NCBI RefSeq assembly: GCF_000315055.1
Contig: NZ_BAER01000045.1
Location: 62,001 to 126,000, forward strand
DNA: 64,000 nucleotides
Origin: Paraglaciecola polaris LMG 21857
Lineage (GTDB): Bacteria; Pseudomonadota; Gammaproteobacteria; Enterobacterales; Alteromonadaceae
Direction: 5' to 3'
A program made the translations under genes and the position numbers. How positions within the stretch are numbered: the first letter of the stretch is position 1; every line of letters begins with the position of its first letter. Shown one piece after another: positions 1 to 64,000 of this stretch. The notes below the pieces were generated by a model. The model searched no databases. It was not told where the DNA came from and was given only the letters and a program-made list of their open reading frames with translations.

Positions 1-2671
<2,671 letters not shown>

Positions 2672-2674
2672 TAT

Positions 2675-3463
2675 TCAGCCAAGTGCCAATAATTGATGGG
2701 TATTACGCAAGCTATGCTCAGCGATGGTTTCCACCGAGGTATCCATTAAGCTTGCCAATGTCTTAGCAATCACCGGGATATAACAGGGCTCGTTTTGCTT
2801 GACCCCCTTCACTTTGTCGGGACCTAAATTTTTAGGTTTTAGATAGGGAGCGTCAGTTTCTAATATTAAATGCTCAAGCGGCAGTTGCGCCATGGCTTCT
2901 CTGAGCTCTGTACCGCGCTTTTCGTCAGTTACCCAACCCGTGACGCCGATATAGCAGCCCAATGCTAAATAGGCCTGCATCTGCTCGGTATTCCCAGTAA
3001 AGCAATGTACCAGCGCGCCAGCGAGTTTTTGATGATACTTCTGCAGCAGGGCGTACTGGGCATCGAAGGCATCTCGTTCGTGCAAAAAGACCGGCATCTT
3101 CAACTCGCAGGCAATAATAAGTTGCTGTTCAAAAACGGCCAATTGCATGTCCCGAGGCGAAAAGTCGCGGTTAAAATCCAGCCCACATTCACCTATGGCG
3201 ACCACTTGAGGTTGCTCGGCTAACATTTTGATTTGTTGTGCAAAGTCTGTCGGGGCGTGCTGAGCGTAATGAGGGTGGATCCCGGCCGTACTGTATACTT
3301 GTTTGGGGAACAGACTAGCCAGTTGTGCAGCTTGTTGGCTTATCGCTAAATCTGTTCCGGTGAGCATGATTTGCTGGACGTTAGCATCAGTGGCACGCAT
3401 CAACATAGGGGCTAATGTGCTGTCGTCGCTTGGGACGTTTACGCCCACATCAAACCAATGCAT
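2675..3463 (-). CDS. tatD: TatD-family metal-dependent deoxyribonuclease
   Basis: TIM-barrel amidohydrolase-like nuclease; E. coli TatD is a magnesium-dependent 3'-5' exonuclease linked to DNA repair, with no proven role in Tat export. The 262 residues match it closely across the length: STAGIHPHYA, AIGECGLDFNRDFS, VHCFTGN, GVTGWVTDEKRG and LETDAPYLKPK hold the metal and active-site residues. The start (MHWFDVGVNV) corresponds to MFDIGVNL of E. coli TatD, which likewise lacks the N-terminal HxH motif of the YcfH and YjjV paralogues. This supports true TatD. It sits downstream of tatABC and a small secreted protein in a tight same-strand series. Confidence 0.95.
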   Translation of the reverse strand: MHWFDVGVNVPSDDSTLAPMLMRATDANVQQIMLTGTDLAISQQAAQLASLFPKQVYSTAGIHPHYAQHAPTDFAQQIKMLAEQPQVVAIGECGLDFNRDFSPRDMQLAVFEQQLIIACELKMPVFLHERDAFDAQYALLQKYHQKLAGALVHCFTGNTEQMQAYLALGCYIGVTGWVTDEKRGTELREAMAQLPLEHLILETDAPYLKPKNLGPDKVKGVKQNEPCYIPVIAKTLASLMDTSVETIAEHSLRNTHQLLALG

Positions 3464-3465
3464 GC

Positions 3466-4002
3466 TTATTTTGACCGTTTCACTCGGATACGTTTATTAC
3501 TTGATTCTTTACTCAAAAAGTACGCCCCGAGCATACCCTCTTCTACGTAGATCTGATCGCCAGTTTTTATGCGTAACGTAGAATTGCTAGTTTGGCGCCA
3601 TACCTGACCATTCTCTAGGGTGACGATAAGCTTACCGTAAGGATCTTTACTTGCATCAGTCACACTAGTTGAGACTTTTTGAACTTTATCTTCTGGTTCA
3701 ATGACTTTGGCTAAACCAAAGTTTTTGATTTGCGTGTCACGGCTGACCTGATTTTCAGCGGCTACTGGCTTAGTGGCTGGTACTTTCGCCGAAGGTGGTG
3801 GCGTTTGAACGGATGGCGGACTGGCAATAGGCGCTTGCGTTTGACTCGATGAGTTCGTTGTCGAAAGTTGGTCATAACAGGCCATGCGCAGTGCACTGTC
3901 AGTTTTCGCTTGGCAGGCTCGTAACTCGCTCGCTAGGTCGTGGGCATGGGCGCTTGATATAACACTTAAGGTCAGGCCTAAGGTGATTAATGTTGTTTTC
4001 AT
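3466..4002 (-). CDS. Small secreted protein of unknown function within the tat operon
   Basis: 178 residues with a clear Sec signal peptide ending in a SAHA cleavage region near residue 20, so it is probably periplasmic. The mature part begins with a short cysteine motif ([17 protein letters not shown]) like that at the start of many small Gram-negative envelope proteins, including VasI of type VI systems. A Pro/Ser/Thr-rich linker (about 50-90) follows, then a basic C-terminal domain with alternating strands ([24 protein letters not shown]) ending in IRVKRSK. The start codon overlaps the tatC stop by 4 bp, so the two are translationally coupled. I do not recognise a named family; a link to Tat export is only inferred from position. 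Confidence 0.85.
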
Positions 4003-4769
4003 GATTGCTCCTGTTTTTTTTCTTCTTCTTCTTCTTGATTAGGTTGAGATTCATCTTTGCGTTTTGCATAAAAACCACCGACCAAAATACCAATTTCAAA
4101 CAGTATCCACATAGGGATCGCTAATAGGGTTTGCGAAATAATATCCGGTGGGGTTAGTAACATACCTAAGGTAAACACCCCGACTATGACATAAGGGCGT
4201 TTTGCCCGAAGGGCATCTGGTGTGCTTACCCCTGTCCAGCACATCAGAACGATCGCCACGGGTATTTCGAAGGATAAACCAAAGGCAAAAAATATTTTCA
4301 GTACAAAATCGAGATAACTACTGATATCGGTATTGATCGTGACTCCCTCAGGTGCAACGCCAGTAAAGAACGCAAAAGCGAGAGGAAATACAACGTAATA
4401 CGCGAACGCCATGCCTGAGTAGAACAGTAAGGTACTGGAAAACAACAAGGGAGCCACTAAGCGTTTTTCATTGCGGTACAGGCCTGGGGCAATAAAAGCC
4501 CATATTTGGTATAGCACCACAGGTATGGCAATGAAAAATGACAGTACCAAGGTTAATTTAAAAGGGGCGAAAAAAGGCGATGCCACGTCTGTGGCGATCA
4601 TTTCGGCATGTTCTGGCAGGGTTTCTAGTAAAGGGGTGGCGAGCCAGTGATATAGGTCTTGGGCGAAATAGACCAAGCATAAAAACACTACAAACACACT
4701 CAATACCGCTTTTAACACTCTGCCCCGTAATTCAATTAGGTGGGCGATTAAGCTATTTGGGTCTGACAT
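3999..4769 (-). CDS. tatC: Sec-independent protein translocase subunit TatC
   Basis: Multi-spanning core of the twin-arginine translocase, which with TatB recognises the RR signal peptide of folded substrates in the inner membrane. The 256 residues show six hydrophobic helices and family landmarks: [12 protein letters not shown] at the N terminus, a conserved first periplasmic loop, and [29 protein letters not shown] in two pieces around residues 105-135. The C-terminal tail is unusually acidic and basic in blocks ([13 protein letters not shown]), encoded by a run of GAA/AAA codons near 4010-4040. It lies between tatB (6 bp gap) and the small secreted protein (4 bp overlap). At least one likely Tat substrate, the LD-carboxypeptidase at 49.9 kb, lies in this window. 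Confidence 0.97.
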
Positions 4770-4775
4770 CCGTGA

Positions 4776-5075
4776 CTACTTTTTTTCGTATGGTTTTTGA
4801 ACAGACTTAGCTGCATCACGCAGCTCATCCACGGATTTTTGCAGCTCGGGTGATAGGTTTTCGAGACCTTGCTGCTCAGCCTTCTTTAGGTTTTCGTGCA
4901 GCTCGTGGATTTTAAATTGTTGCTCCACTTCCTGACGAAACCCTGTGGCCATGCTTTTTACGCTGCGCACTGTGCGCATGGTTGAACGAATTGCACCAGG
5001 CAAGCGCTCAGGACCAAGCACCAGTAAGGCAACAACGCCAATGACCAGTAATTCTAAAAAGCCAATATCAAACAT
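4776..5075 (-). CDS. tatB: Sec-independent protein translocase subunit TatB
   Basis: Partner of TatC in the Tat substrate-receptor complex. The 99 residues begin [19 protein letters not shown], a single N-terminal membrane helix, then the hinge LGPERLPG with the glutamate and proline typical of TatB. A long amphipathic helix and a charged cytoplasmic tail follow. The ERLPGAIRS segment and the Phe-Asp-Ile-Gly start separate it from TatA. Bacterial TatB proteins are often longer (E. coli about 170 residues), so this is a short version. It sits 14 bp after tatA and 6 bp before tatC in one operon. Confidence 0.96.
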
Positions 5076-5089
5076 GGGTAATGCTCGCG

Positions 5090-5374
5090 TTACTCACTTT
5101 TTGCCTTAGTGTCAGATTCACTTTTTGCCTTAGTGTCAGATTCACTTTTGACATTCTGATGAACGGTTTTGTCGTTGTCTTGGCTGTTATCTTCGACTTT
5201 TTCGTCTGCTTTAAAATCAGCGTCTTTGTCTTTATCTTCGTCTGAAATGGCTTTCTTAAATCCCTTTACTGCAGAACCCAAATCCCCGCCCATATTACGA
5301 AGTTTTTTAGTGCCAAAAAGTAAAACCACGATCACTAAAATGATGATTAACTGCATTGGGCTGATACCGAACAT
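5090..5374 (-). CDS. tatA: Sec-independent protein translocase subunit TatA
   Basis: Pore-forming component of the Tat translocase. The 94 residues start [19 protein letters not shown] (one membrane helix), followed by the [14 protein letters not shown] hinge and the amphipathic helix [13 protein letters not shown] that define TatA. The tail is highly charged and ends in an eight-residue repeat (SDTKAKSE, two full copies plus a partial). This mirrors a 24-bp tandem DNA repeat over the stop-codon end of the gene. A strong ribosome-binding site, complement of CTCCTC at 5381-5386, lies six bases before the ATG. First gene of the tat operon; its likely promoter is at 5403-5430. Confidence 0.97.
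5094..5149 (-). repeat. 24-bp tandem repeat in the 3' end of tatA
   Basis: Two identical 24-bp units (5094-5117 and 5118-5141) plus the first 8 bases of a third encode the repeated tail SDTKAKSE of TatA. The unit length is a multiple of three, so changes in copy number keep the reading frame and only lengthen or shorten the charged tail. Confidence 0.95.
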
Positions 5375-5402
5375 AACATACTCCTCTTAAATGTTTGGAC
5401 CC

Positions 5403-5430
5403 ATTATACGTAGCAAATTAAAAAGGTCAC
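5403..5430 (-). promoter_or_regulatory. Putative sigma-70 promoter of the tat operon
   Basis: Read on the minus strand, a perfect TATAAT (complement of 5403-5408) lies 16 bp after GTGACC (complement of 5425-5430), which matches TTGACA at four positions. It sits about 30 bp upstream of the tatA start. Sequence match only. Confidence 0.6.
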
Positions 5431-5455
5431 TGGATTTGATTAAGCAAACGTTTCA

Positions 5456-6433
5456 ATGCACAGTAATAACTATGTAAACACAGGGAAAGCGACGTTGAAA
5501 ATCAATTACATTGTTTTGCTCATGCTGTCTATTGCACTTCAATGCCAATCACAAGAGCGTGAGCAACAACAAGATGCGCAAAAAGACGATAACCATTGGC
5601 TCGATGATATGCACGAGAACATTGCGCAGTCGGTACAAGACTCAGCAATTTGGTTTGATGATTTCTTTTTTCTGGATGGCGTAATGCATCAAGAAACCGC
5701 TCAGGCTGAAGCTAGGATCCGACTTGGCTGGGAGCCACGCAGCCGGGAACTCAATCAATTCCAGAATCGGTTTCGGGTTCGGGTTCGGTTACCTAATCTT
5801 AAAAACCGTTTAGATGTGGTGTTATCAGATTACGATGATGAAACTGAACTGGGAAATGAGCGTTTAGGACGCGACGACAACTTTGGGGATAAAGACCGAT
5901 TAAACCTCGCCCTGCGCTGGCGATCACGACCCGATAGTGGGTTTTCCCACCGGATCGGGGTGGGTAGAGGATTGCAAACCTTTGTTAAAAGCCGTTATCG
6001 CAATCATTATTCGCTGGCTGACGATACCTTAATGCGTATCGAAGGTTCAATTTATTACTACAGCGATGATGGTTTTGGCAGCCATTTTTCTACCAAGTTT
6101 GATTACAGCGCAAGTACTGAGACTTTATACCGATTCGATAATAATTTTTATTATCGGGATAAAACGGAAGATTGGCTGTGGCGGCATAGTTGGCAGAGCT
6201 TACATCAATTTGACCAAAAGACCGCGATCATCAGTGGGTACTATATTGAAGGGTTGAGCCGTCCGAATTATCGCTTGAATGAACACTATGTTAGCGTGCG
6301 CTGGCGTCAAAATGCGTTGCGTGAATGGTTATTTTACGAAATCGAGCCGTTTATTTTATGGCGCAGGGACGAACACTTCGCCCCATCTTATGGCCTAGCA
6401 TTACGCGTTGAAGGCTTTTTTGGTCACAGTTAA
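5456..6433 (+). CDS. Secreted, probably outer-membrane beta-rich protein of unknown function
   Basis: 325 residues divergent from tatA. A hydrophobic stretch (about residues 18-30, INYIVLLMLSIALQ) after a long polar start suggests a signal peptide; the true start could be slightly downstream. The mature protein is rich in Asp, Arg and aromatic residues. Its alternating short strands (RFRVRVRLPNLKNRLDVVLSD, in part; GSIYYYSDDGFGSHFS; LFYEIEPFILWRRD) read like antiparallel barrel strands, and the sequence ends GLALRVEGFFGHS near an aromatic residue, as many outer-membrane barrels do. The function is unknown to me; a homologue next to ubiB in related genomes would show that it is conserved in place. 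The annotation as a barrel is inference from composition. Confidence 0.8.
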   Translation: MHSNNYVNTGKATLKINYIVLLMLSIALQCQSQEREQQQDAQKDDNHWLDDMHENIAQSVQDSAIWFDDFFFLDGVMHQETAQAEARIRLGWEPRSRELNQFQNRFRVRVRLPNLKNRLDVVLSDYDDETELGNERLGRDDNFGDKDRLNLALRWRSRPDSGFSHRIGVGRGLQTFVKSRYRNHYSLADDTLMRIEGSIYYYSDDGFGSHFSTKFDYSASTETLYRFDNNFYYRDKTEDWLWRHSWQSLHQFDQKTAIISGYYIEGLSRPNYRLNEHYVSVRWRQNALREWLFYEIEPFILWRRDEHFAPSYGLALRVEGFFGHS

Positions 6434-6468
6434 GGTTATTAATCAAAAGTGGTTATGGTCCTCGGCGG

Positions 6469-8103
6469 CTATTCAGCGACCCGGCAACGCCAGGCAATTA
6501 ACCAACTGATAATGCCCAAACAAGCGACGCCTGCAGGTATCCACCAATGCTGAATATAAAGAGGCATGACACTGGATATCATCAGCAATGTGGCACCGAT
6601 AATAGTAAATACTAAACGTCGTTGCTGTTGTTTAACCTGCCACTGCTGTTTTTCAAATTGCAGTTTTTGTTGTTCCGGATAGTGCTTTATTTGGCGTAAC
6701 GAGTCATACACTAAGTCAGGGATCTCAGGCAGCTTTTCCGACCAAAAGGGCAAGTTCGCTGATACTTTGTTGTACATGGCTTTTACGCCAATCTGTTCAC
6801 GCATCCAATTTTCAAGGAAGGGTTTAGCGGTTTGCCATAAGTCTAATTGTGGATATAACTGGCGACCTAAACCTTCGATATACAATAGGGTTTTTTGCAA
6901 TAATACCAACTGGGGCTGAATGATCATATTGAAGCGTCTAGCGGTATTAAATAGCTGCAATAACACATTGCTAAATTCAATTTCTGCCAACGGCTTTTGA
7001 AATATGGGCTCGCAGACTCGGCGTATCGACGCTTCAAATTCGTCAATGCTGGTATTGCTAGGCACCCAGCCGGAATCCACGTGTAGTTCAGCCACCTTTC
7101 GATAATTACGGTTAAAGAAGGCGATAAAGTTTTCCGCTAAATAGCGTTTATCTTCACTGTTTAGCGTCCCCACTATGCCGTAATCAATGGTGATGTACTG
7201 GGGATCTTCGGGGTTTTCCAGCGCAACGAAAATATTACCTGGGTGCATATCTGCGTGAAAAAAACTGTCTCTGAACACTTGGGTGAAAAACACCTCTACG
7301 CCACGCTCGGCCAACTTCTTCATGTTAGTGCCACGGGCTTCTAAGGTGGCAATGTCTGATATTGGCGTACCATATATCCGCTCCATCACCATGACATTCG
7401 CATGGCAAAAGTCGCTGTATATGTGTGGTACATATAACGCAGTTGAGTTTTCGAAATTGCGCTTAAATTGAATGCCGTTAGCCGCCTCATTGAGTAAATC
7501 TAGTTCACCAACAATGGTTTTTTCGTATTCTGCGACGACTTCAACGGGACGTAGGCGCTTTCCATCGGGTAATAATTTTTGCAGCGCGTTGGCGAAGGTA
7601 CGCATTAGTTGAATATCAGCATGTATCGCTGAGCCGATATTTGGCCGAATGACTTTCACCACAACTTCTTCGCTACGGCCAATTAATTTGGCGGCATGAA
7701 CTTGAGCAATGGATGCGGATGCTAATGGCTTGGGGTCAAATTCACTGAAAACCTGGTGTAAATCACTGACACCCAGCGCATGGCGGATAATTTGCTGTGC
7801 CACCTCACTGTCAAATGGGGCAACTTGGTCTTGCAATATAGCTAACTCATTAGCAATATCTTGGCTGAGCAGATCCTTGCGAGTAGACAACATCTGACCG
7901 AATTTAATGAATACAGGGCCTAATGATTGAAGGGCGAGCCGAATGCGTGTCCCTTGGGATTTGTCAGGATGTTTATTACGCAGCCAAAAAAAACCAAAAC
8001 GGCCAAGTTTGGCGTACCAAGGTAACCACTTTTCAGGGATAAGCTCATCTAAGCCGTGTTGTAAAAATACTTTATTGATCTGGTATAAACGAAGGATCCG
8101 CAC
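6469..8103 (-). CDS. ubiB: Ubiquinone biosynthesis regulatory kinase-like protein UbiB
   Basis: Atypical protein-kinase-like ATPase required for coenzyme Q synthesis, acting at the inner membrane. The 544 residues contain the hallmark KxGQ motif in [11 protein letters not shown] (about residues 65-75), the alanine-rich loop [11 protein letters not shown] in place of a kinase glycine loop, and HADMHPGNI and IDYGIVG as catalytic and metal-binding loops. Two C-terminal membrane helices (about 495-540) follow. Length and order match E. coli UbiB (546). It is the third gene of ubiE-ubiJ-ubiB, starting 3 bp after ubiJ. In E. coli the same operon sits next to tatABC; here a plus-strand gene separates them. 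Confidence 0.97.
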
Positions 8104-8106
8104 GGG

Positions 8107-8748
8107 TTACTGGTCGTCCTGTTGTGATGCTATTAATTGATCGATTCGGGCTTCGAGTCTGTCACTGGCACTGCGTAGCACGTTGACTTGTTCGCAAAAA
8201 TCGTCCACTTCTACGGGCTTGACAGCCACGGCTTCAGGCTGAGTAAGATGTGTGCTGAACTGGGCTGCAAGTTTATCTATTTCTTGCTGTGCGCTGGTGA
8301 AAAATGATTTCACACTGCTGAAGGTTTGATGAGCAACGACGTCGCCGGTATATTTTGATAACTGCTCTTCCCAGTCTATATCTAGCTCTTTCATCAGGTT
8401 ACTAAAGCCTTGTGCAACATTTATGTCGCCGGCTAAATCTAGCTTGCCTTGTTGAATGAGCTGACTGATTTTACTGCTGTCTTTGAGATCACTAAGGGTG
8501 CCTAATCCGAGGGTGATATGGCAATCAGCGCTTGACTCCATTGCGGCTTGCTCTTCATTACGCTCAAGCGCACTCACGTCAATTTGCCCGGAAAACGTAA
8601 ATAATAAAGACCAAGGCAATTCATTTACGCTGACCTGCAGCTGTTTGCCTGACAACTTTTTCAGACGGCCTTGGCAGTCTGGGTCGAGTTGCAGGAGTTG
8701 GTTAAGGGCTAACTCAATACCTGCGCTTAGTAATTGCCCGACTAACAT
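8107..8748 (-). CDS. ubiJ: Ubiquinone biosynthesis accessory factor UbiJ (SCP2 domain)
   Basis: Lipid-binding assembly factor of the soluble ubiquinone-synthesis complex. The 213 residues have an N-terminal SCP2-like sterol-carrier fold (about 15-110: LNQLLQLDPDCQGRLKKLSG, ITLGLGTLSDLKDSSK, AGDINVAQGFSNLMKEL) and a C-terminal coiled coil (about 165-208) ending in a Gln/Asp tail. Its ATG abuts the ubiE stop directly and its stop is 3 bp before ubiB, so the three are one transcription unit. Identification rests on domain and position; both agree. Confidence 0.93.
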   Translation of the reverse strand: MLVGQLLSAGIELALNQLLQLDPDCQGRLKKLSGKQLQVSVNELPWSLLFTFSGQIDVSALERNEEQAAMESSADCHITLGLGTLSDLKDSSKISQLIQQGKLDLAGDINVAQGFSNLMKELDIDWEEQLSKYTGDVVAHQTFSSVKSFFTSAQQEIDKLAAQFSTHLTQPEAVAVKPVEVDDFCEQVNVLRSASDRLEARIDQLIASQQDDQ

Positions 8749-9561
8749 TTAAAACTTAAATCCGCGGTGTAGCGCTACGATACCGCCGGTCAAATTATGG
8801 TAAGTGACCTGCTCAAAACCAGCGCCTTGCATCATGTCTTTGAGCACATCTTGCTCAGGGTGCATGCGAATCGATTCAGCTAGATATTTATAACTGTCGC
8901 CATCTTTTGCCACCAACTCACCTATTTTTGGCAACAAATGAAAAGAATAGGCATCGTAAACTTTATTTAAGACTTCACTGGTCGGTTTTGAAAACTCCAA
9001 TACTAACAAGCGTCCGCCCGGTTTAAGCACGCGGTACATGGACGCTAAAGCCTTGTCTTTATCGGTGACATTGCGCAAGCCAAAAGCGATGGTGATGATA
9101 TCAAAACTGTTATCGGGAAAAGGTAACGCTTCGGCGTTGGCCTGAACGTACTTCACGTTACTGACAATCCCTTTGTCGCGCAGTTTATCTCTCCCAACGC
9201 GCAGCATGGCATCATTGATGTCCGCTAGAACCACTTCACCGCTTTCACCTACAATGCGTGAAAACTTCGCGGTTAGATCCCCGGTGCCGCCGGCTAAATC
9301 AAGCACTTTATGGCCCGCTCTGGCGCCACTGCAATCAATGGTAAAACGTTTCCACAAGCGGTGTATTCCCAAGGACATGACATCGTTCATGATGTCGTAC
9401 TTGGCAGCAACAGATTGAAAAACCTCGGCAACCATAGATGCTTTGGCGCTTTTATCTACTTGTTGAAAACCAAAATGAGTTTTTTCTGTCGATTCTGGGG
9501 CTTGTTTGTTGCTAGCACTTGGGTTGGCCGCTGTACTGGCATGCTTCTCACTGACGCTCAT
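8749..9561 (-). CDS. ubiE: Bifunctional ubiquinone/menaquinone C-methyltransferase UbiE
   Basis: SAM-dependent C-methyltransferase of ubiquinone (and menaquinone) synthesis. From residue 28 (THFGFQQV) the 270-residue protein follows E. coli UbiE almost position by position: SAM motif [58 protein letters not shown] and ESIRMHPEQ. The N-terminal 27 residues are a low-complexity Ser/Ala extension not found in E. coli, so a later start is possible but no better ATG is obvious before the conserved block. First gene of ubiE-ubiJ-ubiB. Confidence 0.98.
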
Positions 9562-9707
9562 GACAATTCCTTAATAAACACTTGGCGCTAGTGTAACGAA
9601 ATTCACAGTGCCAATCTAAAAAAATTACATTGTTATACCTGCAATTTGACGCAATAGATTATTTGCCTATGCAAGGCAGGGACTGTGCTCAAACGAACGG
9701 CTAATTA

Positions 9708-10415
9708 TCAGGAAAAGAGGTTGTCGCCCACGCTGATAGCAATAAGTAAGCTCAGGGCTTGCATTGAGCGGCCACTTTGCTGCTGGAGCTGATTAAACGC
9801 TTGCTGAATTGCGTTTAGGCTACGCTTAGAATTCACCCCGCCTGATATGATGTTTCGCTGGCTAAAATAGCCAGTGACATCGCGGCTAAGTAAAAAGGTG
9901 TCTTTACCCATAGCCCGCAACGCATAAGGCCCTGTATTACCGCCTAAGCGAGCGCCGTACTTTTTTAGATAAGCCCACAACCCGATAATGTCAGTGGCAG
10001 GCCAGTTAGCGATAAACTGTGCGAAGCTGCCATGCTCTCTGCGCACTGAATCAATCAGGGTGGCGTTGTCACGTATGGTCCGAACTTTCTTGTAATTGCG
10101 AATGATGGCAGGGTCTTGGGCGCGCTGTTCTAGCATCTCATCAGGCATAAGCAATACTTTGTCGAGATTGAACTCAAAAAACAGGCGCTCGAATTCGGGC
10201 CACTTGTTGCGTACTACGCGCCAAACGAATCCAGATTGAAATACTTTCTTGCTGAATTCAGCTAAAAAGCGATCGTCGCCCAGTAGGGCGACTTCACCGT
10301 CGGTTAAAGGGTCACTGAGTAAACTTTCCACAGCGCCAGGGCCACCTTTGCGCTCACAAGCCCGTTGATAAATAGCTTGGTAATCTTCCAGATTGGCTAA
10401 AACGTTATCGCTCAC
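9708..10415 (-). CDS. DNA-3-methyladenine glycosylase I-like protein (non-canonical Tag)
   Basis: Helix-hairpin-helix-type glycosylase fold predicted to excise alkylated adenine. The 235 residues carry FQSGFVWRVVRNKWPEFE, IIRNYKKVRTIRDNA, ANWPATDIIGLWAYLKKYGARLGGNTG and DTFLLSRDV, typical of the alternative Tag branch common in proteobacteria. Compared with E. coli Tag it lacks the N- and C-terminal Cys/His pairs of the zinc snap: there is only one cysteine, near residue 20. It also has lysine where the substrate-contacting glutamate of Tag lies by simple alignment. Substrate assignment is therefore less certain than the fold. It stands 35 bp downstream of prlC on the same strand. Confidence 0.82.
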   Translation of the reverse strand: MSDNVLANLEDYQAIYQRACERKGGPGAVESLLSDPLTDGEVALLGDDRFLAEFSKKVFQSGFVWRVVRNKWPEFERLFFEFNLDKVLLMPDEMLEQRAQDPAIIRNYKKVRTIRDNATLIDSVRREHGSFAQFIANWPATDIIGLWAYLKKYGARLGGNTGPYALRAMGKDTFLLSRDVTGYFSQRNIISGGVNSKRSLNAIQQAFNQLQQQSGRSMQALSLLIAISVGDNLFS

Positions 10416-10450
10416 CCTGACTCCTGCTTCGTTATATTTTCAATTGCTTG

Positions 10451-12490
10451 TTATTCAATGCCACTGTGGCGCAATAGAGCGTCCACTTTTGGCTCTCGTC
10501 CTCTAAATGCAACAAACAGCTCCATTGGCTCTTTGCTGCCACCTTTTTCTAGAATGTTGTGCAAAAAGTCTTGGCCGACTTGTGGGTTGAAAATACCTTC
10601 TTCTTCAAAGCGACTAAACGCATCTGAGGAAAGTACTTCAGCCCATTTGTAGCTGTAATAGCCTGCGGCATACCCCCCAGCGAAAATGTGCCCAAAGCTA
10701 TTTTGAAAGCGATTAAATTCTGGTGGCATGACCACAGAAACCTCACTGCGTACTTCATCAAGCAAAGCCTGAACAGAAGTGTTTTGCGCGCTGCTGTACT
10801 GCTCATGCAAGGTAAAATCAAACAAGCTGAACTCCAATTGACGGACCATTTGCATGGCCGATTGGAAGTTACGCGCGGCCAGCATTTTATCCAGTAAATC
10901 TTGCGGTAAGGGTTCGCCCGTTTCATAATGACTTGAGATAAATGCCAAGGCTTCGGGCTGCCAACACCAGTTCTCAAGGAACTGACTGGGTAGCTCAACT
11001 GCGTCCCATGCCACACCATTAATACCTGATACGCCCGCTACGTCGATTTGGGTCAACATGTGGTGAATACCGTGGCCAAACTCGTGAAACAAGGTAATGA
11101 CTTCGTCGTGGGTAAACAATGCCGGTTTGTTGCCAACCGGCCCGCTGAAATTACAGGTCAAGTAAGCCACAGGCAATTGCACTGAGCCATCTGGTTTTGC
11201 TCGGCGAGTTTGACATTCATCCATCCAAGCGCCGCCACGTTTATGTTCCCGGGCGTACAAATCGAGGTAAAAACTGCCCCGTAGCTGGCCACTGGCATCT
11301 TTTATATCGAAAAAGCGTACGTCTTTGTGCCAGTTATCGATCCCCTCTCGTTCTGCAATCTGTAAGCCGTATAAACGAGAGACGACTTCGAACAAGCCAT
11401 CTACAGCTTTGTGTGCGGGAAAATAGGGACGTAACGCTTCATCAGAAATAGCATACTTCTGTTCTTTAAGTTTTTCACTGTAATAAGCGAAGTCCCAAGC
11501 TTGAAGCTCAGGTTGGTTATATTGGCTTTTCGCAAACTCTGCCAGTTCAGCAACGTCTTGCTCTGCCTGAGGTTTAGAGCGCGCGGCCAGATCGTGTAAA
11601 AAGCCCTTCACTTGGCTAGTCGATTCGGCCATTTTGGTTGCTAGAGAGTGCTCTGCATAATTAGCAAAGTCCATTAACTGGGCTAATTCTTGACGCAGAG
11701 CCATGGTTTCGTCGATAAGTGGGCCGTTATTCCACTTGCCTGAATTCGGGCCCTGATCCGATGCGCGAGTGGTAAATGCGCGATACATTTCTTCTCTCAA
11801 CAAGTGGTTATCGGCATGCATCATGACGGGTAAGTAGCTTGGAATATCGAGGGTAAACAACCAGCCGTCTAGTTCTTTGCTTTCTGCAAGTTGCTTGGCT
11901 GCTGCCAGAGCCGACTCAGGTAAGCCCGCAAGTAGTGATTCATCGGTAATGTGTTTTTGCCAACCTAGCGTGGCATCCATTACGTTGTTACTAAAAGTGG
12001 ACGATAAATCAGACAAACGGCTTTTTATTTCCCCGTAACGTTGTTTTTTCTCGTCATTTAGTCCCACGCCGGATAATTCAAAGTCACGCACTGTGATGTC
12101 AATGACTTTGCGTTTTGCCTCATCAAGTTCAGCGAATTCGGCACTTTGTTGGATCTGTAAGTAGGCTTGGTATAAGCCCTTATGTTGACCTACCCAGGTG
12201 GCGTACTCTGACAAGAGTGGTAGGCAGGCATCATGAGCTTCGCGTAATTCGTCGTTGCTGACCACTGAATTCATATGGGAAACCGGTGACCACATACGGC
12301 CAAACTCATCGTCTTTATCTTCTAACTTGGCGGCAAAATTGTCCCAGCTGTAAGACGGTTGCGCGAGCAAAGTCTCGATTGTTTGCTTGGCGTCGTTAAT
12401 GGCTTGTTCAACGGCGGGTTGTATTTGATCTGGGGTAATCTCAGAAAAACGCGGTAATCCAGATAAATCTTGCAGCGGGCTTAGTGACAT
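10451..12490 (-). CDS. prlC: Oligopeptidase A (M3 zinc metallopeptidase)
   Basis: Cytosolic thimet-type oligopeptidase that degrades short peptides, including cleaved signal peptides. With the ATG at 12490 the protein is 679 residues, the usual family length (E. coli 680). The zinc site LFHEFGHGIHHMLT (HExxH with the family's Phe-Gly) and the following catalytic glutamate in NGVAWDAVELPSQFLENW are intact. An upstream in-frame TTG at 12511 would add seven residues, but the purine-rich AAAGAG lies correctly before the ATG, so I prefer the ATG. The gene lies 35 bp upstream of the glycosylase gene and is divergent from gor. Confidence 0.96.
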   Translation of the reverse strand: MSLSPLQDLSGLPRFSEITPDQIQPAVEQAINDAKQTIETLLAQPSYSWDNFAAKLEDKDDEFGRMWSPVSHMNSVVSNDELREAHDACLPLLSEYATWVGQHKGLYQAYLQIQQSAEFAELDEAKRKVIDITVRDFELSGVGLNDEKKQRYGEIKSRLSDLSSTFSNNVMDATLGWQKHITDESLLAGLPESALAAAKQLAESKELDGWLFTLDIPSYLPVMMHADNHLLREEMYRAFTTRASDQGPNSGKWNNGPLIDETMALRQELAQLMDFANYAEHSLATKMAESTSQVKGFLHDLAARSKPQAEQDVAELAEFAKSQYNQPELQAWDFAYYSEKLKEQKYAISDEALRPYFPAHKAVDGLFEVVSRLYGLQIAEREGIDNWHKDVRFFDIKDASGQLRGSFYLDLYAREHKRGGAWMDECQTRRAKPDGSVQLPVAYLTCNFSGPVGNKPALFTHDEVITLFHEFGHGIHHMLTQIDVAGVSGINGVAWDAVELPSQFLENWCWQPEALAFISSHYETGEPLPQDLLDKMLAARNFQSAMQMVRQLEFSLFDFTLHEQYSSAQNTSVQALLDEVRSEVSVVMPPEFNRFQNSFGHIFAGGYAAGYYSYKWAEVLSSDAFSRFEEEGIFNPQVGQDFLHNILEKGGSKEPMELFVAFRGREPKVDALLRHSGIE

Positions 12491-12656
12491 AGTGAACTCT
12501 TTGGTCAACAAAATGATGAGTAATAAGTAAGGGGGGAGAGGTTTAAATTCAAGTGTATTGATGAAACTAGCCTTAAATGATTTGCTTGGTCCGCAAATAA
12601 ATTCTGTTTCATGGCTGTGTAAGTTAATTCATCAATGCTGGGTCTATTGAGCAAGG

Positions 12657-12689
12657 ATTTTCTAATATCGATTAAGCCGATTAGAAAAT
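12657..12689. promoter_or_regulatory. Inverted repeat upstream of gor
   Basis: Ten-base arms ATTTTCTAAT (12657-12666) and ATTAGAAAAT (12680-12689) are perfect complements around a 13-base centre, and the centre adds a further short ATCG/CGAT pairing. It lies 69-101 bp before the gor ATG and about 170 bp before prlC, with no T-tract. It could be an operator for a regulator of gor or a hairpin in the leader. Confidence 0.5.
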
Positions 12690-12757
12690 TCATTTGTCTT
12701 TGTGGTGGCTAACCTTATATCGTGTAGTCAGAGCTCATTAATTTAGGATAAGTAGAA

Positions 12758-14107
12758 ATGGCAGATTTTGATTATATTTGTATCGGCGGCGGCAGTGGCG
12801 GTATCGCTTCAGCGAACCGAGCAAGTAAGCATGGTAAAAAAGTGGCCTTGATTGAAGCACGCCATATCGGCGGCACGTGCGTTAACGTCGGTTGTGTACC
12901 GAAAAAAGCCATGTGGTTTGGTGCTCAAGTGGCTGAGGCTATTAATCATTATGCAGCCGATTACGGCTTTGACGTAACGGTGAATAAATTTGACTGGAAA
13001 AAGTTAGTGGAGAGCCGTGAAGCTTATATCAAGCGTATTCATGCATCCTATGACCGTGTGTTAGGTAATAATGACATTACGGTTATCAATGGCTTTGCTC
13101 GCTTCGTGGATAAGAATACCGTTGAAGTTGATGGTAAACAGTACACCGCAGATCATATTCTGATTGCCACTGGTGGTCGTCCTGTTACCCCAAGCATTCC
13201 TGGCGCGGAGCTGGGCATTGATTCAGACGGTTTCTTTGAGCTAACCGAGCAGCCTAAGCGTGTTGTGGTAGTGGGGGCGGGTTATATCGCAGTTGAATTA
13301 GCTGGCGTATTGCATTCGCTGGGCAGTGAAACGCATTTAGTTGTGCGCAAACATGCCCCTTTGCGTTCGTTCGATACTATGCTGAGCGAAACCCTAGTTG
13401 AAATAATGGCCCAAGATGGCCCGACTTTGCATACACATCGTAATCCAGAAAAACTGGAAAAAAATCAAGATGGCAGCTTAACACTGACCTTCGAATGTGG
13501 TGAAAAGCTTGAAGCGGATTGTGTTATTTGGGCCATTGGCCGAGCGCCGGCTAACGACAATATGGGGCTTGATAAAGCGGGTGTAACCGTTAATGAACGT
13601 GGTTATGTCGCGGTAGATAAATTTCAGAATACCAATATTGACGGTATTTATGCCGTGGGCGATAACATAGGTAAAGTTGAACTGACCCCAGTAGCAGTGA
13701 AAGCCGGTCGTTTGTTGTCAGAGCGCTTATTTAACGGGCAAACCGACGCGCATATGGATTACACTCTTATCCCCACGGTCGTATTTAGCCATCCGGCGAT
13801 TGGGACGATGGGCTTGACCGAGCTAGAAGCTGAGGCGGAGTTTGGTAAAGACAACGTCAAAGTATATAACTCGAGTTTTGCGGCTATGTACACTGCGTTG
13901 ACCAGCCACAGACAAATGACACGTATGAAACTGGTCTGTGTCGGTGACAATCAAAAAGTTGTGGGTCTGCATGGTATTGGCTACGGCATGGACGAGATAC
14001 TACAAGGCTTTGGTGTTGCCATGAAAATGGGCGCGACCAAAGCTGACTTCGACGCCTGTGTGGCTATTCACCCCACCAGTGCAGAAGAATTTGTCACCTT
14101 GAACTAA
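12758..14107 (+). CDS. gor: Glutathione-disulfide reductase
   Basis: Cytosolic flavoenzyme reducing oxidised glutathione with NADPH. The 449 residues (E. coli Gor 450) show the FAD-binding [14 protein letters not shown], the redox-active disulfide [13 protein letters not shown] (about residues 41-53) and the NADPH site [26 protein letters not shown] follows, with arginines for the NADPH phosphate, then the second FAD motif [10 protein letters not shown] and the C-terminal catalytic HPTSAEEFV. All key residues are present. It is a single-gene unit: divergent from prlC and followed by a terminator at 14177. Confidence 0.98.
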
Positions 14108-14176
14108 TCATTCTGTTATTGGGCCGATGCGAGGTTTGAAAAACGCATAGGACTACCACATATAAGTATGACCAAA

Positions 14177-14213
14177 AGCGCCCTGTTATCTTGTATAACA
14201 TGGGCGTTTTTTA
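14177..14213 (+). terminator. Rho-independent terminator of gor
   Basis: GCGCCCTGTTAT pairs with ATAACATGGGCG (one bulge) around a four-base loop and is followed by a T-run. About 70 bp after the gor stop. Confidence 0.85.
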
Positions 14214-14426
14214 TTGCCTGAATAATGGGCCAGTAACACAGCAATTTATACTGAAAAGGTTAACCCTAGAGCGATAATGTAATGGCTAAATAGGCCTAAC
14301 GTTTGAAGGGGTTTGACGGCTCAAAAATATTTTCAAATCGTGTAAAAATTCTACTGTACAAGGATTGAATTCGGCCTTACATTAGCGCCGATTTTATCTT
14401 ACTGGCCACTGGCCTACCGGACATTT
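14214..14426. other. Intergenic region between gor terminator and DUF155 gene
   Basis: With the gor trailer this is a gap of about 320 bp. Beyond the terminator I see only moderately AT-rich sequence that should hold the promoter of the downstream gene. No ORF, repeat or structured RNA stands out. Confidence 0.5.
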
Positions 14427-15227
14427 GTGAACTTTAGTAATAATCGTATTTCAGCGATTTATTTGGGCAATGAAGAGTCTATTTTAAGCTCTGAGCAGGA
14501 TTGGCTGAATGCGGAGCGCGGTGCGCGTTATCGTGATGCGGTACACATCGCTTTACCGGGTGGTGAGGTGTGGCTGTTTGATTATGGTATTGCCATTTTC
14601 TGGGGAGTCGATGAAGACGAGCGTTTAGCCTTGTTACATCGTCTTAATTTAGCCGAAGGTTTGTTAACGTCAGCCAGCCAGGAGCATTTTCGCTTTACCC
14701 TAAATGCCCCAGAAGCACGCATTAGCCGAGACAACATTAGTTTGACTCAGGACGATCCATTGTCGCGTTTGGCAGTGAGTCATGCGTTGGCGCAATCATT
14801 GAAGCTAAATGAATATGAAGGCCAAGCGCAGCAGACGATCCAAGATCACGCTCATATTCCTCAAGCCTTAGCTGAGACGGGCAAAATTGAGTTATCGCGA
14901 CGTAACATAGCGAAAATTCGCGGTAAGCTGTATAGCACAAAAAGCGATATTATTTTGCATTATGGTTTGCTTGATACCCCTGAGTTTTTCTGGGAATACC
15001 CTGAATACGAGAGCACCTATAACTTAGCGGCGCGTTACTTGGAAATTCATCAACGAGTTGAGTTGTTATCCAAGAAATTAGCCACAATTCATGAATTGTT
15101 CGACATGTTAGCCGATGAGCAAAAACATCAACATTCTTCATTTTTAGAATGGATCATTATCATTTTGATTGCGGTAGAAATAGTGATGTTCGGCGCGAAA
15201 GAGCTGCAGTTATTATTGGGGTTCTAA
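14427..15227 (+). CDS. RMD1/DUF155-family protein with C-terminal membrane anchor
   Basis: Member of the YagE/RMD1 family (DUF155), whose eukaryotic members are mitochondrial inner-membrane proteins; the bacterial role is unknown. The 266 residues show the family core VWLFDYGIAIFWGVDEDE (about 48-66), a helical middle with LSRLAVSHALAQSLKLNEYE, the conserved ending DTPEFFWEYPEYE and a coiled region. A final membrane helix (about 237-257) tops it off. The start is a GTG; no ATG exists in frame before a stop at 14343, so GTG is the only reasonable start. Monocistronic, with a terminator at 15248. Confidence 0.88.
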   Translation: MNFSNNRISAIYLGNEESILSSEQDWLNAERGARYRDAVHIALPGGEVWLFDYGIAIFWGVDEDERLALLHRLNLAEGLLTSASQEHFRFTLNAPEARISRDNISLTQDDPLSRLAVSHALAQSLKLNEYEGQAQQTIQDHAHIPQALAETGKIELSRRNIAKIRGKLYSTKSDIILHYGLLDTPEFFWEYPEYESTYNLAARYLEIHQRVELLSKKLATIHELFDMLADEQKHQHSSFLEWIIIILIAVEIVMFGAKELQLLLGF

Positions 15228-15247
15228 CCGCGTAAATAATTAATTTT

Positions 15248-15272
15248 AGCCCGCTAAAAAGCGGGCTTTTTT
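15248..15272. terminator. Bidirectional terminator between convergent genes
   Basis: AGCCCGC pairs with GCGGGCT around TAAAAA and is followed by T6 on the plus strand. It lies between the DUF155 gene and the convergent exonuclease gene. Confidence 0.88.
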
Positions 15273-15291
15273 ATTGTCTAGACGCCAACTT

Positions 15292-15912
15292 TTATGACAT
15301 TGCAGACAGTAGCTTATTTACTGCATTCTTGGGTGTTTTACTAAGCTTTTGAATTAAGGTAAATGGCACGTCTTTTTGCGCAGTTTGCACGGCTATATCG
15401 TCTAACATTGTCATCCATAATTTCGCGGTCATTTCTGAATCGAATAACGCTCTGTGGAAGTCACCCTGGGCCGGAATGTTTTTGTAGCTAATTAACGAGC
15501 CTAATTTATGATTTGGGGCGTGTTGATATAAACGCCTTGCAAGCAGCAATGAACAAGCAAAGGAGCCTGTGTAAGGTCGCGATATACGGCGCAATTCGGC
15601 ATCTAAAAAGCGTTTATCAAAAGACGCATTATGGGCCACAAGGTTACTGCCAGCCATGAAGTGAGCAAATTCATCCATGACCTCGTCACACGGCGCTGCC
15701 TTGCTTAACATCTGGTTAGTGATACCGGTGTAATTTTCGATAAAAGCACTGATCCGTCTGCCGGGGTTCATCAGCGCTTGAAAGCGTTCGACGACTTCAC
15801 CCTTTTCAAGCCGAACCGCCCCTATTTCGATAGCTCTATCGCCCATATCGGGTGACAGGCCAGTGGTTTCAAAATCGAGGACAATAAGAGAGTCGGCACA
15901 AAGTTGCGTCAT
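15292..15912 (-). CDS. DnaQ-like 3'-5' exonuclease (PolC/epsilon type)
   Basis: DEDDh-type exonuclease domain protein, predicted to trim DNA (or RNA) 3' ends. ExoI is VLDFETTGLSPD, with the catalytic Asp and Glu near residues 13-15 of the shorter start. ExoII is around VAHNASFDKRFLDAEL, and the C-terminal HRALFDSEMTAKLW supplies the ExoIII His and Asp. I chose the ATG at 15912 (206 residues): AGGTAA precedes it at good spacing and the preceding 29 codons of the longer frame do not resemble the family. It is not the replicative epsilon subunit gene by context (no rnhA neighbour). Convergent with the DUF155 gene and divergent from recQ. Confidence 0.88.
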   Translation of the reverse strand: MTQLCADSLIVLDFETTGLSPDMGDRAIEIGAVRLEKGEVVERFQALMNPGRRISAFIENYTGITNQMLSKAAPCDEVMDEFAHFMAGSNLVAHNASFDKRFLDAELRRISRPYTGSFACSLLLARRLYQHAPNHKLGSLISYKNIPAQGDFHRALFDSEMTAKLWMTMLDDIAVQTAQKDVPFTLIQKLSKTPKNAVNKLLSAMS

Positions 15913-16262
15913 GTAAAGGTTACCTGGGTCGAATAGGATGGGTATGTTAGCAAAAACGATTAGTGTCTGGTTAAAATTAGATGTTTGACATACTAACAAT
16001 ACCTATATCGGTAACGTTCAATGGCGAGGGGGAAAAGAAAAATCTATAACGTGTTTGTTGATTTTGTTAAGTACCCGCTATGTTAATGCACTGGATTATT
16101 GAACGCCAAGTGTAACCATGTTTTGTTTAATATGGCTGGTTAATTAGGACGTTATGCATCTGCTTTTGTAGGTGTTACCGTGTGGTTCAATTTTTTATCG
16201 TTAATGTCTAGGCTGCATTAATACTTCATTTACACTTTGCGCTTCATTAAGGAAGTTATCCT
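15913..16262. other. Divergent intergenic region before recQ
   Basis: 350 bp between two divergent genes, so it should carry both promoters. A good ribosome-binding site AAGGAAG lies just before the recQ ATG. I found no convincing -35/-10 pair, ORF or repeat. Confidence 0.5.
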
Positions 16263-18452
16263 ATGCTCAATCAAGCGAGTCATGTCCTCAAAAGTGTGTT
16301 TGGCTTTGACCAATTTCGCGAATCACAACAAGCCATTATTGCTAATGTGTTAAATCAGCAGAATACCTTGGCAATTATGCCCACAGGCGGCGGTAAGTCA
16401 CTGTGTTATCAAATTCCAGGAATAGTGTTTGAGGGATTAACGGTTGTTATTTCACCGCTTATTTCTTTGATGCAAGATCAAGTGAGACAGCTCAATGAGC
16501 TTGCCGTGCCGACTTGTATGTTGAATAGCTCTTTGTCTAAAGACGATTATCAAGACAATGTGAATGCCATTGAGCAACAAAAAGTTAAACTGCTGTTTTT
16601 AGCCCCAGAAACGGTATTGCAGAACAGCATATTGGGATTATTGGGCAGGGTTAATGTGGCGTGTATTGCGATTGATGAAGCGCACTGTATCTCTGAATGG
16701 GGACATGATTTTCGCCCTGAATATCGCCAGCTTAATCAATTGCTTGAGCGATTCCCAAGCGCAGTATGTATAGCGTTAACCGCCACGGCAACACCCAGAG
16801 TCAGAGAAGATATTAAGCGTCAACTGCACATCGCTCAGAGTAGCGAGTATATTGCCAGTTTTGACCGACCAAACTTATACATTGAAGTACTGCCCAAAGA
16901 TAATCCTTATCAGCAGGCCAAGACGTTTATTGAGCAGCATCCTGAGCAATCGGGGATTATTTACTGTCAATCTCGTTCAGGTGTCGATGATCTCACGGCC
17001 AAATTACAACACGACGGGTATTCTGCATTGGCATATCACGCAGGTTTAAATAACGTGAAACGCAGTGATTATCAAGAGCGCTTTATTCGAGACGATGTGC
17101 AGATTATTGTGGCGACGATTGCCTTTGGAATGGGCATTAATAAACCCGACGTGCGTTACGTTTTGCATTACGATTTACCCAAGAATATTGAAGGTTACTA
17201 TCAGCAAATTGGCCGAGCGGGCCGTGATGGACTAGACGCTGACTGTCTGTTGTTGTTTGGATATGGCGATACAGGCAAAGTCCGCTTTTTTATCGAGCAA
17301 ATGTCGAATGAGCAAGAAAAACGTCTCGCTAATATGCACCTTAATCAGATGTTGGCGTTGGCTGAAACCGAGGAGTGCCGGCGTCTACCTTTACTGCAAT
17401 ATTTTGGTGAAAAAGAGCTACCTGAAAAGTGCCACAAGTGTGATAACTGCACTAATCAGCCTAAAGATAAGTCAGACTTAACTGTGTCGGCACAAAAATT
17501 CTTGTCTTGTGTGTATCGCACCGGCGAGCGTTTTGGGGCAAGCCATATTATTGATGTGTTACGTGGTTCAAACGCCGAAAAAGTTCTACAAAATCAACAC
17601 AATATGCTGTCGACCTACAATATTGGTAATGAATTCACAAAAAAACAGTGGATGACTCTGTCCCGGCAAATGATCCAAAAAGGACTGCTGCGCCAAGATG
17701 AACAATTTGGTGGCTTAAAGTTAACCCAACAAGCAGGCGAAATATTAAAAGGAAATGCGCCTTTTTTCGCTTTATTACAGCAACCTGTAGGGCAAAGTCA
17801 TAGTAGCGGAAAAACATTTTCTAAGCCTGGGGATGCAGGACTGATGCAGATACTTAAGGCACAGCGTAAACAGTTAGCCGATGCTGCTAATCTGCCTCCA
17901 TATGCGGTTTTTGCCGATCGCACGTTGAATGAGATGGCTTATTTTTTACCTCAAAATGCACAAAACCTATTACGCATTCATGGTGTTGGTCAAGGTAAGT
18001 TAGATAAATACGGCGAACGCTTTTTGGCTTTAATCGCTGACTATTGCCAACAGCATGACCTCCAAGAGGTGACTAACGAGCAGCCAGCCACAAGTGTTAG
18101 TCCAACTAAATCTAGTCAATCGTCCATGGGGGCTAAAAGCTTAGCCATAGTTCACGCTTTTGAAGCGGGGCAATCCATTGGGCAGTTAGCTGAGCAAGGC
18201 AAAGTAAAGCCCGCTACCATAATTAACCATTTGTATCGCTATGTGCAGCAAGGTAATACGTTAACGATCCCTGAGCAAGTGCTTGAGGTGAGGCAGCTGA
18301 GCCAAGCAAGCATTGAGCAAGTCATGGCAGCCTTTAATGAGCATGGTGAAGAACGTTTAAAACCCATTTACGATAGCCTTAACGGAATACTGACGTATGA
18401 GCAGCTTCATCTTTTGCGTATTTACTATCTCAATAGTGTGCCAAAGAACTAG
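16263..18452 (+). CDS. recQ: RecQ-family ATP-dependent DNA helicase, long form
   Basis: 3'-5' DNA helicase of recombination and repair. The 729 residues contain motif 0 FGFDQFRESQ, Walker A PTGGGKSLCYQIP (about 40-52), DEAH in AIDEAHCISEWGHDFR, motif VI QQIGRAGRDG and the four-cysteine zinc site (ECRR...PEKCHKCDNC, about 377-400). An RQC winged helix and an HRDC domain (about 525-600) follow. E. coli RecQ ends near residue 609; this protein continues about 120 residues with a second helix-turn-helix (KPATIINHLYRYVQQGN, about 650-670), as in the longer RecQ of several bacteria. Whether it is the only RecQ in the genome cannot be seen here. Confidence 0.95.
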   Translation: MLNQASHVLKSVFGFDQFRESQQAIIANVLNQQNTLAIMPTGGGKSLCYQIPGIVFEGLTVVISPLISLMQDQVRQLNELAVPTCMLNSSLSKDDYQDNVNAIEQQKVKLLFLAPETVLQNSILGLLGRVNVACIAIDEAHCISEWGHDFRPEYRQLNQLLERFPSAVCIALTATATPRVREDIKRQLHIAQSSEYIASFDRPNLYIEVLPKDNPYQQAKTFIEQHPEQSGIIYCQSRSGVDDLTAKLQHDGYSALAYHAGLNNVKRSDYQERFIRDDVQIIVATIAFGMGINKPDVRYVLHYDLPKNIEGYYQQIGRAGRDGLDADCLLLFGYGDTGKVRFFIEQMSNEQEKRLANMHLNQMLALAETEECRRLPLLQYFGEKELPEKCHKCDNCTNQPKDKSDLTVSAQKFLSCVYRTGERFGASHIIDVLRGSNAEKVLQNQHNMLSTYNIGNEFTKKQWMTLSRQMIQKGLLRQDEQFGGLKLTQQAGEILKGNAPFFALLQQPVGQSHSSGKTFSKPGDAGLMQILKAQRKQLADAANLPPYAVFADRTLNEMAYFLPQNAQNLLRIHGVGQGKLDKYGERFLALIADYCQQHDLQEVTNEQPATSVSPTKSSQSSMGAKSLAIVHAFEAGQSIGQLAEQGKVKPATIINHLYRYVQQGNTLTIPEQVLEVRQLSQASIEQVMAAFNEHGEERLKPIYDSLNGILTYEQLHLLRIYYLNSVPKN

Positions 18453-18508
18453 CGAGAAGGCTGATATTACGGCTAATTACAGCGGTAATTTTTAGGTTTT
18501 GAATACCA

Positions 18509-18532
18509 AAACGCCCAGCTTAGTGGGCGTTT
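18509..18532 (+). terminator. Terminator-like hairpin after recQ
   Basis: AAACGCCCA pairs perfectly with TGGGCGTTT around a six-base loop, between recQ and the convergent secF. The following T-run is short and interrupted. Confidence 0.7.
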
Positions 18533-18566
18533 GTATATGTTATTCAGCCTGTAAGTTGACCAGAGT

Positions 18567-19526
18567 TTATGGCTCGTCGTTGACCAGCAGCTCTTGAGCG
18601 CGATGCTGGTAAAACTCTGGGTTTAGGCCAATCAGTTGCGGAATAGTTGCTGATACTGCAATTGAAGATAGCGTACCGAATACCACTCCAGCAAAAAGCG
18701 CGATGGCGAAAGCTTGTAATGGCTGGCCGCCGAATATCCAGATGGTGCCTATCGTTGCTAGCGTGGTGCCTGATGTTATAAGCGAGCGAGTTAGCGTCGA
18801 TTTGACTGCGCTATCCACTATGTCACTCATGTTCATATTGGTTTTGGAACGCATGACTTCACGCAACTTATCACCGATAACAATAGAGTCATTCAGTGAG
18901 TAACCGATGATAGCGAGTACTGCTGCCAATACGGTCAAATCAAAGGGTAGGCCTAGCCAAGAAAATAAGCCTAACACCACCAGAACATCATGTACCAATG
19001 CCACTAACGAGCCGCAAGCTAAGCGCCATTCGAAGCGCCAAGTTAAATACACCATCATGGCAATAGCCGCGACTAATAACGCTAAACCCCCGTTATCAAT
19101 GAGCTCAGAACCAACTTGTGAACCTATGTAGACAGAGTCTTGTGGAGTAATATCGTAACCGCTTTGGGTCGCGAAATTGTTTAACCAGTCTTTGTCGATA
19201 ACATGGGCCGTGCCGTCCGTTTGACGGATCGTCCATTGGGTATTGGCTGCACCGCTATTTAACTCAAAATCACCGCTTAAATGCGTAGCCAACTGCGTTT
19301 GCATTTGACCCTTGTCGATACTTAGTGAGGTGGTGAATTCAGTCATATAGCCACCGGTAAAATCGAGTCCTAAATTTAATCCTTTAAAACCCAGTCCGAT
19401 GATAGACAGTACTATTAAGCTGATGGCTAGATAAAAACCTGCCAAACGGTATTTGCTAAACAATGCTAATGGCGTGATATCCGCTGTGGATTTTTGCTTG
19501 TCGCTGATAATCGATGTATTGCTCAT
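18567..19526 (-). CDS. secF: Protein-export membrane protein SecF
   Basis: RND-like subunit of the SecDF complex that uses proton or sodium motive force to aid Sec export from the periplasmic side. The 319 residues have the first membrane helix (about 29-47), GLDFTGGYMTEF, a periplasmic domain, and five further helices with GYSLNDSIVIGDKLRE (about 210-225) and RSLITSGTTLATIGTIWIFGG. These are the conserved SecF transmembrane motifs. The start overlaps the secD stop by 4 bp. Usually yajC precedes secD and tgt-queA lie nearby; neither is seen here, so this may be a second SecDF copy. Confidence 0.94.
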   Translation of the reverse strand: MSNTSIISDKQKSTADITPLALFSKYRLAGFYLAISLIVLSIIGLGFKGLNLGLDFTGGYMTEFTTSLSIDKGQMQTQLATHLSGDFELNSGAANTQWTIRQTDGTAHVIDKDWLNNFATQSGYDITPQDSVYIGSQVGSELIDNGGLALLVAAIAMMVYLTWRFEWRLACGSLVALVHDVLVVLGLFSWLGLPFDLTVLAAVLAIIGYSLNDSIVIGDKLREVMRSKTNMNMSDIVDSAVKSTLTRSLITSGTTLATIGTIWIFGGQPLQAFAIALFAGVVFGTLSSIAVSATIPQLIGLNPEFYQHRAQELLVNDEP

Positions 19527-21412
19527 GCTTTTAGCTCCTTTTGTTTAACAGCGATTTGCGGTTTAACAATATATGTCAGTACGTGGGCGACAAATACGCC
19601 TGTGAACATGCTGGTTAGAATGCCTAAACTTAAGGTCATGGCGAAACCTTTGACCGGACCGTAGCCAATACTGAGTAAAATGAGCGCGGTTATCATGGTG
19701 GTCACGTTGGCATCTAGAATGGTTGCAAATGCCTCCTTGTAGCCAGTTTCAATGGCTAGAAAGTTACTTCGCCCTCGTTTTCGTTCTTCTTTTATGCGCT
19801 CAAAAATGAGCACATTGGTATCTACTGCCATGCCCACCGTGAGCACGAGTCCTGCAATGCCGGGTAAGGTAAGCACCACATTAGGTAACAAGGCCATTAA
19901 GCCCAACAAACAAACTAGGTTCAGTACCAAAGAGGTGTTGGCAATCAGTCCTAATTTGCGGTACCACAAACCCATAAATACCAAGGTGATACCCAAGCCA
20001 ATGGCTAACGCCATAATACCGTTGTTTACATTTTCTTTGCCCAAGGAGGCTTGAATGGTGCGTTGCTGAACTATGGTAATGGGGGCGTCAAGCGAGCCTG
20101 CGCGCAATAACAAGGCCAGATCAGATGCAGCTTGAGGGCTGTCTAAACCAGTGATGCTAAAGCGATTGCCCAATTGACTTTGGATGGTCGCCACGCTGAT
20201 AACACGACTATTTTTGATCATCTCATCAGCACTGTTTTTATGGTATTCAGAGAATATAGTTACCATGGGGTTGCCGATGTTATCTCTGGAAAATTCAGAC
20301 ATCTTTTTGCCGCCTATGCCATCAAGAGTCAGATTGACAAGAGCAATGCCCATTTCATCTCGTCCAGAGTTGGCATTTTCAATGTTTGAACCGGTAAATA
20401 TCGGTTTGGGGGCGACTCGCAAATGACGACCATCTTCATCGGTAAAGCTCTTGGCACCCATGGTGCCGCTATTCGCCATTTCATAAAAATCCAATGATGC
20501 AGTGGCACCAATAATGCGTTTTGCTTGCTCGGGATCCTTCACGCCAGGTAATTCAATGCGAATTCGGCTTTGTCCTTGACGCTGGGTTACCGCTTCAGTA
20601 ATGCCGAGCTCTTCGATGCGACCACGCAATGTAGTCAACGCTTGAGCCATAATTTCGTGGTGAAAAGTGGTGATACTTTGCTCTGAAAATGCCAGCGTAG
20701 CGCTGCGCTCACCTGTTTTAGAGTATGTTATGCCAGGCAGGCGTTGTTGTAGGTCGGTGACGACGGCTTTTACTTTTGCTGCTTGATGACTGAGAAAATG
20801 CAGGTCAAGTTTCCCTTCAGTCTCAGTTTGCGCTACTGGGTTCTTGGTTGTGACATCGGCTTTGCTGACAAGGTTATTCTCGGTGCCAGCCATTTTTACG
20901 CTCATGCCCCGAAGACCATGGTCATGAATGATCTGCAAGGTTTCATCTTTCGCATTCGCTAGACGTTCTTGGTCGGCTCTGTCGGTATCCACTTCCAATA
21001 CGAACAGCACACCACCGCTTAAGTCTAAGCCCAACTTGATAGGTGACATGCCGAGCTCTTGTAACCACTTAGGTGCTGCAGATTGATTACCAAGACGTAC
21101 TTGATAGTCGTCACCTAATTCACTTTTTAGCTGTTGTTGGGCGTGAACAAGTGCTTCATCATCACCATCGATAACGATTTTGCTATCTGCGTCGCCATTG
21201 ATGATTTGCTTTACTTGAATGTTTTGTTGCAGCATTACATCACGTAATTGCTGGATGCTGGGCAAGGGTTGAGTTGAATTCACGCCACTGACCAACAAGG
21301 CGTTATTGTTACCGTATAAAGTAGGTATGGCGTTTAATCCCAGAATGACCACGGTAATAATGATCACTAAAATTTGCCAAGTATGCTTGGGTTTTGCTGT
21401 TGTTTTACGCAT
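19523..21412 (-). CDS. secD: Protein translocase subunit SecD
   Basis: Partner of SecF. The 629 residues show an N-terminal helix (about 12-30) and LGLDLSGGVLFVLEVD (about 152-167), which is the conserved D1 motif. A large periplasmic domain with RGRIEELGITEAVTQRQG and IRIELPGVKDPEQAKRIIG follows, and then the C-terminal five-helix bundle with GIAGLVLTVGMAVDTNVLIFERIKEE split around residue 530 and ATILDANVTTMITALIL. These match SecD throughout. No yajC is found in the 146 bp upstream, and the next gene upstream encodes an unrelated secreted protein. Confidence 0.95.
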   Translation of the reverse strand: MRKTTAKPKHTWQILVIIITVVILGLNAIPTLYGNNNALLVSGVNSTQPLPSIQQLRDVMLQQNIQVKQIINGDADSKIVIDGDDEALVHAQQQLKSELGDDYQVRLGNQSAAPKWLQELGMSPIKLGLDLSGGVLFVLEVDTDRADQERLANAKDETLQIIHDHGLRGMSVKMAGTENNLVSKADVTTKNPVAQTETEGKLDLHFLSHQAAKVKAVVTDLQQRLPGITYSKTGERSATLAFSEQSITTFHHEIMAQALTTLRGRIEELGITEAVTQRQGQSRIRIELPGVKDPEQAKRIIGATASLDFYEMANSGTMGAKSFTDEDGRHLRVAPKPIFTGSNIENANSGRDEMGIALVNLTLDGIGGKKMSEFSRDNIGNPMVTIFSEYHKNSADEMIKNSRVISVATIQSQLGNRFSITGLDSPQAASDLALLLRAGSLDAPITIVQQRTIQASLGKENVNNGIMALAIGLGITLVFMGLWYRKLGLIANTSLVLNLVCLLGLMALLPNVVLTLPGIAGLVLTVGMAVDTNVLIFERIKEERKRGRSNFLAIETGYKEAFATILDANVTTMITALILLSIGYGPVKGFAMTLSLGILTSMFTGVFVAHVLTYIVKPQIAVKQKELKA

Positions 21413-21558
21413 TTTCGTTCTCTTTTCTACCCAAAAGGCTTGTGGCTAAATGCAACCGCCAAATGGGTAACGCAGGCACGGTATTACGCGGCTGCGAAAT
21501 TAAATTCTGTACATAGGTACTGATTAAAAAGCTGCGCTGCTGTTAGCGCGAGAACGTA

Positions 21559-22137
21559 TTAACTGAGGTAGGTTAGGGCACCGGTATATTGGGTGTTGCC
21601 ATCTTTCCAGCCCGCTAGTCTGCTTTGACTGTTTGGGGCGTCTGGTCGTAAATACCAGGGGATCGCATTGCTGACTGCTAACGGTGCTAAAAAGTATTTT
21701 ACGCCTAAAATTTCAGGTAAAAACTCATGTACCAAGACAAACAAGGGTTCACTTTGAAACACCGAGCCAAATGCAATGGCGGCTTGACGCTCAAACGGCG
21801 GCAAGCTGACATTATGATTAAATCTGACTTCATATGCCGATGTTTTACTGTCACTTTCTGAATGCTCGTTTCGATCCCTAGACTGTTTTTTCGACGCGCT
21901 TTTATGTGTAAATAATGCACGCTCGGTGAGTAATGCAGCAGGCGATGGCTCAAAAGAGATGTTGGCTTTGACACTATTAAGCTCAACGACGTCATCCGGG
22001 AGTTGAGTTTGACTGTACAAGGCCAGATTGGATAATTGAAGTTGATGTTCTGTCGCGCGGGCAGGGGTCGTTGTTGCTGCAAAAAGAGCAATACCCAAGC
22101 TGAAGATAAACGCGCGCCAAACCCACATAAAAAGCAA
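21559..22137 (-). CDS. Secreted protein of unknown function upstream of secD
   Basis: 192 residues with a signal peptide (hydrophobic about 7-22, cleavage near ARA at 27-29), so likely periplasmic. The mature part contains a polar low-complexity segment around 80-97 (SASKKQSRDRNEHSESDSK) and a C-terminal half rich in hydrophobic and proline residues (FVLVHEFLPEILGVKYF, IPWYLRPDAPNSQSRLAG) without repeats or known catalytic motifs. I do not recognise a family. It lies 146 bp upstream of secD on the same strand, and downstream of the terminator that closes the glutamine synthetase gene, so it starts its own unit. Confidence 0.75.
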   Translation of the reverse strand: MLFMWVWRAFIFSLGIALFAATTTPARATEHQLQLSNLALYSQTQLPDDVVELNSVKANISFEPSPAALLTERALFTHKSASKKQSRDRNEHSESDSKTSAYEVRFNHNVSLPPFERQAAIAFGSVFQSEPLFVLVHEFLPEILGVKYFLAPLAVSNAIPWYLRPDAPNSQSRLAGWKDGNTQYTGALTYLS

Positions 22138-22246
22138 TTCAATCCATCAAAGAAAGTGACGCTATAATAGGGGGGAATCACATAAATACAAGGGAAAGAA
22201 TGTGACAAGGTACGAATATTTGCTGATTTTTGCTCGCGGTATTAAC

Positions 22247-22273
22247 AAAAAAGGAGCCGAAGCTCCTTTTTTG
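22247..22273 (-). terminator. Rho-independent terminator of the glutamine synthetase gene
   Basis: On the minus strand GGAGC-TTCG-GCTCC, a C(UUCG)G tetraloop hairpin, is flanked by A6 and T6 tracts. It is 64 bp after the stop of the glutamine synthetase gene and, being symmetrical, could act on both strands. Confidence 0.9.
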
Positions 22274-22336
22274 TTTTTATAATATCGGCCTTTTTATCCG
22301 TTTTACTTTGCTTAAAGTGCAACTTAGTAGCGAGAA

Positions 22337-24511
22337 TTACTTAATAAACAACATTTCTTGATACTTAGGTAGCGGCCATAAATCATCCGCCACCAAAGCT
22401 TCAAGTGTATCCGCATGATCACGTACTTTTAGCAGCAGTGGACACAAGGTTTTTGCACTGAAGTTCATATGCGTTTCGGTGCTTTCGAAGTCATGGGTTT
22501 CTAAGGCGGCTTTAAGCTCTTTAACGGCGCTCATCATGGCATTTGCGTGAGTTACTGCCTCAGGTAGGTCGGTATTCTCTAATGTTAAGCTCAGACCTGC
22601 TAAGGTTTGGCTAACATCGGCCAAATGGGTTAGGTGCTGGGTAACCGCAGGGTAAATTTGCGTGGTTGCCATATCAATAACCAGCTTGGCTTCCACTTCA
22701 AGAGACAAGATATATTGCTCTGCGTAAACTTCGAAGCGGCTGAGTAATTCATCTTTTGACAACACGCCCGTTTTGACAAACAGCTCAACCACAGCGGGAT
22801 CTTTAAACTCAGGAAGGGCATCTGCACTGGTTGGTAGGTTTTTAAGACCACGGACTTCCACTGCTTCTTTGTGCCAAGCTTCGCTATAACCGTCGCCGCC
22901 AAAAATGACGTTGCCGTGCAGTTCCATTAATTCTTTCAGTACTACAATGACCGCAGCAGTCTTATCTGACCCGTTGGCTAATGCCGCTTCAAGTTTTTCT
23001 GCAATCCAGTTAAGTGAATCAGCAAGCATGGTATTCATTGCCACCAAAGGACCTGAAACAGACTGAGATGAACCGACTGCGCGGAATTCAAAACGGTTGC
23101 CGGTAAATGCGAAAGGTGAAGTACGGTTACGGTCACCGGGATCCCGTTCAAACTTAAGAATTTGTGACAAGCCTAAGTCCATCAAACCGCCTTTTGCTTT
23201 CTCAAGCAATTTGCCTGCTTTGATGTCATTAAATACGCTTTCTAATTGGTCACCTAAATAGACAGACAAAATAGCTGGGGGGGCTTCATTAGCGCCTAAG
23301 CGGTGATCGTTGGATGCAGAAGCAATGACCGCACGTAGCAAGCCGCCATGTTTATGTACGCCGCGGATAACAGCACCACAGAACAATAAGAAGTTGAGGT
23401 TGTCATGGGGAGTGCTGCCTGGGTCAAGCAAGTTTCCTTGAGTGGCATTACCCACTGACCAGTTAACGTGTTTGCCTGAACCATTCACGCCAGCGAACGG
23501 TTTTTCGTGTAACAAACATAAGAATCCATGTTCTTTAGCAGTACTTTTCATCAAAGTCATCATCAATTGTTGATGATCGGCTGCCACGTTGGACGATTCA
23601 AAATAAGGGGCGATTTCGAACTGACCTGGTGCCACTTCGTTATGGTGAGTTTTGGCAGGAATACCCAAGCGATATAATTTGTCTTCAAATGCTTGCATAA
23701 ACACCTGAACCCGGGCCGGTATAGCACCAAAATAATGATCGTCAAACTGCTGACCTTTCGCTGGCGGTGCGCCGAATAAACTGCGGCCAGCCAATAACAA
23801 ATCAGGACGCAAATTAGCGAAGTGCTCGTCCACTAAAAAGTATTCTTGCTCTGCGCCACAGCTGGCATTTAGCGGTGCGATTTTTTCTTCGCCCATTAAG
23901 CTAAGTACTTTACGTGCGGCTGTATCCATGGCGGCATTCGAGCGCAACAAAGGGATTTTTTTATCCAGGGCTTCACCCGTCCAAGAGATAAATACGCTCG
24001 GGATCATCAAAGTCGCGCCGTTTGCTGTATGCATGATGTAGGCGGGGCTAGTGGGGTCCCATGCGGTGTAACCACGGGCGGCATTGGTCATACGCAAGCT
24101 ACCGTTAGGGAACGATGAGCCGTCAGGTTCGCCTTTAATTAATAAGCTGCCAGTAAATTCTGTTATTGCCGCGCCCTCAGGATTGGTAATAATAAAACCG
24201 TCATGCTTCTCTGCCGTAATGTTGGTCATTGGGTAGAATATGTGCGAAAAGAACTTTGCACCTTTGCTGATCGCCCATACCTTCATTGCTGACGCTACAA
24301 CGTCCGCAGTCGCAGGATCAAGCGGAGCACCCGTGGTGACGGTATTTTTAATCGCCTTAAACGCATTTTTAGACAGAGCTTCTTCCATTTTTGCTAGGCC
24401 AAATACATCTGTTGCCCATATATCGGTCAAAGGCTGCGGTGTTTTGCACTCTTTTGGTGCTCTATTGGTGATCTGTGTAATAGCGTTTAGGCGTGAAGCG
24501 TGACCCGACAT
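22337..24511 (-). CDS. glnN: Glutamine synthetase type III
   Basis: ATP-dependent ligation of ammonia to glutamate by the large GSIII class. The 724 residues match that class (about 700-730) and not GSI (about 470). Landmarks are FSHIFYPMTNITAEKHDGF in two parts near the N terminus, GAEQEYFLVDE (metal-binding glutamates), HHNEVAPGQFEIAP, NGSGKHVNWSVG (histidine of the active site) and the C-terminal helical extension. GSIII is regulated by expression rather than adenylylation. AAGGAAAACCT before the ATG is a good ribosome-binding site. A terminator follows at 22247. GSIII is patchy in gammaproteobacteria, where GlnA (GSI) is universal, so a second glutamine synthetase probably exists elsewhere. 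Confidence 0.95.
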   Translation of the reverse strand: MSGHASRLNAITQITNRAPKECKTPQPLTDIWATDVFGLAKMEEALSKNAFKAIKNTVTTGAPLDPATADVVASAMKVWAISKGAKFFSHIFYPMTNITAEKHDGFIITNPEGAAITEFTGSLLIKGEPDGSSFPNGSLRMTNAARGYTAWDPTSPAYIMHTANGATLMIPSVFISWTGEALDKKIPLLRSNAAMDTAARKVLSLMGEEKIAPLNASCGAEQEYFLVDEHFANLRPDLLLAGRSLFGAPPAKGQQFDDHYFGAIPARVQVFMQAFEDKLYRLGIPAKTHHNEVAPGQFEIAPYFESSNVAADHQQLMMTLMKSTAKEHGFLCLLHEKPFAGVNGSGKHVNWSVGNATQGNLLDPGSTPHDNLNFLLFCGAVIRGVHKHGGLLRAVIASASNDHRLGANEAPPAILSVYLGDQLESVFNDIKAGKLLEKAKGGLMDLGLSQILKFERDPGDRNRTSPFAFTGNRFEFRAVGSSQSVSGPLVAMNTMLADSLNWIAEKLEAALANGSDKTAAVIVVLKELMELHGNVIFGGDGYSEAWHKEAVEVRGLKNLPTSADALPEFKDPAVVELFVKTGVLSKDELLSRFEVYAEQYILSLEVEAKLVIDMATTQIYPAVTQHLTHLADVSQTLAGLSLTLENTDLPEAVTHANAMMSAVKELKAALETHDFESTETHMNFSAKTLCPLLLKVRDHADTLEALVADDLWPLPKYQEMLFIK

Positions 24512-24980
24512 AGGTTTTCCTTAAGCGTAAAATAACGGTTTGTAAGCTAATAAACACTACTGGCAGAGCAGTGCGTCCTATTGATAGACTTTTACCTATT
24601 CAAAAAGTGCGCCAAAAAAAGCTGCTTTTACCAGCCGCGCGCAGAATAAGGTAAATATGTTTTTTTGTGGTGCATAAATTTACGTTAGGGCCTTTAAAAA
24701 TAGGGGATCTTGTTAATAAGGTTAATGATGTTATGGGCATACGTCGAAGCGAAACATTATGGTTGAGTTGCTAACTTGCTGCGCTATTTTGGTGCTAAGT
24801 TGTTATTGGTAGGTAGCGACGCCCCTTTTTGGTGCTTGAAGCTTACGGCTAACATTCAGTTACTGCTGGGTCAGAATACGAGGGAGGCGAACAGGAACCT
24901 CGGCAAGGTACGTAATCAGAGCACTCAACTGCAGCATTCGAGGGTTATTTAGCCTGGCAGTATATGCTAGACGCTACGAG
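24512..24980. other. Long intergenic region between the holin gene and glnN
   Basis: 469 bp. The part nearest glnN should hold its promoter. I see no ORF longer than about 20 codons with a ribosome-binding site and no repeat or stable hairpin. A weak sigma-54-like stretch near 24603-24618 fails at the -12 GC and is not called. Confidence 0.5.
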
Positions 24981-25340
24981 CTAGCCTTTGGCTGTTTGTG
25001 TCCCTTTATCGTCAGCGGGTCTAGCTTGTAAATGCTGCCGGGTAATTTTTTCGGCGGAGAGACCTGCCACATAGCTGCCTAAGCCAATTTGCAGTAATAT
25101 CCACGCCTCTTTTGCCAGCGGAGTGGGCAACCAAGCAAAGCTGTCCATTACGAAAAAGGCTAAAAACGTCAACATGGTGATAGGCCGCCAATTGCGTTGT
25201 ATCCAAGATTGCCCTGTTGACTCAGCAGTAATGATGGCAGTTTGACTTTGTAGTAGTCGTTCTTCGTCGGTGGTGCACAGCCCGTCGACTAATTTAATAG
25301 CGTTTTCAAACAAGTTACGGATAAATGAAAATACGTTCAT
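24981..25340 (-). CDS. Orphan phage-type holin (3TM family)
   Basis: 119 residues from the ATG at 25340; two earlier in-frame ATGs exist, but AGGAG sits 7 bases before this one and overlaps the earlier starts. It resembles the three-helix holin family found in gene transfer agents and prophages: a polar N-terminal region with a CTTDEERL segment, then SWIQRNWRPITMLTFLAFFV (first helix), a short LPTPL turn, WILLQIGLGSYVAGLSAEK (second helix), and a charged tail. Holins form inner-membrane holes that release endolysins. No endolysin, spanin or other phage gene is present on either side, so its role here is unknown. Confidence 0.78.
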   Translation of the reverse strand: MNVFSFIRNLFENAIKLVDGLCTTDEERLLQSQTAIITAESTGQSWIQRNWRPITMLTFLAFFVMDSFAWLPTPLAKEAWILLQIGLGSYVAGLSAEKITRQHLQARPADDKGTQTAKG

Positions 25341-25722
25341 GAACATGCTCCTGATGGACTTCATAGAGTGTTAACGCAGCTATGCATTGGGGTGGCGACT
25401 ATGATCATGCCTTTCGTGAGCTGGCCAATTATCGCGTCGGTGATGGTCGGCATGTTACGTACATTAAGTAAGTATGCACTCACCGGGCCTAACATGATTT
25501 AGGCCCGTTAATGATGATTGGTCTGTCGTCCCTGGCGGAATCCATTTTTTGCCAGAGGGCAGGTACAGCTATGGTAAAACAAGCGTTCATGAATGTGCCT
25601 CGTGCTATTCGTTCATGTCTCTTCAATTGATAGCCTGTTTATCGAGTTGTGCTAGGTATTTTGCTTGAAAAACGTACGTTTTATCTGCGGAGATAACGAA
25701 ATGCAGAGTGCTGATCTTTTAG
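25341..25722. other. Intergenic region between nhaR-type gene and holin
   Basis: 382 bp with a perfect 9-bp inverted repeat CGGGCCTAA / TTAGGCCCG (25484-25492 and 25499-25507). A short hydrophobic frame on the plus strand from ATG 25399 (33 residues, MIMPFVSWPIIASVMVG at its start) ends at 25500, inside the repeat. The ORF has only a weak GGGGTGG-like site before it, so I do not call it a gene. Confidence 0.45.
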
Positions 25723-26622
25723 TTACGCAGGAGCCAATTCGTCGATTTGAGATAGTAGGGGGGTGAGTAATGGGTTGCTGACTGTGCGTTCGGGGGAAAT
25801 GAGATATAGGCGTTCGGTCAAAGCTTTAGTCCGGCCGATTACCGTCACTTTGTATTGTTTTTCAATATCCCGTTCTACTGATGTCGGGGAACAGAATACG
25901 CCATAGCCTCGCTGGGCGAAAATTTTCATCAAGGCGCCGTCTTCAAATTCAGCGGCAATTTGAGGGTTGATGTTGTGCTTAGCGAACCAAGCAAGTATGG
26001 ATAATTTTTGCGCGGAATTGTCGCCTGGCAGCAAAAACGGTTTGTTGTCTAAACATTGCGGAAAGTCCTTTAGGTATTCAGGGGCTAAGGATTGAGCGAC
26101 AAAAAAGCTCAGGCCGCTGCGTTGCAACAGGTGGTTATAGGCTTTTATATGACTATTACGTGGTAATGGTCGGTCAGATAATATGCCATCAATTTTATTC
26201 ATCGCCAATTCAGCACAAAGGTTAGGTAAGTCACCTTCTTTACAGACTAGACGTACGTCTGGATGTTGAATCAGGCAGCGCTGAAACATGTCAAATGCGA
26301 GTACTTTGGGTAGTACATCTGTGACGCCGACAGACAATACACGTTGTTGATTTTGGTTCTGGTTTTTTACCGATAGCAACAACTCACTGCCGAGGTTAAA
26401 AATGTCTTTGGCAAAATTATAGCTGAGTTGCCCTTGGCTATTTAACTGTAAACGCTTGCCCACGCGGTCAAATAAGTCAAAACCAAAATAGGCTTCTAAA
26501 GTGCGAATTTGTTCGCTGATGGTTTGTGGCGTGAGATGCAAAAGGTGGGCCGCCTTAACTATGCTGCCTTCTTTGGCGGTAACGTAGAAATAATATAAAT
26601 GTTGATAATTTAATTGATTCAC
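25723..26622 (-). CDS. nhaR: LysR-family regulator, NhaR-like
   Basis: Transcriptional activator that in E. coli senses sodium and turns on nhaA. The 299 residues start NYQHLYYFYVTAKEGSIVKAAHLLHLTPQTISEQI, a winged helix-turn-helix aligning well with NhaR, including the uncommon HLYYF and LTPQTI segments. They continue with the LysR effector-binding domain (about 90-295) containing GDLPNLCAELAMNKIDGILSD and FEDGALMKIFAQRGYG, again NhaR-like. Divergent position 135 bp from nhaA supports the assignment. The first 40 bp upstream of its own start hold a palindromic candidate binding site. Confidence 0.88.
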   Translation of the reverse strand: MNQLNYQHLYYFYVTAKEGSIVKAAHLLHLTPQTISEQIRTLEAYFGFDLFDRVGKRLQLNSQGQLSYNFAKDIFNLGSELLLSVKNQNQNQQRVLSVGVTDVLPKVLAFDMFQRCLIQHPDVRLVCKEGDLPNLCAELAMNKIDGILSDRPLPRNSHIKAYNHLLQRSGLSFFVAQSLAPEYLKDFPQCLDNKPFLLPGDNSAQKLSILAWFAKHNINPQIAAEFEDGALMKIFAQRGYGVFCSPTSVERDIEKQYKVTVIGRTKALTERLYLISPERTVSNPLLTPLLSQIDELAPA

Positions 26623-26645
26623 GACTGAGACCTATTCTACTTTAT

Positions 26646-26662
26646 ATCAGGAAAAACCTGAT
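26646..26662. promoter_or_regulatory. Palindromic candidate operator between nhaR and nhaA
   Basis: ATCAGG and CCTGAT flank five A residues, a perfect dyad of the size expected for LysR-type boxes. It lies 23 bp upstream of the nhaR start and about 95 bp before nhaA. Confidence 0.5.
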
Positions 26663-26757
26663 TGAAAGGCAATAATAAACGACTATATCTAATTGTAGCT
26701 TATGCGTATACCTATAGACTGGAACCTACAAGCTGAACCAATTGGAAGTTAAAAATC

Positions 26758-27966
26758 GTGCAAGCCTATTTAAATAAGTTAATTCATCATGAAGCTGCTG
26801 GTGGCGTACTGCTCGTCATTGCCGCCGCTATTGCCATGATCTTGGCTAATTCGCCTGCGTTTGGTTTTTACAATGGGTTACTCGAGATACCGGTGAGTAT
26901 CCGCTTTGGCGCGTTTGAAATCGCTAAGCCTTTACTGCTATGGGTGAATGATGGCTTGATGGCTATTTTCTTTTTCTTGGTTGGCCTTGAGGTGAAACGA
27001 GAAATTCTCGATGGACAGCTATCGTCTGTCTCGCAAATCACCTTACCCGCTGTTGCCGCCGTGGCAGGTATCGTTTTTCCCGCACTGATTTATGTGTGGT
27101 TTAATATGGATGATCCTGTTGCGGTAAATGGCTGGGCGATCCCTTCTGCCACTGATATTGCGTTTGCTGTAGGGGTATTTACCATTTTTGGTAAATTTTT
27201 ACCGTTAAGTTTAAAGCTGTTTCTACTTAGTGTGGCAATCTTTGATGACATTGGCGCCATCGTGATTATTGCTTTGTTCTACTCGCAAGATCTGTCTACA
27301 ACTTCACTGATTGTTGCGTGTGTCGGTTTATTCGCGCTGTTCTTGCTTAATCGTTTCAATGTACGTCGCCAAGCTGCCTATATCTTAATCGGTGTGGTGG
27401 TATGGGCTGCGGTACTCAAATCAGGGGTACATGCCACGTTGGCCGGGTTCGCTTTGGCTTGGTTTATTCCTCTTAGGCTTAAAAACGAAGATGGTCATCC
27501 CATGCTGCCTAATCTAGAGCACAAGTTGCATCCTTGGGTCGGGTTTGTGGTGTTACCCATTTTCGCTTTTGCTAACGCTGGTGTGTCGTTATTTGGCGCG
27601 AGTCTGTCTGACTTGCTGAATCCTATCACCTTAGGGATCGCCGCTGGGCTGTTTATCGGTAAGCAAGTGGGAATTTTTGGTGTGTGTTGGTTAACCGTGA
27701 AAGTTGGTTTAGCCAAGTTGCCCGAAGGCGCCAACTGGATACAATTGTACGGCGTAAGTTTGCTGTGCGGTATTGGTTTTACCATGAGTTTATTTATCGG
27801 CAGTTTAGCGTTTGAAGAACAAGGCTTGGCTTACCAAACCAGCGTAAAGGTGGGCGTGTTAATTGGATCGCTAGTCTCCGCTGTGTTGGGTGCTGCTTTG
27901 TTGGCAAGAAGCAATGCTAAATCGGCGCAAAGCGCAGGTGAAAGAGAAGCGCTAACCGGACATTAA
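26758..27966 (+). CDS. nhaA: Na+/H+ antiporter NhaA
   Basis: Inner-membrane antiporter that expels Na+ (or Li+) in exchange for protons, important for salt and alkaline pH tolerance. The 402 residues form about 12 helices. The family's LNKLIHHEAAGGVLL start, LFFLVGLEVKRE (as FFFLVGLEVKRE), ATDIAFAVGV and the paired aspartates in FDDIGAIVIIALFY (about residues 162-163) are present, as is ALKSGVHATLAGF. The start codon is GTG at 26758, with GGAAG eight to nine bases upstream. Probably co-transcribed with the small secreted protein 17 bp downstream. Likely activated by the divergent NhaR-type protein. Confidence 0.97.
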   Translation: MQAYLNKLIHHEAAGGVLLVIAAAIAMILANSPAFGFYNGLLEIPVSIRFGAFEIAKPLLLWVNDGLMAIFFFLVGLEVKREILDGQLSSVSQITLPAVAAVAGIVFPALIYVWFNMDDPVAVNGWAIPSATDIAFAVGVFTIFGKFLPLSLKLFLLSVAIFDDIGAIVIIALFYSQDLSTTSLIVACVGLFALFLLNRFNVRRQAAYILIGVVVWAAVLKSGVHATLAGFALAWFIPLRLKNEDGHPMLPNLEHKLHPWVGFVVLPIFAFANAGVSLFGASLSDLLNPITLGIAAGLFIGKQVGIFGVCWLTVKVGLAKLPEGANWIQLYGVSLLCGIGFTMSLFIGSLAFEEQGLAYQTSVKVGVLIGSLVSAVLGAALLARSNAKSAQSAGEREALTGH

Positions 27967-27985
27967 CTGAAAGTGAGGAGAGATG

Positions 27986-28465
27986 ATGAACATTATGAAT
28001 TTCGGCGCGGCTAAAATTGGTTACATCTGTTTAGCATTACTTGGCATGTTGACCTTTTCGGCAAATGTGGCGGCACAACCGCAACCGATATGGCAAAGCT
28101 GCCAATCACTTAAAACGCTATCACTTAACCAAGCGACTATTAGCGACGATGAGCAGGCTTTGTGTTATCAGTTCATTAATGGATTTCTGCAAGGCGCAGT
28201 ACTAACCGATTCACAAATAATGCGTGGCCTTGAAGAAGGCGATGCACTATCGACTTTTGCTCAGCGGGCTATTCGTACTCGGGTGGGGAATTCACGGGCA
28301 ACAGATGCAGATACTTACCTGGCACATTTCTGTTTGCCCACAGCGGATATTGATTATGCGACCGTAGTGTCGGTAGCAAAGGCGTTACCAAAAGAGCGCA
28401 GCGGTCAGGCGGGTTTGGCTAATGAAGTTTATGTCGCGGTGAAAAAAGCCTTTCCTTGCACGTAA
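27986..28465 (+). CDS. Rap1a/Tai-like secreted protein
   Basis: 159 residues with a signal peptide ending near VAA|QP. The mature domain shows four to five cysteines in the pattern of the Rap1a/Tai immunity fold: an early SCQSL, LCYQFINGFLQGAVL, HFCLPTADIDY, and a C-terminal FPC. In the known type VI immunity proteins (Rap1a, Tai) this fold inhibits peptidoglycan amidase effectors, but the domain is also common in unrelated settings. No effector gene is adjacent. I prefer the second of two adjacent ATGs because GAGGAG lies five bases before it; the first (27983) is possible. 17 bp after nhaA, so likely in its operon. Confidence 0.78.
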   Translation: MNIMNFGAAKIGYICLALLGMLTFSANVAAQPQPIWQSCQSLKTLSLNQATISDDEQALCYQFINGFLQGAVLTDSQIMRGLEEGDALSTFAQRAIRTRVGNSRATDADTYLAHFCLPTADIDYATVVSVAKALPKERSGQAGLANEVYVAVKKAFPCT

Positions 28466-28743
28466 TCCTAAAAGGAATATCGGGTAGGACAGCATGAGTC
28501 GGAAGTTATTACACATGACTGGGTTTTTTTTGCTTTTTTGTTATTTATTTGCGACATATTTCAGTGGCGAATAAAGTCTATGTTTTTATTTAAGTTATTG
28601 TTTATAAATGATTATTTTTTTCTATTTGTGGGGTGGTTTTAGTATGGCATGCTATTTGTAGTTACCGGTTACGCATAAATAAAATGATTTAAAATATATA
28701 CCAGAGGTTTTATCACCGCTGGCTAACCTATAAAGAGAACACT

Positions 28744-29118
28744 ATGACTAAATTTATCACACTGACTAGCGCATTATTGTTAACGTTAAGCCTAGGTACG
28801 GCCTCTGCAGGAGTATACAGCTCCAATGACGTGTTAAACCAGGCTCAGTATCAGTTTAATAAGCAGCAGGTATTGAGTATGGTGGATAGCCAAGACGTAC
28901 TCACTCAGCTTGAAGCTCTAGGGGTTAGCCCAGCGGATGCTAAAGCCCGCATTAATAACATGACACAGAGCGAATTGAGTGCCCTGAATGAGCAGATGAA
29001 TAATATGCCCGCGGGTGGCATAGTCGGTGCTATTGTGACTGTTTTGGTTGTTGTTGCACTACTTGATTTGCTTGGTGTCACAGACGTTTACCCCTTCATT
29101 CGCCCTATCAATAATTAG
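28744..29118 (+). CDS. PA2779-like small secreted membrane-anchored protein
   Basis: 124 residues: signal peptide (cleavage near ASA|GV at 22-23), a helical mature part with repeated Gln/Asn (QAQYQFNKQQVLSMVDSQDVL in two parts), LGVSPADAKARINNMT, and a C-terminal membrane helix GGIVGAIVTVLVVVALLDLLG (about 92-110). This matches the PA2779 type of protein, which is found paired with a C39-like cysteine peptidase, as here (the peptidase starts 28 bp after the stop). The family's function is not known to me. An AT-rich 278-bp region upstream probably holds the promoter of the pair. Confidence 0.82.
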   Translation: MTKFITLTSALLLTLSLGTASAGVYSSNDVLNQAQYQFNKQQVLSMVDSQDVLTQLEALGVSPADAKARINNMTQSELSALNEQMNNMPAGGIVGAIVTVLVVVALLDLLGVTDVYPFIRPINN

Positions 29119-29146
29119 TACGGGTAGAATACGTATCGAGCTAATT

Positions 29147-30133
29147 ATGTTTTATAAATTCAAGGCTGGCATTATTGTCAGCCTTTTGTGCATCTTAAGT
29201 GCCTGTCAAAGTGCGCCGCAAACCCAGCAAATATTAGCCGCTAAAAATAGCATTGCACCTAAGCATGAAATAATGAATGTGCCTTTTTATCCTCAGGAAG
29301 CATTTTATTGCGGCCCGACCACGTTGGCTGAAGTGTTTAATTTCCACGGTGCGGATACCAGCCCACAAGCAATCGCGCCGAATCTTTTTGTGCCTGAATT
29401 AGAAGGCAGTTTGCAACTGGAGATGGTCTCGGCGAGCCGTCAGCAGGGTTTGCTGAGTTATGCGCAAAAAGGCAATTTACCACAGTTGTTGGGGTTAATT
29501 CGTGATGATATTCCAGTGGTGGTTTTGCAAAACGTGTCTATCGCCTGGTTACCCATGTGGCATTACGCGTTAGTTATTGGTTATGATCTGCAACACGAAG
29601 AAATTATTTTACACACCGGAGAAACCGAGCGACATACCCTTAACTTTGCTACGTTCGAACGTACATGGGCGCGGGGCGACTATTGGTTATTGGCTGCCGT
29701 ACCACCAGAGAAAATGAGCAAGCAATTCACCCCCCTTGATTACACCCAAGCTGCTCAAGATTTACTTAGTACAGGACAGAAGGAGGCTGGGCGGGTTGCG
29801 CTGCAAACCGCCATAAAGAGCTGGCCAGACTATTGGTTAAGTTATTTTCTAATCGGCAATGACTATCTAGTGGATGATCCACAACAAGCGGCCTTTTGGT
29901 ATCAAAAAGGCTATCAGCATGCTCAAGAAAAGGTCCCTTACTTGAACAATTACGCCTATACATTGGCCACATTAGGCTGTGATACTCAAGCGCAAACGTT
30001 GATGGTCAAAGCCCTGGCTCATCAGCCAAATGATGCCAATTTGCTGGATACCCAAGCGCAAATCTCCGCACTGGCGGATGGCTCAGCAACAGCACAGCTG
30101 CCAGCCGCAACACAATGTCCTTTGATCCGCTAA
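29147..30133 (+). CDS. PA2778-like lipoprotein cysteine peptidase with TPR tail
   Basis: 328 residues from the ATG at 29147; the frame is open further upstream but only this start gives a lipoprotein signal (LLCILSAC, lipid-modified Cys about residue 18). A C39-like peptidase domain follows: MNVPFYPQEAFYCGPTTLAE carries the catalytic Cys (about 60), MWHYALVIGYD the His (about 145), and TGETERHTLNFATFERTW completes the fold. The C-terminal third is tetratricopeptide-like (YFLIGNDYLVDDPQQAAFWYQKGY and repeats). Such peptidases are related to bacteriocin-leader processing domains, but this one has no transporter. Coupled with the upstream PA2779-like gene. Confidence 0.85.
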   Translation: MFYKFKAGIIVSLLCILSACQSAPQTQQILAAKNSIAPKHEIMNVPFYPQEAFYCGPTTLAEVFNFHGADTSPQAIAPNLFVPELEGSLQLEMVSASRQQGLLSYAQKGNLPQLLGLIRDDIPVVVLQNVSIAWLPMWHYALVIGYDLQHEEIILHTGETERHTLNFATFERTWARGDYWLLAAVPPEKMSKQFTPLDYTQAAQDLLSTGQKEAGRVALQTAIKSWPDYWLSYFLIGNDYLVDDPQQAAFWYQKGYQHAQEKVPYLNNYAYTLATLGCDTQAQTLMVKALAHQPNDANLLDTQAQISALADGSATAQLPAATQCPLIR

Positions 30134-30293
30134 GGGTAAGTGCTAATTCCTATTAAGGATCTCAGCGGATGGGGAAATACTAATGGATAGGCATAAAAAA
30201 CGCTGATATTACATGGGCTTTTATCCGTGTTAAAACAGATAAAAGTGCATGCTAATTACCCACAGGTAATTGCTATTACAGTGGGAGTTGTCT

Positions 30294-31427
30294 ATGTCTA
30301 TTATCGAAATTCATGGTACTTGGGAGCCTGAATTTAATTCAGTAGTGACTGCGTTCAAGGCCAATTTTGAGCCTCAATGCCCAGTTCCAGAACAAGGTGC
30401 GGCATTTACCCTATTCTATCAGGGGCAACGCGTGGTTGACGTGTATGCAGGTACGCGCAACGCTGCTCAAGAGCCTTGGCAACATGACACGCTCATCAAT
30501 GTATTCTCCACCACTAAAGGAGTGGCTGCACTGTGCGTTGCACATTTGGTGCAGCACGGGCGGCTAGATTACCCAGATCTCGTGACCAAGTATTGGCCTG
30601 AATTTGCGGCAAATGGCAAGCAAGATATCACTGTGGCACACATACTCTCTCATCAAGCCGGTTTAAATGCATTTCAAGCACCCATGAAGGTTGAGGAATT
30701 ACTTGATTGGGATGCATGTTGCGCGAAGTTGGCCGCGCAGCCAGCGTTTTTCGCTGCTGGTACACGTACCTGCTATCAGGCTGTTACCTTTGGTTTTTTG
30801 GTCGGGGAAATCGTCCGCCGGGTCACTGGGATGACCATAGGTGAGTATTTAAAACATGAAATTTGTCTAGCAAATGGCATCGATTTTCACATTGGTTTGC
30901 CCAAAAGCGAGCATGACAGAGTGGCTGATTTACTTTCACCTACCCGGGCCCCGTTTATGCCAAAAGATCTGGCACCCTACGCATTGCTAGGCATGACCAA
31001 CCCCCCACTGCGTGCAGATTTTATGCTGAATAGTCAAACGCGCAGTGCTGAGTTACCTGCTGTTAATGGTCACGGTAGTGCCGAGGCTATCGCCAGTCTC
31101 TACGAACTTTATAGCCCCCAGTCGGGATTGCTCTCCGAGGAAACGTTAAAGCAAACTACGGGCGTGCAAAGTACTCGGGTTGATGACTTGATTGGCTTGC
31201 CAGTACATTGGGCGATGGGGTTAGTCGTCAATGGATTGGTCAACACATACGGTCATGAACCCAGTACCTTTGGTCACAGTGGTTGGGGAGGCTCGTTTGG
31301 TTGTCATGATCCGGTAAACCGCTTATCTATGGGTTACGTGTGCAACCAAATGAGCCCGGATCTGGTCGGTGACGCGCGCAGCCAAAGCCTACTTACCCAA
31401 GTTTACGCCAGTCTAAATAGCAACTAA
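30294..31427 (+). CDS. Serine hydrolase of the beta-lactamase/EstB type
   Basis: 377 residues. The class-C beta-lactamase fold is indicated by FSTTKGVAALCVAHL, whose STTK is the SxxK catalytic motif (about residue 70), a Tyr motif in YQAVTFGFLVGEIVRR, and FGHSGWGGS near the C terminus in place of KTG. No signal peptide is seen, so it is cytosolic and more likely an esterase (EstB, LovD-like) than an antibiotic-resistance enzyme. The start is the ATG at 30294 with GGGAG upstream; the longer frame adds eight unlikely residues. The 160 bp before it hold a small inverted repeat (AATTACC/GGTAATT, about 30254-30271). Confidence 0.85.
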   Translation: MSIIEIHGTWEPEFNSVVTAFKANFEPQCPVPEQGAAFTLFYQGQRVVDVYAGTRNAAQEPWQHDTLINVFSTTKGVAALCVAHLVQHGRLDYPDLVTKYWPEFAANGKQDITVAHILSHQAGLNAFQAPMKVEELLDWDACCAKLAAQPAFFAAGTRTCYQAVTFGFLVGEIVRRVTGMTIGEYLKHEICLANGIDFHIGLPKSEHDRVADLLSPTRAPFMPKDLAPYALLGMTNPPLRADFMLNSQTRSAELPAVNGHGSAEAIASLYELYSPQSGLLSEETLKQTTGVQSTRVDDLIGLPVHWAMGLVVNGLVNTYGHEPSTFGHSGWGGSFGCHDPVNRLSMGYVCNQMSPDLVGDARSQSLLTQVYASLNSN

Positions 31428-31441
31428 CTATCTGAAGTCGA

Positions 31442-33346
31442 CTAAGGTCTTAGGCCCGCGTTTGTTATGGTATCCACCTGAGGGGGAGCTAATTTCTCTA
31501 CCTCGCCGTTACTCCAGCGCACAGTCGCGGTGTCTATTTTCTCGCAGGTGCCTAATCCTAAGTGTAAATTGGTGTTCATACTTTGAGAAAAGGCAGCTGA
31601 GCTTGAACCTATTCTACGTTTATACAAGTGCGTGCAGGCCTGTACCGTCATTACAGCTCCTTGTGGGCTCGCTTTGCCAGTGGGTGAGCGACCGACCTTC
31701 ACAATGTTAAAATGGCTGTGCTCGGTATTAACTGTGTTGTTTCTCATTAAGTGCCACTTGCCGCGCTCGTCAGAATAAACAAGGTCTAAAACACCGTCTA
31801 AGTCGTAGTCAAACGCCTCTATAGAGCCCCCTGTGGTGCCAAGATCTTCTGACAAAATGCCGTGTCTAGCCACTGGTAAAAAACCTTTACCTTGTTGATT
31901 CAAGTAAACAATTTGCTTGGTTTTTGCGGCCATATCACCGTATTTCAAAACCGCTAGATCTGCCCAGCCATCGTTGTTGAAATCCCCCACTGCAGCGCTG
32001 GTGGTTTGTTGATCCATATGCAATCCAAGTTCGTGGGTCACATCAACAAAAACACCATCACGGTTCTCGAGTAACAGTGCGGGTAGATCCCGTTGAGGTT
32101 CAATGCTGGGTGTGGACACCACATTGTCAATAACCCCCGCCAAGCGGGAATGAGACTGACCCCCAATACGCCACATATCATTGCCCAAGTAGCCTATATA
32201 AAGGCCTCCTTTGGTTTCACCGGTCGGGCAGCCCTTAGCCTGGTCTTTATTAATGGTCATATTCTTACCACCATGACGGTCACCTTCTAAGGTGAGTTTG
32301 CGTTTATCCGCGCCAACAAAAACATCAAAATTCGGGTAAGTTTGCTGCAAGTTTTCTATTCGAAGATCGCCTGATATTTTCAGATCCTCGAATAGAAAAT
32401 CTTTACGGAAGGTTAAAAAGGCAAAACGCTGGTGGGCGGGATCATAGTAACTTTCGATGTCGAATTGCGCTTCCGACCGGGTCAAGAATAAATCAAAATC
32501 CCCGTCATTATCGAAATCGATTTCTGACATGCTGCTCACATCACTGGTGTTAGCCAAGGCGCCTAATATCTGCTGGCTGACTTCTTGATAAGCCAAGCCA
32601 TCTTGGCCTTTTAGGACTGCAATGTCTTTGCCGCCAAAGAACAGTATGTCACTGTCGAAATCATTGTTAAAATCAGTCAGCAACGTTCGATAGCCCAACC
32701 ACTGGGCTTGAGGTAAGTTACCAACAAAATCAAAACGTCCGCTGCCCGCATTGCGATATAAATGGTTAGCCCCTTCTGGCTGGCTTTTTAAAGGGAAGCC
32801 TGTCAACAGTAAGTCGAGGTTCCCATCTTCGTCTGGATCAATAAACTTGATTGCTCTGCCACGCCCAGGTTGGAAGTAGTTAAGGGATTGGCCTTGGTCA
32901 AATGTGCGGTCTTTGTTGATTTGAAAGTGCAGTGGCCGGCGAGGATTTTTACCGTCACCGCCTCCTTGAGCCATAATGAGATCCATGCGTCCATCGTTGT
33001 CATAGTCGGCTACAGACAGCCCATGCATATCTCCCGTGGTAATATTTTGCGGCGCTGAATATTGTCCATCGTCATTCCACAATACTCTGACGTGGTTGCC
33101 ATGCTCAGTGATCACGAGATCTTGAAACCATTTTGCTCCAGATCGGCAATCACCACGTTGTCCCATTTTCTTCTGGGCAAATCTTCAAATAGAATGACCA
33201 CGTCTATTTCACTAAACAAAGTAGCGGTTTTACCGTGTGCGCTTTGACAGCCGGTCATGCCACTGGAAAAACACAGCACAACGGCCAAGGTCGCAATATT
33301 TAACTGACGGGCTGAGCAGTCTTCGGGTGCTGGTCGTGTTTCTCAT
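31442..33346 (-). pseudogene. FG-GAP/VCBS-repeat lipoprotein with UnbV (ASPIC) domain, two frameshifts
   Basis: Extracellular beta-propeller protein of the CRTAC1/UnbV type. The long frame (33166-31442) has repeated Asp-rich calcium loops (DYDNDGRMDL, DPDEDGNLDLLL, DFDNDGDFDLFL, DFNNDGWADLAVL, DYDLDGVLDLVY) and a C-terminal ASPIC domain (LHLGLGTCEKIDTATVRWSNGE). The N terminus is split: a lipoprotein signal (LAVVLCFSSGMTGC) and KWDNVVIADLEQNGF lie in another frame between about 33305 and 33130. A start ATGAGAAAC at 33346 lies back in the original frame. One base too many near GGG 33309-33311 and one too few at AAA 33125-33127 (plus strand) would restore one protein of about 630 residues. Either a recent pseudogene or two sequence errors. 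Confidence 0.8.
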
Positions 33347-33672
33347 ATTGATACTGTCTCTTTGTTGTATCGATAAATTCGTGTTTGTTGTGGGTAGGCT
33401 TTTTGCAAGCAGGAATAGCACTGCTACGCCAAGCACGTCATCAACGTTGACGTAAAGATGACACTATAATTACCAAAAAAACAACATTGAAAGTATTAAT
33501 ATAAAGATGTGATGTTTATAGGTGATTATAAAAATATATTTTTAGCCCAATAGAGAGGGATAACCTAGAGAGTAAACCGAGAGGGTAGTCGTTTTATTAC
33601 ACGTATAAAAAAAGAGCGAAATCAGTTGAATGACGTCGCCCTTTCCTTTCTGTGGTTAGATTGATTAGCCGA
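33347..33672. other. Intergenic region with weak hslVU terminator
   Basis: 326 bp. At 33607-33643 the minus strand reads AAGGGCGA, a 16-base loop, TCGCTCTT and a T-run, a plausible but weak terminator for hslVU. The rest should contain the promoter of the FG-GAP gene; nothing else is seen. Confidence 0.5.
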
Positions 33673-35004
33673 CTATAAGATAAAGCGGCTTAGGTCTTCG
33701 TTCTCAACCAGCATTTCTAGATGATCATTTACGTATTTGGCATCAACAGTGAGTTGCTCGCCGCTTTTTTCAGATGCATCAAATGAAATGTCTTCCATTA
33801 GACGCTCCATTACGGTGTGTAAGCGCCGAGCACCGATATTCTCTGTACGCTCATTAACCTGCCAAGCCGCTTGGGCAATACGTTCGATGCCGTCTTCGGT
33901 AAAGTCTACATCGACACCTTCGGTTTTAAGCAAAGCGATATACTGCTCTGTCAGAGAGGCGTTTGGCTCGGTTAAAATACGCACGAAGTCATGGGCGGTT
34001 AGCGCTTCAAGTTCAACTCGGATCGGCAAGCGACCTTGCAACTCTGGGATTAAATCAGAAGGCTTGACCATCTGAAAAGCACCTGAGGCAATAAACAGGA
34101 TGTGATCAGTCTTGACCATACCGTGTTTCGTGGAAACGGTAGACCCTTCTACCAACGGCAATAAATCACGTTGAACGCCTTCACGAGAGACGTCGCCGCC
34201 GCTGGTGGAACCTTCACGTTTACAAATTTTATCGATTTCATCGATAAATACGATGCCGTTTTGCTCAAGTGACTCAATCGCATTAGCCTTTAAGTCTTCT
34301 TGATTAACCAGACGTGCCGCTTCTTCTTCGATTAAGAACTTGAAAGCTTCTTTAATTTTAAGTTTTTTCTTTTTCTTTTGTGAGCCAGATAAATTCTGGA
34401 ACATACCCTGAAGTTGATTGGTCATTTCTTCCATGCCCGGAGGAGCCATGATTTCAACACCTACTTGGGGCATAGCTACATCGATTTCAATTTCTTTGTC
34501 ATCGAGCTGGCCTTCACGCAATTTTTTACGGAAGGTCTGGCGCGTACCTTTATCTTCGTTCTTTTCTTTTTCGCCCCACTGATTTTCAGCAGGAGGAAGC
34601 AGCACATCTAAAATACGTTCTTCAGCGGCTTCTTCAGCGCGATATTTAACTTTTTTAGTTTCTTGCTCTTTCGCCATTTTCACCGCTATGTCAGCTAAGT
34701 CGCGAATGATGGTTTCCACTTCTTTACCGACGTAGCCTACTTCAGTGAATTTGGTCGCTTCTACTTTGATAAAAGGCGCATTGGCCAATTTTGCCAGACG
34801 ACGAGCGATTTCAGTTTTACCTACGCCTGTTGGGCCGATCATCAAGATGTTCTTTGGCGTGACTTCTTGGCGTAAATCACCGCTTAATTGCATACGACGC
34901 CAGCGATTACGCAAGGCAACTGATACGGCGCGTTTTGCATTTTTTTGGCCGATGATATGGCGATCCAACTCGTGGACGATTTCTCTTGGGGTCATTTCTG
35001 ACAT
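33673..35004 (-). CDS. hslU: ATP-dependent protease ATPase subunit HslU
   Basis: AAA+ unfoldase that feeds proteins to the HslV peptidase in the cytosol (heat-shock quality control). The 443 residues (E. coli 443) show [17 protein letters not shown], Walker [17 protein letters not shown] (about 54-69), the pore motif GYVGKEVE, an intermediate domain with a lysine-rich stretch ([14 protein letters not shown]), Walker [12 protein letters not shown] and a C terminus [10 protein letters not shown] that docks into HslV. All motifs are intact. It lies 77 bp downstream of hslV, in the same unit. Confidence 0.98.
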
Positions 35005-35081
35005 AATTTAACCCTTATAGTATTTGGTCTTAAACAGCCGTATTAGCGGCCTAGTAGCAACGTTTTGGATTGCACGCTGCG

Positions 35082-35606
35082 TTAGTAGTCGATTTTTTCT
35101 ACCGTGTGACTATGGTTGGTGAATACACAGATATCCCCAGCTATGGTCAAGGCCTTTTGAGCAATTTCTTCAGCGGATAACTCAGTGTTCTCCAGCAAAG
35201 CACTTGCGGCAGCTTGGGCGAAAGGGCCACCTGAGCCGATAGCGATCAAGTCATTTTCTGGCTGCACAACATCGCCGTTACCTGTGATGATGAAAGATGC
35301 CGTCTCGTCTGCAACGGCGAGTAAAGCTTCAAGTTTGCGCAACATGCGATCGGTTCGCCAGTCTTTGGCTAGCTCAACAGCGGCCCGAGTAAGGTTACCT
35401 TGATGAATTTCTAGTTTTGACTCGAAGCGCTCGAATAACGTGAAGGCGTCAGCAGTACCGCCAGCAAAACCTGCAAGTACTTTGTTGTTATATAGGCGGC
35501 GTACCTTTTTAGCGTTGCCTTTCATTACGGTGTTGCCAAGTGAGACTTGGCCATCGCCAGCGATAACAACTTGGTTACCGCGACGTACAGATACAATTGT
35601 AGTCAC
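35082..35606 (-). CDS. hslV: ATP-dependent protease peptidase subunit HslV
   Basis: Threonine peptidase that forms the proteolytic core with HslU. The 174 residues follow E. coli HslV from [19 protein letters not shown] onward, with the catalytic threonine exposed after Met removal, [17 protein letters not shown], and [15 protein letters not shown]. The start codon is GTG (complement of 35604-35606), fixed by the need for Thr at position 2; GAGG lies seven bases upstream. A good heat-shock promoter is present at 35675-35702. Confidence 0.98.
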
Positions 35607-35674
35607 AGGAATTCCTCAATGGGTTAACAGCAATACACCCTTAAATAGAAAGGCCATTGCAACAATTGAGTTAG

Positions 35675-35702
35675 ATGTGGGGAGGAATCATAAATTTTCA
35701 AG
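35675..35702 (-). promoter_or_regulatory. Sigma-32 heat-shock promoter of hslVU
   Basis: On the minus strand CTTGAAA (complement of 35696-35702), a 13-bp spacer and CCCCACAT (complement of 35675-35682) match the RpoH consensus closely. It lies about 70 bp upstream of the hslV start, as expected for this heat-shock operon. Confidence 0.85.
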
Positions 35703-35739
35703 TAACGGTGCGCTGTGAAAATACAAACGGAATAAACTA

Positions 35740-35765
35740 AAAAGGGCAGTCTATTGACTGCCCTT
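35740..35765 (-). terminator. Terminator of the ftsN-like gene
   Basis: AAGGGCAGTC and GACTGCCCTT pair perfectly around a four-base loop and continue into a T-run on the minus strand. It separates the SPOR-protein gene from the hslVU promoter. Confidence 0.88.
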
Positions 35766-35801
35766 CATCGATAATGTATCCCGCAAAGTGCAATGTTGTG
35801 G

Positions 35802-36332
35802 TTATAAATTCCACAACCAGATTTTGCAGCCGTTGATTTTTGCTCGTTGTAATGTGTGGCGCTGCTTTTCCGCTAAGCGTTTGCTCTCGTAAGGGCCGAT
35901 GATGACACGGTACCAACGTCCTGAACTGCCTTCACTGGGGCGCACTTGGGCTTCGAATCCCTGAAATGCAATACGGGCTTTCAGTTCTTCCGCTTGGTTT
36001 TGTTTTCGAAATGAACCGCACTGCATCAAGTAGCGTTTATCCGATGCTTCCCGTTCCTCAATTTCTACCTCAACACTATATTCAGGTAGGGTTTTGATGA
36101 ATTCCCACTCTTCTTTTGGCGCGTCAGGTAGGGGATCAACTTGAGCTTTTGGGATATTAGCTTTTTTATGGGCTGGTGCTTCTGCCTTGTTGTTGATTGA
36201 CCATAAAAAGTAACCAAAACCGAAAACGAGGGCGAAGGTGACAAGGATACGCACCCAGGGTAATGAGCGCTTTTCTGGCTCTGGCGCTTTTTTTGGGTTA
36301 CGCCCTCGGGCAATATAATCTTTGTGAGCCAT
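35802..36332 (-). CDS. FtsN-like SPOR-domain cell-division protein
   Basis: Bitopic inner-membrane protein with a periplasmic peptidoglycan-binding SPOR domain, the FtsN architecture that triggers septal synthesis. From the ATG at 36332 it has 176 residues: a cytoplasmic MAHKDYIARGRNPKK (like MAQRDYVRRS of E. coli FtsN), a membrane helix (about 27-45), a short linker, and a SPOR domain at about 100-173 (YLMQCGSFRKQNQAEELKARI, then RWYRVIIGPYES). E. coli FtsN is about 319 residues, so the linker is much shorter. An ATG three codons upstream is also possible. Lying between priA and hslV is the E. coli arrangement (priA...ftsN-hslVU), which supports the call. Confidence 0.88.
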   Translation of the reverse strand: MAHKDYIARGRNPKKAPEPEKRSLPWVRILVTFALVFGFGYFLWSINNKAEAPAHKKANIPKAQVDPLPDAPKEEWEFIKTLPEYSVEVEIEEREASDKRYLMQCGSFRKQNQAEELKARIAFQGFEAQVRPSEGSSGRWYRVIIGPYESKRLAEKQRHTLQRAKINGCKIWLWNL

Positions 36333-36476
36333 CTTTAACATCCGAATACTAAGGCTAGAAGAGTCGCGGATTTTACCTTGCTCAGCTTATTCCTCAATCA
36401 CAATTTGTCCTAAAGGCGAAATAAGATCTTGTGCGCAACCTAGGTATTGTTCACCCAATAATAAACAGCGTTGACG

Positions 36477-38654
36477 CTACATGAAATCTTGTGGGTCTAC
36501 ATCTAACGCCCAGCGTACCTTAGTGGCCAGTGGCAGCTGTTCTATATTGGGCATGGCTTGGGCTAAGGCATGCTGTAAGGCTGCTCGATTATTGCTCATT
36601 AATACTAACTGCATGCGGAATTTTCCTTGGCGTTTTTCCATTAACGCGGGCAGAGGACCTATGCACTGAACATGTTTCGAGTAACTAAATTGACTGGATA
36701 TATCCATCAGCAGTTGATTCGCTAAGCGTGCATCGCTGGACTGGGCTCTAAACAAGGCTTGATATGTATGGGGCGGCAGCATAGCGTGTTGACGTTCAAG
36801 TAAGGCGTAGCGCGCAAAATGAGAATAACCGTTGTTGAGTAAATCTTGCAGTAACGGGTGGCTTGGGTCATGGGTTTGCAACCACATCTCGCCTGGTTTT
36901 TCGGCGCGCCCAGCACGCCCAGCTAATTGGGTAACGAGCTGAGCGAGATGTTCTGCCGCACGGTAATCTGCGCTGAAAAGCGCACCGTCTACTTCTAATA
37001 TCACCACCAGTGTGACATTGGGAAAATGATGACCCTTAGATAAAATTTGCGTGCCGATTAATATTTGGTACTCGTTGCGATTAATTTTATCCAGCATGTC
37101 GTTGAGGCGGTTTTTTCCTCTGGCGCTGTCGCTGTCGATACGCACACTTGTGTATTGGGGAAAAAGTTGTTGCAAGCCTTGCTCTAGTTGTTCGGTACCT
37201 ATGCCCATTGCACCAAGCTCAGTGCCATGGCAGCTTTGACAGCGTTTAGGAATAGCCTTGGCGCTGCCACAGTGATGACATTGTAATTTATATAGCTGCT
37301 TGTGCAGGGTGTAGGGCTTGTTACAACCTGGGCACTGCTCCACATGGCCACAGGTATGGCACATTAAAGCTGGGGCGTAACCTCGGCGGTTAATGAACAG
37401 CATAACCTGACTTTCTTGGGCCAAGTGCTGACCAATACGTTCAATTATTCCTTTCGACAGTCCATATTCCAGGGGTTGATTACGGATATCCAACACTTGC
37501 TGTTTTGGGTGCGAAGCATTGCCTGCGCGCTCATTCAAAATGAGGTGCTGGTATTTGCCATTCAGAGCATTGTTGAGCGATTCAAGGGCTGGGGTCGCTG
37601 AGCCGAGTACTAAGGGGATATTCTCTTGAACGGCGCGCATGACAGCTAAATCTCGGGCGTGATAACGCAGGCCATCTTGTTGTTTATACGACGAATCGTG
37701 CTCTTCATCAACGATGAGCATACCAGGCCTGCTCATGGGAGTGAAAATAGCCGAACGGGTGCCAATAATGATCGGAAGCTGACCGGCATTGCTTTGTTGC
37801 CAAACTAATACCCGTTCGTTATCGGTTAAATTTGAGTGCAGTATGCCTACAGGTACGTTAAAACGTTCAGCAAAGCGCTGGACTGTTTGCGGGGTTAAAC
37901 CGATTTCAGGTACTAAAATGAGCACTTGTTTGCCTTGCGTGAGCACGCTTTCAATGGCTTGCAAGTACACTTCTGTTTTCCCGCTGCCCGTGACTCCTTC
38001 AATTAAAAAGCTCGCATACTGACCTATTTTACTCGTGATCTGGCTAATCGCTATCGCTTGTTCGACATTGGGGATGGGTTTATCCCCAATGTTTAAATGT
38101 GTCAGCCAGTTTGTGTCTAATGACGGGATCCGTTCTACTTGAGTGATTAAGTCTTTTTGTATTAGGGCCTTGACCGTCGTGCTAGCGTATTGGGCGAGAA
38201 TACTTGAATAACTCGCTTCACTTTGCTGTAACTGACCCAGTAATTGCTGTTGTTTACGAGCTTTACCTAAGCTTTCAGGCGTTGCCCGTTGTCCTGCATC
38301 TGTTACATGCAAGTAGCTGACAGGTTTGGGCTGACTAGAGCCACCTTTGCGCAAAGACACTGGCATGGCGCTGTGCAACACGTCACCAATAGGGTGTTGA
38401 TAATATTGACTGAGCCACTGGCACAGTTTTAGCTGAATGGGGCTGAAAACCCCAGTGGCGTCGAGCACCTCACTGATACTTTTGAGCTTATCGCTTTGCC
38501 ACAGGGATTGCTCTGTGGTGTCAAGTACCACACCAATTAACTGGCGTGGGCCAAATGGCACACGCACACGAATGCCGGGTTCTAATGCGCTGGTGTGTTG
38601 GTACTCAAAAAACTGGCGCTTTGGAACAGGTACGGCAACGCGAATAATGGGCAT
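36477..38654 (-). CDS. priA: Primosomal replication-restart helicase PriA
   Basis: Superfamily 2 DNA helicase that reloads replication at collapsed forks. The 725 residues (E. coli 732) show the 3'-end DNA-binding start, Walker A EGVTGSGKTEVYLQ (about 226-240), DEEHDSSYKQQ (Walker B, about 320) and GSATPALES. The eight-cysteine zinc region (MCHTCGHVEQCPGC ... CHHCGSAKAIPKRCQSC, about 435-485) lies before the C-terminal helicase lobe with QLAGRAGRAEKPG. Divergent from rpmE, as in many gammaproteobacteria. Confidence 0.98.
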   Translation of the reverse strand: MPIIRVAVPVPKRQFFEYQHTSALEPGIRVRVPFGPRQLIGVVLDTTEQSLWQSDKLKSISEVLDATGVFSPIQLKLCQWLSQYYQHPIGDVLHSAMPVSLRKGGSSQPKPVSYLHVTDAGQRATPESLGKARKQQQLLGQLQQSEASYSSILAQYASTTVKALIQKDLITQVERIPSLDTNWLTHLNIGDKPIPNVEQAIAISQITSKIGQYASFLIEGVTGSGKTEVYLQAIESVLTQGKQVLILVPEIGLTPQTVQRFAERFNVPVGILHSNLTDNERVLVWQQSNAGQLPIIIGTRSAIFTPMSRPGMLIVDEEHDSSYKQQDGLRYHARDLAVMRAVQENIPLVLGSATPALESLNNALNGKYQHLILNERAGNASHPKQQVLDIRNQPLEYGLSKGIIERIGQHLAQESQVMLFINRRGYAPALMCHTCGHVEQCPGCNKPYTLHKQLYKLQCHHCGSAKAIPKRCQSCHGTELGAMGIGTEQLEQGLQQLFPQYTSVRIDSDSARGKNRLNDMLDKINRNEYQILIGTQILSKGHHFPNVTLVVILEVDGALFSADYRAAEHLAQLVTQLAGRAGRAEKPGEMWLQTHDPSHPLLQDLLNNGYSHFARYALLERQHAMLPPHTYQALFRAQSSDARLANQLLMDISSQFSYSKHVQCIGPLPALMEKRQGKFRMQLVLMSNNRAALQHALAQAMPNIEQLPLATKVRWALDVDPQDFM

Positions 38655-38879
38655 AACAGGCTAATCGTCTTTTTAGTTGGTGGTTTTAAAATGAAAGGTC
38701 GGTTGAAGTTTGCATAATTGACCATATATCGAGCAAAGAGCTTGATCAGGGCAAGGTGTTACATTAATATGCCCGGCTCTTTGCGGCAAGCCGCATTGAT
38801 CGCATAATTTGAATTTAATTTGCGTATGGTGTTCAACTTCGGGTTGGATAGCGATACGGCCTTACTTTAAGGGTAATCC

Positions 38880-39095
38880 ATGAAACAAGGTATACATCCA
38901 GACTACCAAGACATGACTGCAACATGTTCATGTGGTAACAAAATCGTCGTTCGCTCAACTTTGAAGAAAGATCTTAACCTGGACGTATGTTCAGCGTGTC
39001 ACCCTTTCTACACTGGTAAGCAACGTAACGTAGATACTGGTGGTCGTGTTGACAAGTTCAACAAACGTTTTACTGCACTTAGCACCAAGAAGTAA
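38880..39095 (+). CDS. rpmE: 50S ribosomal protein L31, zinc-binding form
   Basis: Large-subunit ribosomal protein bridging the subunits. The 71 residues carry the four zinc cysteines (C16, C18, C37, C40) of the zinc-containing type, so a zinc-free paralogue may exist elsewhere for zinc shortage. [10 protein letters not shown] and [20 protein letters not shown] are family signatures. The gene lies 225 bp from the divergent priA and is followed by a strong terminator. Confidence 0.98.
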
Positions 39096-39110
39096 GCAGT
39101 TAAACGTAAT

Positions 39111-39137
39111 AAAAAAGGCGCTTGATGCGCCTTTTTT
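39111..39137 (+). terminator. Rho-independent terminator of rpmE
   Basis: AAAAAAGGCGC pairs with GCGCCTTTTTT around TTGAT and is followed by T. 15 bp after the rpmE stop. Confidence 0.93.
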
Positions 39138-39440
39138 TGTGTCTGTTCCTACCTTAAGTCATACATCCCCGTCTCTTAGCGAAATTCTTCCGGTCCTTGA
39201 GACAAACATTATTCATAATTCACCACGGTTATTAGCCTTGGCTATCTAGGGTAATCTATGATGTAGTGTAGCTCGTCAGATATGTGCTTAAATACCTGAT
39301 ATGTTACTGTTTAACAGGCTTTCAGCACGATAATAATAAATAGTTTTGCCACATGATTTCGTCTAAGCGAAACGCCAGACTAACAATGTGAAAGTTAAAA
39401 ATACCCTGATTCAACCCTACATTTAAGGATCTAGACTAAG
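39138..39440. other. Intergenic region before the malic enzyme gene
   Basis: About 300 bp; it should hold the malic enzyme promoter. No ORF with a ribosome-binding site, repeat or hairpin seen. Confidence 0.45.
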
Positions 39441-40691
39441 ATGTCTGATTTTCGTCAACAAGCATTGGATTATCATGCTAAACCCGTACCGGGAAAAATT
39501 GCGATCCAGCTAACCAAGCCCGCAGAAACGGTAACTGATTTAGCGTTAGCGTATAGCCCAGGAGTGGCTGAACCCGTTCGGGAAATTGCGGCAGATCCCA
39601 ATGCGGCATACAAGTACACCGGCAAAGGCAACATGGTCGCGGTGATCACCAACGGTACTGCTATTCTCGGTCTAGGTAATTTAGGTCCGTTAGCGTCAAA
39701 GCCAGTAATGGAAGGTAAGGCACTCTTGTTTAAGCGCTTTGCTGGGTTAGATTCTATTGATATCGAAGTGACGCACAGCACCACTGAAGATTTTATCAAC
39801 ACGGTGGCGAACATAGCCGATACCTTTGGTGGCATCAATTTAGAAGATATTAAAGCACCAGAATGCTTTGAAATTGAACAAGAGTTGATCAAGCGTTGCA
39901 AAGTCCCAGTGTTTCACGATGACCAACATGGCACCGCGATTGTCACTGCCGCTGGCATGCTCAATGCGCTAGAAGTACAGGGCAAAGAGTTGTCTGATGT
40001 GACCGTGGTTTGCATGGGCGCAGGGGCAGCAGCGATTGCCTGCATGGAATTGTTGATTAAATGTGGTGCTAAGCGTGAGCGCATTTATATGTTGGACACT
40101 AAAGGCGTTATTCACACGCGCCGTGACAACCTTACTCCTCATAAAAAATTGTTTGCCAATAACACAGATAAACGCACGCTTATCGACGCCCTAGATGGTG
40201 CTGACGTGTTTGTTGGTGTGTCAGGCCCAGATGTTTTGCCCCCTGAGGCGCTTAAGTTAATGGCGGCGAAGCCGATTATTTTTGCTTGCTCAAACCCTGA
40301 CCCAGAAATTAAACCCGAGTTGGCCCACGCGGTTCGCGATGATGTTATTGTCGCCACGGGACGTTCTGATTATCCCAATCAAGTGAATAACGTACTGTGT
40401 TTCCCGTTTATTTTCCGTGGTGCCCTTGATGTTAGAGCATCAGTCATTAACGATGAAATGAAAATAGCTGCGGTTGAAGCCATACGCAGTATTACAAAAG
40501 AGCCGGTACCCCAAGAAGTGCTGGTGGCGAGTAATATCAGCAGCCTGACATTTGGCCGAGATTACATTATTCCTAAACCTATGGATCCGCGTTTATTGCA
40601 ACGAGTGGCGACGGCTGTGGCACAAGCGGCTATTGATTCAGGTGTGGCTATGTTGAAAGAGCTTCCCCCGGGTTATATGCAGGATCAATAA
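39441..40691 (+). CDS. Malic enzyme, short form (oxaloacetate-decarboxylating malate dehydrogenase)
   Basis: Oxidative decarboxylation of malate to pyruvate and CO2 with NAD(P)+, supplying pyruvate and NADPH during growth on C4 acids. The 416 residues carry LAYSPGVAEPVREI, YKYTGKGNMVAVITNGTAILGLGN (in two parts), FHDDQHGTAIVTAAGMLNAL, GAGAAAIACMELL (Rossmann fold) and FACSNPDPEI. It lacks the phosphotransacetylase-like C-terminal domain of the 759-residue E. coli MaeB, so it is the stand-alone type. Cofactor choice is not certain from sequence. Single-gene unit with its own terminator. Confidence 0.95.
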   Translation: MSDFRQQALDYHAKPVPGKIAIQLTKPAETVTDLALAYSPGVAEPVREIAADPNAAYKYTGKGNMVAVITNGTAILGLGNLGPLASKPVMEGKALLFKRFAGLDSIDIEVTHSTTEDFINTVANIADTFGGINLEDIKAPECFEIEQELIKRCKVPVFHDDQHGTAIVTAAGMLNALEVQGKELSDVTVVCMGAGAAAIACMELLIKCGAKRERIYMLDTKGVIHTRRDNLTPHKKLFANNTDKRTLIDALDGADVFVGVSGPDVLPPEALKLMAAKPIIFACSNPDPEIKPELAHAVRDDVIVATGRSDYPNQVNNVLCFPFIFRGALDVRASVINDEMKIAAVEAIRSITKEPVPQEVLVASNISSLTFGRDYIIPKPMDPRLLQRVATAVAQAAIDSGVAMLKELPPGYMQDQ

Positions 40692-40713
40692 GGGTCGGTG
40701 TTTTCGGCTATAT

Positions 40714-40738
40714 AAAAGCGCCCAATGGCGCTTTTTTT
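40714..40738 (+). terminator. Rho-independent terminator of the malic enzyme gene
   Basis: AAAAGCGCC and GGCGCTTTT pair around CAAT with a following T-run. 23 bp after the stop, and it may also serve the convergent tetR gene. Confidence 0.93.
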
Positions 40739-40768
40739 GTATTTAAAACGTGGCAATTAAACCCAATG

Positions 40769-41362
40769 TTAATTGGCTGCGCCGGCATATTTAGCCAGTA
40801 TGGCGTCAATGTGCATGGCGAATGCGTCTTCGGCTAATACGTACCAGTCGGTTTCTGGAAATATACTGGCGATAGCATGGTGCTTTAAACTGACATAACC
40901 GTGTACAAAGGCCCATATTTCCAGTGCATTTTTCTGCTTCAGGGCTAGGCTGGCATCCTTGGGCAAGAGTAAGGCAGTGATCTTAACAAGCTTGCCAAAC
41001 GCCCTTTCTGCCGTCGCTTTAGCTTCATCTGATGGGGTGTAACGACTGTCATTTTCGCCAAATATTAAACGATAGTGCCCTTCATGGGCTTGTGCCATGG
41101 AAAAATAACCGTGTATCGCTTTGAGCAAAATTTCCTTTGCCGTAAGCTTCTCTTGATCGAATTTGATGGCTTGCATGAAAAGCTCAAAACCTTGGATATA
41201 TAACTCATCCAAGATCCCTTCTTTACCCTTAAAGTGACTGTATATGCCAATGGTTGACACGCCAGCTTGTTTCGCAATAGAGCGCACGCTCAACGCCGCG
41301 ATGCCACCTTCTAAAAATAATTCAGATGCCGCGCCTAATATCTTACGTTTTGCAATATTCAA
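40769..41362 (-). CDS. TetR-family transcriptional repressor
   Basis: 197 residues with a TetR DNA-binding head (about 5-50: AASELFLEGGIAALSVRSIAKQAGVSTIGIYSHFKGKEG) and a TetR_C-like, all-helical ligand domain. It is divergent from the two-gene oxidoreductase operon and the intergenic region holds two identical-type palindromes, so it very likely represses that operon and probably itself. The inducer is unknown; the enzymes suggest a hydrophobic or aromatic compound or an enone-like metabolite. Confidence 0.92.
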   Translation of the reverse strand: MNIAKRKILGAASELFLEGGIAALSVRSIAKQAGVSTIGIYSHFKGKEGILDELYIQGFELFMQAIKFDQEKLTAKEILLKAIHGYFSMAQAHEGHYRLIFGENDSRYTPSDEAKATAERAFGKLVKITALLLPKDASLALKQKNALEIWAFVHGYVSLKHHAIASIFPETDWYVLAEDAFAMHIDAILAKYAGAAN

Positions 41363-41373
41363 TTAACATTTCC

Positions 41374-41416
41374 TTGACATGTATAACGATGTTATTCTTT
41401 AATATAACAGTGTTAT
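41374..41416 (+). promoter_or_regulatory. Promoter with twin TetR-type operators
   Basis: TTGACA (41374-41379) and TTTAAT (41398-41403, 18-bp spacer) form a plus-strand promoter for the oxidoreductase operon. Two 13-bp palindromes of the form ATAAC-N3-GTTAT lie at 41383-41395, inside the spacer, and at 41404-41416, just past the -10. Their centres are 21 bp apart, two helical turns. This is a classic arrangement for repression by the neighbouring TetR protein. Confidence 0.82.
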
Positions 41417-41519
41417 GTTCAATCGGTATTTTAACTACCGTTGGCGCAGCATAAAAATACTGCACTCGAGTCGACTTCCGTGTGCAAACGATATTAACCC
41501 GTGAGACACAGGAAAGAGT

Positions 41520-42932
41520 ATGACAACATTTACCCATGAAACAGATTATTTAATCGTCGGTTCAGGAGCCGTCGGTATGGCTTTTGCCGACGTTTTACTT
41601 AGCGAGACAGATGCCAATATTATGATTGTTGATAAATATCACAAGCCTGGGGGTCATTGGAATGTGGCATATCCATTTGTGACCTTGCATCAACCATCTG
41701 CATTTTATGGGGTGAGCTCGACTGAGCTAAGCAAAGGCTGTATCGATGAAATCGGTTTAAATAAAGGCTTGAATGAATTGGCTACCGGCGCAGAGGTCAG
41801 TGCCTATTTTGACAATGTCATGCGCGAACGTTTTTTAACTTCGGGGCGAGTTAGTTATTTTCCAATGTGCGAATACAAGGGCAACGGGCGCTTTGTATCA
41901 TTGCTTAACGGTGATGAGCATCAGGTAACAGTCAACAAAAAAACCGTGGACGCGACCTATCTAAAGACTTCAGTGCCTTGTACCCATAAACCAAGCTTTA
42001 GCATTGCACAAAAGGCCCAGTTTATGCCGATTAACGATTTGGTCAAAATAGATAAAAAACCTGCTGGTTTTGTGATCATCGGTGGCGGGAAAACCGGCAT
42101 TGATGCTTGCTTGTGGCTACTGGAGAACAACGTAGACCCAGATGATATTCAGTGGATTATGCCCAGAGATGCTTGGTTAATTGACCGTAAAAATACTCAA
42201 CCAACAATTGAATTTTTCAATGATGCGATTGGGGCTCAAGCGTCACAAATGGAAGCCATCGCCCAATCTACGTCGGTAGACGACATGTTTGAGCGCTTAG
42301 AAAAAGCAGGGGTGTTTTTACGTCTAGATCCTAATGTTTGGCCCGAAATGTTCCACGGAGCCACAGTGAGCAGCCTAGAACTAGCTCAGCTGCAAAGAGT
42401 CAAGAATGTGATACGTATGGGGCGGGTAACCCATGTGGGAGAGCAGGATATACAGCTTGAGAAGGGAGAAATAAAAACCAGCCTTGAGCATATTCATATT
42501 GATTGCTCGGCCAGTGCGATTACCAATCTAGTGGTTAAGCCCATTTTTGCTGATGACGTCATTACGCCGCAAACGGTGCGTTCTTATCAACCAATCTTTA
42601 GTGCAGCCTTTATTGCCCATATTGAAGCTGCCTACCCAGATGAAAAAACCAAAAATCATATCTGTGCTGTGGTGCCTTTACCTAACAGTGCTATGGATTG
42701 GTTGCGCATCACGGCCGCCTTTATGCGTAACCAGCATATTTGGTCTCAAGACGAAGATCTGAAAAAGTGGTTGTTGAGCAACCGTTTAGACGGATTCAGT
42801 CAATTGGTGCGTAGCGTCGATAAATCTGACATGGAAAAAATGATGATCCTGAGTCGCTTGCGTGAAAATGCCATGCCTGCCATGGGTAAGTTACAGCAAT
42901 ATTTAGCAGCTGAAGCTGCACAAGGAGCTTAA
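41520..42932 (+). CDS. FAD-dependent oxidoreductase of the TetR-controlled operon
   Basis: 470 residues with an N-terminal FAD-binding fold (DYLIVGSGAVGMAFADVLL, GxGxxG near residue 15-20), a PGGHWN segment typical of flavoprotein monooxygenases, and a second dinucleotide site VIIGGGKTGIDACLWLL near residue 185. The pattern resembles flavin-containing (Baeyer-Villiger or N-hydroxylating) monooxygenases, though the exact BVMO fingerprint is not evident. Starts at an ATG after GGAAAGAGT; the next gene begins one base after its stop, so the two are co-translated. Substrate unknown. Confidence 0.83.
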   Translation: MTTFTHETDYLIVGSGAVGMAFADVLLSETDANIMIVDKYHKPGGHWNVAYPFVTLHQPSAFYGVSSTELSKGCIDEIGLNKGLNELATGAEVSAYFDNVMRERFLTSGRVSYFPMCEYKGNGRFVSLLNGDEHQVTVNKKTVDATYLKTSVPCTHKPSFSIAQKAQFMPINDLVKIDKKPAGFVIIGGGKTGIDACLWLLENNVDPDDIQWIMPRDAWLIDRKNTQPTIEFFNDAIGAQASQMEAIAQSTSVDDMFERLEKAGVFLRLDPNVWPEMFHGATVSSLELAQLQRVKNVIRMGRVTHVGEQDIQLEKGEIKTSLEHIHIDCSASAITNLVVKPIFADDVITPQTVRSYQPIFSAAFIAHIEAAYPDEKTKNHICAVVPLPNSAMDWLRITAAFMRNQHIWSQDEDLKKWLLSNRLDGFSQLVRSVDKSDMEKMMILSRLRENAMPAMGKLQQYLAAEAAQGA

Positions 42933-42933
42933 G

Positions 42934-44019
42934 ATGAGTGAATTTCAAGTAAAGCAACAAGCATTAACCACCCACAGATTAGTCGCTACTAATGAAATAA
43001 AAGACGTTTCAGACGGACAAATATTACTTAAGGTGGAAACGTTTTCGTTCACGGCGAATAACATCACTTATGGCATGATGGGGGATCGATTGGGTTATTG
43101 GCAGTTTTTCCCACCCGCGGACAACAGCGACAAACAGTGGGGGATCATTCCAGTTTGGGGGTTCGCCCAAGTCACTGAATCGAAAGTGGCAGGTATTGAT
43201 GTAGGGGAGCAATTATTCGGTTACTTTCCGCCTGCCCAGCAGCTAATTATGACACCGACCAATGTATCTTCTCAACGTTTGGTTGATGGCTCGGCGCACC
43301 GGGCGATGTTACCCCCAGGATATAACAATTATAAACGCGTAAATAACGAAGAGGGTTATAACCCTAATTTTGATAAAGAGCGTATGTTGTTGTTCCCACT
43401 ACATATTACTTCATTCTGTTTGTGGGACCGTTTGCAAGATAATAACTGGTTTGCTGGGCAACAAGTGGTGATCATCAGTGCGTCGAGTAAAACCAGTTTA
43501 GGTTTAGGTTACGCATTGGCAGATGACGATAACGCGCCGCATAGCGTGGGCTTAACCTCAAAGGGTAATATGCCATTTGTCGAACAGGTGAATGTATATG
43601 ACCAAGTGGTTAGTTATCATCAACTGAGTGATATCGACCCAACGCTGCCCACTGTCATTGTGGATATGTCAGGCAGCGCAGACATTTTAGCTAAATTGGG
43701 TCAACACCTAGGGGACAACCTTAAATACTGTATAAATGTAGGTTTGACACATTGGGATGAATTTTCCGCAAGTCATGCCGCTGAGTCTGCGCGCAGCGAA
43801 TTTTTCTTTGCCCCTAGGCATATTCAAAAACGTCTACAAGATTGGGGCCCCGCTGGATTTGAGCAACGCACCACTGGTTTTTTGGCTGACACAGCAATGA
43901 AGTGCCGTGCTTGGTTAGAGGTTAAAGAACTCAAAGGACTCAAAGACCTAGCTCAAATGTATGAGCAAGTCTGCGCTGGAAAAATCCCTCCCAAACAAGG
44001 TTTAATTATTAAGCTTTGA
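42934..44019 (+). CDS. DUF2855-family protein, second gene of TetR-controlled operon
   Basis: 361 residues of the DUF2855 family, distant relatives of medium-chain dehydrogenases/reductases. Features: VETFSFTANNITYGMMGDRLGYWQFFP (about 35-60, in parts), a catalytic-domain-like N-terminal half, and a Rossmann-type half with VIISASSKTSLGLGYAL (about 178-194) where NAD(P) should bind. The family function is not known. One base separates it from the flavoprotein gene, so the pair probably acts on the same compound, for instance oxidation by the first and reduction or hydrolysis by the second. Confidence 0.85.
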   Translation: MSEFQVKQQALTTHRLVATNEIKDVSDGQILLKVETFSFTANNITYGMMGDRLGYWQFFPPADNSDKQWGIIPVWGFAQVTESKVAGIDVGEQLFGYFPPAQQLIMTPTNVSSQRLVDGSAHRAMLPPGYNNYKRVNNEEGYNPNFDKERMLLFPLHITSFCLWDRLQDNNWFAGQQVVIISASSKTSLGLGYALADDDNAPHSVGLTSKGNMPFVEQVNVYDQVVSYHQLSDIDPTLPTVIVDMSGSADILAKLGQHLGDNLKYCINVGLTHWDEFSASHAAESARSEFFFAPRHIQKRLQDWGPAGFEQRTTGFLADTAMKCRAWLEVKELKGLKDLAQMYEQVCAGKIPPKQGLIIKL

Positions 44020-44241
44020 ACCTTTCCTTCCGATATCTAGTATAGGTACTCAGCGGTTAACTTATTTCTTAGCCGCTAACAGTCAGGATTTATCAAAGGT
44101 GTCAGCTTCATGGACAAACTCGATTTCTTAAGCCAACTATAATTAGCTTGCTGGTTTGCTGAAATATATATTTCAATTTTTTCATTTATTGAATTTACAA
44201 GCTTTACGCTCTGGCAAAGTAAATGCGCCGAGGGGGGGAAC

Positions 44242-44799
44242 ATGGTGAGGCAGTCAAGTTCGTTTAAAAGCGTGCTTGTTGTTTTGGGGTTAATTGGTTG
44301 GGTTGGGTTAACCATTGGTGGTCTTGTATACTCGAGTATGCAGAGTCAGAGAGATTTTGATCCACAACAGACGTTTGCTTTTGCGGCCATGGCATCTGAA
44401 TATCCTCAAGCCATTGTCGTTAGCATGAGTAAACAATATCCGGCGTTAACAAAGACGGTGGTTCATATACAGCAAGAAGACTGTAGTTGTAACTTTTCGA
44501 ATAATATTCACGCAGACCGAATCGACGATAAACTAGATAAGTTTAGGTATCGTTCGCTACATGTGTCCGCCAGTAGTTTACCCGCCGATATTGTTCTGCC
44601 TTCATTACCGGCCATTATGATTTTTGATGAACAGGGAGGGTTAGGTTATTTCGGGCCCTATTCATCAGGATATTTTTGTTCGACTAATTCAGCGATTGTT
44701 GATCGGTTTTTAGATAATATTTTGCTTAATACTCACCTCGGCAGTTCCGTGGTCAGTGAAGGTTATGGTTGCTATTGTCCAAATAAAATCGCGGAGTAA
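44242..44799 (+). CDS. Membrane-anchored thioredoxin-like protein, unknown function
   Basis: 185 residues with a signal anchor (about 9-31, VLVVLGLIGWVGLTIGGLVY). The rest is predicted periplasmic. A CxC motif in QEDCSCNF (about 79-84), and YFGPYSSGYFCSTNSAIVDRFL with a conserved aromatic/proline pattern, resemble a thioredoxin-like fold (possibly the DUF6436 type; I am not certain). A third and fourth Cys pair (YGCYC) is at the C terminus. A promoter-sized gap separates it from the DUF2855 gene, so it is its own unit. A redox or metal-binding role is inferred from the cysteines. Confidence 0.75.
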   Translation: MVRQSSSFKSVLVVLGLIGWVGLTIGGLVYSSMQSQRDFDPQQTFAFAAMASEYPQAIVVSMSKQYPALTKTVVHIQQEDCSCNFSNNIHADRIDDKLDKFRYRSLHVSASSLPADIVLPSLPAIMIFDEQGGLGYFGPYSSGYFCSTNSAIVDRFLDNILLNTHLGSSVVSEGYGCYCPNKIAE

Positions 44800-44938
44800 T
44801 AGTTGCTTGGCAAATAGATTCATCATTTTGTGTCAATAATCGCCCTTTATCAGTGAAGAAATAATTAAATTCAATTGACGAGTATTAAACTTGCTCAAAA
44901 TATCGACGTAGGGACTGTGTAATACTGTGGAGAAAATC

Positions 44939-46435
44939 ATGTCAAATCCTAGTTATTCTTGGGTAAGTAGTGCAAATAAGAATATGCAATTTACCTTTAT
45001 TGCATTAGCTGTCATTAGCCTAGGGTTAGCCAGTGTTAATCAGACATGGATTGAAGCGCTGCTTTTTGGTGGGTCAACCACGGCTATATGTTTAACGTTC
45101 ATTCATATGCACCCTCAATCGACATTAACCCAACACGTGGTCGCGATCGGCTTAATGTTATTTAGTGCCCTACATATCCATCAGATGCATGGCTTAGTCG
45201 AAATGCATTTTGGGATTTTCGTTCTACTTTCATTTTTAGCTTATTACCGAAACTGGCAGCTTTATATCACAGCCATAACCGTTGTCGTTGTGCATCATTT
45301 AGCATTTTTTGTAATGCAGTCTCAAGGTCTGCCGGTTTATGTACTGGCGGAAGGCGGCCTGTTGTTCTACTTGATTATTGTGCACGCTATTTACGCTTTA
45401 GTGCAGGCTGTGATGTTAGCAAAAATGGCCAAAGATAATCGAACGGATTCAATGTCGGCGATGGCTATTACCGATAGTATCGACATGATTATGCTTGATA
45501 AAATGGTCATAGATTTAAAAATTAGAGCCGATGACTCCTTAGATGCTAAATCGATAGTGGCTTTCAATAGTTTGCTGGGTATGTTTGATAACCTAATCGT
45601 TGATATGCGCAATGCCGCAGAACAAATTGATAGCACATCTGAAATTACGAGTCGTAATAGCGCCGAGCTACATGATACTAAACAAAAAAGTATGACTGAA
45701 GTTGAATACATAGACTCTTCGTCTGCCGAGTTAGCTCAATCATCACGTACTATGAATAAAGACACCCAAACGGTAAAGACTGAGTCTGATAAAGCGCAAA
45801 ATAATGCTCGAGAGGCAGAGCAAACAGTCGAAAAAGCCAAAGAGGATGTGACAAATTTAGGACGCAAGCTCAGCGAAACCAATGATAACGTTAAAAAATT
45901 AGCTCAGAACTGCCAAAACATATCACAAGTGCTAGATACCATTAAATCGATCGCTGACCAGACTAATTTACTTGCTTTAAATGCCGCGATTGAAGCAGCT
46001 AGAGCAGGGGAGCATGGGAGAGGTTTCGCTGTTGTCGCTGATGAAGTCAGAACACTAGCCTCCCGCACAAAAGCGAGTACTGAGGAAATCAACACAATTA
46101 TTGATAACCTTTTGACTTCGTCCACGCTCTCTAGCGACTCGATGGCTGATTGTTTAGCCCTAAGTGAAACAACGAACTCAAGAACGCAAAAGGCAAGGGA
46201 GTTGATGACCCAAGTGCAAACTAATATTTTGCAGGTCACCGAAGCAGTTAATGTCATGGCTCGCTCTTGCGAGCAGCAGACACAGAATAGCGAAGCAATC
46301 CAAGACTCTGCAACACGTCTAAAATTAATCAAGCAAGAAGAATTATCAATGATTGCTGCGATAGATCACGAGGCGAGTTTACTATCAGGTAGAACAAAAG
46401 ATCTGAGTGTTCAGCTGTCCAAGTTCTCTGCTTAA
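44939..46435 (+). CDS. Methyl-accepting chemotaxis protein
   Basis: 498 residues from the ATG at 44939 (GGAG six bases upstream; an in-frame GTG at 44927 is less likely). The N-terminal quarter has five to six hydrophobic helices (about 15-165) with little periplasmic sequence, so the signal is probably sensed in the membrane. A cytoplasmic MCP domain follows with the conserved hairpin tip [38 protein letters not shown] (given in parts; about residues 335-372), long heptad arms and methylation-type Glu/Gln sites. It should signal through CheA/CheW; none of these genes is nearby. Confidence 0.93.
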
Positions 46436-46646
46436 TTTACATTGCGCCGTTGATCAAAATTATACCTATATCAGCTAATAGGGTTAGCGTTTTGAGCACT
46501 ATTAACGGTGTTTTTGTTGATAAAATAAGCAACATACCTCGACATATTCCCCGTGTTTCTTTATAGTGCGCCCCGCTAACCATTTACCGCGTTAGCGCTT
46601 CTCCCTCTTTACTTGAATTACAGACACCATCCCTAGGAATTTTCTT

Positions 46647-48251
46647 TTGATATCTACCGCAAACATCACCATGCAGTTTGGCGCTGAGCCTTTATTTGAA
46701 AACATTTCGGCCAAATTTGGTCACGGTAATCGTTATGGCCTAATTGGCGCAAACGGCTGCGGAAAATCAACCTTTATGAAAATTCTGAGCGGAGATTTAC
46801 AGCCATCGTCTGGCAACGTATCTATCACCCCAGGTGACAAATTGGGAATTTTGAGCCAGAACCAGTTCGCGTTTGAGCAATATAGCGTTGTGGATGCGGT
46901 TATTATGGGGGATATGGCGTTGTGGAAGGTTAAGCAACAGCGAGATGCTATCTACGCGAAACCTGAAATGTCGGAAGAAGACGGCATGCTGGTGGCCCAG
47001 CTTGAAACTGAGTTCGCAGAAATGGACGGCTACACAGCAGAATCGCGCGCGGGGGATATTTTACTCGAAGCCGGTATCGCCGAAAGTTATCACTATGGTT
47101 TGATGAGCCAAGTGGCACCAGGTCGAAAACTACGGGTACTGCTTGCGCAAGCATTATTCTCTAACCCGGAGATATTGCTGTTAGATGAACCAACCAACAA
47201 CTTGGATATTTATACCATTTCTTGGTTGGCGGATGTGTTAAACCAACGCAAGTGCACCATGATTATTATTTCTCACGATCGTCACTTTTTGAATTCGGTG
47301 TGTACTCACATGGCTGATATTGACTATGGCGAGTTGCGTGTTTATCCAGGTAATTACGAAGCCTTCATGGAAGCATCGTCATTGATTCAAGAGCAGCTAT
47401 TAACCAGTAATGCGAAGAAAAGTGCTGAGATGGAAGATTTACAAGGCTTTGTAGCCCGCTTCTCAGCCAACGCATCAAAGGCTAAACAGGCGAGCTCACG
47501 TGCCAAGCGACTAGAAAAAATCCAACTGGATGAAGTTAAATCTTCGAGCCGACGAACACCTACCATTACCTTAAAGCAACATCGTAAGCTACATCGCCAA
47601 GCATTAATTTTGGAAAATTTAGGCCATGGTTTTGACGGTCAACCACTTTTTAGTGGCGGTGAGCTTATTCTCGAAGCAGGGGCTCGCTTAGCGATTACCG
47701 GTGAAAACGGCGTAGGGAAAACGACTTTATTGCGATGCTTGATGAATGAGTTGACGGTTAATGAAGGTCGAATCAAATGGTCTGAAAACGCGGTAGTAGG
47801 ATATTGTCCGCAAGATAGCTCAGCTGATTTTGCGGTGGACATGACATTGTTTGACTGGATGTCCCAGTGGCGCACACCTAAACATGACGACTTAGCCGTA
47901 CGTGGTATGTTGGGGCGCTTATTGTTTAGTGCCGATGACTTTAATAAAAAAGTAAACGTGTGTTCAGGTGGAGAGAAAAACCGTCTGATATTCGGAAAAT
48001 TGATGATGTCTGATATCAATGTCTTGATCATGGATGAACCGACCAACCACATGGATATGGAAGCCATTGAAGCCTTGAATTCAGCCCTTAAAAAATTCGA
48101 TGGCACTCTGATTTTTGTGAGTCACGACCGTGAATTTGTTTCGTCTCTCGCGACGCGAGTGATTGAAATTAAAGACCAAGAAGTGATTAATTTCCAGGGT
48201 ACCTATGATGAATACTTCGCGAGTCGCAAAGAAGCGGGTATGACCGTATAA
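46647..48251 (+). CDS. ybiT: ABC-F family ATPase YbiT
   Basis: Soluble ribosome-associated ABC-F ATPase. The 534 residues hold two ABC domains in tandem: Walker [15 protein letters not shown] (first) and [13 protein letters not shown] (second), with signature motifs [10 protein letters not shown] and [11 protein letters not shown]. Walker [12 protein letters not shown] and [11 protein letters not shown] carry the conserved glutamate. It aligns through its length with E. coli YbiT (530). The apparent start is TTG (TTG ATA TCT, corresponding to the family's MLVSSNVTMQFG); no ATG fits the family start better. Function of the family includes relief of stalled or drug-bound ribosomes. Confidence 0.94.
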
Positions 48252-48302
48252 TACATTTATTCCAGAGCATACGACTGGGTAGTTGATACTTACTGGGATA
48301 TA

Positions 48303-48524
48303 TCAGGGGGTTTCTGAGGTGGTTAACTTACGAATATCCCCTAGGACTCGGTCACATTCCCGACACTGCTGCAAAATGACGGTAAAAGCATTTTGCAGCG
48401 CATCGTTACTAGTTTGACCTTCAAGCAACATATTCCCTAGCTCTGCGTGCAGCGAAATGCTGTTTAACGGATTTCTCACGTTATGAATGAGCTTTTGAAT
48501 TTTAGCCGCTTCATCATTATTCAT
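48303..48524 (-). CDS. Stand-alone histidine-kinase dimerisation (DHp) domain
   Basis: 73 residues only. IQKLIHNVRNPLNSISLHAEL (about 10-30) reads as a histidine-kinase H-box with the phosphorylatable His (H14), followed by an amphipathic second helix. No ATP-binding domain, sensor or membrane segment is present in this frame. The gene starts 18 bp after the response-regulator/GGDEF gene and reads in the same direction, so it is probably co-expressed. It may be a phosphotransfer or partner domain, or a remnant of a full kinase. Function is inferred from the motif alone. Confidence 0.72.
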   Translation of the reverse strand: MNNDEAAKIQKLIHNVRNPLNSISLHAELGNMLLEGQTSNDALQNAFTVILQQCRECDRVLGDIRKLTTSETP

Positions 48525-48542
48525 GTTCTTAAGTGCCTTGCG

Positions 48543-49559
48543 TTATGCGAGAAGTTGATTAGGAAGCGCGTAACTGACACGGTTTTTGCCTTTATGCTTA
48601 GCCGCATATAGTTGCTTGTCAGCACATTCGATTAATTGTTCTACTGTCTGCTGCTTTGCTTGCTCGCTTTTTGCCTCAAATACAGTCAAACCTATGCTGA
48701 TGGTGATGCTATCTGTCGCACTGGCACCTTGATGTTCAATGTTTAATCCCCTAACGACCTGCAGTAACTTATTGGCCATAACGAGACCGCCTTCTAAGTC
48801 GGTGTCTGGTAACACCATGGCAAACTCTTCACCGCCGTAGCGCCCAACAAAGTCGGTCTCTCTGCGCCGTACAGACTGAATGGCACGGGCAACACGCTTC
48901 AAACAGTCGTCTCCTTGCATATGCCCGTATAAATCATTGTAGGGTTTGAAGTCGTCGATATCGATCATCATGAGTGTCATGCAATGGCCAAAACGGACCG
49001 TTGACGCGAAATGTTGCAGTAGCATAGTATCTAATTGGCGACGATTCGCTACGCCAGTTAATCCATCAACACTGGATAAAATCTCAAGTTGTTTACGGTA
49101 ATAAACCAGCTCCATATGGTTACGTACACGAGCACGTAAAATCGTCAGATTGACCGGTTTGGTGATGTAATCTACTGCGCCAAGCAGCAATCCCCTGGCT
49201 TCATCGTCGGAACTGTCTGAGGCGGTGACAAAAATGACTGGGATGTAGGCGGTAAGTGGGCTTGACTTTAATTCTTCACAGGCGTCATAGCCGTGCATGT
49301 CAGGCATGTCTAAGTCTAGTAGGATCAAATCCACCACGTCTGTTTGGGCATAGGCTAGGGCCTCTTTGGCATTATCAAACAGCACAACTTGGTACTGAAA
49401 TTCAAATAATGCATTCATGGCCTGTAAGTTACTTCGATAATCGTCCACCACCATCAAGGTTTGCTTACGTAGCTCACTATTGGCAACGGATGCACCAGCG
49501 GCCAATGAAATGGCTGTGGGTTCGATTTCTGCTCTCGGGCGCAATTCAGATACGCTCAT
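48543..49559 (-). CDS. Response-regulator diguanylate cyclase (REC-GGDEF)
   Basis: 338 residues. A receiver domain (about 33-155) has the acidic pair (D39, D40), the phosphoacceptor Asp82 in LLDLDMPDMHGY, and the Lys in YITKPVN. A GGDEF domain (about 168-335) has active-site GGEEF (242-246) and an I-site RETD five residues upstream, so it should make c-di-GMP and be feedback-inhibited. This is the PleD/WspR-like architecture. Paired with the downstream stand-alone DHp gene, it could receive phosphate from or through it. Confidence 0.94.
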   Translation of the reverse strand: MSVSELRPRAEIEPTAISLAAGASVANSELRKQTLMVVDDYRSNLQAMNALFEFQYQVVLFDNAKEALAYAQTDVVDLILLDLDMPDMHGYDACEELKSSPLTAYIPVIFVTASDSSDDEARGLLLGAVDYITKPVNLTILRARVRNHMELVYYRKQLEILSSVDGLTGVANRRQLDTMLLQHFASTVRFGHCMTLMMIDIDDFKPYNDLYGHMQGDDCLKRVARAIQSVRRRETDFVGRYGGEEFAMVLPDTDLEGGLVMANKLLQVVRGLNIEHQGASATDSITISIGLTVFEAKSEQAKQQTVEQLIECADKQLYAAKHKGKNRVSYALPNQLLA

Positions 49560-49876
49560 GGTGCCTTCCTATTTTTATGGTTTTGTATAGCGTCTAAGTA
49601 TTGATGTAAGCAGCTTAAGTGCCAAGTTATCTGATAGTTAATAACTTATTGATATTTCGTTTGTTTTTAAGTGTTTGTCGACCTATTTTGAAGGTTTTAA
49701 TGGCATAAGGTGAGCAATAGCGACAAGTTTTTTTGTAGTCTTTACATTATGAACGAACGTTTTTTTGCGTATTTTCATGATTATATTATTCGTAATTTTG
49801 TCATGTTTAGTAATAATAATTTCTTTTGGCCGTGGCGAATTTTTGTTAAGTTAGTGAAAAAAGATTGAGAGATAAC
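49560..49876. other. Divergent intergenic region before the LD-carboxypeptidase gene
   Basis: 317 bp, AT-rich. AAGTTAT (49622-49628) and ATAACTT (49640-49646) form an imperfectly spaced inverted repeat, but I cannot assign it. A purine-rich GAGAGA precedes the ldcA ATG. No ORF is seen. Confidence 0.45.
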
Positions 49877-50941
49877 ATGTTAGATCGTCGTGGGTTACTT
49901 AAAGCGTTCATTTGCTCCTCTTTGGCGGCAGCGATATTGCCAAGTGCAATGGCGAATACTCAGGGGACGTCGACCTCTGCTGTTCATGGGCTACGCAAAC
50001 CCAAACGGTTACAGGCGGGGCAAACAATTGGCTTAATTGCGCCTAGCAGTAATACCTGGGAAGACCAAGAGATCTATTTCGCCATGGACATAGTTCGTTC
50101 ATTTGGCTTTAACGTAAAAACGGCTGCCCATCTGTTTGACCGTTCAGCCTATTTGGCCGGCAGTGATCAAGACCGAGCCAGTGACTTAAATGCCATGTTT
50201 GCGGATGATCAAGTCGATGCTATTTTCTGTTTGCGAGGGGGATATGGTTCACCGCGCATCTTACCTTACCTTGATTATGCTCTCATAGCCCAGAACCCCA
50301 AGATTTTTCTTGGCTATAGCGATGTCACGGCCTTGCTTAATGCCATTTATACCCGCAGTCATATCATGACGTTTCACGGACCGATTGCGAAGCAGAGTTT
50401 TACCGATTACACCCTCAAACAGTTTAAGAGCGTGCTTTTCAATCCATCATCAAGCATGCCATTGGCTGATGTGCCGCCATTTGAAGCGGCCCCAGGTCAG
50501 GCTGAATTGGCAAACAGGCTGACAACGGTGGCAAACGGCAAAGCCTCAGGCGTATTGATAGGCGGCAACTTGTCATTGATGGTGAAGCTGGTGGGCAGTC
50601 CCTACGAGCCAGATTACACGGATAAAATTCTGTTTTTAGAAGATGTAGAAGAGGCGCCGTACCGCATCGACGGTATGCTGACTCACTTAATGTTAGCAGG
50701 GCGTTTAGACAAGGTTGCAGGTATCGTTTTTGGCAAATGCACCGACTGCGAAGCTGGCAACGGTCCTTCTTTTAGTATTGAACATGTATTGAAAGACCGT
50801 TTAGGCAACCTTGGGGTGCCCGTACTCAGCGGTGTGATGATTGGGCATATTGACGATATGGCGACTGTGCCCATTGGCGCAATGGCCACACTTGACGCCA
50901 CGCATCAACAACTCACCTTAGATGAAAGCGCAGTACTGTAA
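49877..50941 (+). CDS. LD-carboxypeptidase (S66 family) with twin-arginine signal
   Basis: Serine peptidase that removes the terminal D-alanine from tetrapeptide muropeptides. The 354 residues start MLDRRGLLKAFICSSLAAAILP, with two arginines, a hydrophobic core and AMA|NT cleavage. This is a Tat-type signal, unlike the cytoplasmic E. coli LdcA. The S66 catalytic set is in place: nucleophile S125 in GGYGSPRILPYLDY, Glu about 255 (FLEDVEE), His about 324 (GHIDDM). The start at 49877 is chosen over the upstream TTG by the Tat motif and the GAGAGA site. It converges with nagP. The Tat system itself lies at the other end of this window. Confidence 0.9.
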   Translation: MLDRRGLLKAFICSSLAAAILPSAMANTQGTSTSAVHGLRKPKRLQAGQTIGLIAPSSNTWEDQEIYFAMDIVRSFGFNVKTAAHLFDRSAYLAGSDQDRASDLNAMFADDQVDAIFCLRGGYGSPRILPYLDYALIAQNPKIFLGYSDVTALLNAIYTRSHIMTFHGPIAKQSFTDYTLKQFKSVLFNPSSSMPLADVPPFEAAPGQAELANRLTTVANGKASGVLIGGNLSLMVKLVGSPYEPDYTDKILFLEDVEEAPYRIDGMLTHLMLAGRLDKVAGIVFGKCTDCEAGNGPSFSIEHVLKDRLGNLGVPVLSGVMIGHIDDMATVPIGAMATLDATHQQLTLDESAVL

Positions 50942-50981
50942 CCTTAGCACTTGCGCCAATACCATTAGCTATTTTTGTTAT

Positions 50982-52337
50982 TTAACTGGGGCTTTTTCGA
51001 GCCCAGTTACGCATTCCTTGGCCGTAAAAAGCATAAAATCCAATAATGAAATACCCCGGTAGCAGTATCCAATATGCTGCCTGACTGTTGCTCGAGTGAG
51101 CAAGTTGACCATAGATAAGCGGCAGCAATGCACCCCCGGCGATCCCCATAATTAAAATGGCCGATCCCTTAGGGGTAAATCGACCTAAACCTGCTAACGC
51201 GAGTGGCCACAGAGTAGGCCAAACCATGGCATTCGCTAACCCTAATAAAGCGATAAGCGCTACACTATTTGGCAAGGTGGTTATACCTGCCCAGCCCCAT
51301 AATATCTGTGAAATTTGTGTTTGTTCATTGGATGCAAACAATAGTGCGACTGAAATAGCCACCCCTGCAAGCGCACTGAGCCGTAAGGCATTTACTTGCG
51401 AAATAAAGCGCGGAATACAAGCCAAACCAAGCAAATAACCCAACACCATAAACCCCATAGTGTAAGAGGTTAAAGTCGTTGCATTGGCCACCCCGATACT
51501 TGCGCCATAAAGCCCAATAGTGTCACCCGCGATGACTTCGACTCCTACGTATAAAAATAAGGCAACTGCGCCTAATATGAGTTGCGGAAACTGCCAAATA
51601 GTTGTTTTGTTGGTGTCATGTTGATCAGTGTCGTGAGCTGACGAATTATCATCACTGGGCGACTGAATTAACGCTAAATCAGGTAACGCGATCCGAGAAA
51701 GTCCGCCAGCGAGTATCAATAGGGCAACTGCCATCCCTACATAAGGGGTAATCAATTGATGAGCCATATTTTCAATTTGCAGTTGCTGAGCTTGGGGGGC
51801 CATGTGGTTGACGTCGGCAAGATTAATGTCGCTAAAGCCACCCAAAACCCATGCGGTAAATAACACTGGGGCCAAGATACCGGCCCCTTTATTGAGTAAG
51901 CCCATGATCGCAATTCTGGCTGCTGCACTGTGCGTTGGGCCAACGTTAACCACATAAGGATTCGCCGCAGTTTGCAATATGGTTAGGCCGCTACCAATAA
52001 CAAATTGCGCCACTAAAAATATCCAAAATTCTTGCAATAACGCAGCGGGAATAAAGCCCAATAGGCCAAGGGCGATAATACTCAATCCCAATACCATGGC
52101 GGATTGGTAGCCGACTTTTTCTAATATCATTGCCATCGGTAGCGCCATCACTACATAGGCAAAATAAAAGCACGAGGCGATCATCAAGGCTTGGGTTTCA
52201 GTCAGTTGACACACCACCTGTAAGAACGGAATAAGCGCCCCATTAAGCCAAGTGACAAAGCCGAATATAAAAAACAATAAAGCAATAATGCACATAGGCA
52301 TGATGCTTGAGCGCGGGGCGGTAGCTGTGTGTGTCAT
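50982..52337 (-). CDS. nagP: N-acetylglucosamine permease NagP (FHS/MFS family)
   Basis: Inner-membrane sugar symporter of the fucose-galactose-glucose:H+ branch of the major facilitator superfamily; in Shewanella and relatives NagP imports GlcNAc in place of a PTS. The 451 residues show about 12 helices with FGFVTWLNGALIPFLQ (about 24-39), the family glutamine/asparagine-rich transport segments, GSGLTILQTAANPYVV and GNAM-like ALANAMVWPTLWPLAL. A charged cytoplasmic loop (about 225-245) joins the halves. Third gene of nagB-nagA-nagP with 10 bp after nagA, supporting the GlcNAc assignment. Confidence 0.88.
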   Translation of the reverse strand: MTHTATAPRSSIMPMCIIALLFFIFGFVTWLNGALIPFLQVVCQLTETQALMIASCFYFAYVVMALPMAMILEKVGYQSAMVLGLSIIALGLLGFIPAALLQEFWIFLVAQFVIGSGLTILQTAANPYVVNVGPTHSAAARIAIMGLLNKGAGILAPVLFTAWVLGGFSDINLADVNHMAPQAQQLQIENMAHQLITPYVGMAVALLILAGGLSRIALPDLALIQSPSDDNSSAHDTDQHDTNKTTIWQFPQLILGAVALFLYVGVEVIAGDTIGLYGASIGVANATTLTSYTMGFMVLGYLLGLACIPRFISQVNALRLSALAGVAISVALLFASNEQTQISQILWGWAGITTLPNSVALIALLGLANAMVWPTLWPLALAGLGRFTPKGSAILIMGIAGGALLPLIYGQLAHSSNSQAAYWILLPGYFIIGFYAFYGQGMRNWARKSPS

Positions 52338-52347
52338 GGGTTGACCC

Positions 52348-53475
52348 TTATTTTATTATTGGTTGTCCTGACTGCCATAAAGCAGTGATATTTAATTCTT
52401 GGTCCAGCAGCACAAAATCAGCTTGTTTGCCCACTGCGATATCACCATGACTGGCTTGCAAGCCGAGGTAATGGGCTGGGGTAGTACTGGCCATTGTGAC
52501 CGCGTCTTCAAGGGATAAAGCTAAATCATTGACAGCATGTTTGACTGCGCTGAGCATATCCAAATGCGAGCCGGCCAAAGTGCCATTCTCTGTGGTGAGC
52601 TTGTTGCCCACACGGGTGATTTTCTGGTCCCCAAACACGAAGGTTTCATCGTTAGTGCCAATTAAGCCCATGGCGTCTGTAACCAACATGATTTTATCTA
52701 TGCCTTTGATTTTTATTGCTATTTCACTGCATATAGGGTCAATGTGATAATGATCCAATATTAAACCAGCATAGGTATGCGGGGTATTCAGTGCCACACC
52801 AACCATTCCCGGCTCTCGGGATTGCATGGCGGACATAGCGTTGAATAAATGGGTAAAGCCGTCAGCACCGGCTTCTATGGCTTTAATAACTGTGCTTGCG
52901 TCAGCATTTGAGTGGCCTAGGCAGACTTTTACACCACTTTGACATAATTGACTGATGATATCGGGGGAAACGTTCTCCGGCGCCAGCGTGACAATGACCT
53001 TGCCCAGATCGTTACGCAGGTAAAGTGCTAGCTCATCGTCGCTTATGGGTCGTATAAAAGACTCATCATGTACACCTTTTTTAGGCCGACTCAGGTGCGG
53101 TCCTTCAAAATGCACACCTAGAATCCCAGGCGTATGCTGGCTAATAGCATCGGCTATCGCTTGGGTCGCTTGGCGCATAACGGGGAGTTCGTCGGTTATT
53201 AGAGTGGGCATCAACCCTGTGCTACCGAATTGCATATGGGCCTGACTCATCTGGGCTAACGCTGCCACGTTTGGCTGTTGATTAAACAGTACACCACCGC
53301 CGCCATTGACTTGTACGTCGATAAAGCCAGGTACTAATCGGCCTCGATAGAATGCCAGGTTGGTATCATCAGCTGAACTGGCCCTGATACTGGCAAGTTT
53401 ACCTTGCACTAAGCTAAGCGTTTGATTTGTTAACCAGCCATTTGAGGTCAGTACGTGCTCACATCTAAATTGCAT
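52348..53475 (-). CDS. nagA: N-acetylglucosamine-6-phosphate deacetylase
   Basis: Removes acetate from GlcNAc-6-phosphate to give glucosamine-6-phosphate. The 375 residues match the amidohydrolase-fold NagA: PGFIDVQVNGGGG near 50, GVHFEGPHLS (metal-binding Glu), CLGHSNADA and THLFNAM (histidines), LVTDAMGLIG (catalytic Asp) and a C-terminal KQADFVLLD. One base separates it from the upstream nagB-type gene, so translation is coupled. Central step where GlcNAc import and the MurNAc route (MurQ) join. Confidence 0.96.
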   Translation of the reverse strand: MQFRCEHVLTSNGWLTNQTLSLVQGKLASIRASSADDTNLAFYRGRLVPGFIDVQVNGGGGVLFNQQPNVAALAQMSQAHMQFGSTGLMPTLITDELPVMRQATQAIADAISQHTPGILGVHFEGPHLSRPKKGVHDESFIRPISDDELALYLRNDLGKVIVTLAPENVSPDIISQLCQSGVKVCLGHSNADASTVIKAIEAGADGFTHLFNAMSAMQSREPGMVGVALNTPHTYAGLILDHYHIDPICSEIAIKIKGIDKIMLVTDAMGLIGTNDETFVFGDQKITRVGNKLTTENGTLAGSHLDMLSAVKHAVNDLALSLEDAVTMASTTPAHYLGLQASHGDIAVGKQADFVLLDQELNITALWQSGQPIIK

Positions 53476-53476
53476 A

Positions 53477-54460
53477 TTAATGGGTCTCGGTTACTTTTTT
53501 AAGGCCCTGGGGACGGTCTGGATCTCGCTCGTAAGCTTGGGCAATGTGTTCAATATCCAAATAAAAACGCAACACGACGAGCAAAGGCAAGCAGCGTGGA
53601 TGTAACGAAAGCGCCGGATGTGAAAGAGATATGACTTGTCCACCTTGACGGGCGAAGGTCTGTATTTGGCTACTATGCACTGGGGCAGACTCATCTTCAA
53701 CTTGAACATCAATTACATGTAATTGATTGGCGAGCAAGGCCGATGGACCATGCATAAACTCAGCACTGCTAAACGCTTCACAATGAATGGCGAGCACTTC
53801 TTTAAGCTTTAAAGCCATTTCTCGACTGATGGCATAACCTAAACCGCGACCAAGCATGGCGCAGTGCTGGACATTACGCAGTATCTCTGGGGTAAGTTGT
53901 GGCGGTTGGGCTAATACGGTACCAAGGGCCTCGGGTAATTCGTTCAAGCTGTTAAGCAAGTCTTCGTTGTTGCTCCAATACGCCGTGAGTTGCAACAAGG
54001 CGCTCAGACTGGCTAAGTAGCTTTTGGTCGCGGCAACGGATAGCTCTGCGCCGGCCGCCATAGGTAACACCCAGTCGACAGCTTGGGCCAATGGGGATTG
54101 CTCATCATTTACCAGCGCCACACACAGTGCACCACTTTTCTTGGCTGATTTGACTTGATTGACGATATCTGGACTGCGGCCAGACTGAGAGATAGCAATG
54201 ACCAATGCATCTTTATAATCTACAGACTTTTGGTAAATACCAAATACAGAAGGCGAGGCAAACATGACAGGTATACCCAGTTCTATTTCCAGTAAATATT
54301 TAGCAAATACACCTGCATGATCAGAGGAGCCTCGACCAATCATCAATATGTAAGAAGATTTGTGGATTTTTATCTGTGCAACCAAACGCTGACATAGTTT
54401 GGCGTTGTGAGTGATCTGTTGACGAATAACGGTAGGTGTTTGGGCGGTCTCTTGGGCCAT
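53477..54460 (-). CDS. nagB-II: Glucosamine-6-phosphate deaminase, NagB-II type (SIS domain)
   Basis: Converts glucosamine-6-phosphate to fructose-6-phosphate and ammonia; NagB-II is the non-orthologous replacement of NagB known from Shewanella and Alteromonadales, built from two SIS domains like the isomerase half of GlmS. The 327 residues (start ATG 54460) contain MIGRGSSDHAGVFAKYLLEI, SQSGRSPDIV and AATKSYLASLSALLQL as sugar-phosphate-binding motifs. There is no glutaminase domain, which separates it from GlmS. A TTG at 54472 would add four residues and has a GGGG-containing upstream stretch; the ATG has GAG at seven bases. First gene of nagB-nagA-nagP. Confidence 0.92.
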   Translation of the reverse strand: MAQETAQTPTVIRQQITHNAKLCQRLVAQIKIHKSSYILMIGRGSSDHAGVFAKYLLEIELGIPVMFASPSVFGIYQKSVDYKDALVIAISQSGRSPDIVNQVKSAKKSGALCVALVNDEQSPLAQAVDWVLPMAAGAELSVAATKSYLASLSALLQLTAYWSNNEDLLNSLNELPEALGTVLAQPPQLTPEILRNVQHCAMLGRGLGYAISREMALKLKEVLAIHCEAFSSAEFMHGPSALLANQLHVIDVQVEDESAPVHSSQIQTFARQGGQVISLSHPALSLHPRCLPLLVVLRFYLDIEHIAQAYERDPDRPQGLKKVTETH

Positions 54461-54510
54461 GTAGCTACTCAACGGGGTCCCCTTATGTTGATTATTTGTG
54501 CAATGGGAAT

Positions 54511-54528
54511 AGAATAATAAATTATTCT
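54511..54528. promoter_or_regulatory. 18-bp palindrome in the divergent nagB-II / DUF819 region
   Basis: AGAATAAT and ATTATTCT flank AA, a near-perfect dyad 51 bp upstream of the nagB-II start and 86 bp before the DUF819 gene. It is AT-rich and symmetrical like operators of RpiR/MurR or LacI-type sugar regulators. A TATAAT for the plus strand follows at 54545-54550. Confidence 0.6.
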
Positions 54529-54613
54529 TTATTTTTCTATATTTTATAATAGTTATTTACAAATACCCCTCAACTGGTTACTGTTTGACTACCCTAAGCT
54601 ATGCATAATCTTT

Positions 54614-55780
54614 ATGATCATAACCGCCTTCCCATACGTCAGTGTTTTGCTCTTTATCGCGGGTATGTTGGCCTTTGTCGAAGAGAAAACCCGTTGGAAA
54701 CTCTTCCATTATTTACCGGCCATTGTATTGCTGTATTTCACCGTCATGCTGTTGTCGACATTAGGGCTTTGGACTAAAACGAACGAGATCAATCAAGCGT
54801 ACTCTTCGCTCAAAGGTAATATCTTGCCGGCGATGATTTTCTTAATGTTACTGGATGCTGATTTGCGTCAAATTAAGCGTCTGGGTGGCAAAATGCTGTT
54901 GGCTTTCTTTGCTGCTGCGATCAGTATCGGCTGTGCTTTTGTCTTGGGTTTCGCCTTGTTTAAAGGATTTTTAGCCCCGGAAGCATGGAAAACCTTGGCT
55001 GCGTTAAGTGGCAGTTGGATGGGGGGCACGGGAAATATGGCGGCAGTGCAAGCTGCACTAAATGTGCCTGATTCGAGCATGGGGTACACCCTGTTAATTG
55101 ACTCTATCGATTACGCCATGTGGGTGATGTTCTTATTGGCTTTGGTACCCATGGCAAGCCGCTTTAATCAGTGGACTAAAGCGGACGGTAAAGCACTGGA
55201 AGAAGTTAGCGCTAATTTAGCCAGTAAACAAACTGAGTACAGCGGTAACAAGACCACGTCTTTGTTGGTTTTATTGTCCGGCGCTATGTTGGTATCCATT
55301 GGCTGCCAATATATAGCGGAGATATTGCCCGTCAGTGAGTTTTTCACAAAAACCGCATGGACCGTGATGCTTGTCACCTTATTAGGGGTTATCTGCGCCG
55401 TCACGCCGATCAGCAAAATGTGGGGTGGTAAAGAGCTTTCTTCTTTGATGTTGTACCTGATTATCGGATTAATTGCTTCCCGAGCTAATTTCAACGAACT
55501 AACCCAAGCCCCTATTTATATTGTATTAGGGCTATTTATTTTGGCTATTCACGGCGCATTAATGCTGGTGGTCGCGAAAGTTTTCAAACTGGACCTTTTC
55601 ACTTGTGGTATCGCCTCATTAGCCAATATTGGCGGGGTCGCATCAGCGCCTATTCTCGCCGCTGCGTATTCCCGGGCGTTAATTCCTGTTGGGGTGTTGA
55701 TGGCGCTGCTAGGCTATGTCATTGGCACAGGTGGTGGTTTACTGGTAGGGCGCGCATTAGCATGGCTAAGCGTGGTGTAA
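54614..55780 (+). CDS. DUF819-family membrane permease (YjcL-like)
   Basis: 388 residues of the DUF819 family, membrane proteins of unproven function sometimes found beside muropeptide or dipeptide genes. About 10-11 helices; ILPAMIFLMLLDADLRQIKRLG (about 75-97), LSGSWMGGTGNMAAVQAAL (about 135-153), ANIGGVASAPILAAAYSR (about 338-355) and a final GTGGGLLVGR are characteristic. No Shine-Dalgarno sequence is obvious before its ATG. It opens the plus-strand operon, one base before the peptidase frame's earliest start and 12 before the preferred one. An import or export role for murein peptides or D-amino acids is inference from the neighbours. Confidence 0.85.
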   Translation: MIITAFPYVSVLLFIAGMLAFVEEKTRWKLFHYLPAIVLLYFTVMLLSTLGLWTKTNEINQAYSSLKGNILPAMIFLMLLDADLRQIKRLGGKMLLAFFAAAISIGCAFVLGFALFKGFLAPEAWKTLAALSGSWMGGTGNMAAVQAALNVPDSSMGYTLLIDSIDYAMWVMFLLALVPMASRFNQWTKADGKALEEVSANLASKQTEYSGNKTTSLLVLLSGAMLVSIGCQYIAEILPVSEFFTKTAWTVMLVTLLGVICAVTPISKMWGGKELSSLMLYLIIGLIASRANFNELTQAPIYIVLGLFILAIHGALMLVVAKVFKLDLFTCGIASLANIGGVASAPILAAAYSRALIPVGVLMALLGYVIGTGGGLLVGRALAWLSVV

Positions 55781-55792
55781 ATGGAGAAAAAT

Positions 55793-57184
55793 ATGAAACA
55801 ATTTCTATTCATGGCGTGGCTAACAATTAGCACATTGTGCTTGGCAGCTTGGCCTGCAATGGCCCAGCAAAAAGAATGGGGGTCAGACGTAATGCATATT
55901 TCACAGGCGCAGTTGCACGCCGAACATTGGATGAATAAGCTTAAAAACCCTGAACAAGTGGTTATGAGTGACGTGCAGATTCGTGCACACAATCATAGTT
56001 TACTGGAGCATAATCGCTTTGTTCATGATCCACTATTGACCCCAGAGGTGCTTACTGACAAGCAGCTTAAAGCAAAAATTAACAGTATCAGTAAAGTGCC
56101 CAAAAGTGCCCGATTTTTCCTAGATGGGCGTAAGTTGGCAGCCGATGATTACGCGGTCTATCAGCAAAGTATGCAATTTTCCGCTGCTGAACAAGGGCAT
56201 AGAGTTACCTACGGGCTAATTGTAAAACGTGCCGCAATGCGCACTTTTCCAACAGATGATCGGGTATTAAATTCCGCTATGGATGCTGACCTCGACCGAT
56301 TCCAAGAAAGTGCACTCTTCCCCGGTGATACCGTGGCGGTATTAACCCGTAGCCAAGACAAACAGTGGGCATTAGTGCAAGGGTTCAATTACTTGGCCTG
56401 GACCCGAGTGGAAAACTTTGCTGTTGCCAGCAAGGAGCAGGTACAGGCATTTGCTTCAGCAAACGATTTTATTGTGGTCACCGGTGCCAAGGTGTTTACC
56501 CAATATGTCCCCGAGCATGTTGGTGTGTCTGAGCAACAATTAGACATGAGTGTGCGCTTACCTTTGGTCGCAAAAAACGAAGTCCCCAACGCCTTATACG
56601 GACAAAATCCCTACGCTAATTATGTGGTCTGGTTGCCCACGCGCACAGCGCAAGGCCAGTTGAGTTTACAAAAAGCGCTAATTGGCCGTAGCCAAGATGT
56701 ACATTTAGGTTATATGCCATTTACCAAAGAGAATGTAATCAAGCAAGGGTTCAAATTTTTAGGTGAACGTTACGGTTGGGGCCACGATTATAACGGCCGG
56801 GATTGTACCGGTTTTGTTGGCGAGATTTATCGTGCATTTGGCTTGTTGATGCCGCGTAATTCCGGTGATCAAGGTGGGACCGATTTTGGTATCGATACTC
56901 GTTTTAACAAGGGTACGCCAGTGGCTGAAAAACTTGCCAGCATAAAAAGCCTAGAAGTGGGTGATTTACTCTACATACCGGGTCATGTCATGTTGTATTT
57001 AGGTGCAGAAGATGGTCAGCCGTTTGTTATTCACGACGTGAAAGGATTGGCGTATTTTGACGACAAGCAAAAACTCTATAAGGGAACGTTAAATGGCGTC
57101 TCGGTTACCCCTCTCTTACCTTTGCGCCTGTCGGTGCAAAATAGTTATGTTGACCGCCTATATAACATTAAGCGTATTAGGTAA
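55793..57184 (+). CDS. Secreted SH3-domain NlpC/P60 (C40) peptidoglycan peptidase
   Basis: 463 residues with a signal peptide (cleavage near AMA|QQ). An N-terminal stabilising domain and two bacterial SH3-like domains (about 45-310) precede a C-terminal NlpC/P60 domain. The catalytic triad is visible: C338 in GRDCTGFVGE, H398 in IPGHVML, H414 in FVIHDV. This is the architecture of the YkfC-type gamma-D-glutamyl-L-diamino-acid endopeptidase, which cuts murein stem peptides. The ATG at 55793 has GGAG six bases upstream; another ATG at 55781 overlaps the ribosome-binding site. Next to LD-carboxypeptidase and DUF819, it suggests breakdown of murein peptides outside the cytoplasm. Confidence 0.93.
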   Translation: MKQFLFMAWLTISTLCLAAWPAMAQQKEWGSDVMHISQAQLHAEHWMNKLKNPEQVVMSDVQIRAHNHSLLEHNRFVHDPLLTPEVLTDKQLKAKINSISKVPKSARFFLDGRKLAADDYAVYQQSMQFSAAEQGHRVTYGLIVKRAAMRTFPTDDRVLNSAMDADLDRFQESALFPGDTVAVLTRSQDKQWALVQGFNYLAWTRVENFAVASKEQVQAFASANDFIVVTGAKVFTQYVPEHVGVSEQQLDMSVRLPLVAKNEVPNALYGQNPYANYVVWLPTRTAQGQLSLQKALIGRSQDVHLGYMPFTKENVIKQGFKFLGERYGWGHDYNGRDCTGFVGEIYRAFGLLMPRNSGDQGGTDFGIDTRFNKGTPVAEKLASIKSLEVGDLLYIPGHVMLYLGAEDGQPFVIHDVKGLAYFDDKQKLYKGTLNGVSVTPLLPLRLSVQNSYVDRLYNIKRIR

Positions 57185-57190
57185 GCATTG

Positions 57191-58771
57191 ATGAGCGCAC
57201 AATACTCAGGTTTAGATTGGTTAGTGTTTGCTGCTTACGGGCTATTGTTGCTGGGCAGCGGCTGGTTTTTTAATCGCCGTTCAGCTAACAGTCAAGACTA
57301 CTTTCGTGGCGGTAATGCTATGCCTGTTTGGGCGGTTGCTATATCTGTATTAGCCACGTCTCAATCTGCAGCAACGTTTTTAGGCGGACCAGATCAAGGG
57401 TATCGCGGTGATCTATCTTACCTAGCCACTAACCTAGGTGCCTTTGTTGCGGCGTTCTTTGTGGCCACGTTTCTGATCCCTAAATTCTACCAGCACAACG
57501 TATATACAGTGTATGAATTACTTGAAGTGCGCTTTGGGGCAAAAGCCAAGAAACAGGCTGGGCTGATGTATCTCTGTGGCCGTGTATTTGCCAGCGGTGC
57601 GCGCTTATATATGGCGGCTATTGCAGTGTCTATGATCTTGTTCGCCGATATTGAAGCGTCACACGTCATTGCCGCGACCTGTATATTGACCGTTGCCGGT
57701 TTGTTGTACACAGTGTACGGCGGTATTAAAACGGTCATTTACAGCGATGTGATCCAGTGCGGTGTTTATGTGGGTGCCGCGGTAGCGGTTATCTACTGTT
57801 TAATCGCCGCCATACCAAGCGATATTCCTAGTGTGCTTAATGTGTTAGCTAACCCTGGTCCGGGTGAAGCGTCAAAGCTCGCTTTATTTAAGTTTGATTG
57901 GGATTTTAGCCCGAGCGGCGTTTTCAATATCTGGTCGGTATTTAGCGGTTTTGTGTTATTGAATATTGCGGCTTTCGGTCTCGATCAAGATATGACACAG
58001 CGGGTACTTACCTGTAAAAATGCGAAAAAAGGCAGCAAGGCCATGCTGTATTCCATTGTGATGGTAATCCCCATCATGCTGTTATTTATCGTAATTGGCT
58101 TGTTATTATATGTTTATTACCAGCGCCCAGATCTAATGCACAGCGGTGTATCAGGGGAGGTATTGCCTACATTTGAAGGTGAGCCGGTGACTATTTTCAT
58201 GTATTACGTGCTCAACCATATTCCTTCCGGCGTAAGAGCTCTGGTGACCGTTGGTATCGTTGCTGCTGCGTTATCGACACTGAATTCTGGGTTGAATTCT
58301 ATGGCATCCGTTTTGGTACAAGATATTTATGCGCCGTGGCAGCAAAAACAAGGTAAGAATCACAGCGATATGCATTATGTCAGTGCTGGACGTGTGGCGA
58401 TGGGCTTGGTGGCCTCCGCACTTGGAGCAATGGCATGCCTGTGTTTTTACTGGCAACAATACACGGATACCCCGTTATTGCAGTTTGCGTTAGGGGTGAT
58501 GGTATTTTCATATAGTGGTTTGTTAGGGGTGTATTTTACCGCAATATTCACTAAGCGCGGCAGCCCTGCTAGTGTATTGGCGGCGCTTATTTGTGGCTTT
58601 ATGACTACGCTATTATTTCAACCTTACGTCATGACGCTGTATTTACCGCCAGAGTGGATCATACCCATCGGCTTCACGTGGCAGTTATGTATCGCCACGT
58701 TAGTCGCAACCTTAGTGTGTTTATCGGCCAAGGGAAGTAACCAACAGTTATTTCAAGGACAGAAAGCATGA
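57191..58771 (+). CDS. Sodium:solute symporter (SSS family), candidate MurNAc/muropeptide importer
   Basis: 526 residues, about 13 helices; the SSS core is recognisable: GLDWLVFAAYGLLLLGSGWFFNRRSA, SVLATSQSAATFLGGPDQGY (about 45-64), TVYELLEVRFG and the LSTLNSGLNSMASVLVQDIYAPW stretch (about 355-378, in parts). The nearest described members carry sugars, sialic acid or N-acetyl sugars. Between a murein peptidase and a sugar kinase-MurQ-NamZ set, import of free MurNAc (or GlcNAc-MurNAc) is the best guess; there is no PTS MurP here. The ATG at 57191 follows an AGG-containing site. The stop overlaps the kinase start by 4 bp. Confidence 0.9.
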   Translation: MSAQYSGLDWLVFAAYGLLLLGSGWFFNRRSANSQDYFRGGNAMPVWAVAISVLATSQSAATFLGGPDQGYRGDLSYLATNLGAFVAAFFVATFLIPKFYQHNVYTVYELLEVRFGAKAKKQAGLMYLCGRVFASGARLYMAAIAVSMILFADIEASHVIAATCILTVAGLLYTVYGGIKTVIYSDVIQCGVYVGAAVAVIYCLIAAIPSDIPSVLNVLANPGPGEASKLALFKFDWDFSPSGVFNIWSVFSGFVLLNIAAFGLDQDMTQRVLTCKNAKKGSKAMLYSIVMVIPIMLLFIVIGLLLYVYYQRPDLMHSGVSGEVLPTFEGEPVTIFMYYVLNHIPSGVRALVTVGIVAAALSTLNSGLNSMASVLVQDIYAPWQQKQGKNHSDMHYVSAGRVAMGLVASALGAMACLCFYWQQYTDTPLLQFALGVMVFSYSGLLGVYFTAIFTKRGSPASVLAALICGFMTTLLFQPYVMTLYLPPEWIIPIGFTWQLCIATLVATLVCLSAKGSNQQLFQGQKA

Positions 58772-59655
58772 ACAACACAAGTGAATTTATTCTTGGTTTA
58801 GACGGAGGTGGTACCAAAACACTGGCCCGACTGATAAATTTAACTACCGAAATGCAATGGCAAGTTAGCGCAGGTGCTAGCTCCTTGAGCAACGATTATT
58901 CCCAAGCCTTAGCCAGCGTGACTGATGCCTGTAGACAACTATTTGCGCAAGCCAGCTGTCAGCCCGAGCAGGTGTCGACGGTTTTTGGTCTTGCTGGCGC
59001 TGGCGACAAACAGTTAATCGCAAAGTTGGAACGGGACTTACCATTCGACTTCGCCGATTTGCAAATAGTGTCGGATGCAAAAACCTCATTGTACGGAGCG
59101 AATGCGGGTCAACCGGTCGCAGTCGTGGCATTGGGTACAGGCTCAGTGGGCATGCGTATGGACCACAATGGTGCGGAAAAGATGATAGGCGGGTGGGGTT
59201 TTTGTATCGGCGATGAGGGTGGCGGTGCCAAACTGGGGTATTTGGCTGTGCAAAAACTACTTTTAGAAATGGATACAAATGGCGTCGCAAAAAGCGTCTT
59301 GAGTTTGTATGTTGCCAGTCAAATTGGTTACAGTCGCCAGTCTATTTTACAATGGTTAGCCATGGCTAAGCCTGCGGATTATGCCAAACTGGCGCCACAT
59401 ATTTTTACGTTGAGAGATAGCTGCGTGTTGGCATTGGAAGTGTTAACGGCGCATGCCAACATGATTGAAAAATTAATTAAACGAACCTGTGGTTCAAGCG
59501 AGTTACCGTTAGTATTGATGGGCGGGCTCGCTGAGCCAAGTCACGTATTACTCAGCACTACTTACCGTAACTTAATTATGCCAAGTAAGGGCAATTCCCT
59601 CGACGGCGCTTGTTTGTTGGCAAAGCAACTGTGCTCGCCAGCAGCGACTAACTAA
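58768..59655 (+). CDS. BadF/BadG-type N-acetyl-sugar kinase (MurK-like candidate)
   Basis: ATP-dependent sugar kinase of the ASKHA fold. The 295 residues show phosphate-1 [10 protein letters not shown] (about 10-19), phosphate-2 [12 protein letters not shown] (about 118-129), and [13 protein letters not shown] (about 149-161). Family members phosphorylate GlcNAc (eukaryotic NagK) or both MurNAc and GlcNAc (clostridial MurK). Its position, with 4 bp overlap to the symporter and 17 bp before murQ, whose substrate is MurNAc-6-phosphate, suggests a MurNAc kinase, perhaps also acting on GlcNAc from NagP. Specificity is inferred, not shown. Confidence 0.85.
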
Positions 59656-59672
59656 ACGTACATAATAATTTT

Positions 59673-60596
59673 ATGACTCAAGCAAATTTACTCAGTGAAT
59701 TGAATGATATCGCCTCCGAGGCGCGCAACCAAGACACGTTGAATATCGACACATTATCGACCTTGGCAATATTGGAAAAGATGAATCATGAAGACCAAAA
59801 AGTTGCGGGTGCCGTTCATGCTGTTTTAGCTGATATTGCTCTGGGGGTAGATGTCATTGTTGATAGTTTTAATCAAAACGGGCGGCTAATTTATATGGGG
59901 GCAGGCACGAGTGGTCGTTTAGGTATTCTTGATGCCGTGGAATGTATGCCAACCTTCAGTGTACCCCAAGGCATGGTTATCGGCTTGATTGCCGGCGGCG
60001 AAAAAGCAGTGGTGCATGCAGCCGAAGGCGCAGAGGACAACAAAGAGCAAGGGGTCAGCGATTTAAAGGCCCTGCAGTTTAATGCTAAAGATGTGCTGGT
60101 AGGTATTGCCGCCAGTGGCCGTACGCCCTATGTGGCAGCCGGCCTAGAATATGCCAAGCAGTGTGGTGCGAAGACCATAGCCCTTAATTGCAGTGCGAAA
60201 TCGCTAATCGGTCAAATAGCCGATATTGATATTTGTGCTCAAGTCGGTCCGGAAGTCCTTACAGGATCTACTCGCTTAAAATCGGGCACTGCCCAGAAGC
60301 TCATTTTAAATATGTTGAGCACGGCCAGTATGATCCGTATTGGTAAAACGTATCAAAATTTAATGGTCGACTTAAAAGCCAGCAATCAAAAGCTTTACGC
60401 CCGAGCGGTGCGTATTGTGATGCAAGCCACAGATTGCGATGAACAAACTGCCTCTGAAGCTTTGGTGCAAGCCAATAAAGAAGTAAAAGTCGCGATTTTA
60501 ATGATACTCACCAATAGCAGCCCAGAGCGAGCCCGGGGAGAGTTATCCGAGCATAACGGCTATTTACGTCACGCAGTGTCCCAAAGCAGCTCATGA
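59673..60596 (+). CDS. murQ: N-acetylmuramic acid 6-phosphate etherase MurQ
   Basis: Cleaves the lactyl ether of MurNAc-6-phosphate to give GlcNAc-6-phosphate and D-lactate, connecting murein sugars to NagA. The 307 residues match Mur[45 protein letters not shown] and a SIS fold, plus the C-terminal helical domain [21 protein letters not shown]. The catalytic Glu lies in the AVECMPTF or AAEGAED region by analogy with E. coli. The stop overlaps the namZ start by 4 bp. Confidence 0.96.
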
Positions 60597-61759
60597 AGCT
60601 ATTTTTGTTTACCGTGCTGGTTATGCTGCTTAATGCTTGTGCTGGCCAGTCTAAAATAGATAGCCAAGCCATTATCGTCGCGGCTGAGCGCCCTGACGCT
60701 TATTTATCGCAGTTAACAGGTAAGCGTGTTGGTTTATTGGTTAATCAGACCTCTATGGTCGGCAAAACGCACTTAGCGGACTACCTGTTAGAGAACGATA
60801 TAAACGTCGCGCGAATATTTGCCCCTGAGCACGGCTTTCGTGGCGACCATGATGCAGGAGCGCATGTAAACAGTGAGGTAGATGCTAAAACCGGGATCCC
60901 AATTACCTCGATTTACGGAAAATTTAAAAAACCTCCGCTTGAAATGCTGCAGCAACTCGATGTAGTGGTATTTGATATTCAGGACGTAGGTGTACGTTTT
61001 TACACTTACATTAGCTCCATGCATTACATGATGGAAGCCGCAGCAGAAGCAGGTATTCAATTTATGGTCTTAGACCGCCCTAATCCGAACGGGAGGTTTA
61101 TTGATGGCCCGATCTTGGAGCCTGAGTTTCGCTCGTTTGTCGGCATGCATCCGATACCCGTATTGCACGGTATGACCGTAGCCGAGCTGGCGCGTATGAT
61201 CAAAGGCGAGAAGTGGATAAAGCAAGCACAAGCTCTTGATTTAGTGACCATACCTGTCGCTCATTATACTCGGAATATGCTTTATTCATTACCCGTCGCC
61301 CCGAGCCCAAATTTACCCAATGATCAGGCGATAGGTCTATACCCCAGCCTGTGTTTTTTTGAAGCGACACCTATTAGTATCGGCCGGGGAACTGACTTTC
61401 CTTTTCAGGTCCTGGGTTTTAATGACATCGCGTTAGGCCAATTCGAATTTAGTCCTGAATCTCGTCCGGGCAGCGCATTGCACCCCAAATTAGAAGGCAA
61501 GGTACTCAAGGGCATGGACTTGCGTGAAAGTCAGCAACGGGGTTTGAATTTAGATTGGTTAATTGCGGCGCAGGGGCAATTTATCGAGCAGGGTATAAGC
61601 TTGTTTGATAGAGCTGATTTTATGGACAAGCTGGCAGGCACAGATCAAATGCGTAAAGCCATTGAAGCGGGCCACAGTGGAGCCGAAATCAAGCAAAGTT
61701 GGCAAGCCGGGCTGGAGAAATTTAAAGCTAAACGTCAGCCCTATTTACTCTATCAATAA
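60593..61759 (+). CDS. namZ: Exo-beta-N-acetylmuramidase NamZ (DUF1343), lipoprotein
   Basis: Releases MurNAc from the non-reducing ends of peptidoglycan fragments; the function is established for Bacillus subtilis NamZ, a secreted DUF1343 protein. The 388 residues carry a lipoprotein signal LLNACAG (Cys16), then family motifs [63 protein letters not shown] and [11 protein letters not shown]. Anchoring would place it in the periplasm or at the outer membrane. It follows murQ with 4 bp overlap, and ends the operon before a T-free hairpin. Confidence 0.93.
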
Positions 61760-61767
61760 TCCCCTTT

Positions 61768-61792
61768 ACTTGCTCGTTGTATAACGGCAAGT
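61768..61792 (+). terminator. Weak hairpin after namZ
   Basis: ACTTGC-CGTT pairs with AACG-GCAAGT (one bulged T), loop GTAT, without a T-run. Possibly a stabilising or Rho-dependent end of the operon. Confidence 0.4.
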
Positions 61793-61796
61793 AACC

Positions 61797-61961
61797 TTAT
61801 AGGCCTTGAACGCTGGCCGCATATACCTGGTTTCCGCCGATAATCGTTTTCAGAACCTGAATATCGGCAATCGCCTCAGGTGAAACCTGACGAGGTTCCG
61901 CTGATAGCACGACCATGTCAGCACGCTTATTTACCGCAAGCGTCCCCACTTCTGCAAAGCG
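61797..61961 (-). pseudogene. C-terminal remnant of an amidohydrolase (YtcJ-like)
   Basis: On the minus strand 54 codons end in a TAA at 61797 and read like the end of a metal-dependent amidohydrolase: EVGTLAVNKRADMVVLSAEP, then IADIQVLKTIIGGNQVY. An in-frame TAG lies at 61962-61964 and no upstream coding sequence with the rest of the protein is present. The remainder has been lost, probably by a deletion before the PepSY gene. It is likely the scar of a gene that once faced the namZ operon. Confidence 0.8.
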
Positions 61962-62108
61962 CTAAATGGCAGCCTGCCACAGTGCAAATAAAGGTAAAGT
62001 TATCAGACAATTACCGACCTCTGTGGTTAAATACTGGGTTCTCGCGTTTTCAAACTGTGATCACGCTTAGTTATATTTATTTTGTTAAACCTGCTTCTAG
62101 AGGACGTC

Positions 62109-62627
62109 ATGGCATCACCCAAATTTCACAACACCTTAAGGCAATATCACAGATGGCTGGGGTTTTTCCTCGCGGGGATCATGGCTGTTTACGCAGTGAG
62201 CGGCATTTTGCTGATCTTTCGCAGCACTGACTTTATGAAATTTGAATACACCACAGAACATCTACTAGCCTCTGAACTGGGTCCACAGGGACTGGAGAAA
62301 GCACTGCATTTGAAAGGTTTTAAAGTCACCGGCCAAGACGCCAGCGAAGTGCGCTTTAATTTTGGTGTATATAACAAAGATACAGGTCAAGCTGTTGTGA
62401 CCAAAGATGATTATCCCTTGGTGTTGGGGAAGTTAGTTAATTTACACAAAGCCACAACCAATAGTCCTTTGTTTATCTTAAATATCACCTTTGGGGTGGT
62501 ATTGTTGTTTTTTGTGGTGTCAGCCTTTTTGATGTTTATGCCCAAGGCCAAAGTGTTCAAAAATAGTATTAAAATAGCGGGCTTAGGTTTTCTGTTTGCT
62601 TTGTTAGTGGTTGTTTTTGGTTCTTAG
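62109..62627 (+). CDS. PepSY-associated membrane protein
   Basis: 172 residues from the ATG at 62109 (AGAGGA upstream; the earlier in-frame ATG at 62082 lacks such a site). Family features: HNTLRQYHRWLGFFLAGIMAVYAVSGILLIFR (given in parts, about 8-40), a membrane helix following two His residues, a small extracytoplasmic PepSY-like part, and two C-terminal helices (about 120-170, ITFGVVLLFFVVSAFLMF and GLGFLFALLVVVFG). Such proteins are frequent beside TonB-dependent receptors and can belong to metal or sugar uptake. The receptor gene converges on it here. Confidence 0.8.
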   Translation: MASPKFHNTLRQYHRWLGFFLAGIMAVYAVSGILLIFRSTDFMKFEYTTEHLLASELGPQGLEKALHLKGFKVTGQDASEVRFNFGVYNKDTGQAVVTKDDYPLVLGKLVNLHKATTNSPLFILNITFGVVLLFFVVSAFLMFMPKAKVFKNSIKIAGLGFLFALLVVVFGS

Positions 62628-62665
62628 GGTTTATTGACGAGCGAGCAAGACGAATATCAGAAATG

Positions 62666-62691
62666 AAAAAGGCCTCAACTGAGGCCTTTTT
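62666..62691. terminator. Bidirectional terminator between PepSY and TonB-receptor genes
   Basis: AAAAAGGCCTC and GAGGCCTTTTT pair perfectly around AACT, with A and T tracts on both sides, between two convergent genes. Confidence 0.92.
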
Positions 62692-62723
62692 GCTGGGCTA
62701 TTTTCTACTGATATTAATGGCGA

Positions 62724-64000
62724 TTACATAGCGTATGAAAGTGTTACATAGCCGAAACGACCAATGTTTTCATAAGCACCTGTTTTCTCGCCAGTGCCGG
62801 TTGTGCCGTATGGCAGGCCGCGGTTGAATACGTTATCTACGCCGACTGTTAGGGATAAACCATTTTCAAACGCATAACCTACTGTCACATCTGAAATAGC
62901 GTATGAGCCATATTCCATCAACGAGCTGCGGTTAGGGTTAACGGCAAGCTCTTGGTTGTCGTATATGCTAACGCGTTCTAAATAACGTGTTTTGATGCCA
63001 GCTTTCCATGCGTCAACTGTGTAGTTCACGCTTACCATGCCTTGCCACTCAGATTCGCCCGCAGTGCCGGCATATTCTACGTAGTCAGAGGTATCTTCTT
63101 GGAACGGATACTCTTTACGTTCGATAAGGTAGGTACCGATAAGGTTGGTATTAAATGAACCACCAAGGGCATCAAAGTCGTAACCAAGTTCGAAATCCAC
63201 ACCCGCTGCATCTTGACCTGAAAGGTTAAGTGCGAAGCTTCTGATTTGCGAAATTTCGCCGTTTACGTCACGGGAAACAAGTGAACAGTAATCATTATTC
63301 ACACTGCTAGTGTTGTCTACACAACGATCGAGTATGGTTTGTGAGTCAACAGATGAAATTGCATCCGTTAATTCAATTTTCCAGTAATCAACGGTGGCCA
63401 CAAAGCCTTCGAGGTAAGACGGTTGGTAGACGACGCCCACTGTGGTACTTTTTGATTCTTCAGCGCGTAGGTTAATGTTACCGCCTTGCTCGCCTTCGAT
63501 TGTTGCTTGGTCGTAATCGGAATCAAAATCAGCCGGCACACCTAGGGCTGCACAGTTTGCTGCACGTGTGGACGCGTCAGATAGTTGGTCTAGCTCAGAC
63601 GTTTTACAAGGGTCATCGATGCTGAAAAAGGTCTGGCTGGCTTCACCGAATAATTCACTGATGTTAGGTGCGCGTAGGGCTGATGAATGAGTCGAGCGAA
63701 TACGAAGATCGTCGTACACCTGCCAATCTAGGCCTAGTTTCCAGCTTTTCGCATTACCAATGGTACTGTAATCAGCGATACGTAACGCGGTTTCGAAGTT
63801 AAGGCTTTGCACGCCTGGTAAGTCAGCTAATAAAGGAACTGAAAATTCCACATAAGCTTCTTTTACGTCAAAGTCGCCCTTGTCTTCACCTAATACGTTG
63901 AAAAAGGTACCTTCAGCGTTATCTGGCTCTTCAATTTCGCTTTCTTCTTTGCGGTATTCAATACCTGCGGCAAAACCAACATAGCCTGCTGGTAACTCAT
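62724..64000 (-). CDS. TonB-dependent outer-membrane receptor, N-terminal part cut by window
   Basis: C-terminal 425 codons of a TonB-dependent receptor barrel; the 5' part lies beyond base 64000, since the frame is open to the edge and the first Met-like GTG at 63851 is internal. Features: RAPNISELFGEASQTFF (conserved barrel motif near the window side), paired cysteines in a long loop (CKTSE ... CAALG), NLRAEESKSTTVGVVYQP, GYFAN-like YGSYAISDVTVGYAFENGLSLTVGVDNVFNRG in parts, and a terminal YVTLSYAM strand. The style is that of carbohydrate or peptide receptors of Alteromonadales. A role in uptake of muropeptides or GlcNAc oligomers is possible because of the cluster it adjoins, but unproven. 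Confidence 0.92.
   Translation of the reverse strand, partial: ELPAGYVGFAAGIEYRKEESEIEEPDNAEGTFFNVLGEDKGDFDVKEAYVEFSVPLLADLPGVQSLNFETALRIADYSTIGNAKSWKLGLDWQVYDDLRIRSTHSSALRAPNISELFGEASQTFFSIDDPCKTSELDQLSDASTRAANCAALGVPADFDSDYDQATIEGEQGGNINLRAEESKSTTVGVVYQPSYLEGFVATVDYWKIELTDAISSVDSQTILDRCVDNTSSVNNDYCSLVSRDVNGEISQIRSFALNLSGQDAAGVDFELGYDFDALGGSFNTNLIGTYLIERKEYPFQEDTSDYVEYAGTAGESEWQGMVSVNYTVDAWKAGIKTRYLERVSIYDNQELAVNPNRSSLMEYGSYAISDVTVGYAFENGLSLTVGVDNVFNRGLPYGTTGTGEKTGAYENIGRFGYVTLSYAM

Follow-up and report, generated by a model that had tools for sequence, protein, structure and literature searches.

A probable PTS-independent murein utilization locus in Paraglaciecola polaris, in a genome that also encodes AmgK-MurU

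A ten-gene locus in a 64,000-nucleotide stretch of the Paraglaciecola polaris LMG 21857 genome (the window) very probably serves the utilization of murein (peptidoglycan) independently of a phosphotransferase system (PTS). In the proposed route, TonB-type outer-membrane proteins would bring in wall fragments, and a periplasmic Amidase_2-PBP4B fusion would strip the stem peptides. A NagZ-type GH3 enzyme would take off GlcNAc and NamZ would take off MurNAc at the chain ends, and exported S66 and NlpC/P60 enzymes would trim the peptides. MurNAc is predicted to enter with sodium through an SSS symporter, to be phosphorylated to MurNAc-6P by a BadF kinase, and to be converted by MurQ into GlcNAc-6P and D-lactate; GlcNAc would be imported by NagP, and NagA and NagB-II would carry GlcNAc-6P to fructose-6P. 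A DUF819 membrane protein is proposed to import a stem-peptide product, which is the weakest step of the scheme. An RpiR regulator may control both divergent operons, with MurNAc-6P relieving it in the manner of E. coli MurR, and recycling of the cell's own wall would run separately via AnmK and AmgK-MurU. If true, this is a full murein-to-glycolysis route without MurP in marine gammaproteobacteria, combining an import core like that of Tannerella, exo-enzymes like those of Bacillus and nag genes like those of Shewanella. A sequence-only reading had already proposed feeding on murein, and the gene families, the absence of the MurP-type PTS family and kinase-MurQ fusions in three relatives argue for that core proposal; its views that the locus looks complete and that the set is not a described system are revised below.

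Gene content and conservation of the locus

All ten genes named in that reading are open frames in the order given, each with a family match (ORF check, and Pfam and NCBIfam profiles). The nag side consists of genes for a NagP-like MFS GlcNAc permease (50982..52337, minus strand; NCBIfam NagP_SO3503, 483.5 bits, below the cut-off of 625), the GlcNAc-6-phosphate deacetylase NagA (52348..53475, minus strand; TIGR00221, 287 bits, cut-off 226) and the glucosamine-6-phosphate deaminase NagB-II (53477..54472, minus strand; NF046059, 477 bits, cut-off 430). On the mur side, the MurNAc-6-phosphate etherase MurQ (59673..60596, plus strand) passes its model (TIGR00274, 410.5 bits, cut-off 302), and is followed by the exo-beta-N-acetylmuramidase NamZ (60593..61759, plus strand; PDB 4jja, E=1.1e-113), with Pfam domains NamZ_N (267 bits, cut-off 26.9) and NamZ_C (100 bits, cut-off 25). 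The NamZ, DUF819 and NLPC_P60 proteins have no NCBIfam match.

The arrangement is more than chance: the ten-gene order recurs in all three other Paraglaciecola loci examined. Among 247 genomes of the order, the SSS symporter (counted at E<=1e-100) has 16 matches, and murQ lies 68-2100 bp away in every case; a BadF gene stands between the two in 12 of the 16, and murQ follows SSS directly, with no intervening kinase, in the other 4. NamZ accompanies SSS-murQ in 9 of these genomes and an RpiR regulator in 13. The nag genes adjoin the mur genes in four Paraglaciecola loci, counting that of the window; in the stretches covered from the 15 further genomes of the order that have SSS, they do so nowhere.

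The claim that the locus works without a PTS is borne out for PF02378 (PTS_EIIC, the MurP family), the one family searched: the genome that holds the window (100% complete) gave no match to it, and the E. coli control was positive.

Import and phosphorylation of MurNAc

The sodium symporter gene (57188..58771, plus strand; Pfam SSF) has as its best PDB match 5nv9, a putative sodium:solute symporter. Together with the BadF-type kinase and MurQ it makes up a murTKQ-type gene set, and the symporter is MurT-like by gene context. The adjacent BadF sugar kinase (58768..59655, plus strand; Pfam), the proposed MurNAc kinase, gave an AlphaFold2 model of pLDDT 90.4, whose fold matches include 1zc6, CaMurK (8zo3) and TfMurK (8oqw).

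These matches leave some room for a locus directed primarily at GlcNAc, in which the kinase would phosphorylate GlcNAc, SSS would take up this or some other amino sugar, and the role of MurQ would be limited to MurNAc-6P made by AnmK. The best fold and sequence match of the kinase is the putative NagK 1zc6, with CaMurK also near in fold, whereas TfMurK ranks 15th, at about 16-17% identity; the kinase weakly matches the NagK_SO3507 model (NF046058, 129.2 bits, below the cut-off of 370), and nagP-nagA-nagB-II adjoin its operon. We nevertheless regard this explanation as very unlikely, because a second BadF protein, on contig C21, is a better NagK candidate by sequence (283.6 bits, also below 370), GlcNAc is already covered by NagP, and SSS-murQ occurs without nag neighbours in the stretches covered from the other 15 SSS-bearing genomes of the order (BadF lies between in 11 of them).

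It is further opposed by the fusion of BadF kinase and MurQ into one protein of 615-626 residues in 3 of the 12 order genomes that have BadF between SSS and murQ. These proteins belong to relatives, the window's own kinase being separate, and they point to a kinase that makes MurNAc-6P, rendering murein utilization more likely and the GlcNAc-directed alternative less so. No report of a kinase-MurQ fusion was found in open-licence PMC literature, and the fusions offer natural kinase-etherase proteins for enzymology. The earlier proposal that a kinase phosphorylates the imported sugars is thereby strengthened for MurNAc, but the locus kinase need not serve both sugars, given the higher score of the C21 paralogue.

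For the residue pattern looked for in a MurK (small residues at TfMurK positions 133-135; neither Asn nor His at position 94), the locus kinase shows a Gly-Gly-Trp loop and a Ser before Asp103. Positions were assigned manually relative to the conserved Asp, and residues 144-146 have pLDDT<50. Because human NagK carries the same GGWG loop, the loop permits MurNAc without proving it; CaMurK, named as a MurNAc/GlcNAc kinase, has an Asn before the Asp. According to a passage of PMC5790795, MurT and MurK of T. forsythia together allow an E. coli mutant in murP to grow on MurNAc.

Hydrolases and genes beyond the window

The S66 LD-carboxypeptidase gene, which starts at 49877 (ATG) or 49865 (TTG) and ends at 50941 (plus strand), has Pfam Peptidase_S66 and S66C domains and scores 186 of 378 bits against the NCBIfam model. 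The protein is predicted to be exported, with a twin-arginine-like N-terminus read by eye (DRRGLLK), which we take to be a Tat motif. A peptidase with SH3_6 (SH3b) and NLPC_P60 domains (55781..57184, plus strand; Pfam; PDB 3m1u, E=1.8e-17) has a signal-like N-terminus and what we take to be the Cys and His motifs of its family, and is proposed to be a gamma-D-Glu-diamino acid endopeptidase. In six relatives its gene adjoins an epimerase-like gene, whose product in one of them scores 248 of 500 bits against the L-Ala-D/L-Glu epimerase model, and an alanine racemase gene lies near the mur genes in ten loci.

Between NagB-II and this peptidase lies the DUF819 gene (54614..55780, plus strand; Pfam DUF819, 332 bits). 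DUF819 is assigned by clan and fold type to the CPA/AT-clan carriers in a passage of PMC8396727, and passages of the DUF819 literature name no substrate, for which the present scheme supplies a hypothesis. The AlphaFold2 model is poor (pLDDT 57.8, from an alignment of 6 sequences), and a comparison of the sequence with PDB gave nothing up to E=10.

The locus had been called complete-looking within the window, a description that does not hold, since the NagZ-type GH3, amidase and regulator genes all lie beyond its end, at about 2-12 kb. The last gene in the window (62724..64000, minus strand) is truncated by the window end and encodes the C-terminal portion of a TonB-dependent receptor. Past that point the same contig encodes, by family matches, an RpiR regulator, a NUDIX protein, a GH3 enzyme, a second TonB-type protein, an Amidase_2-PBP4B fusion and a beta-lactamase-fold hydrolase. 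The GH3 protein has a GH3 domain, falls just under the cut-off of the NCBIfam beta-N-acetylhexosaminidase model (192 of 207 bits), and contains what is presumably the KH-PG-D-H motif of NagZ. No gene for an endo-acting muramidase was seen among those of the cluster.

An alternative is that the locus only recycles, salvaging sugars from turnover of the cell's own wall in the manner of the E. coli MurQ route or the B. subtilis murQ cluster. This is unlikely: the N-termini of NamZ (lipobox-like, LNAC) and of the GH3 protein resemble export signals by eye, TonB-type proteins flank the gene set, and the genome also has AnmK and AmgK-MurU. In its favour, the cluster has homologues of three E. coli murQ divergon proteins, MurR, MurQ and PBP4B, and 118 of the 122 MurQ genomes in the order sample are without AmgK, suggesting that MurQ may serve recycling there.

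Regulator and candidate operator

The RpiR protein has RpiR HTH and SIS domains and scores 171 of 408 bits against the MurR equivalog NF012026. A candidate operator, AAGAATAANTTATTCTT (1 mismatch), lies at 54513..54529 in the divergent nagB-II/DUF819 intergenic region, between the nag and mur operons, and is the only site with <=1 mismatch in the 5.24 Mb genome, a count that is partly circular because the motif was derived from the same intergenic regions. Across 22 held-out loci, two sites with <=2 mismatches were found (0.45 expected), one upstream of SSS and one upstream of murQ in different loci. The looser counts lend no support: four held-out sites with <=3 mismatches were found for 3.25 expected, and 51 such sites occur genome-wide against 48 in the reversed control, in neither case an excess. 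Nor does the E. coli murR-murQ promoter contain the candidate, its best site having 5 mismatches.

Relation to known systems

YbbC of the oral pathogen Tannerella forsythia is, as we take it, a NamZ-family protein. Its gene shares a single transcription unit, Tanf_08345-08385, with murT, murK and murQ (PMC5388701), and the two systems share a YbbC protein, a PTS-free MurNAc transporter, a sugar kinase and MurQ, according to passages of PMC5388701 and PMC5790795. MurT is described there as a member of the sodium symporter superfamily, although one passage of PMC5790795 calls it MFS. In T. forsythia, ampG, lytB and glycosyltransferase genes precede the unit, which is under GppX control in a cell auxotrophic for MurNAc, as those sources describe it, while Paraglaciecola adds the NagZ-type GH3, amidase-PBP4B, NlpC/P60, DUF819, nagP-nagA-nagB-II and the RpiR regulator. 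The sequence-only reading knew of no description of this exact set; the SSS/BadF/MurQ/NamZ core is in fact known from T. forsythia (PMC5388701), whereas the fuller version, accompanied by a separate recycling route, looks new.

AmiE of B. subtilis is presumably a beta-lactamase-fold relative, comparable with the hydrolase found here. MurQ, MurR, NagZ and YbbC of the B. subtilis murQ-murR-murP-amiE-nagZ-ybbC cluster, as given in a passage of PMC5061867, also have counterparts here, but the PTS MurP is replaced by a symporter and kinase, and the amidase is a fusion protein that combines Amidase_2 with a PBP4B-like domain. The E. coli murR-murQ-murP-yfeW genes have homologues at 36% (MurR), 51% (MurQ) and 46% (PBP4B) identity, in contrast to which Paraglaciecola lacks a PF02378 PTS and has added NamZ and GH3 proteins, both predicted to be exported. 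The B. subtilis ykfABCD genes include an S66 peptidase, an NlpC/P60 endopeptidase and an epimerase-type gene. The likeness extends to S66 and NlpC/P60 here and to the epimerase-like gene in relatives; DUF819 stands in place of ABC or Dpp uptake, and no epimerase occurs among the cluster genes examined.

The Shewanella nagP-nagA-nagB-II-nagK genes are of the same NagP, NagA and NagB-II types, and serve GlcNAc and chitin, with nagR, according to passages of PMC2996990, in whose main text 'muram' and 'murein' are absent. No Alteromonadales murein-utilization locus was found in open-licence PMC literature.

Coexistence of MurQ and AmgK-MurU

A passage of PMC5371407 states that MurQ and AmgK-MurU are alternatives in Beta- and Gammaproteobacteria. 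The new observation here is that the two, reportedly exclusive, coexist in one genome, which elsewhere, out of reach of the sequence-only reading, encodes AnmK and, on a different contig from the murein locus, adjoining amgK and murU genes (MurU 317 bits, cut-off 250; AmgK 233 bits, under the cut-off of 550). AmgK is present in all three other Paraglaciecola genomes tested, and murU is next to amgK in six of seven loci examined; the pair was not found side by side in G058, a 500-contig assembly.

An anabolic supply, in which imported MurNAc would pass through AmgK-MurU to UDP-MurNAc with MurQ as an overflow valve only, would suit this presence of AmgK-MurU in Paraglaciecola. It is highly improbable, as AmgK is absent from 12 of the 16 SSS-murQ genomes of the order and AmgK-MurU lies on another contig than the locus. 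Extending the murein utilization reading, we tentatively consider it possible that cells of Paraglaciecola, and of a few relatives, each maintain two muramic-acid economies kept separate, against the either/or rule: AnmK-AmgK-MurU would rebuild the cell's own wall, and a MurR-like-controlled module (NagZ, NamZ, amidase-PBP4B, SSS, BadF, MurQ, NagA, NagB-II) would degrade the murein of other bacteria as far as fructose-6P, DUF819 serving as a new carrier for the stem-peptide products. This would be a testable exception to the rule in that passage of PMC5371407, and raises the question of how one cell keeps MurNAc and MurNAc-6P apart.

MurQ and AmgK occur together in 4 of the 247 order genomes, all four with SSS, BadF, murQ and namZ, and in three of a class-wide sample of 369 (the window's genome, G442 and G556), where MurQ was found in 11 (7 over cut-off) and AmgK in 314; both samples include related genomes, so that the Fisher values overstate. 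The strict notion that MurQ and AmgK never occur together without the SSS module, true of the four in the order, fails for the class, since G442 and G556 are without SSS. In G442, MurQ is below cut-off and its neighbours are genes for a BadF kinase, for NagB- and NagA-like proteins and for an ABC transporter, while in G556 it is over cut-off, with neither kinase nor SSS in 20 kb. Eight class murQ loci were fetched (G442, G556, G604, G509, G313, G302, G440 and G544), with G000 and G031 also covered and G008 left out, and BadF adjoins murQ in four of the eight (G442, G604, G509 and G313).

Organization of the locus

The Paraglaciecola polaris peptidoglycan locus is an enlarged variant of the known murTKQ kind, the PTS-free MurNAc pathway of Tannerella forsythia (transporter MurT, kinase MurK and MurQ), and is new in that form. 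It differs from the known kind in its larger gene set and in the RpiR-type regulator alongside, and its genome also carries an anabolic recycling route. The ten genes named by the sequence-only reading (S66 LD-carboxypeptidase, NagP, NagA, NagB-II, DUF819, NlpC/P60, SSS symporter, BadF kinase, MurQ and NamZ) were all found by ORF calling and family search, and the limits fit: the S66 peptidase has an in-frame ATG at 49877, and namZ stops at 61759. The gene content thus stands, and the interpretation placed on it, feeding on murein by import of free sugars with a kinase in place of MurP, is supported in part. The window corresponds to bases 62001-126000 of contig C102 (genome 5.24 Mb, 146 contigs). 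The three nag genes point leftwards and the genes from DUF819 to namZ rightwards, both groups sharing a 141-bp divergent intergenic region (54473-54613).

The cluster continues past the window end on the remaining contig (coordinates there are positions in the fetched locus L059 plus 56000). The minus strand carries a TonB-dependent receptor (62724-65615), the RpiR-type regulator (65922-66770), a NUDIX protein (66990-67391), a GH3 of NagZ type (67481-69370) and a large CarboxypepD_reg-domain protein (69499-72576), termed TonB-type because of its size and its neighbours in the cluster, Pfam finding no TonB domain in it. An 833-residue Amidase_2, PG_binding_1 and PBP4B-like protein (72977-75478, plus strand) is followed by a beta-lactamase-fold protein that the end of the contig truncates. 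Because the GH3, amidase and regulator lie past the window end, the part inside it is without a GlcNAc-releasing enzyme, amidase or regulator. The sole Rfam match at gathering threshold in the window is an L31 ribosomal protein leader RNA (RF03157, 51.4 bits; 38823-38873, plus strand).

Proposed degradation pathway

Degradation of glycan strands from the non-reducing end by exo-enzymes and an amidase is the B. subtilis model. In P. polaris, exo-acting NagZ and NamZ would, with the amidase, unpick the strands from this end, the amidase freeing the sugars from stem peptides. The B. subtilis gene cluster, murQ-murR-murP-amiE-nagZ-ybbC, is described in PMC5061867. Free sugars would enter via NagP and the symporter, symporter and kinase would stand in for MurP, as T. 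forsythia MurT plus MurK are reported to do for E. coli mutated in murP (PMC5790795), and MurQ, NagA and NagB-II would complete the route. The S66 and NlpC/P60 enzymes here, together with an epimerase-like gene or alanine racemase in relatives, suggest that the stem peptides are probably consumed too. DUF819 is placed in the CPA/AT clan and shares its reentrant fold type with the glutamate symporter family (PMC8396727), so that transport of an acidic amino acid or a dipeptide would be a fair guess, no more.

The BadF kinase and BadF-MurQ fusions in relatives

A search of the whole genome for PF02378 (PTS_EIIC, the family of MurP) gave zero matches. In three order genomes (G147, G072 and G052) the frame is open across kinase and murQ, encoding proteins of 617, 615 and 626 residues (L040:9005-10858, L042:9011-10858 and L043:9998-11878) with an N-terminal BadF domain followed by MurQ-type SIS domains; these are 3 of the 12 order genomes having BadF in the SSS-murQ gap. 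Fused genes usually encode enzymes that act one after the other in a pathway, and the kinase product should therefore be the MurQ substrate, MurNAc-6P. Of the eight loci fetched from the class sample, four have a BadF gene adjoining a MurQ-like gene (G442, G604, G509 and G313), all four MurQ-like proteins scoring below the MurQ cut-off. Locus L095 (G442:C6, about 5590-14800) shows another PTS-free layout, in a genome with AmgK: an ABC sugar-type transporter, a MurQ-like protein below cut-off, a BadF kinase, and NagB-like and NagA-like genes.

The genome has two BadF genes, the locus kinase and one on contig C21, which fit NagK_SO3507 with 129.2 and 283.6 bits, respectively, both below the 370 cut-off. 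The C21 kinase belongs to a second sugar cluster (L056) with homologues of NagB-II (51%) and SSS, a LacI-type regulator and a TonB-dependent receptor. The predicted model of the locus kinase is good (pLDDT 90.4) apart from residues 144-146, which lie close to the sugar loop. Among PDB structures the model is nearest to 1zc6 (putative NagK), 8zo3 (C. acetobutylicum MurK) and S. tokodaii hexokinase, T. forsythia MurK ranking 15. Many sugar kinases are stated to have bulky residues at the sugar-loop positions tested in the MurK structure paper (PMC10465942). The locus kinase has a Gly-Gly-Trp loop there, the same as in human NagK, and Ser before the catalytic Asp; this residue test is permissive only.

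Coexistence with anabolic recycling

Proteobacteria, particularly Beta- and Gammaproteobacteria, are described by Borisova et al. as having either MurQ or AmgK-MurU (PMC5371407). The order sample supports this rule: among 247 genomes, 122 carry MurQ, 111 carry AmgK and 4 carry the two together, against about 55 expected if independent. P. polaris has AnmK and also AmgK-MurU (L066:457-2241, contig C75), beside an LptD-like gene (assigned by eye); a short AnmK-like stretch with four internal stops lies at C64:3602-3931 (L062). Its genome thus breaks the rule, and it is safe to state that the rule-breakers in the sampled order (G000, G052, G058 and G147) carry the SSS module, each having the full set of SSS, BadF, murQ and namZ; in G052 and G147, BadF and MurQ form a single protein. 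As a constant companion of MurQ plus AmgK, the module failed a class-wide test: two new genomes with both lack the link. In one, a BadF kinase gene adjoins an ABC transporter; the other has MurQ without nearby kinase or SSS. Among seven named relatives, AmgK is present in three Paraglaciecola and Thalassotalea and absent from Colwellia and two Alteromonas.

Conservation of gene order

The SSS query matches 16 of 247 order genomes (E<=1e-100), and murQ lies within 68-2100 bp of the SSS gene in all 16. BadF stands between them in 12 and is absent there in G090, G106, G121 and G224. The kinase query matches 87 of 247 genomes (E<=1e-15), many at only about 30% identity, so that many are probably paralogues. 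The 12-20 kb fetched around each of the 16 SSS genes contain RpiR regulators (13/16), GH3 (12/16, four of them short forms), NamZ (9/16), Amidase/PBP4B (7/16), NlpC/P60 (5/16), an epimerase-like gene (4/16), DUF819 (3/16) and nag genes (1/16, the window's own). Among the seven named loci, all ten genes occur in the three Paraglaciecola, whose symporters are 91-94% identical to that of the window, which suggests a placement of its genome in or close to this genus. Colwellia, Thalassotalea and both Alteromonas have SSS, murQ and namZ; in both Alteromonas no kinase gene separates SSS from murQ.

In L038, L039 and L070-L073 (the last four from G121, G090, G224 and G106), murQ directly follows SSS with no kinase between, and a distant BadF homologue lies 1-3 kb off in L071 and L039. 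Ten loci have an alanine racemase gene close to their mur genes (L038, L039, L070-L073 and L076-L079; Pfam on one, BLAST for the others). In L047-L050 (order family f21), an AnmK-like gene, named by eye and similarity, sits between BadF kinase and murQ.

A candidate operator

Palindrome counting in 88 intergenic regions of 13 loci yielded the motif AAGAATAANTTATTCTT, a candidate operator. The window and the next 12 kb contain three sites with <=3 mismatches (0.55 expected): at 54513 between nagB-II and DUF819, at 66783 upstream of the RpiR-type regulator, and at 72643 upstream of the Amidase-PBP4B gene. Genome-wide, 54513 is the sole site with <=1 mismatch, two of six sites with <=2 mismatches fall inside the locus, and sites with <=3 mismatches show no excess (51 vs 48 in the reversed control); the E. 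coli murR-murQ promoter lacks the motif. Just upstream of SSS in the discovery set, it occurs with 3 mismatches in L035, none in L037 and 1 in L041 and L043. In held-out loci it is found with 1 mismatch just upstream of SSS (L038) and with 2 just upstream of murQ (L081).
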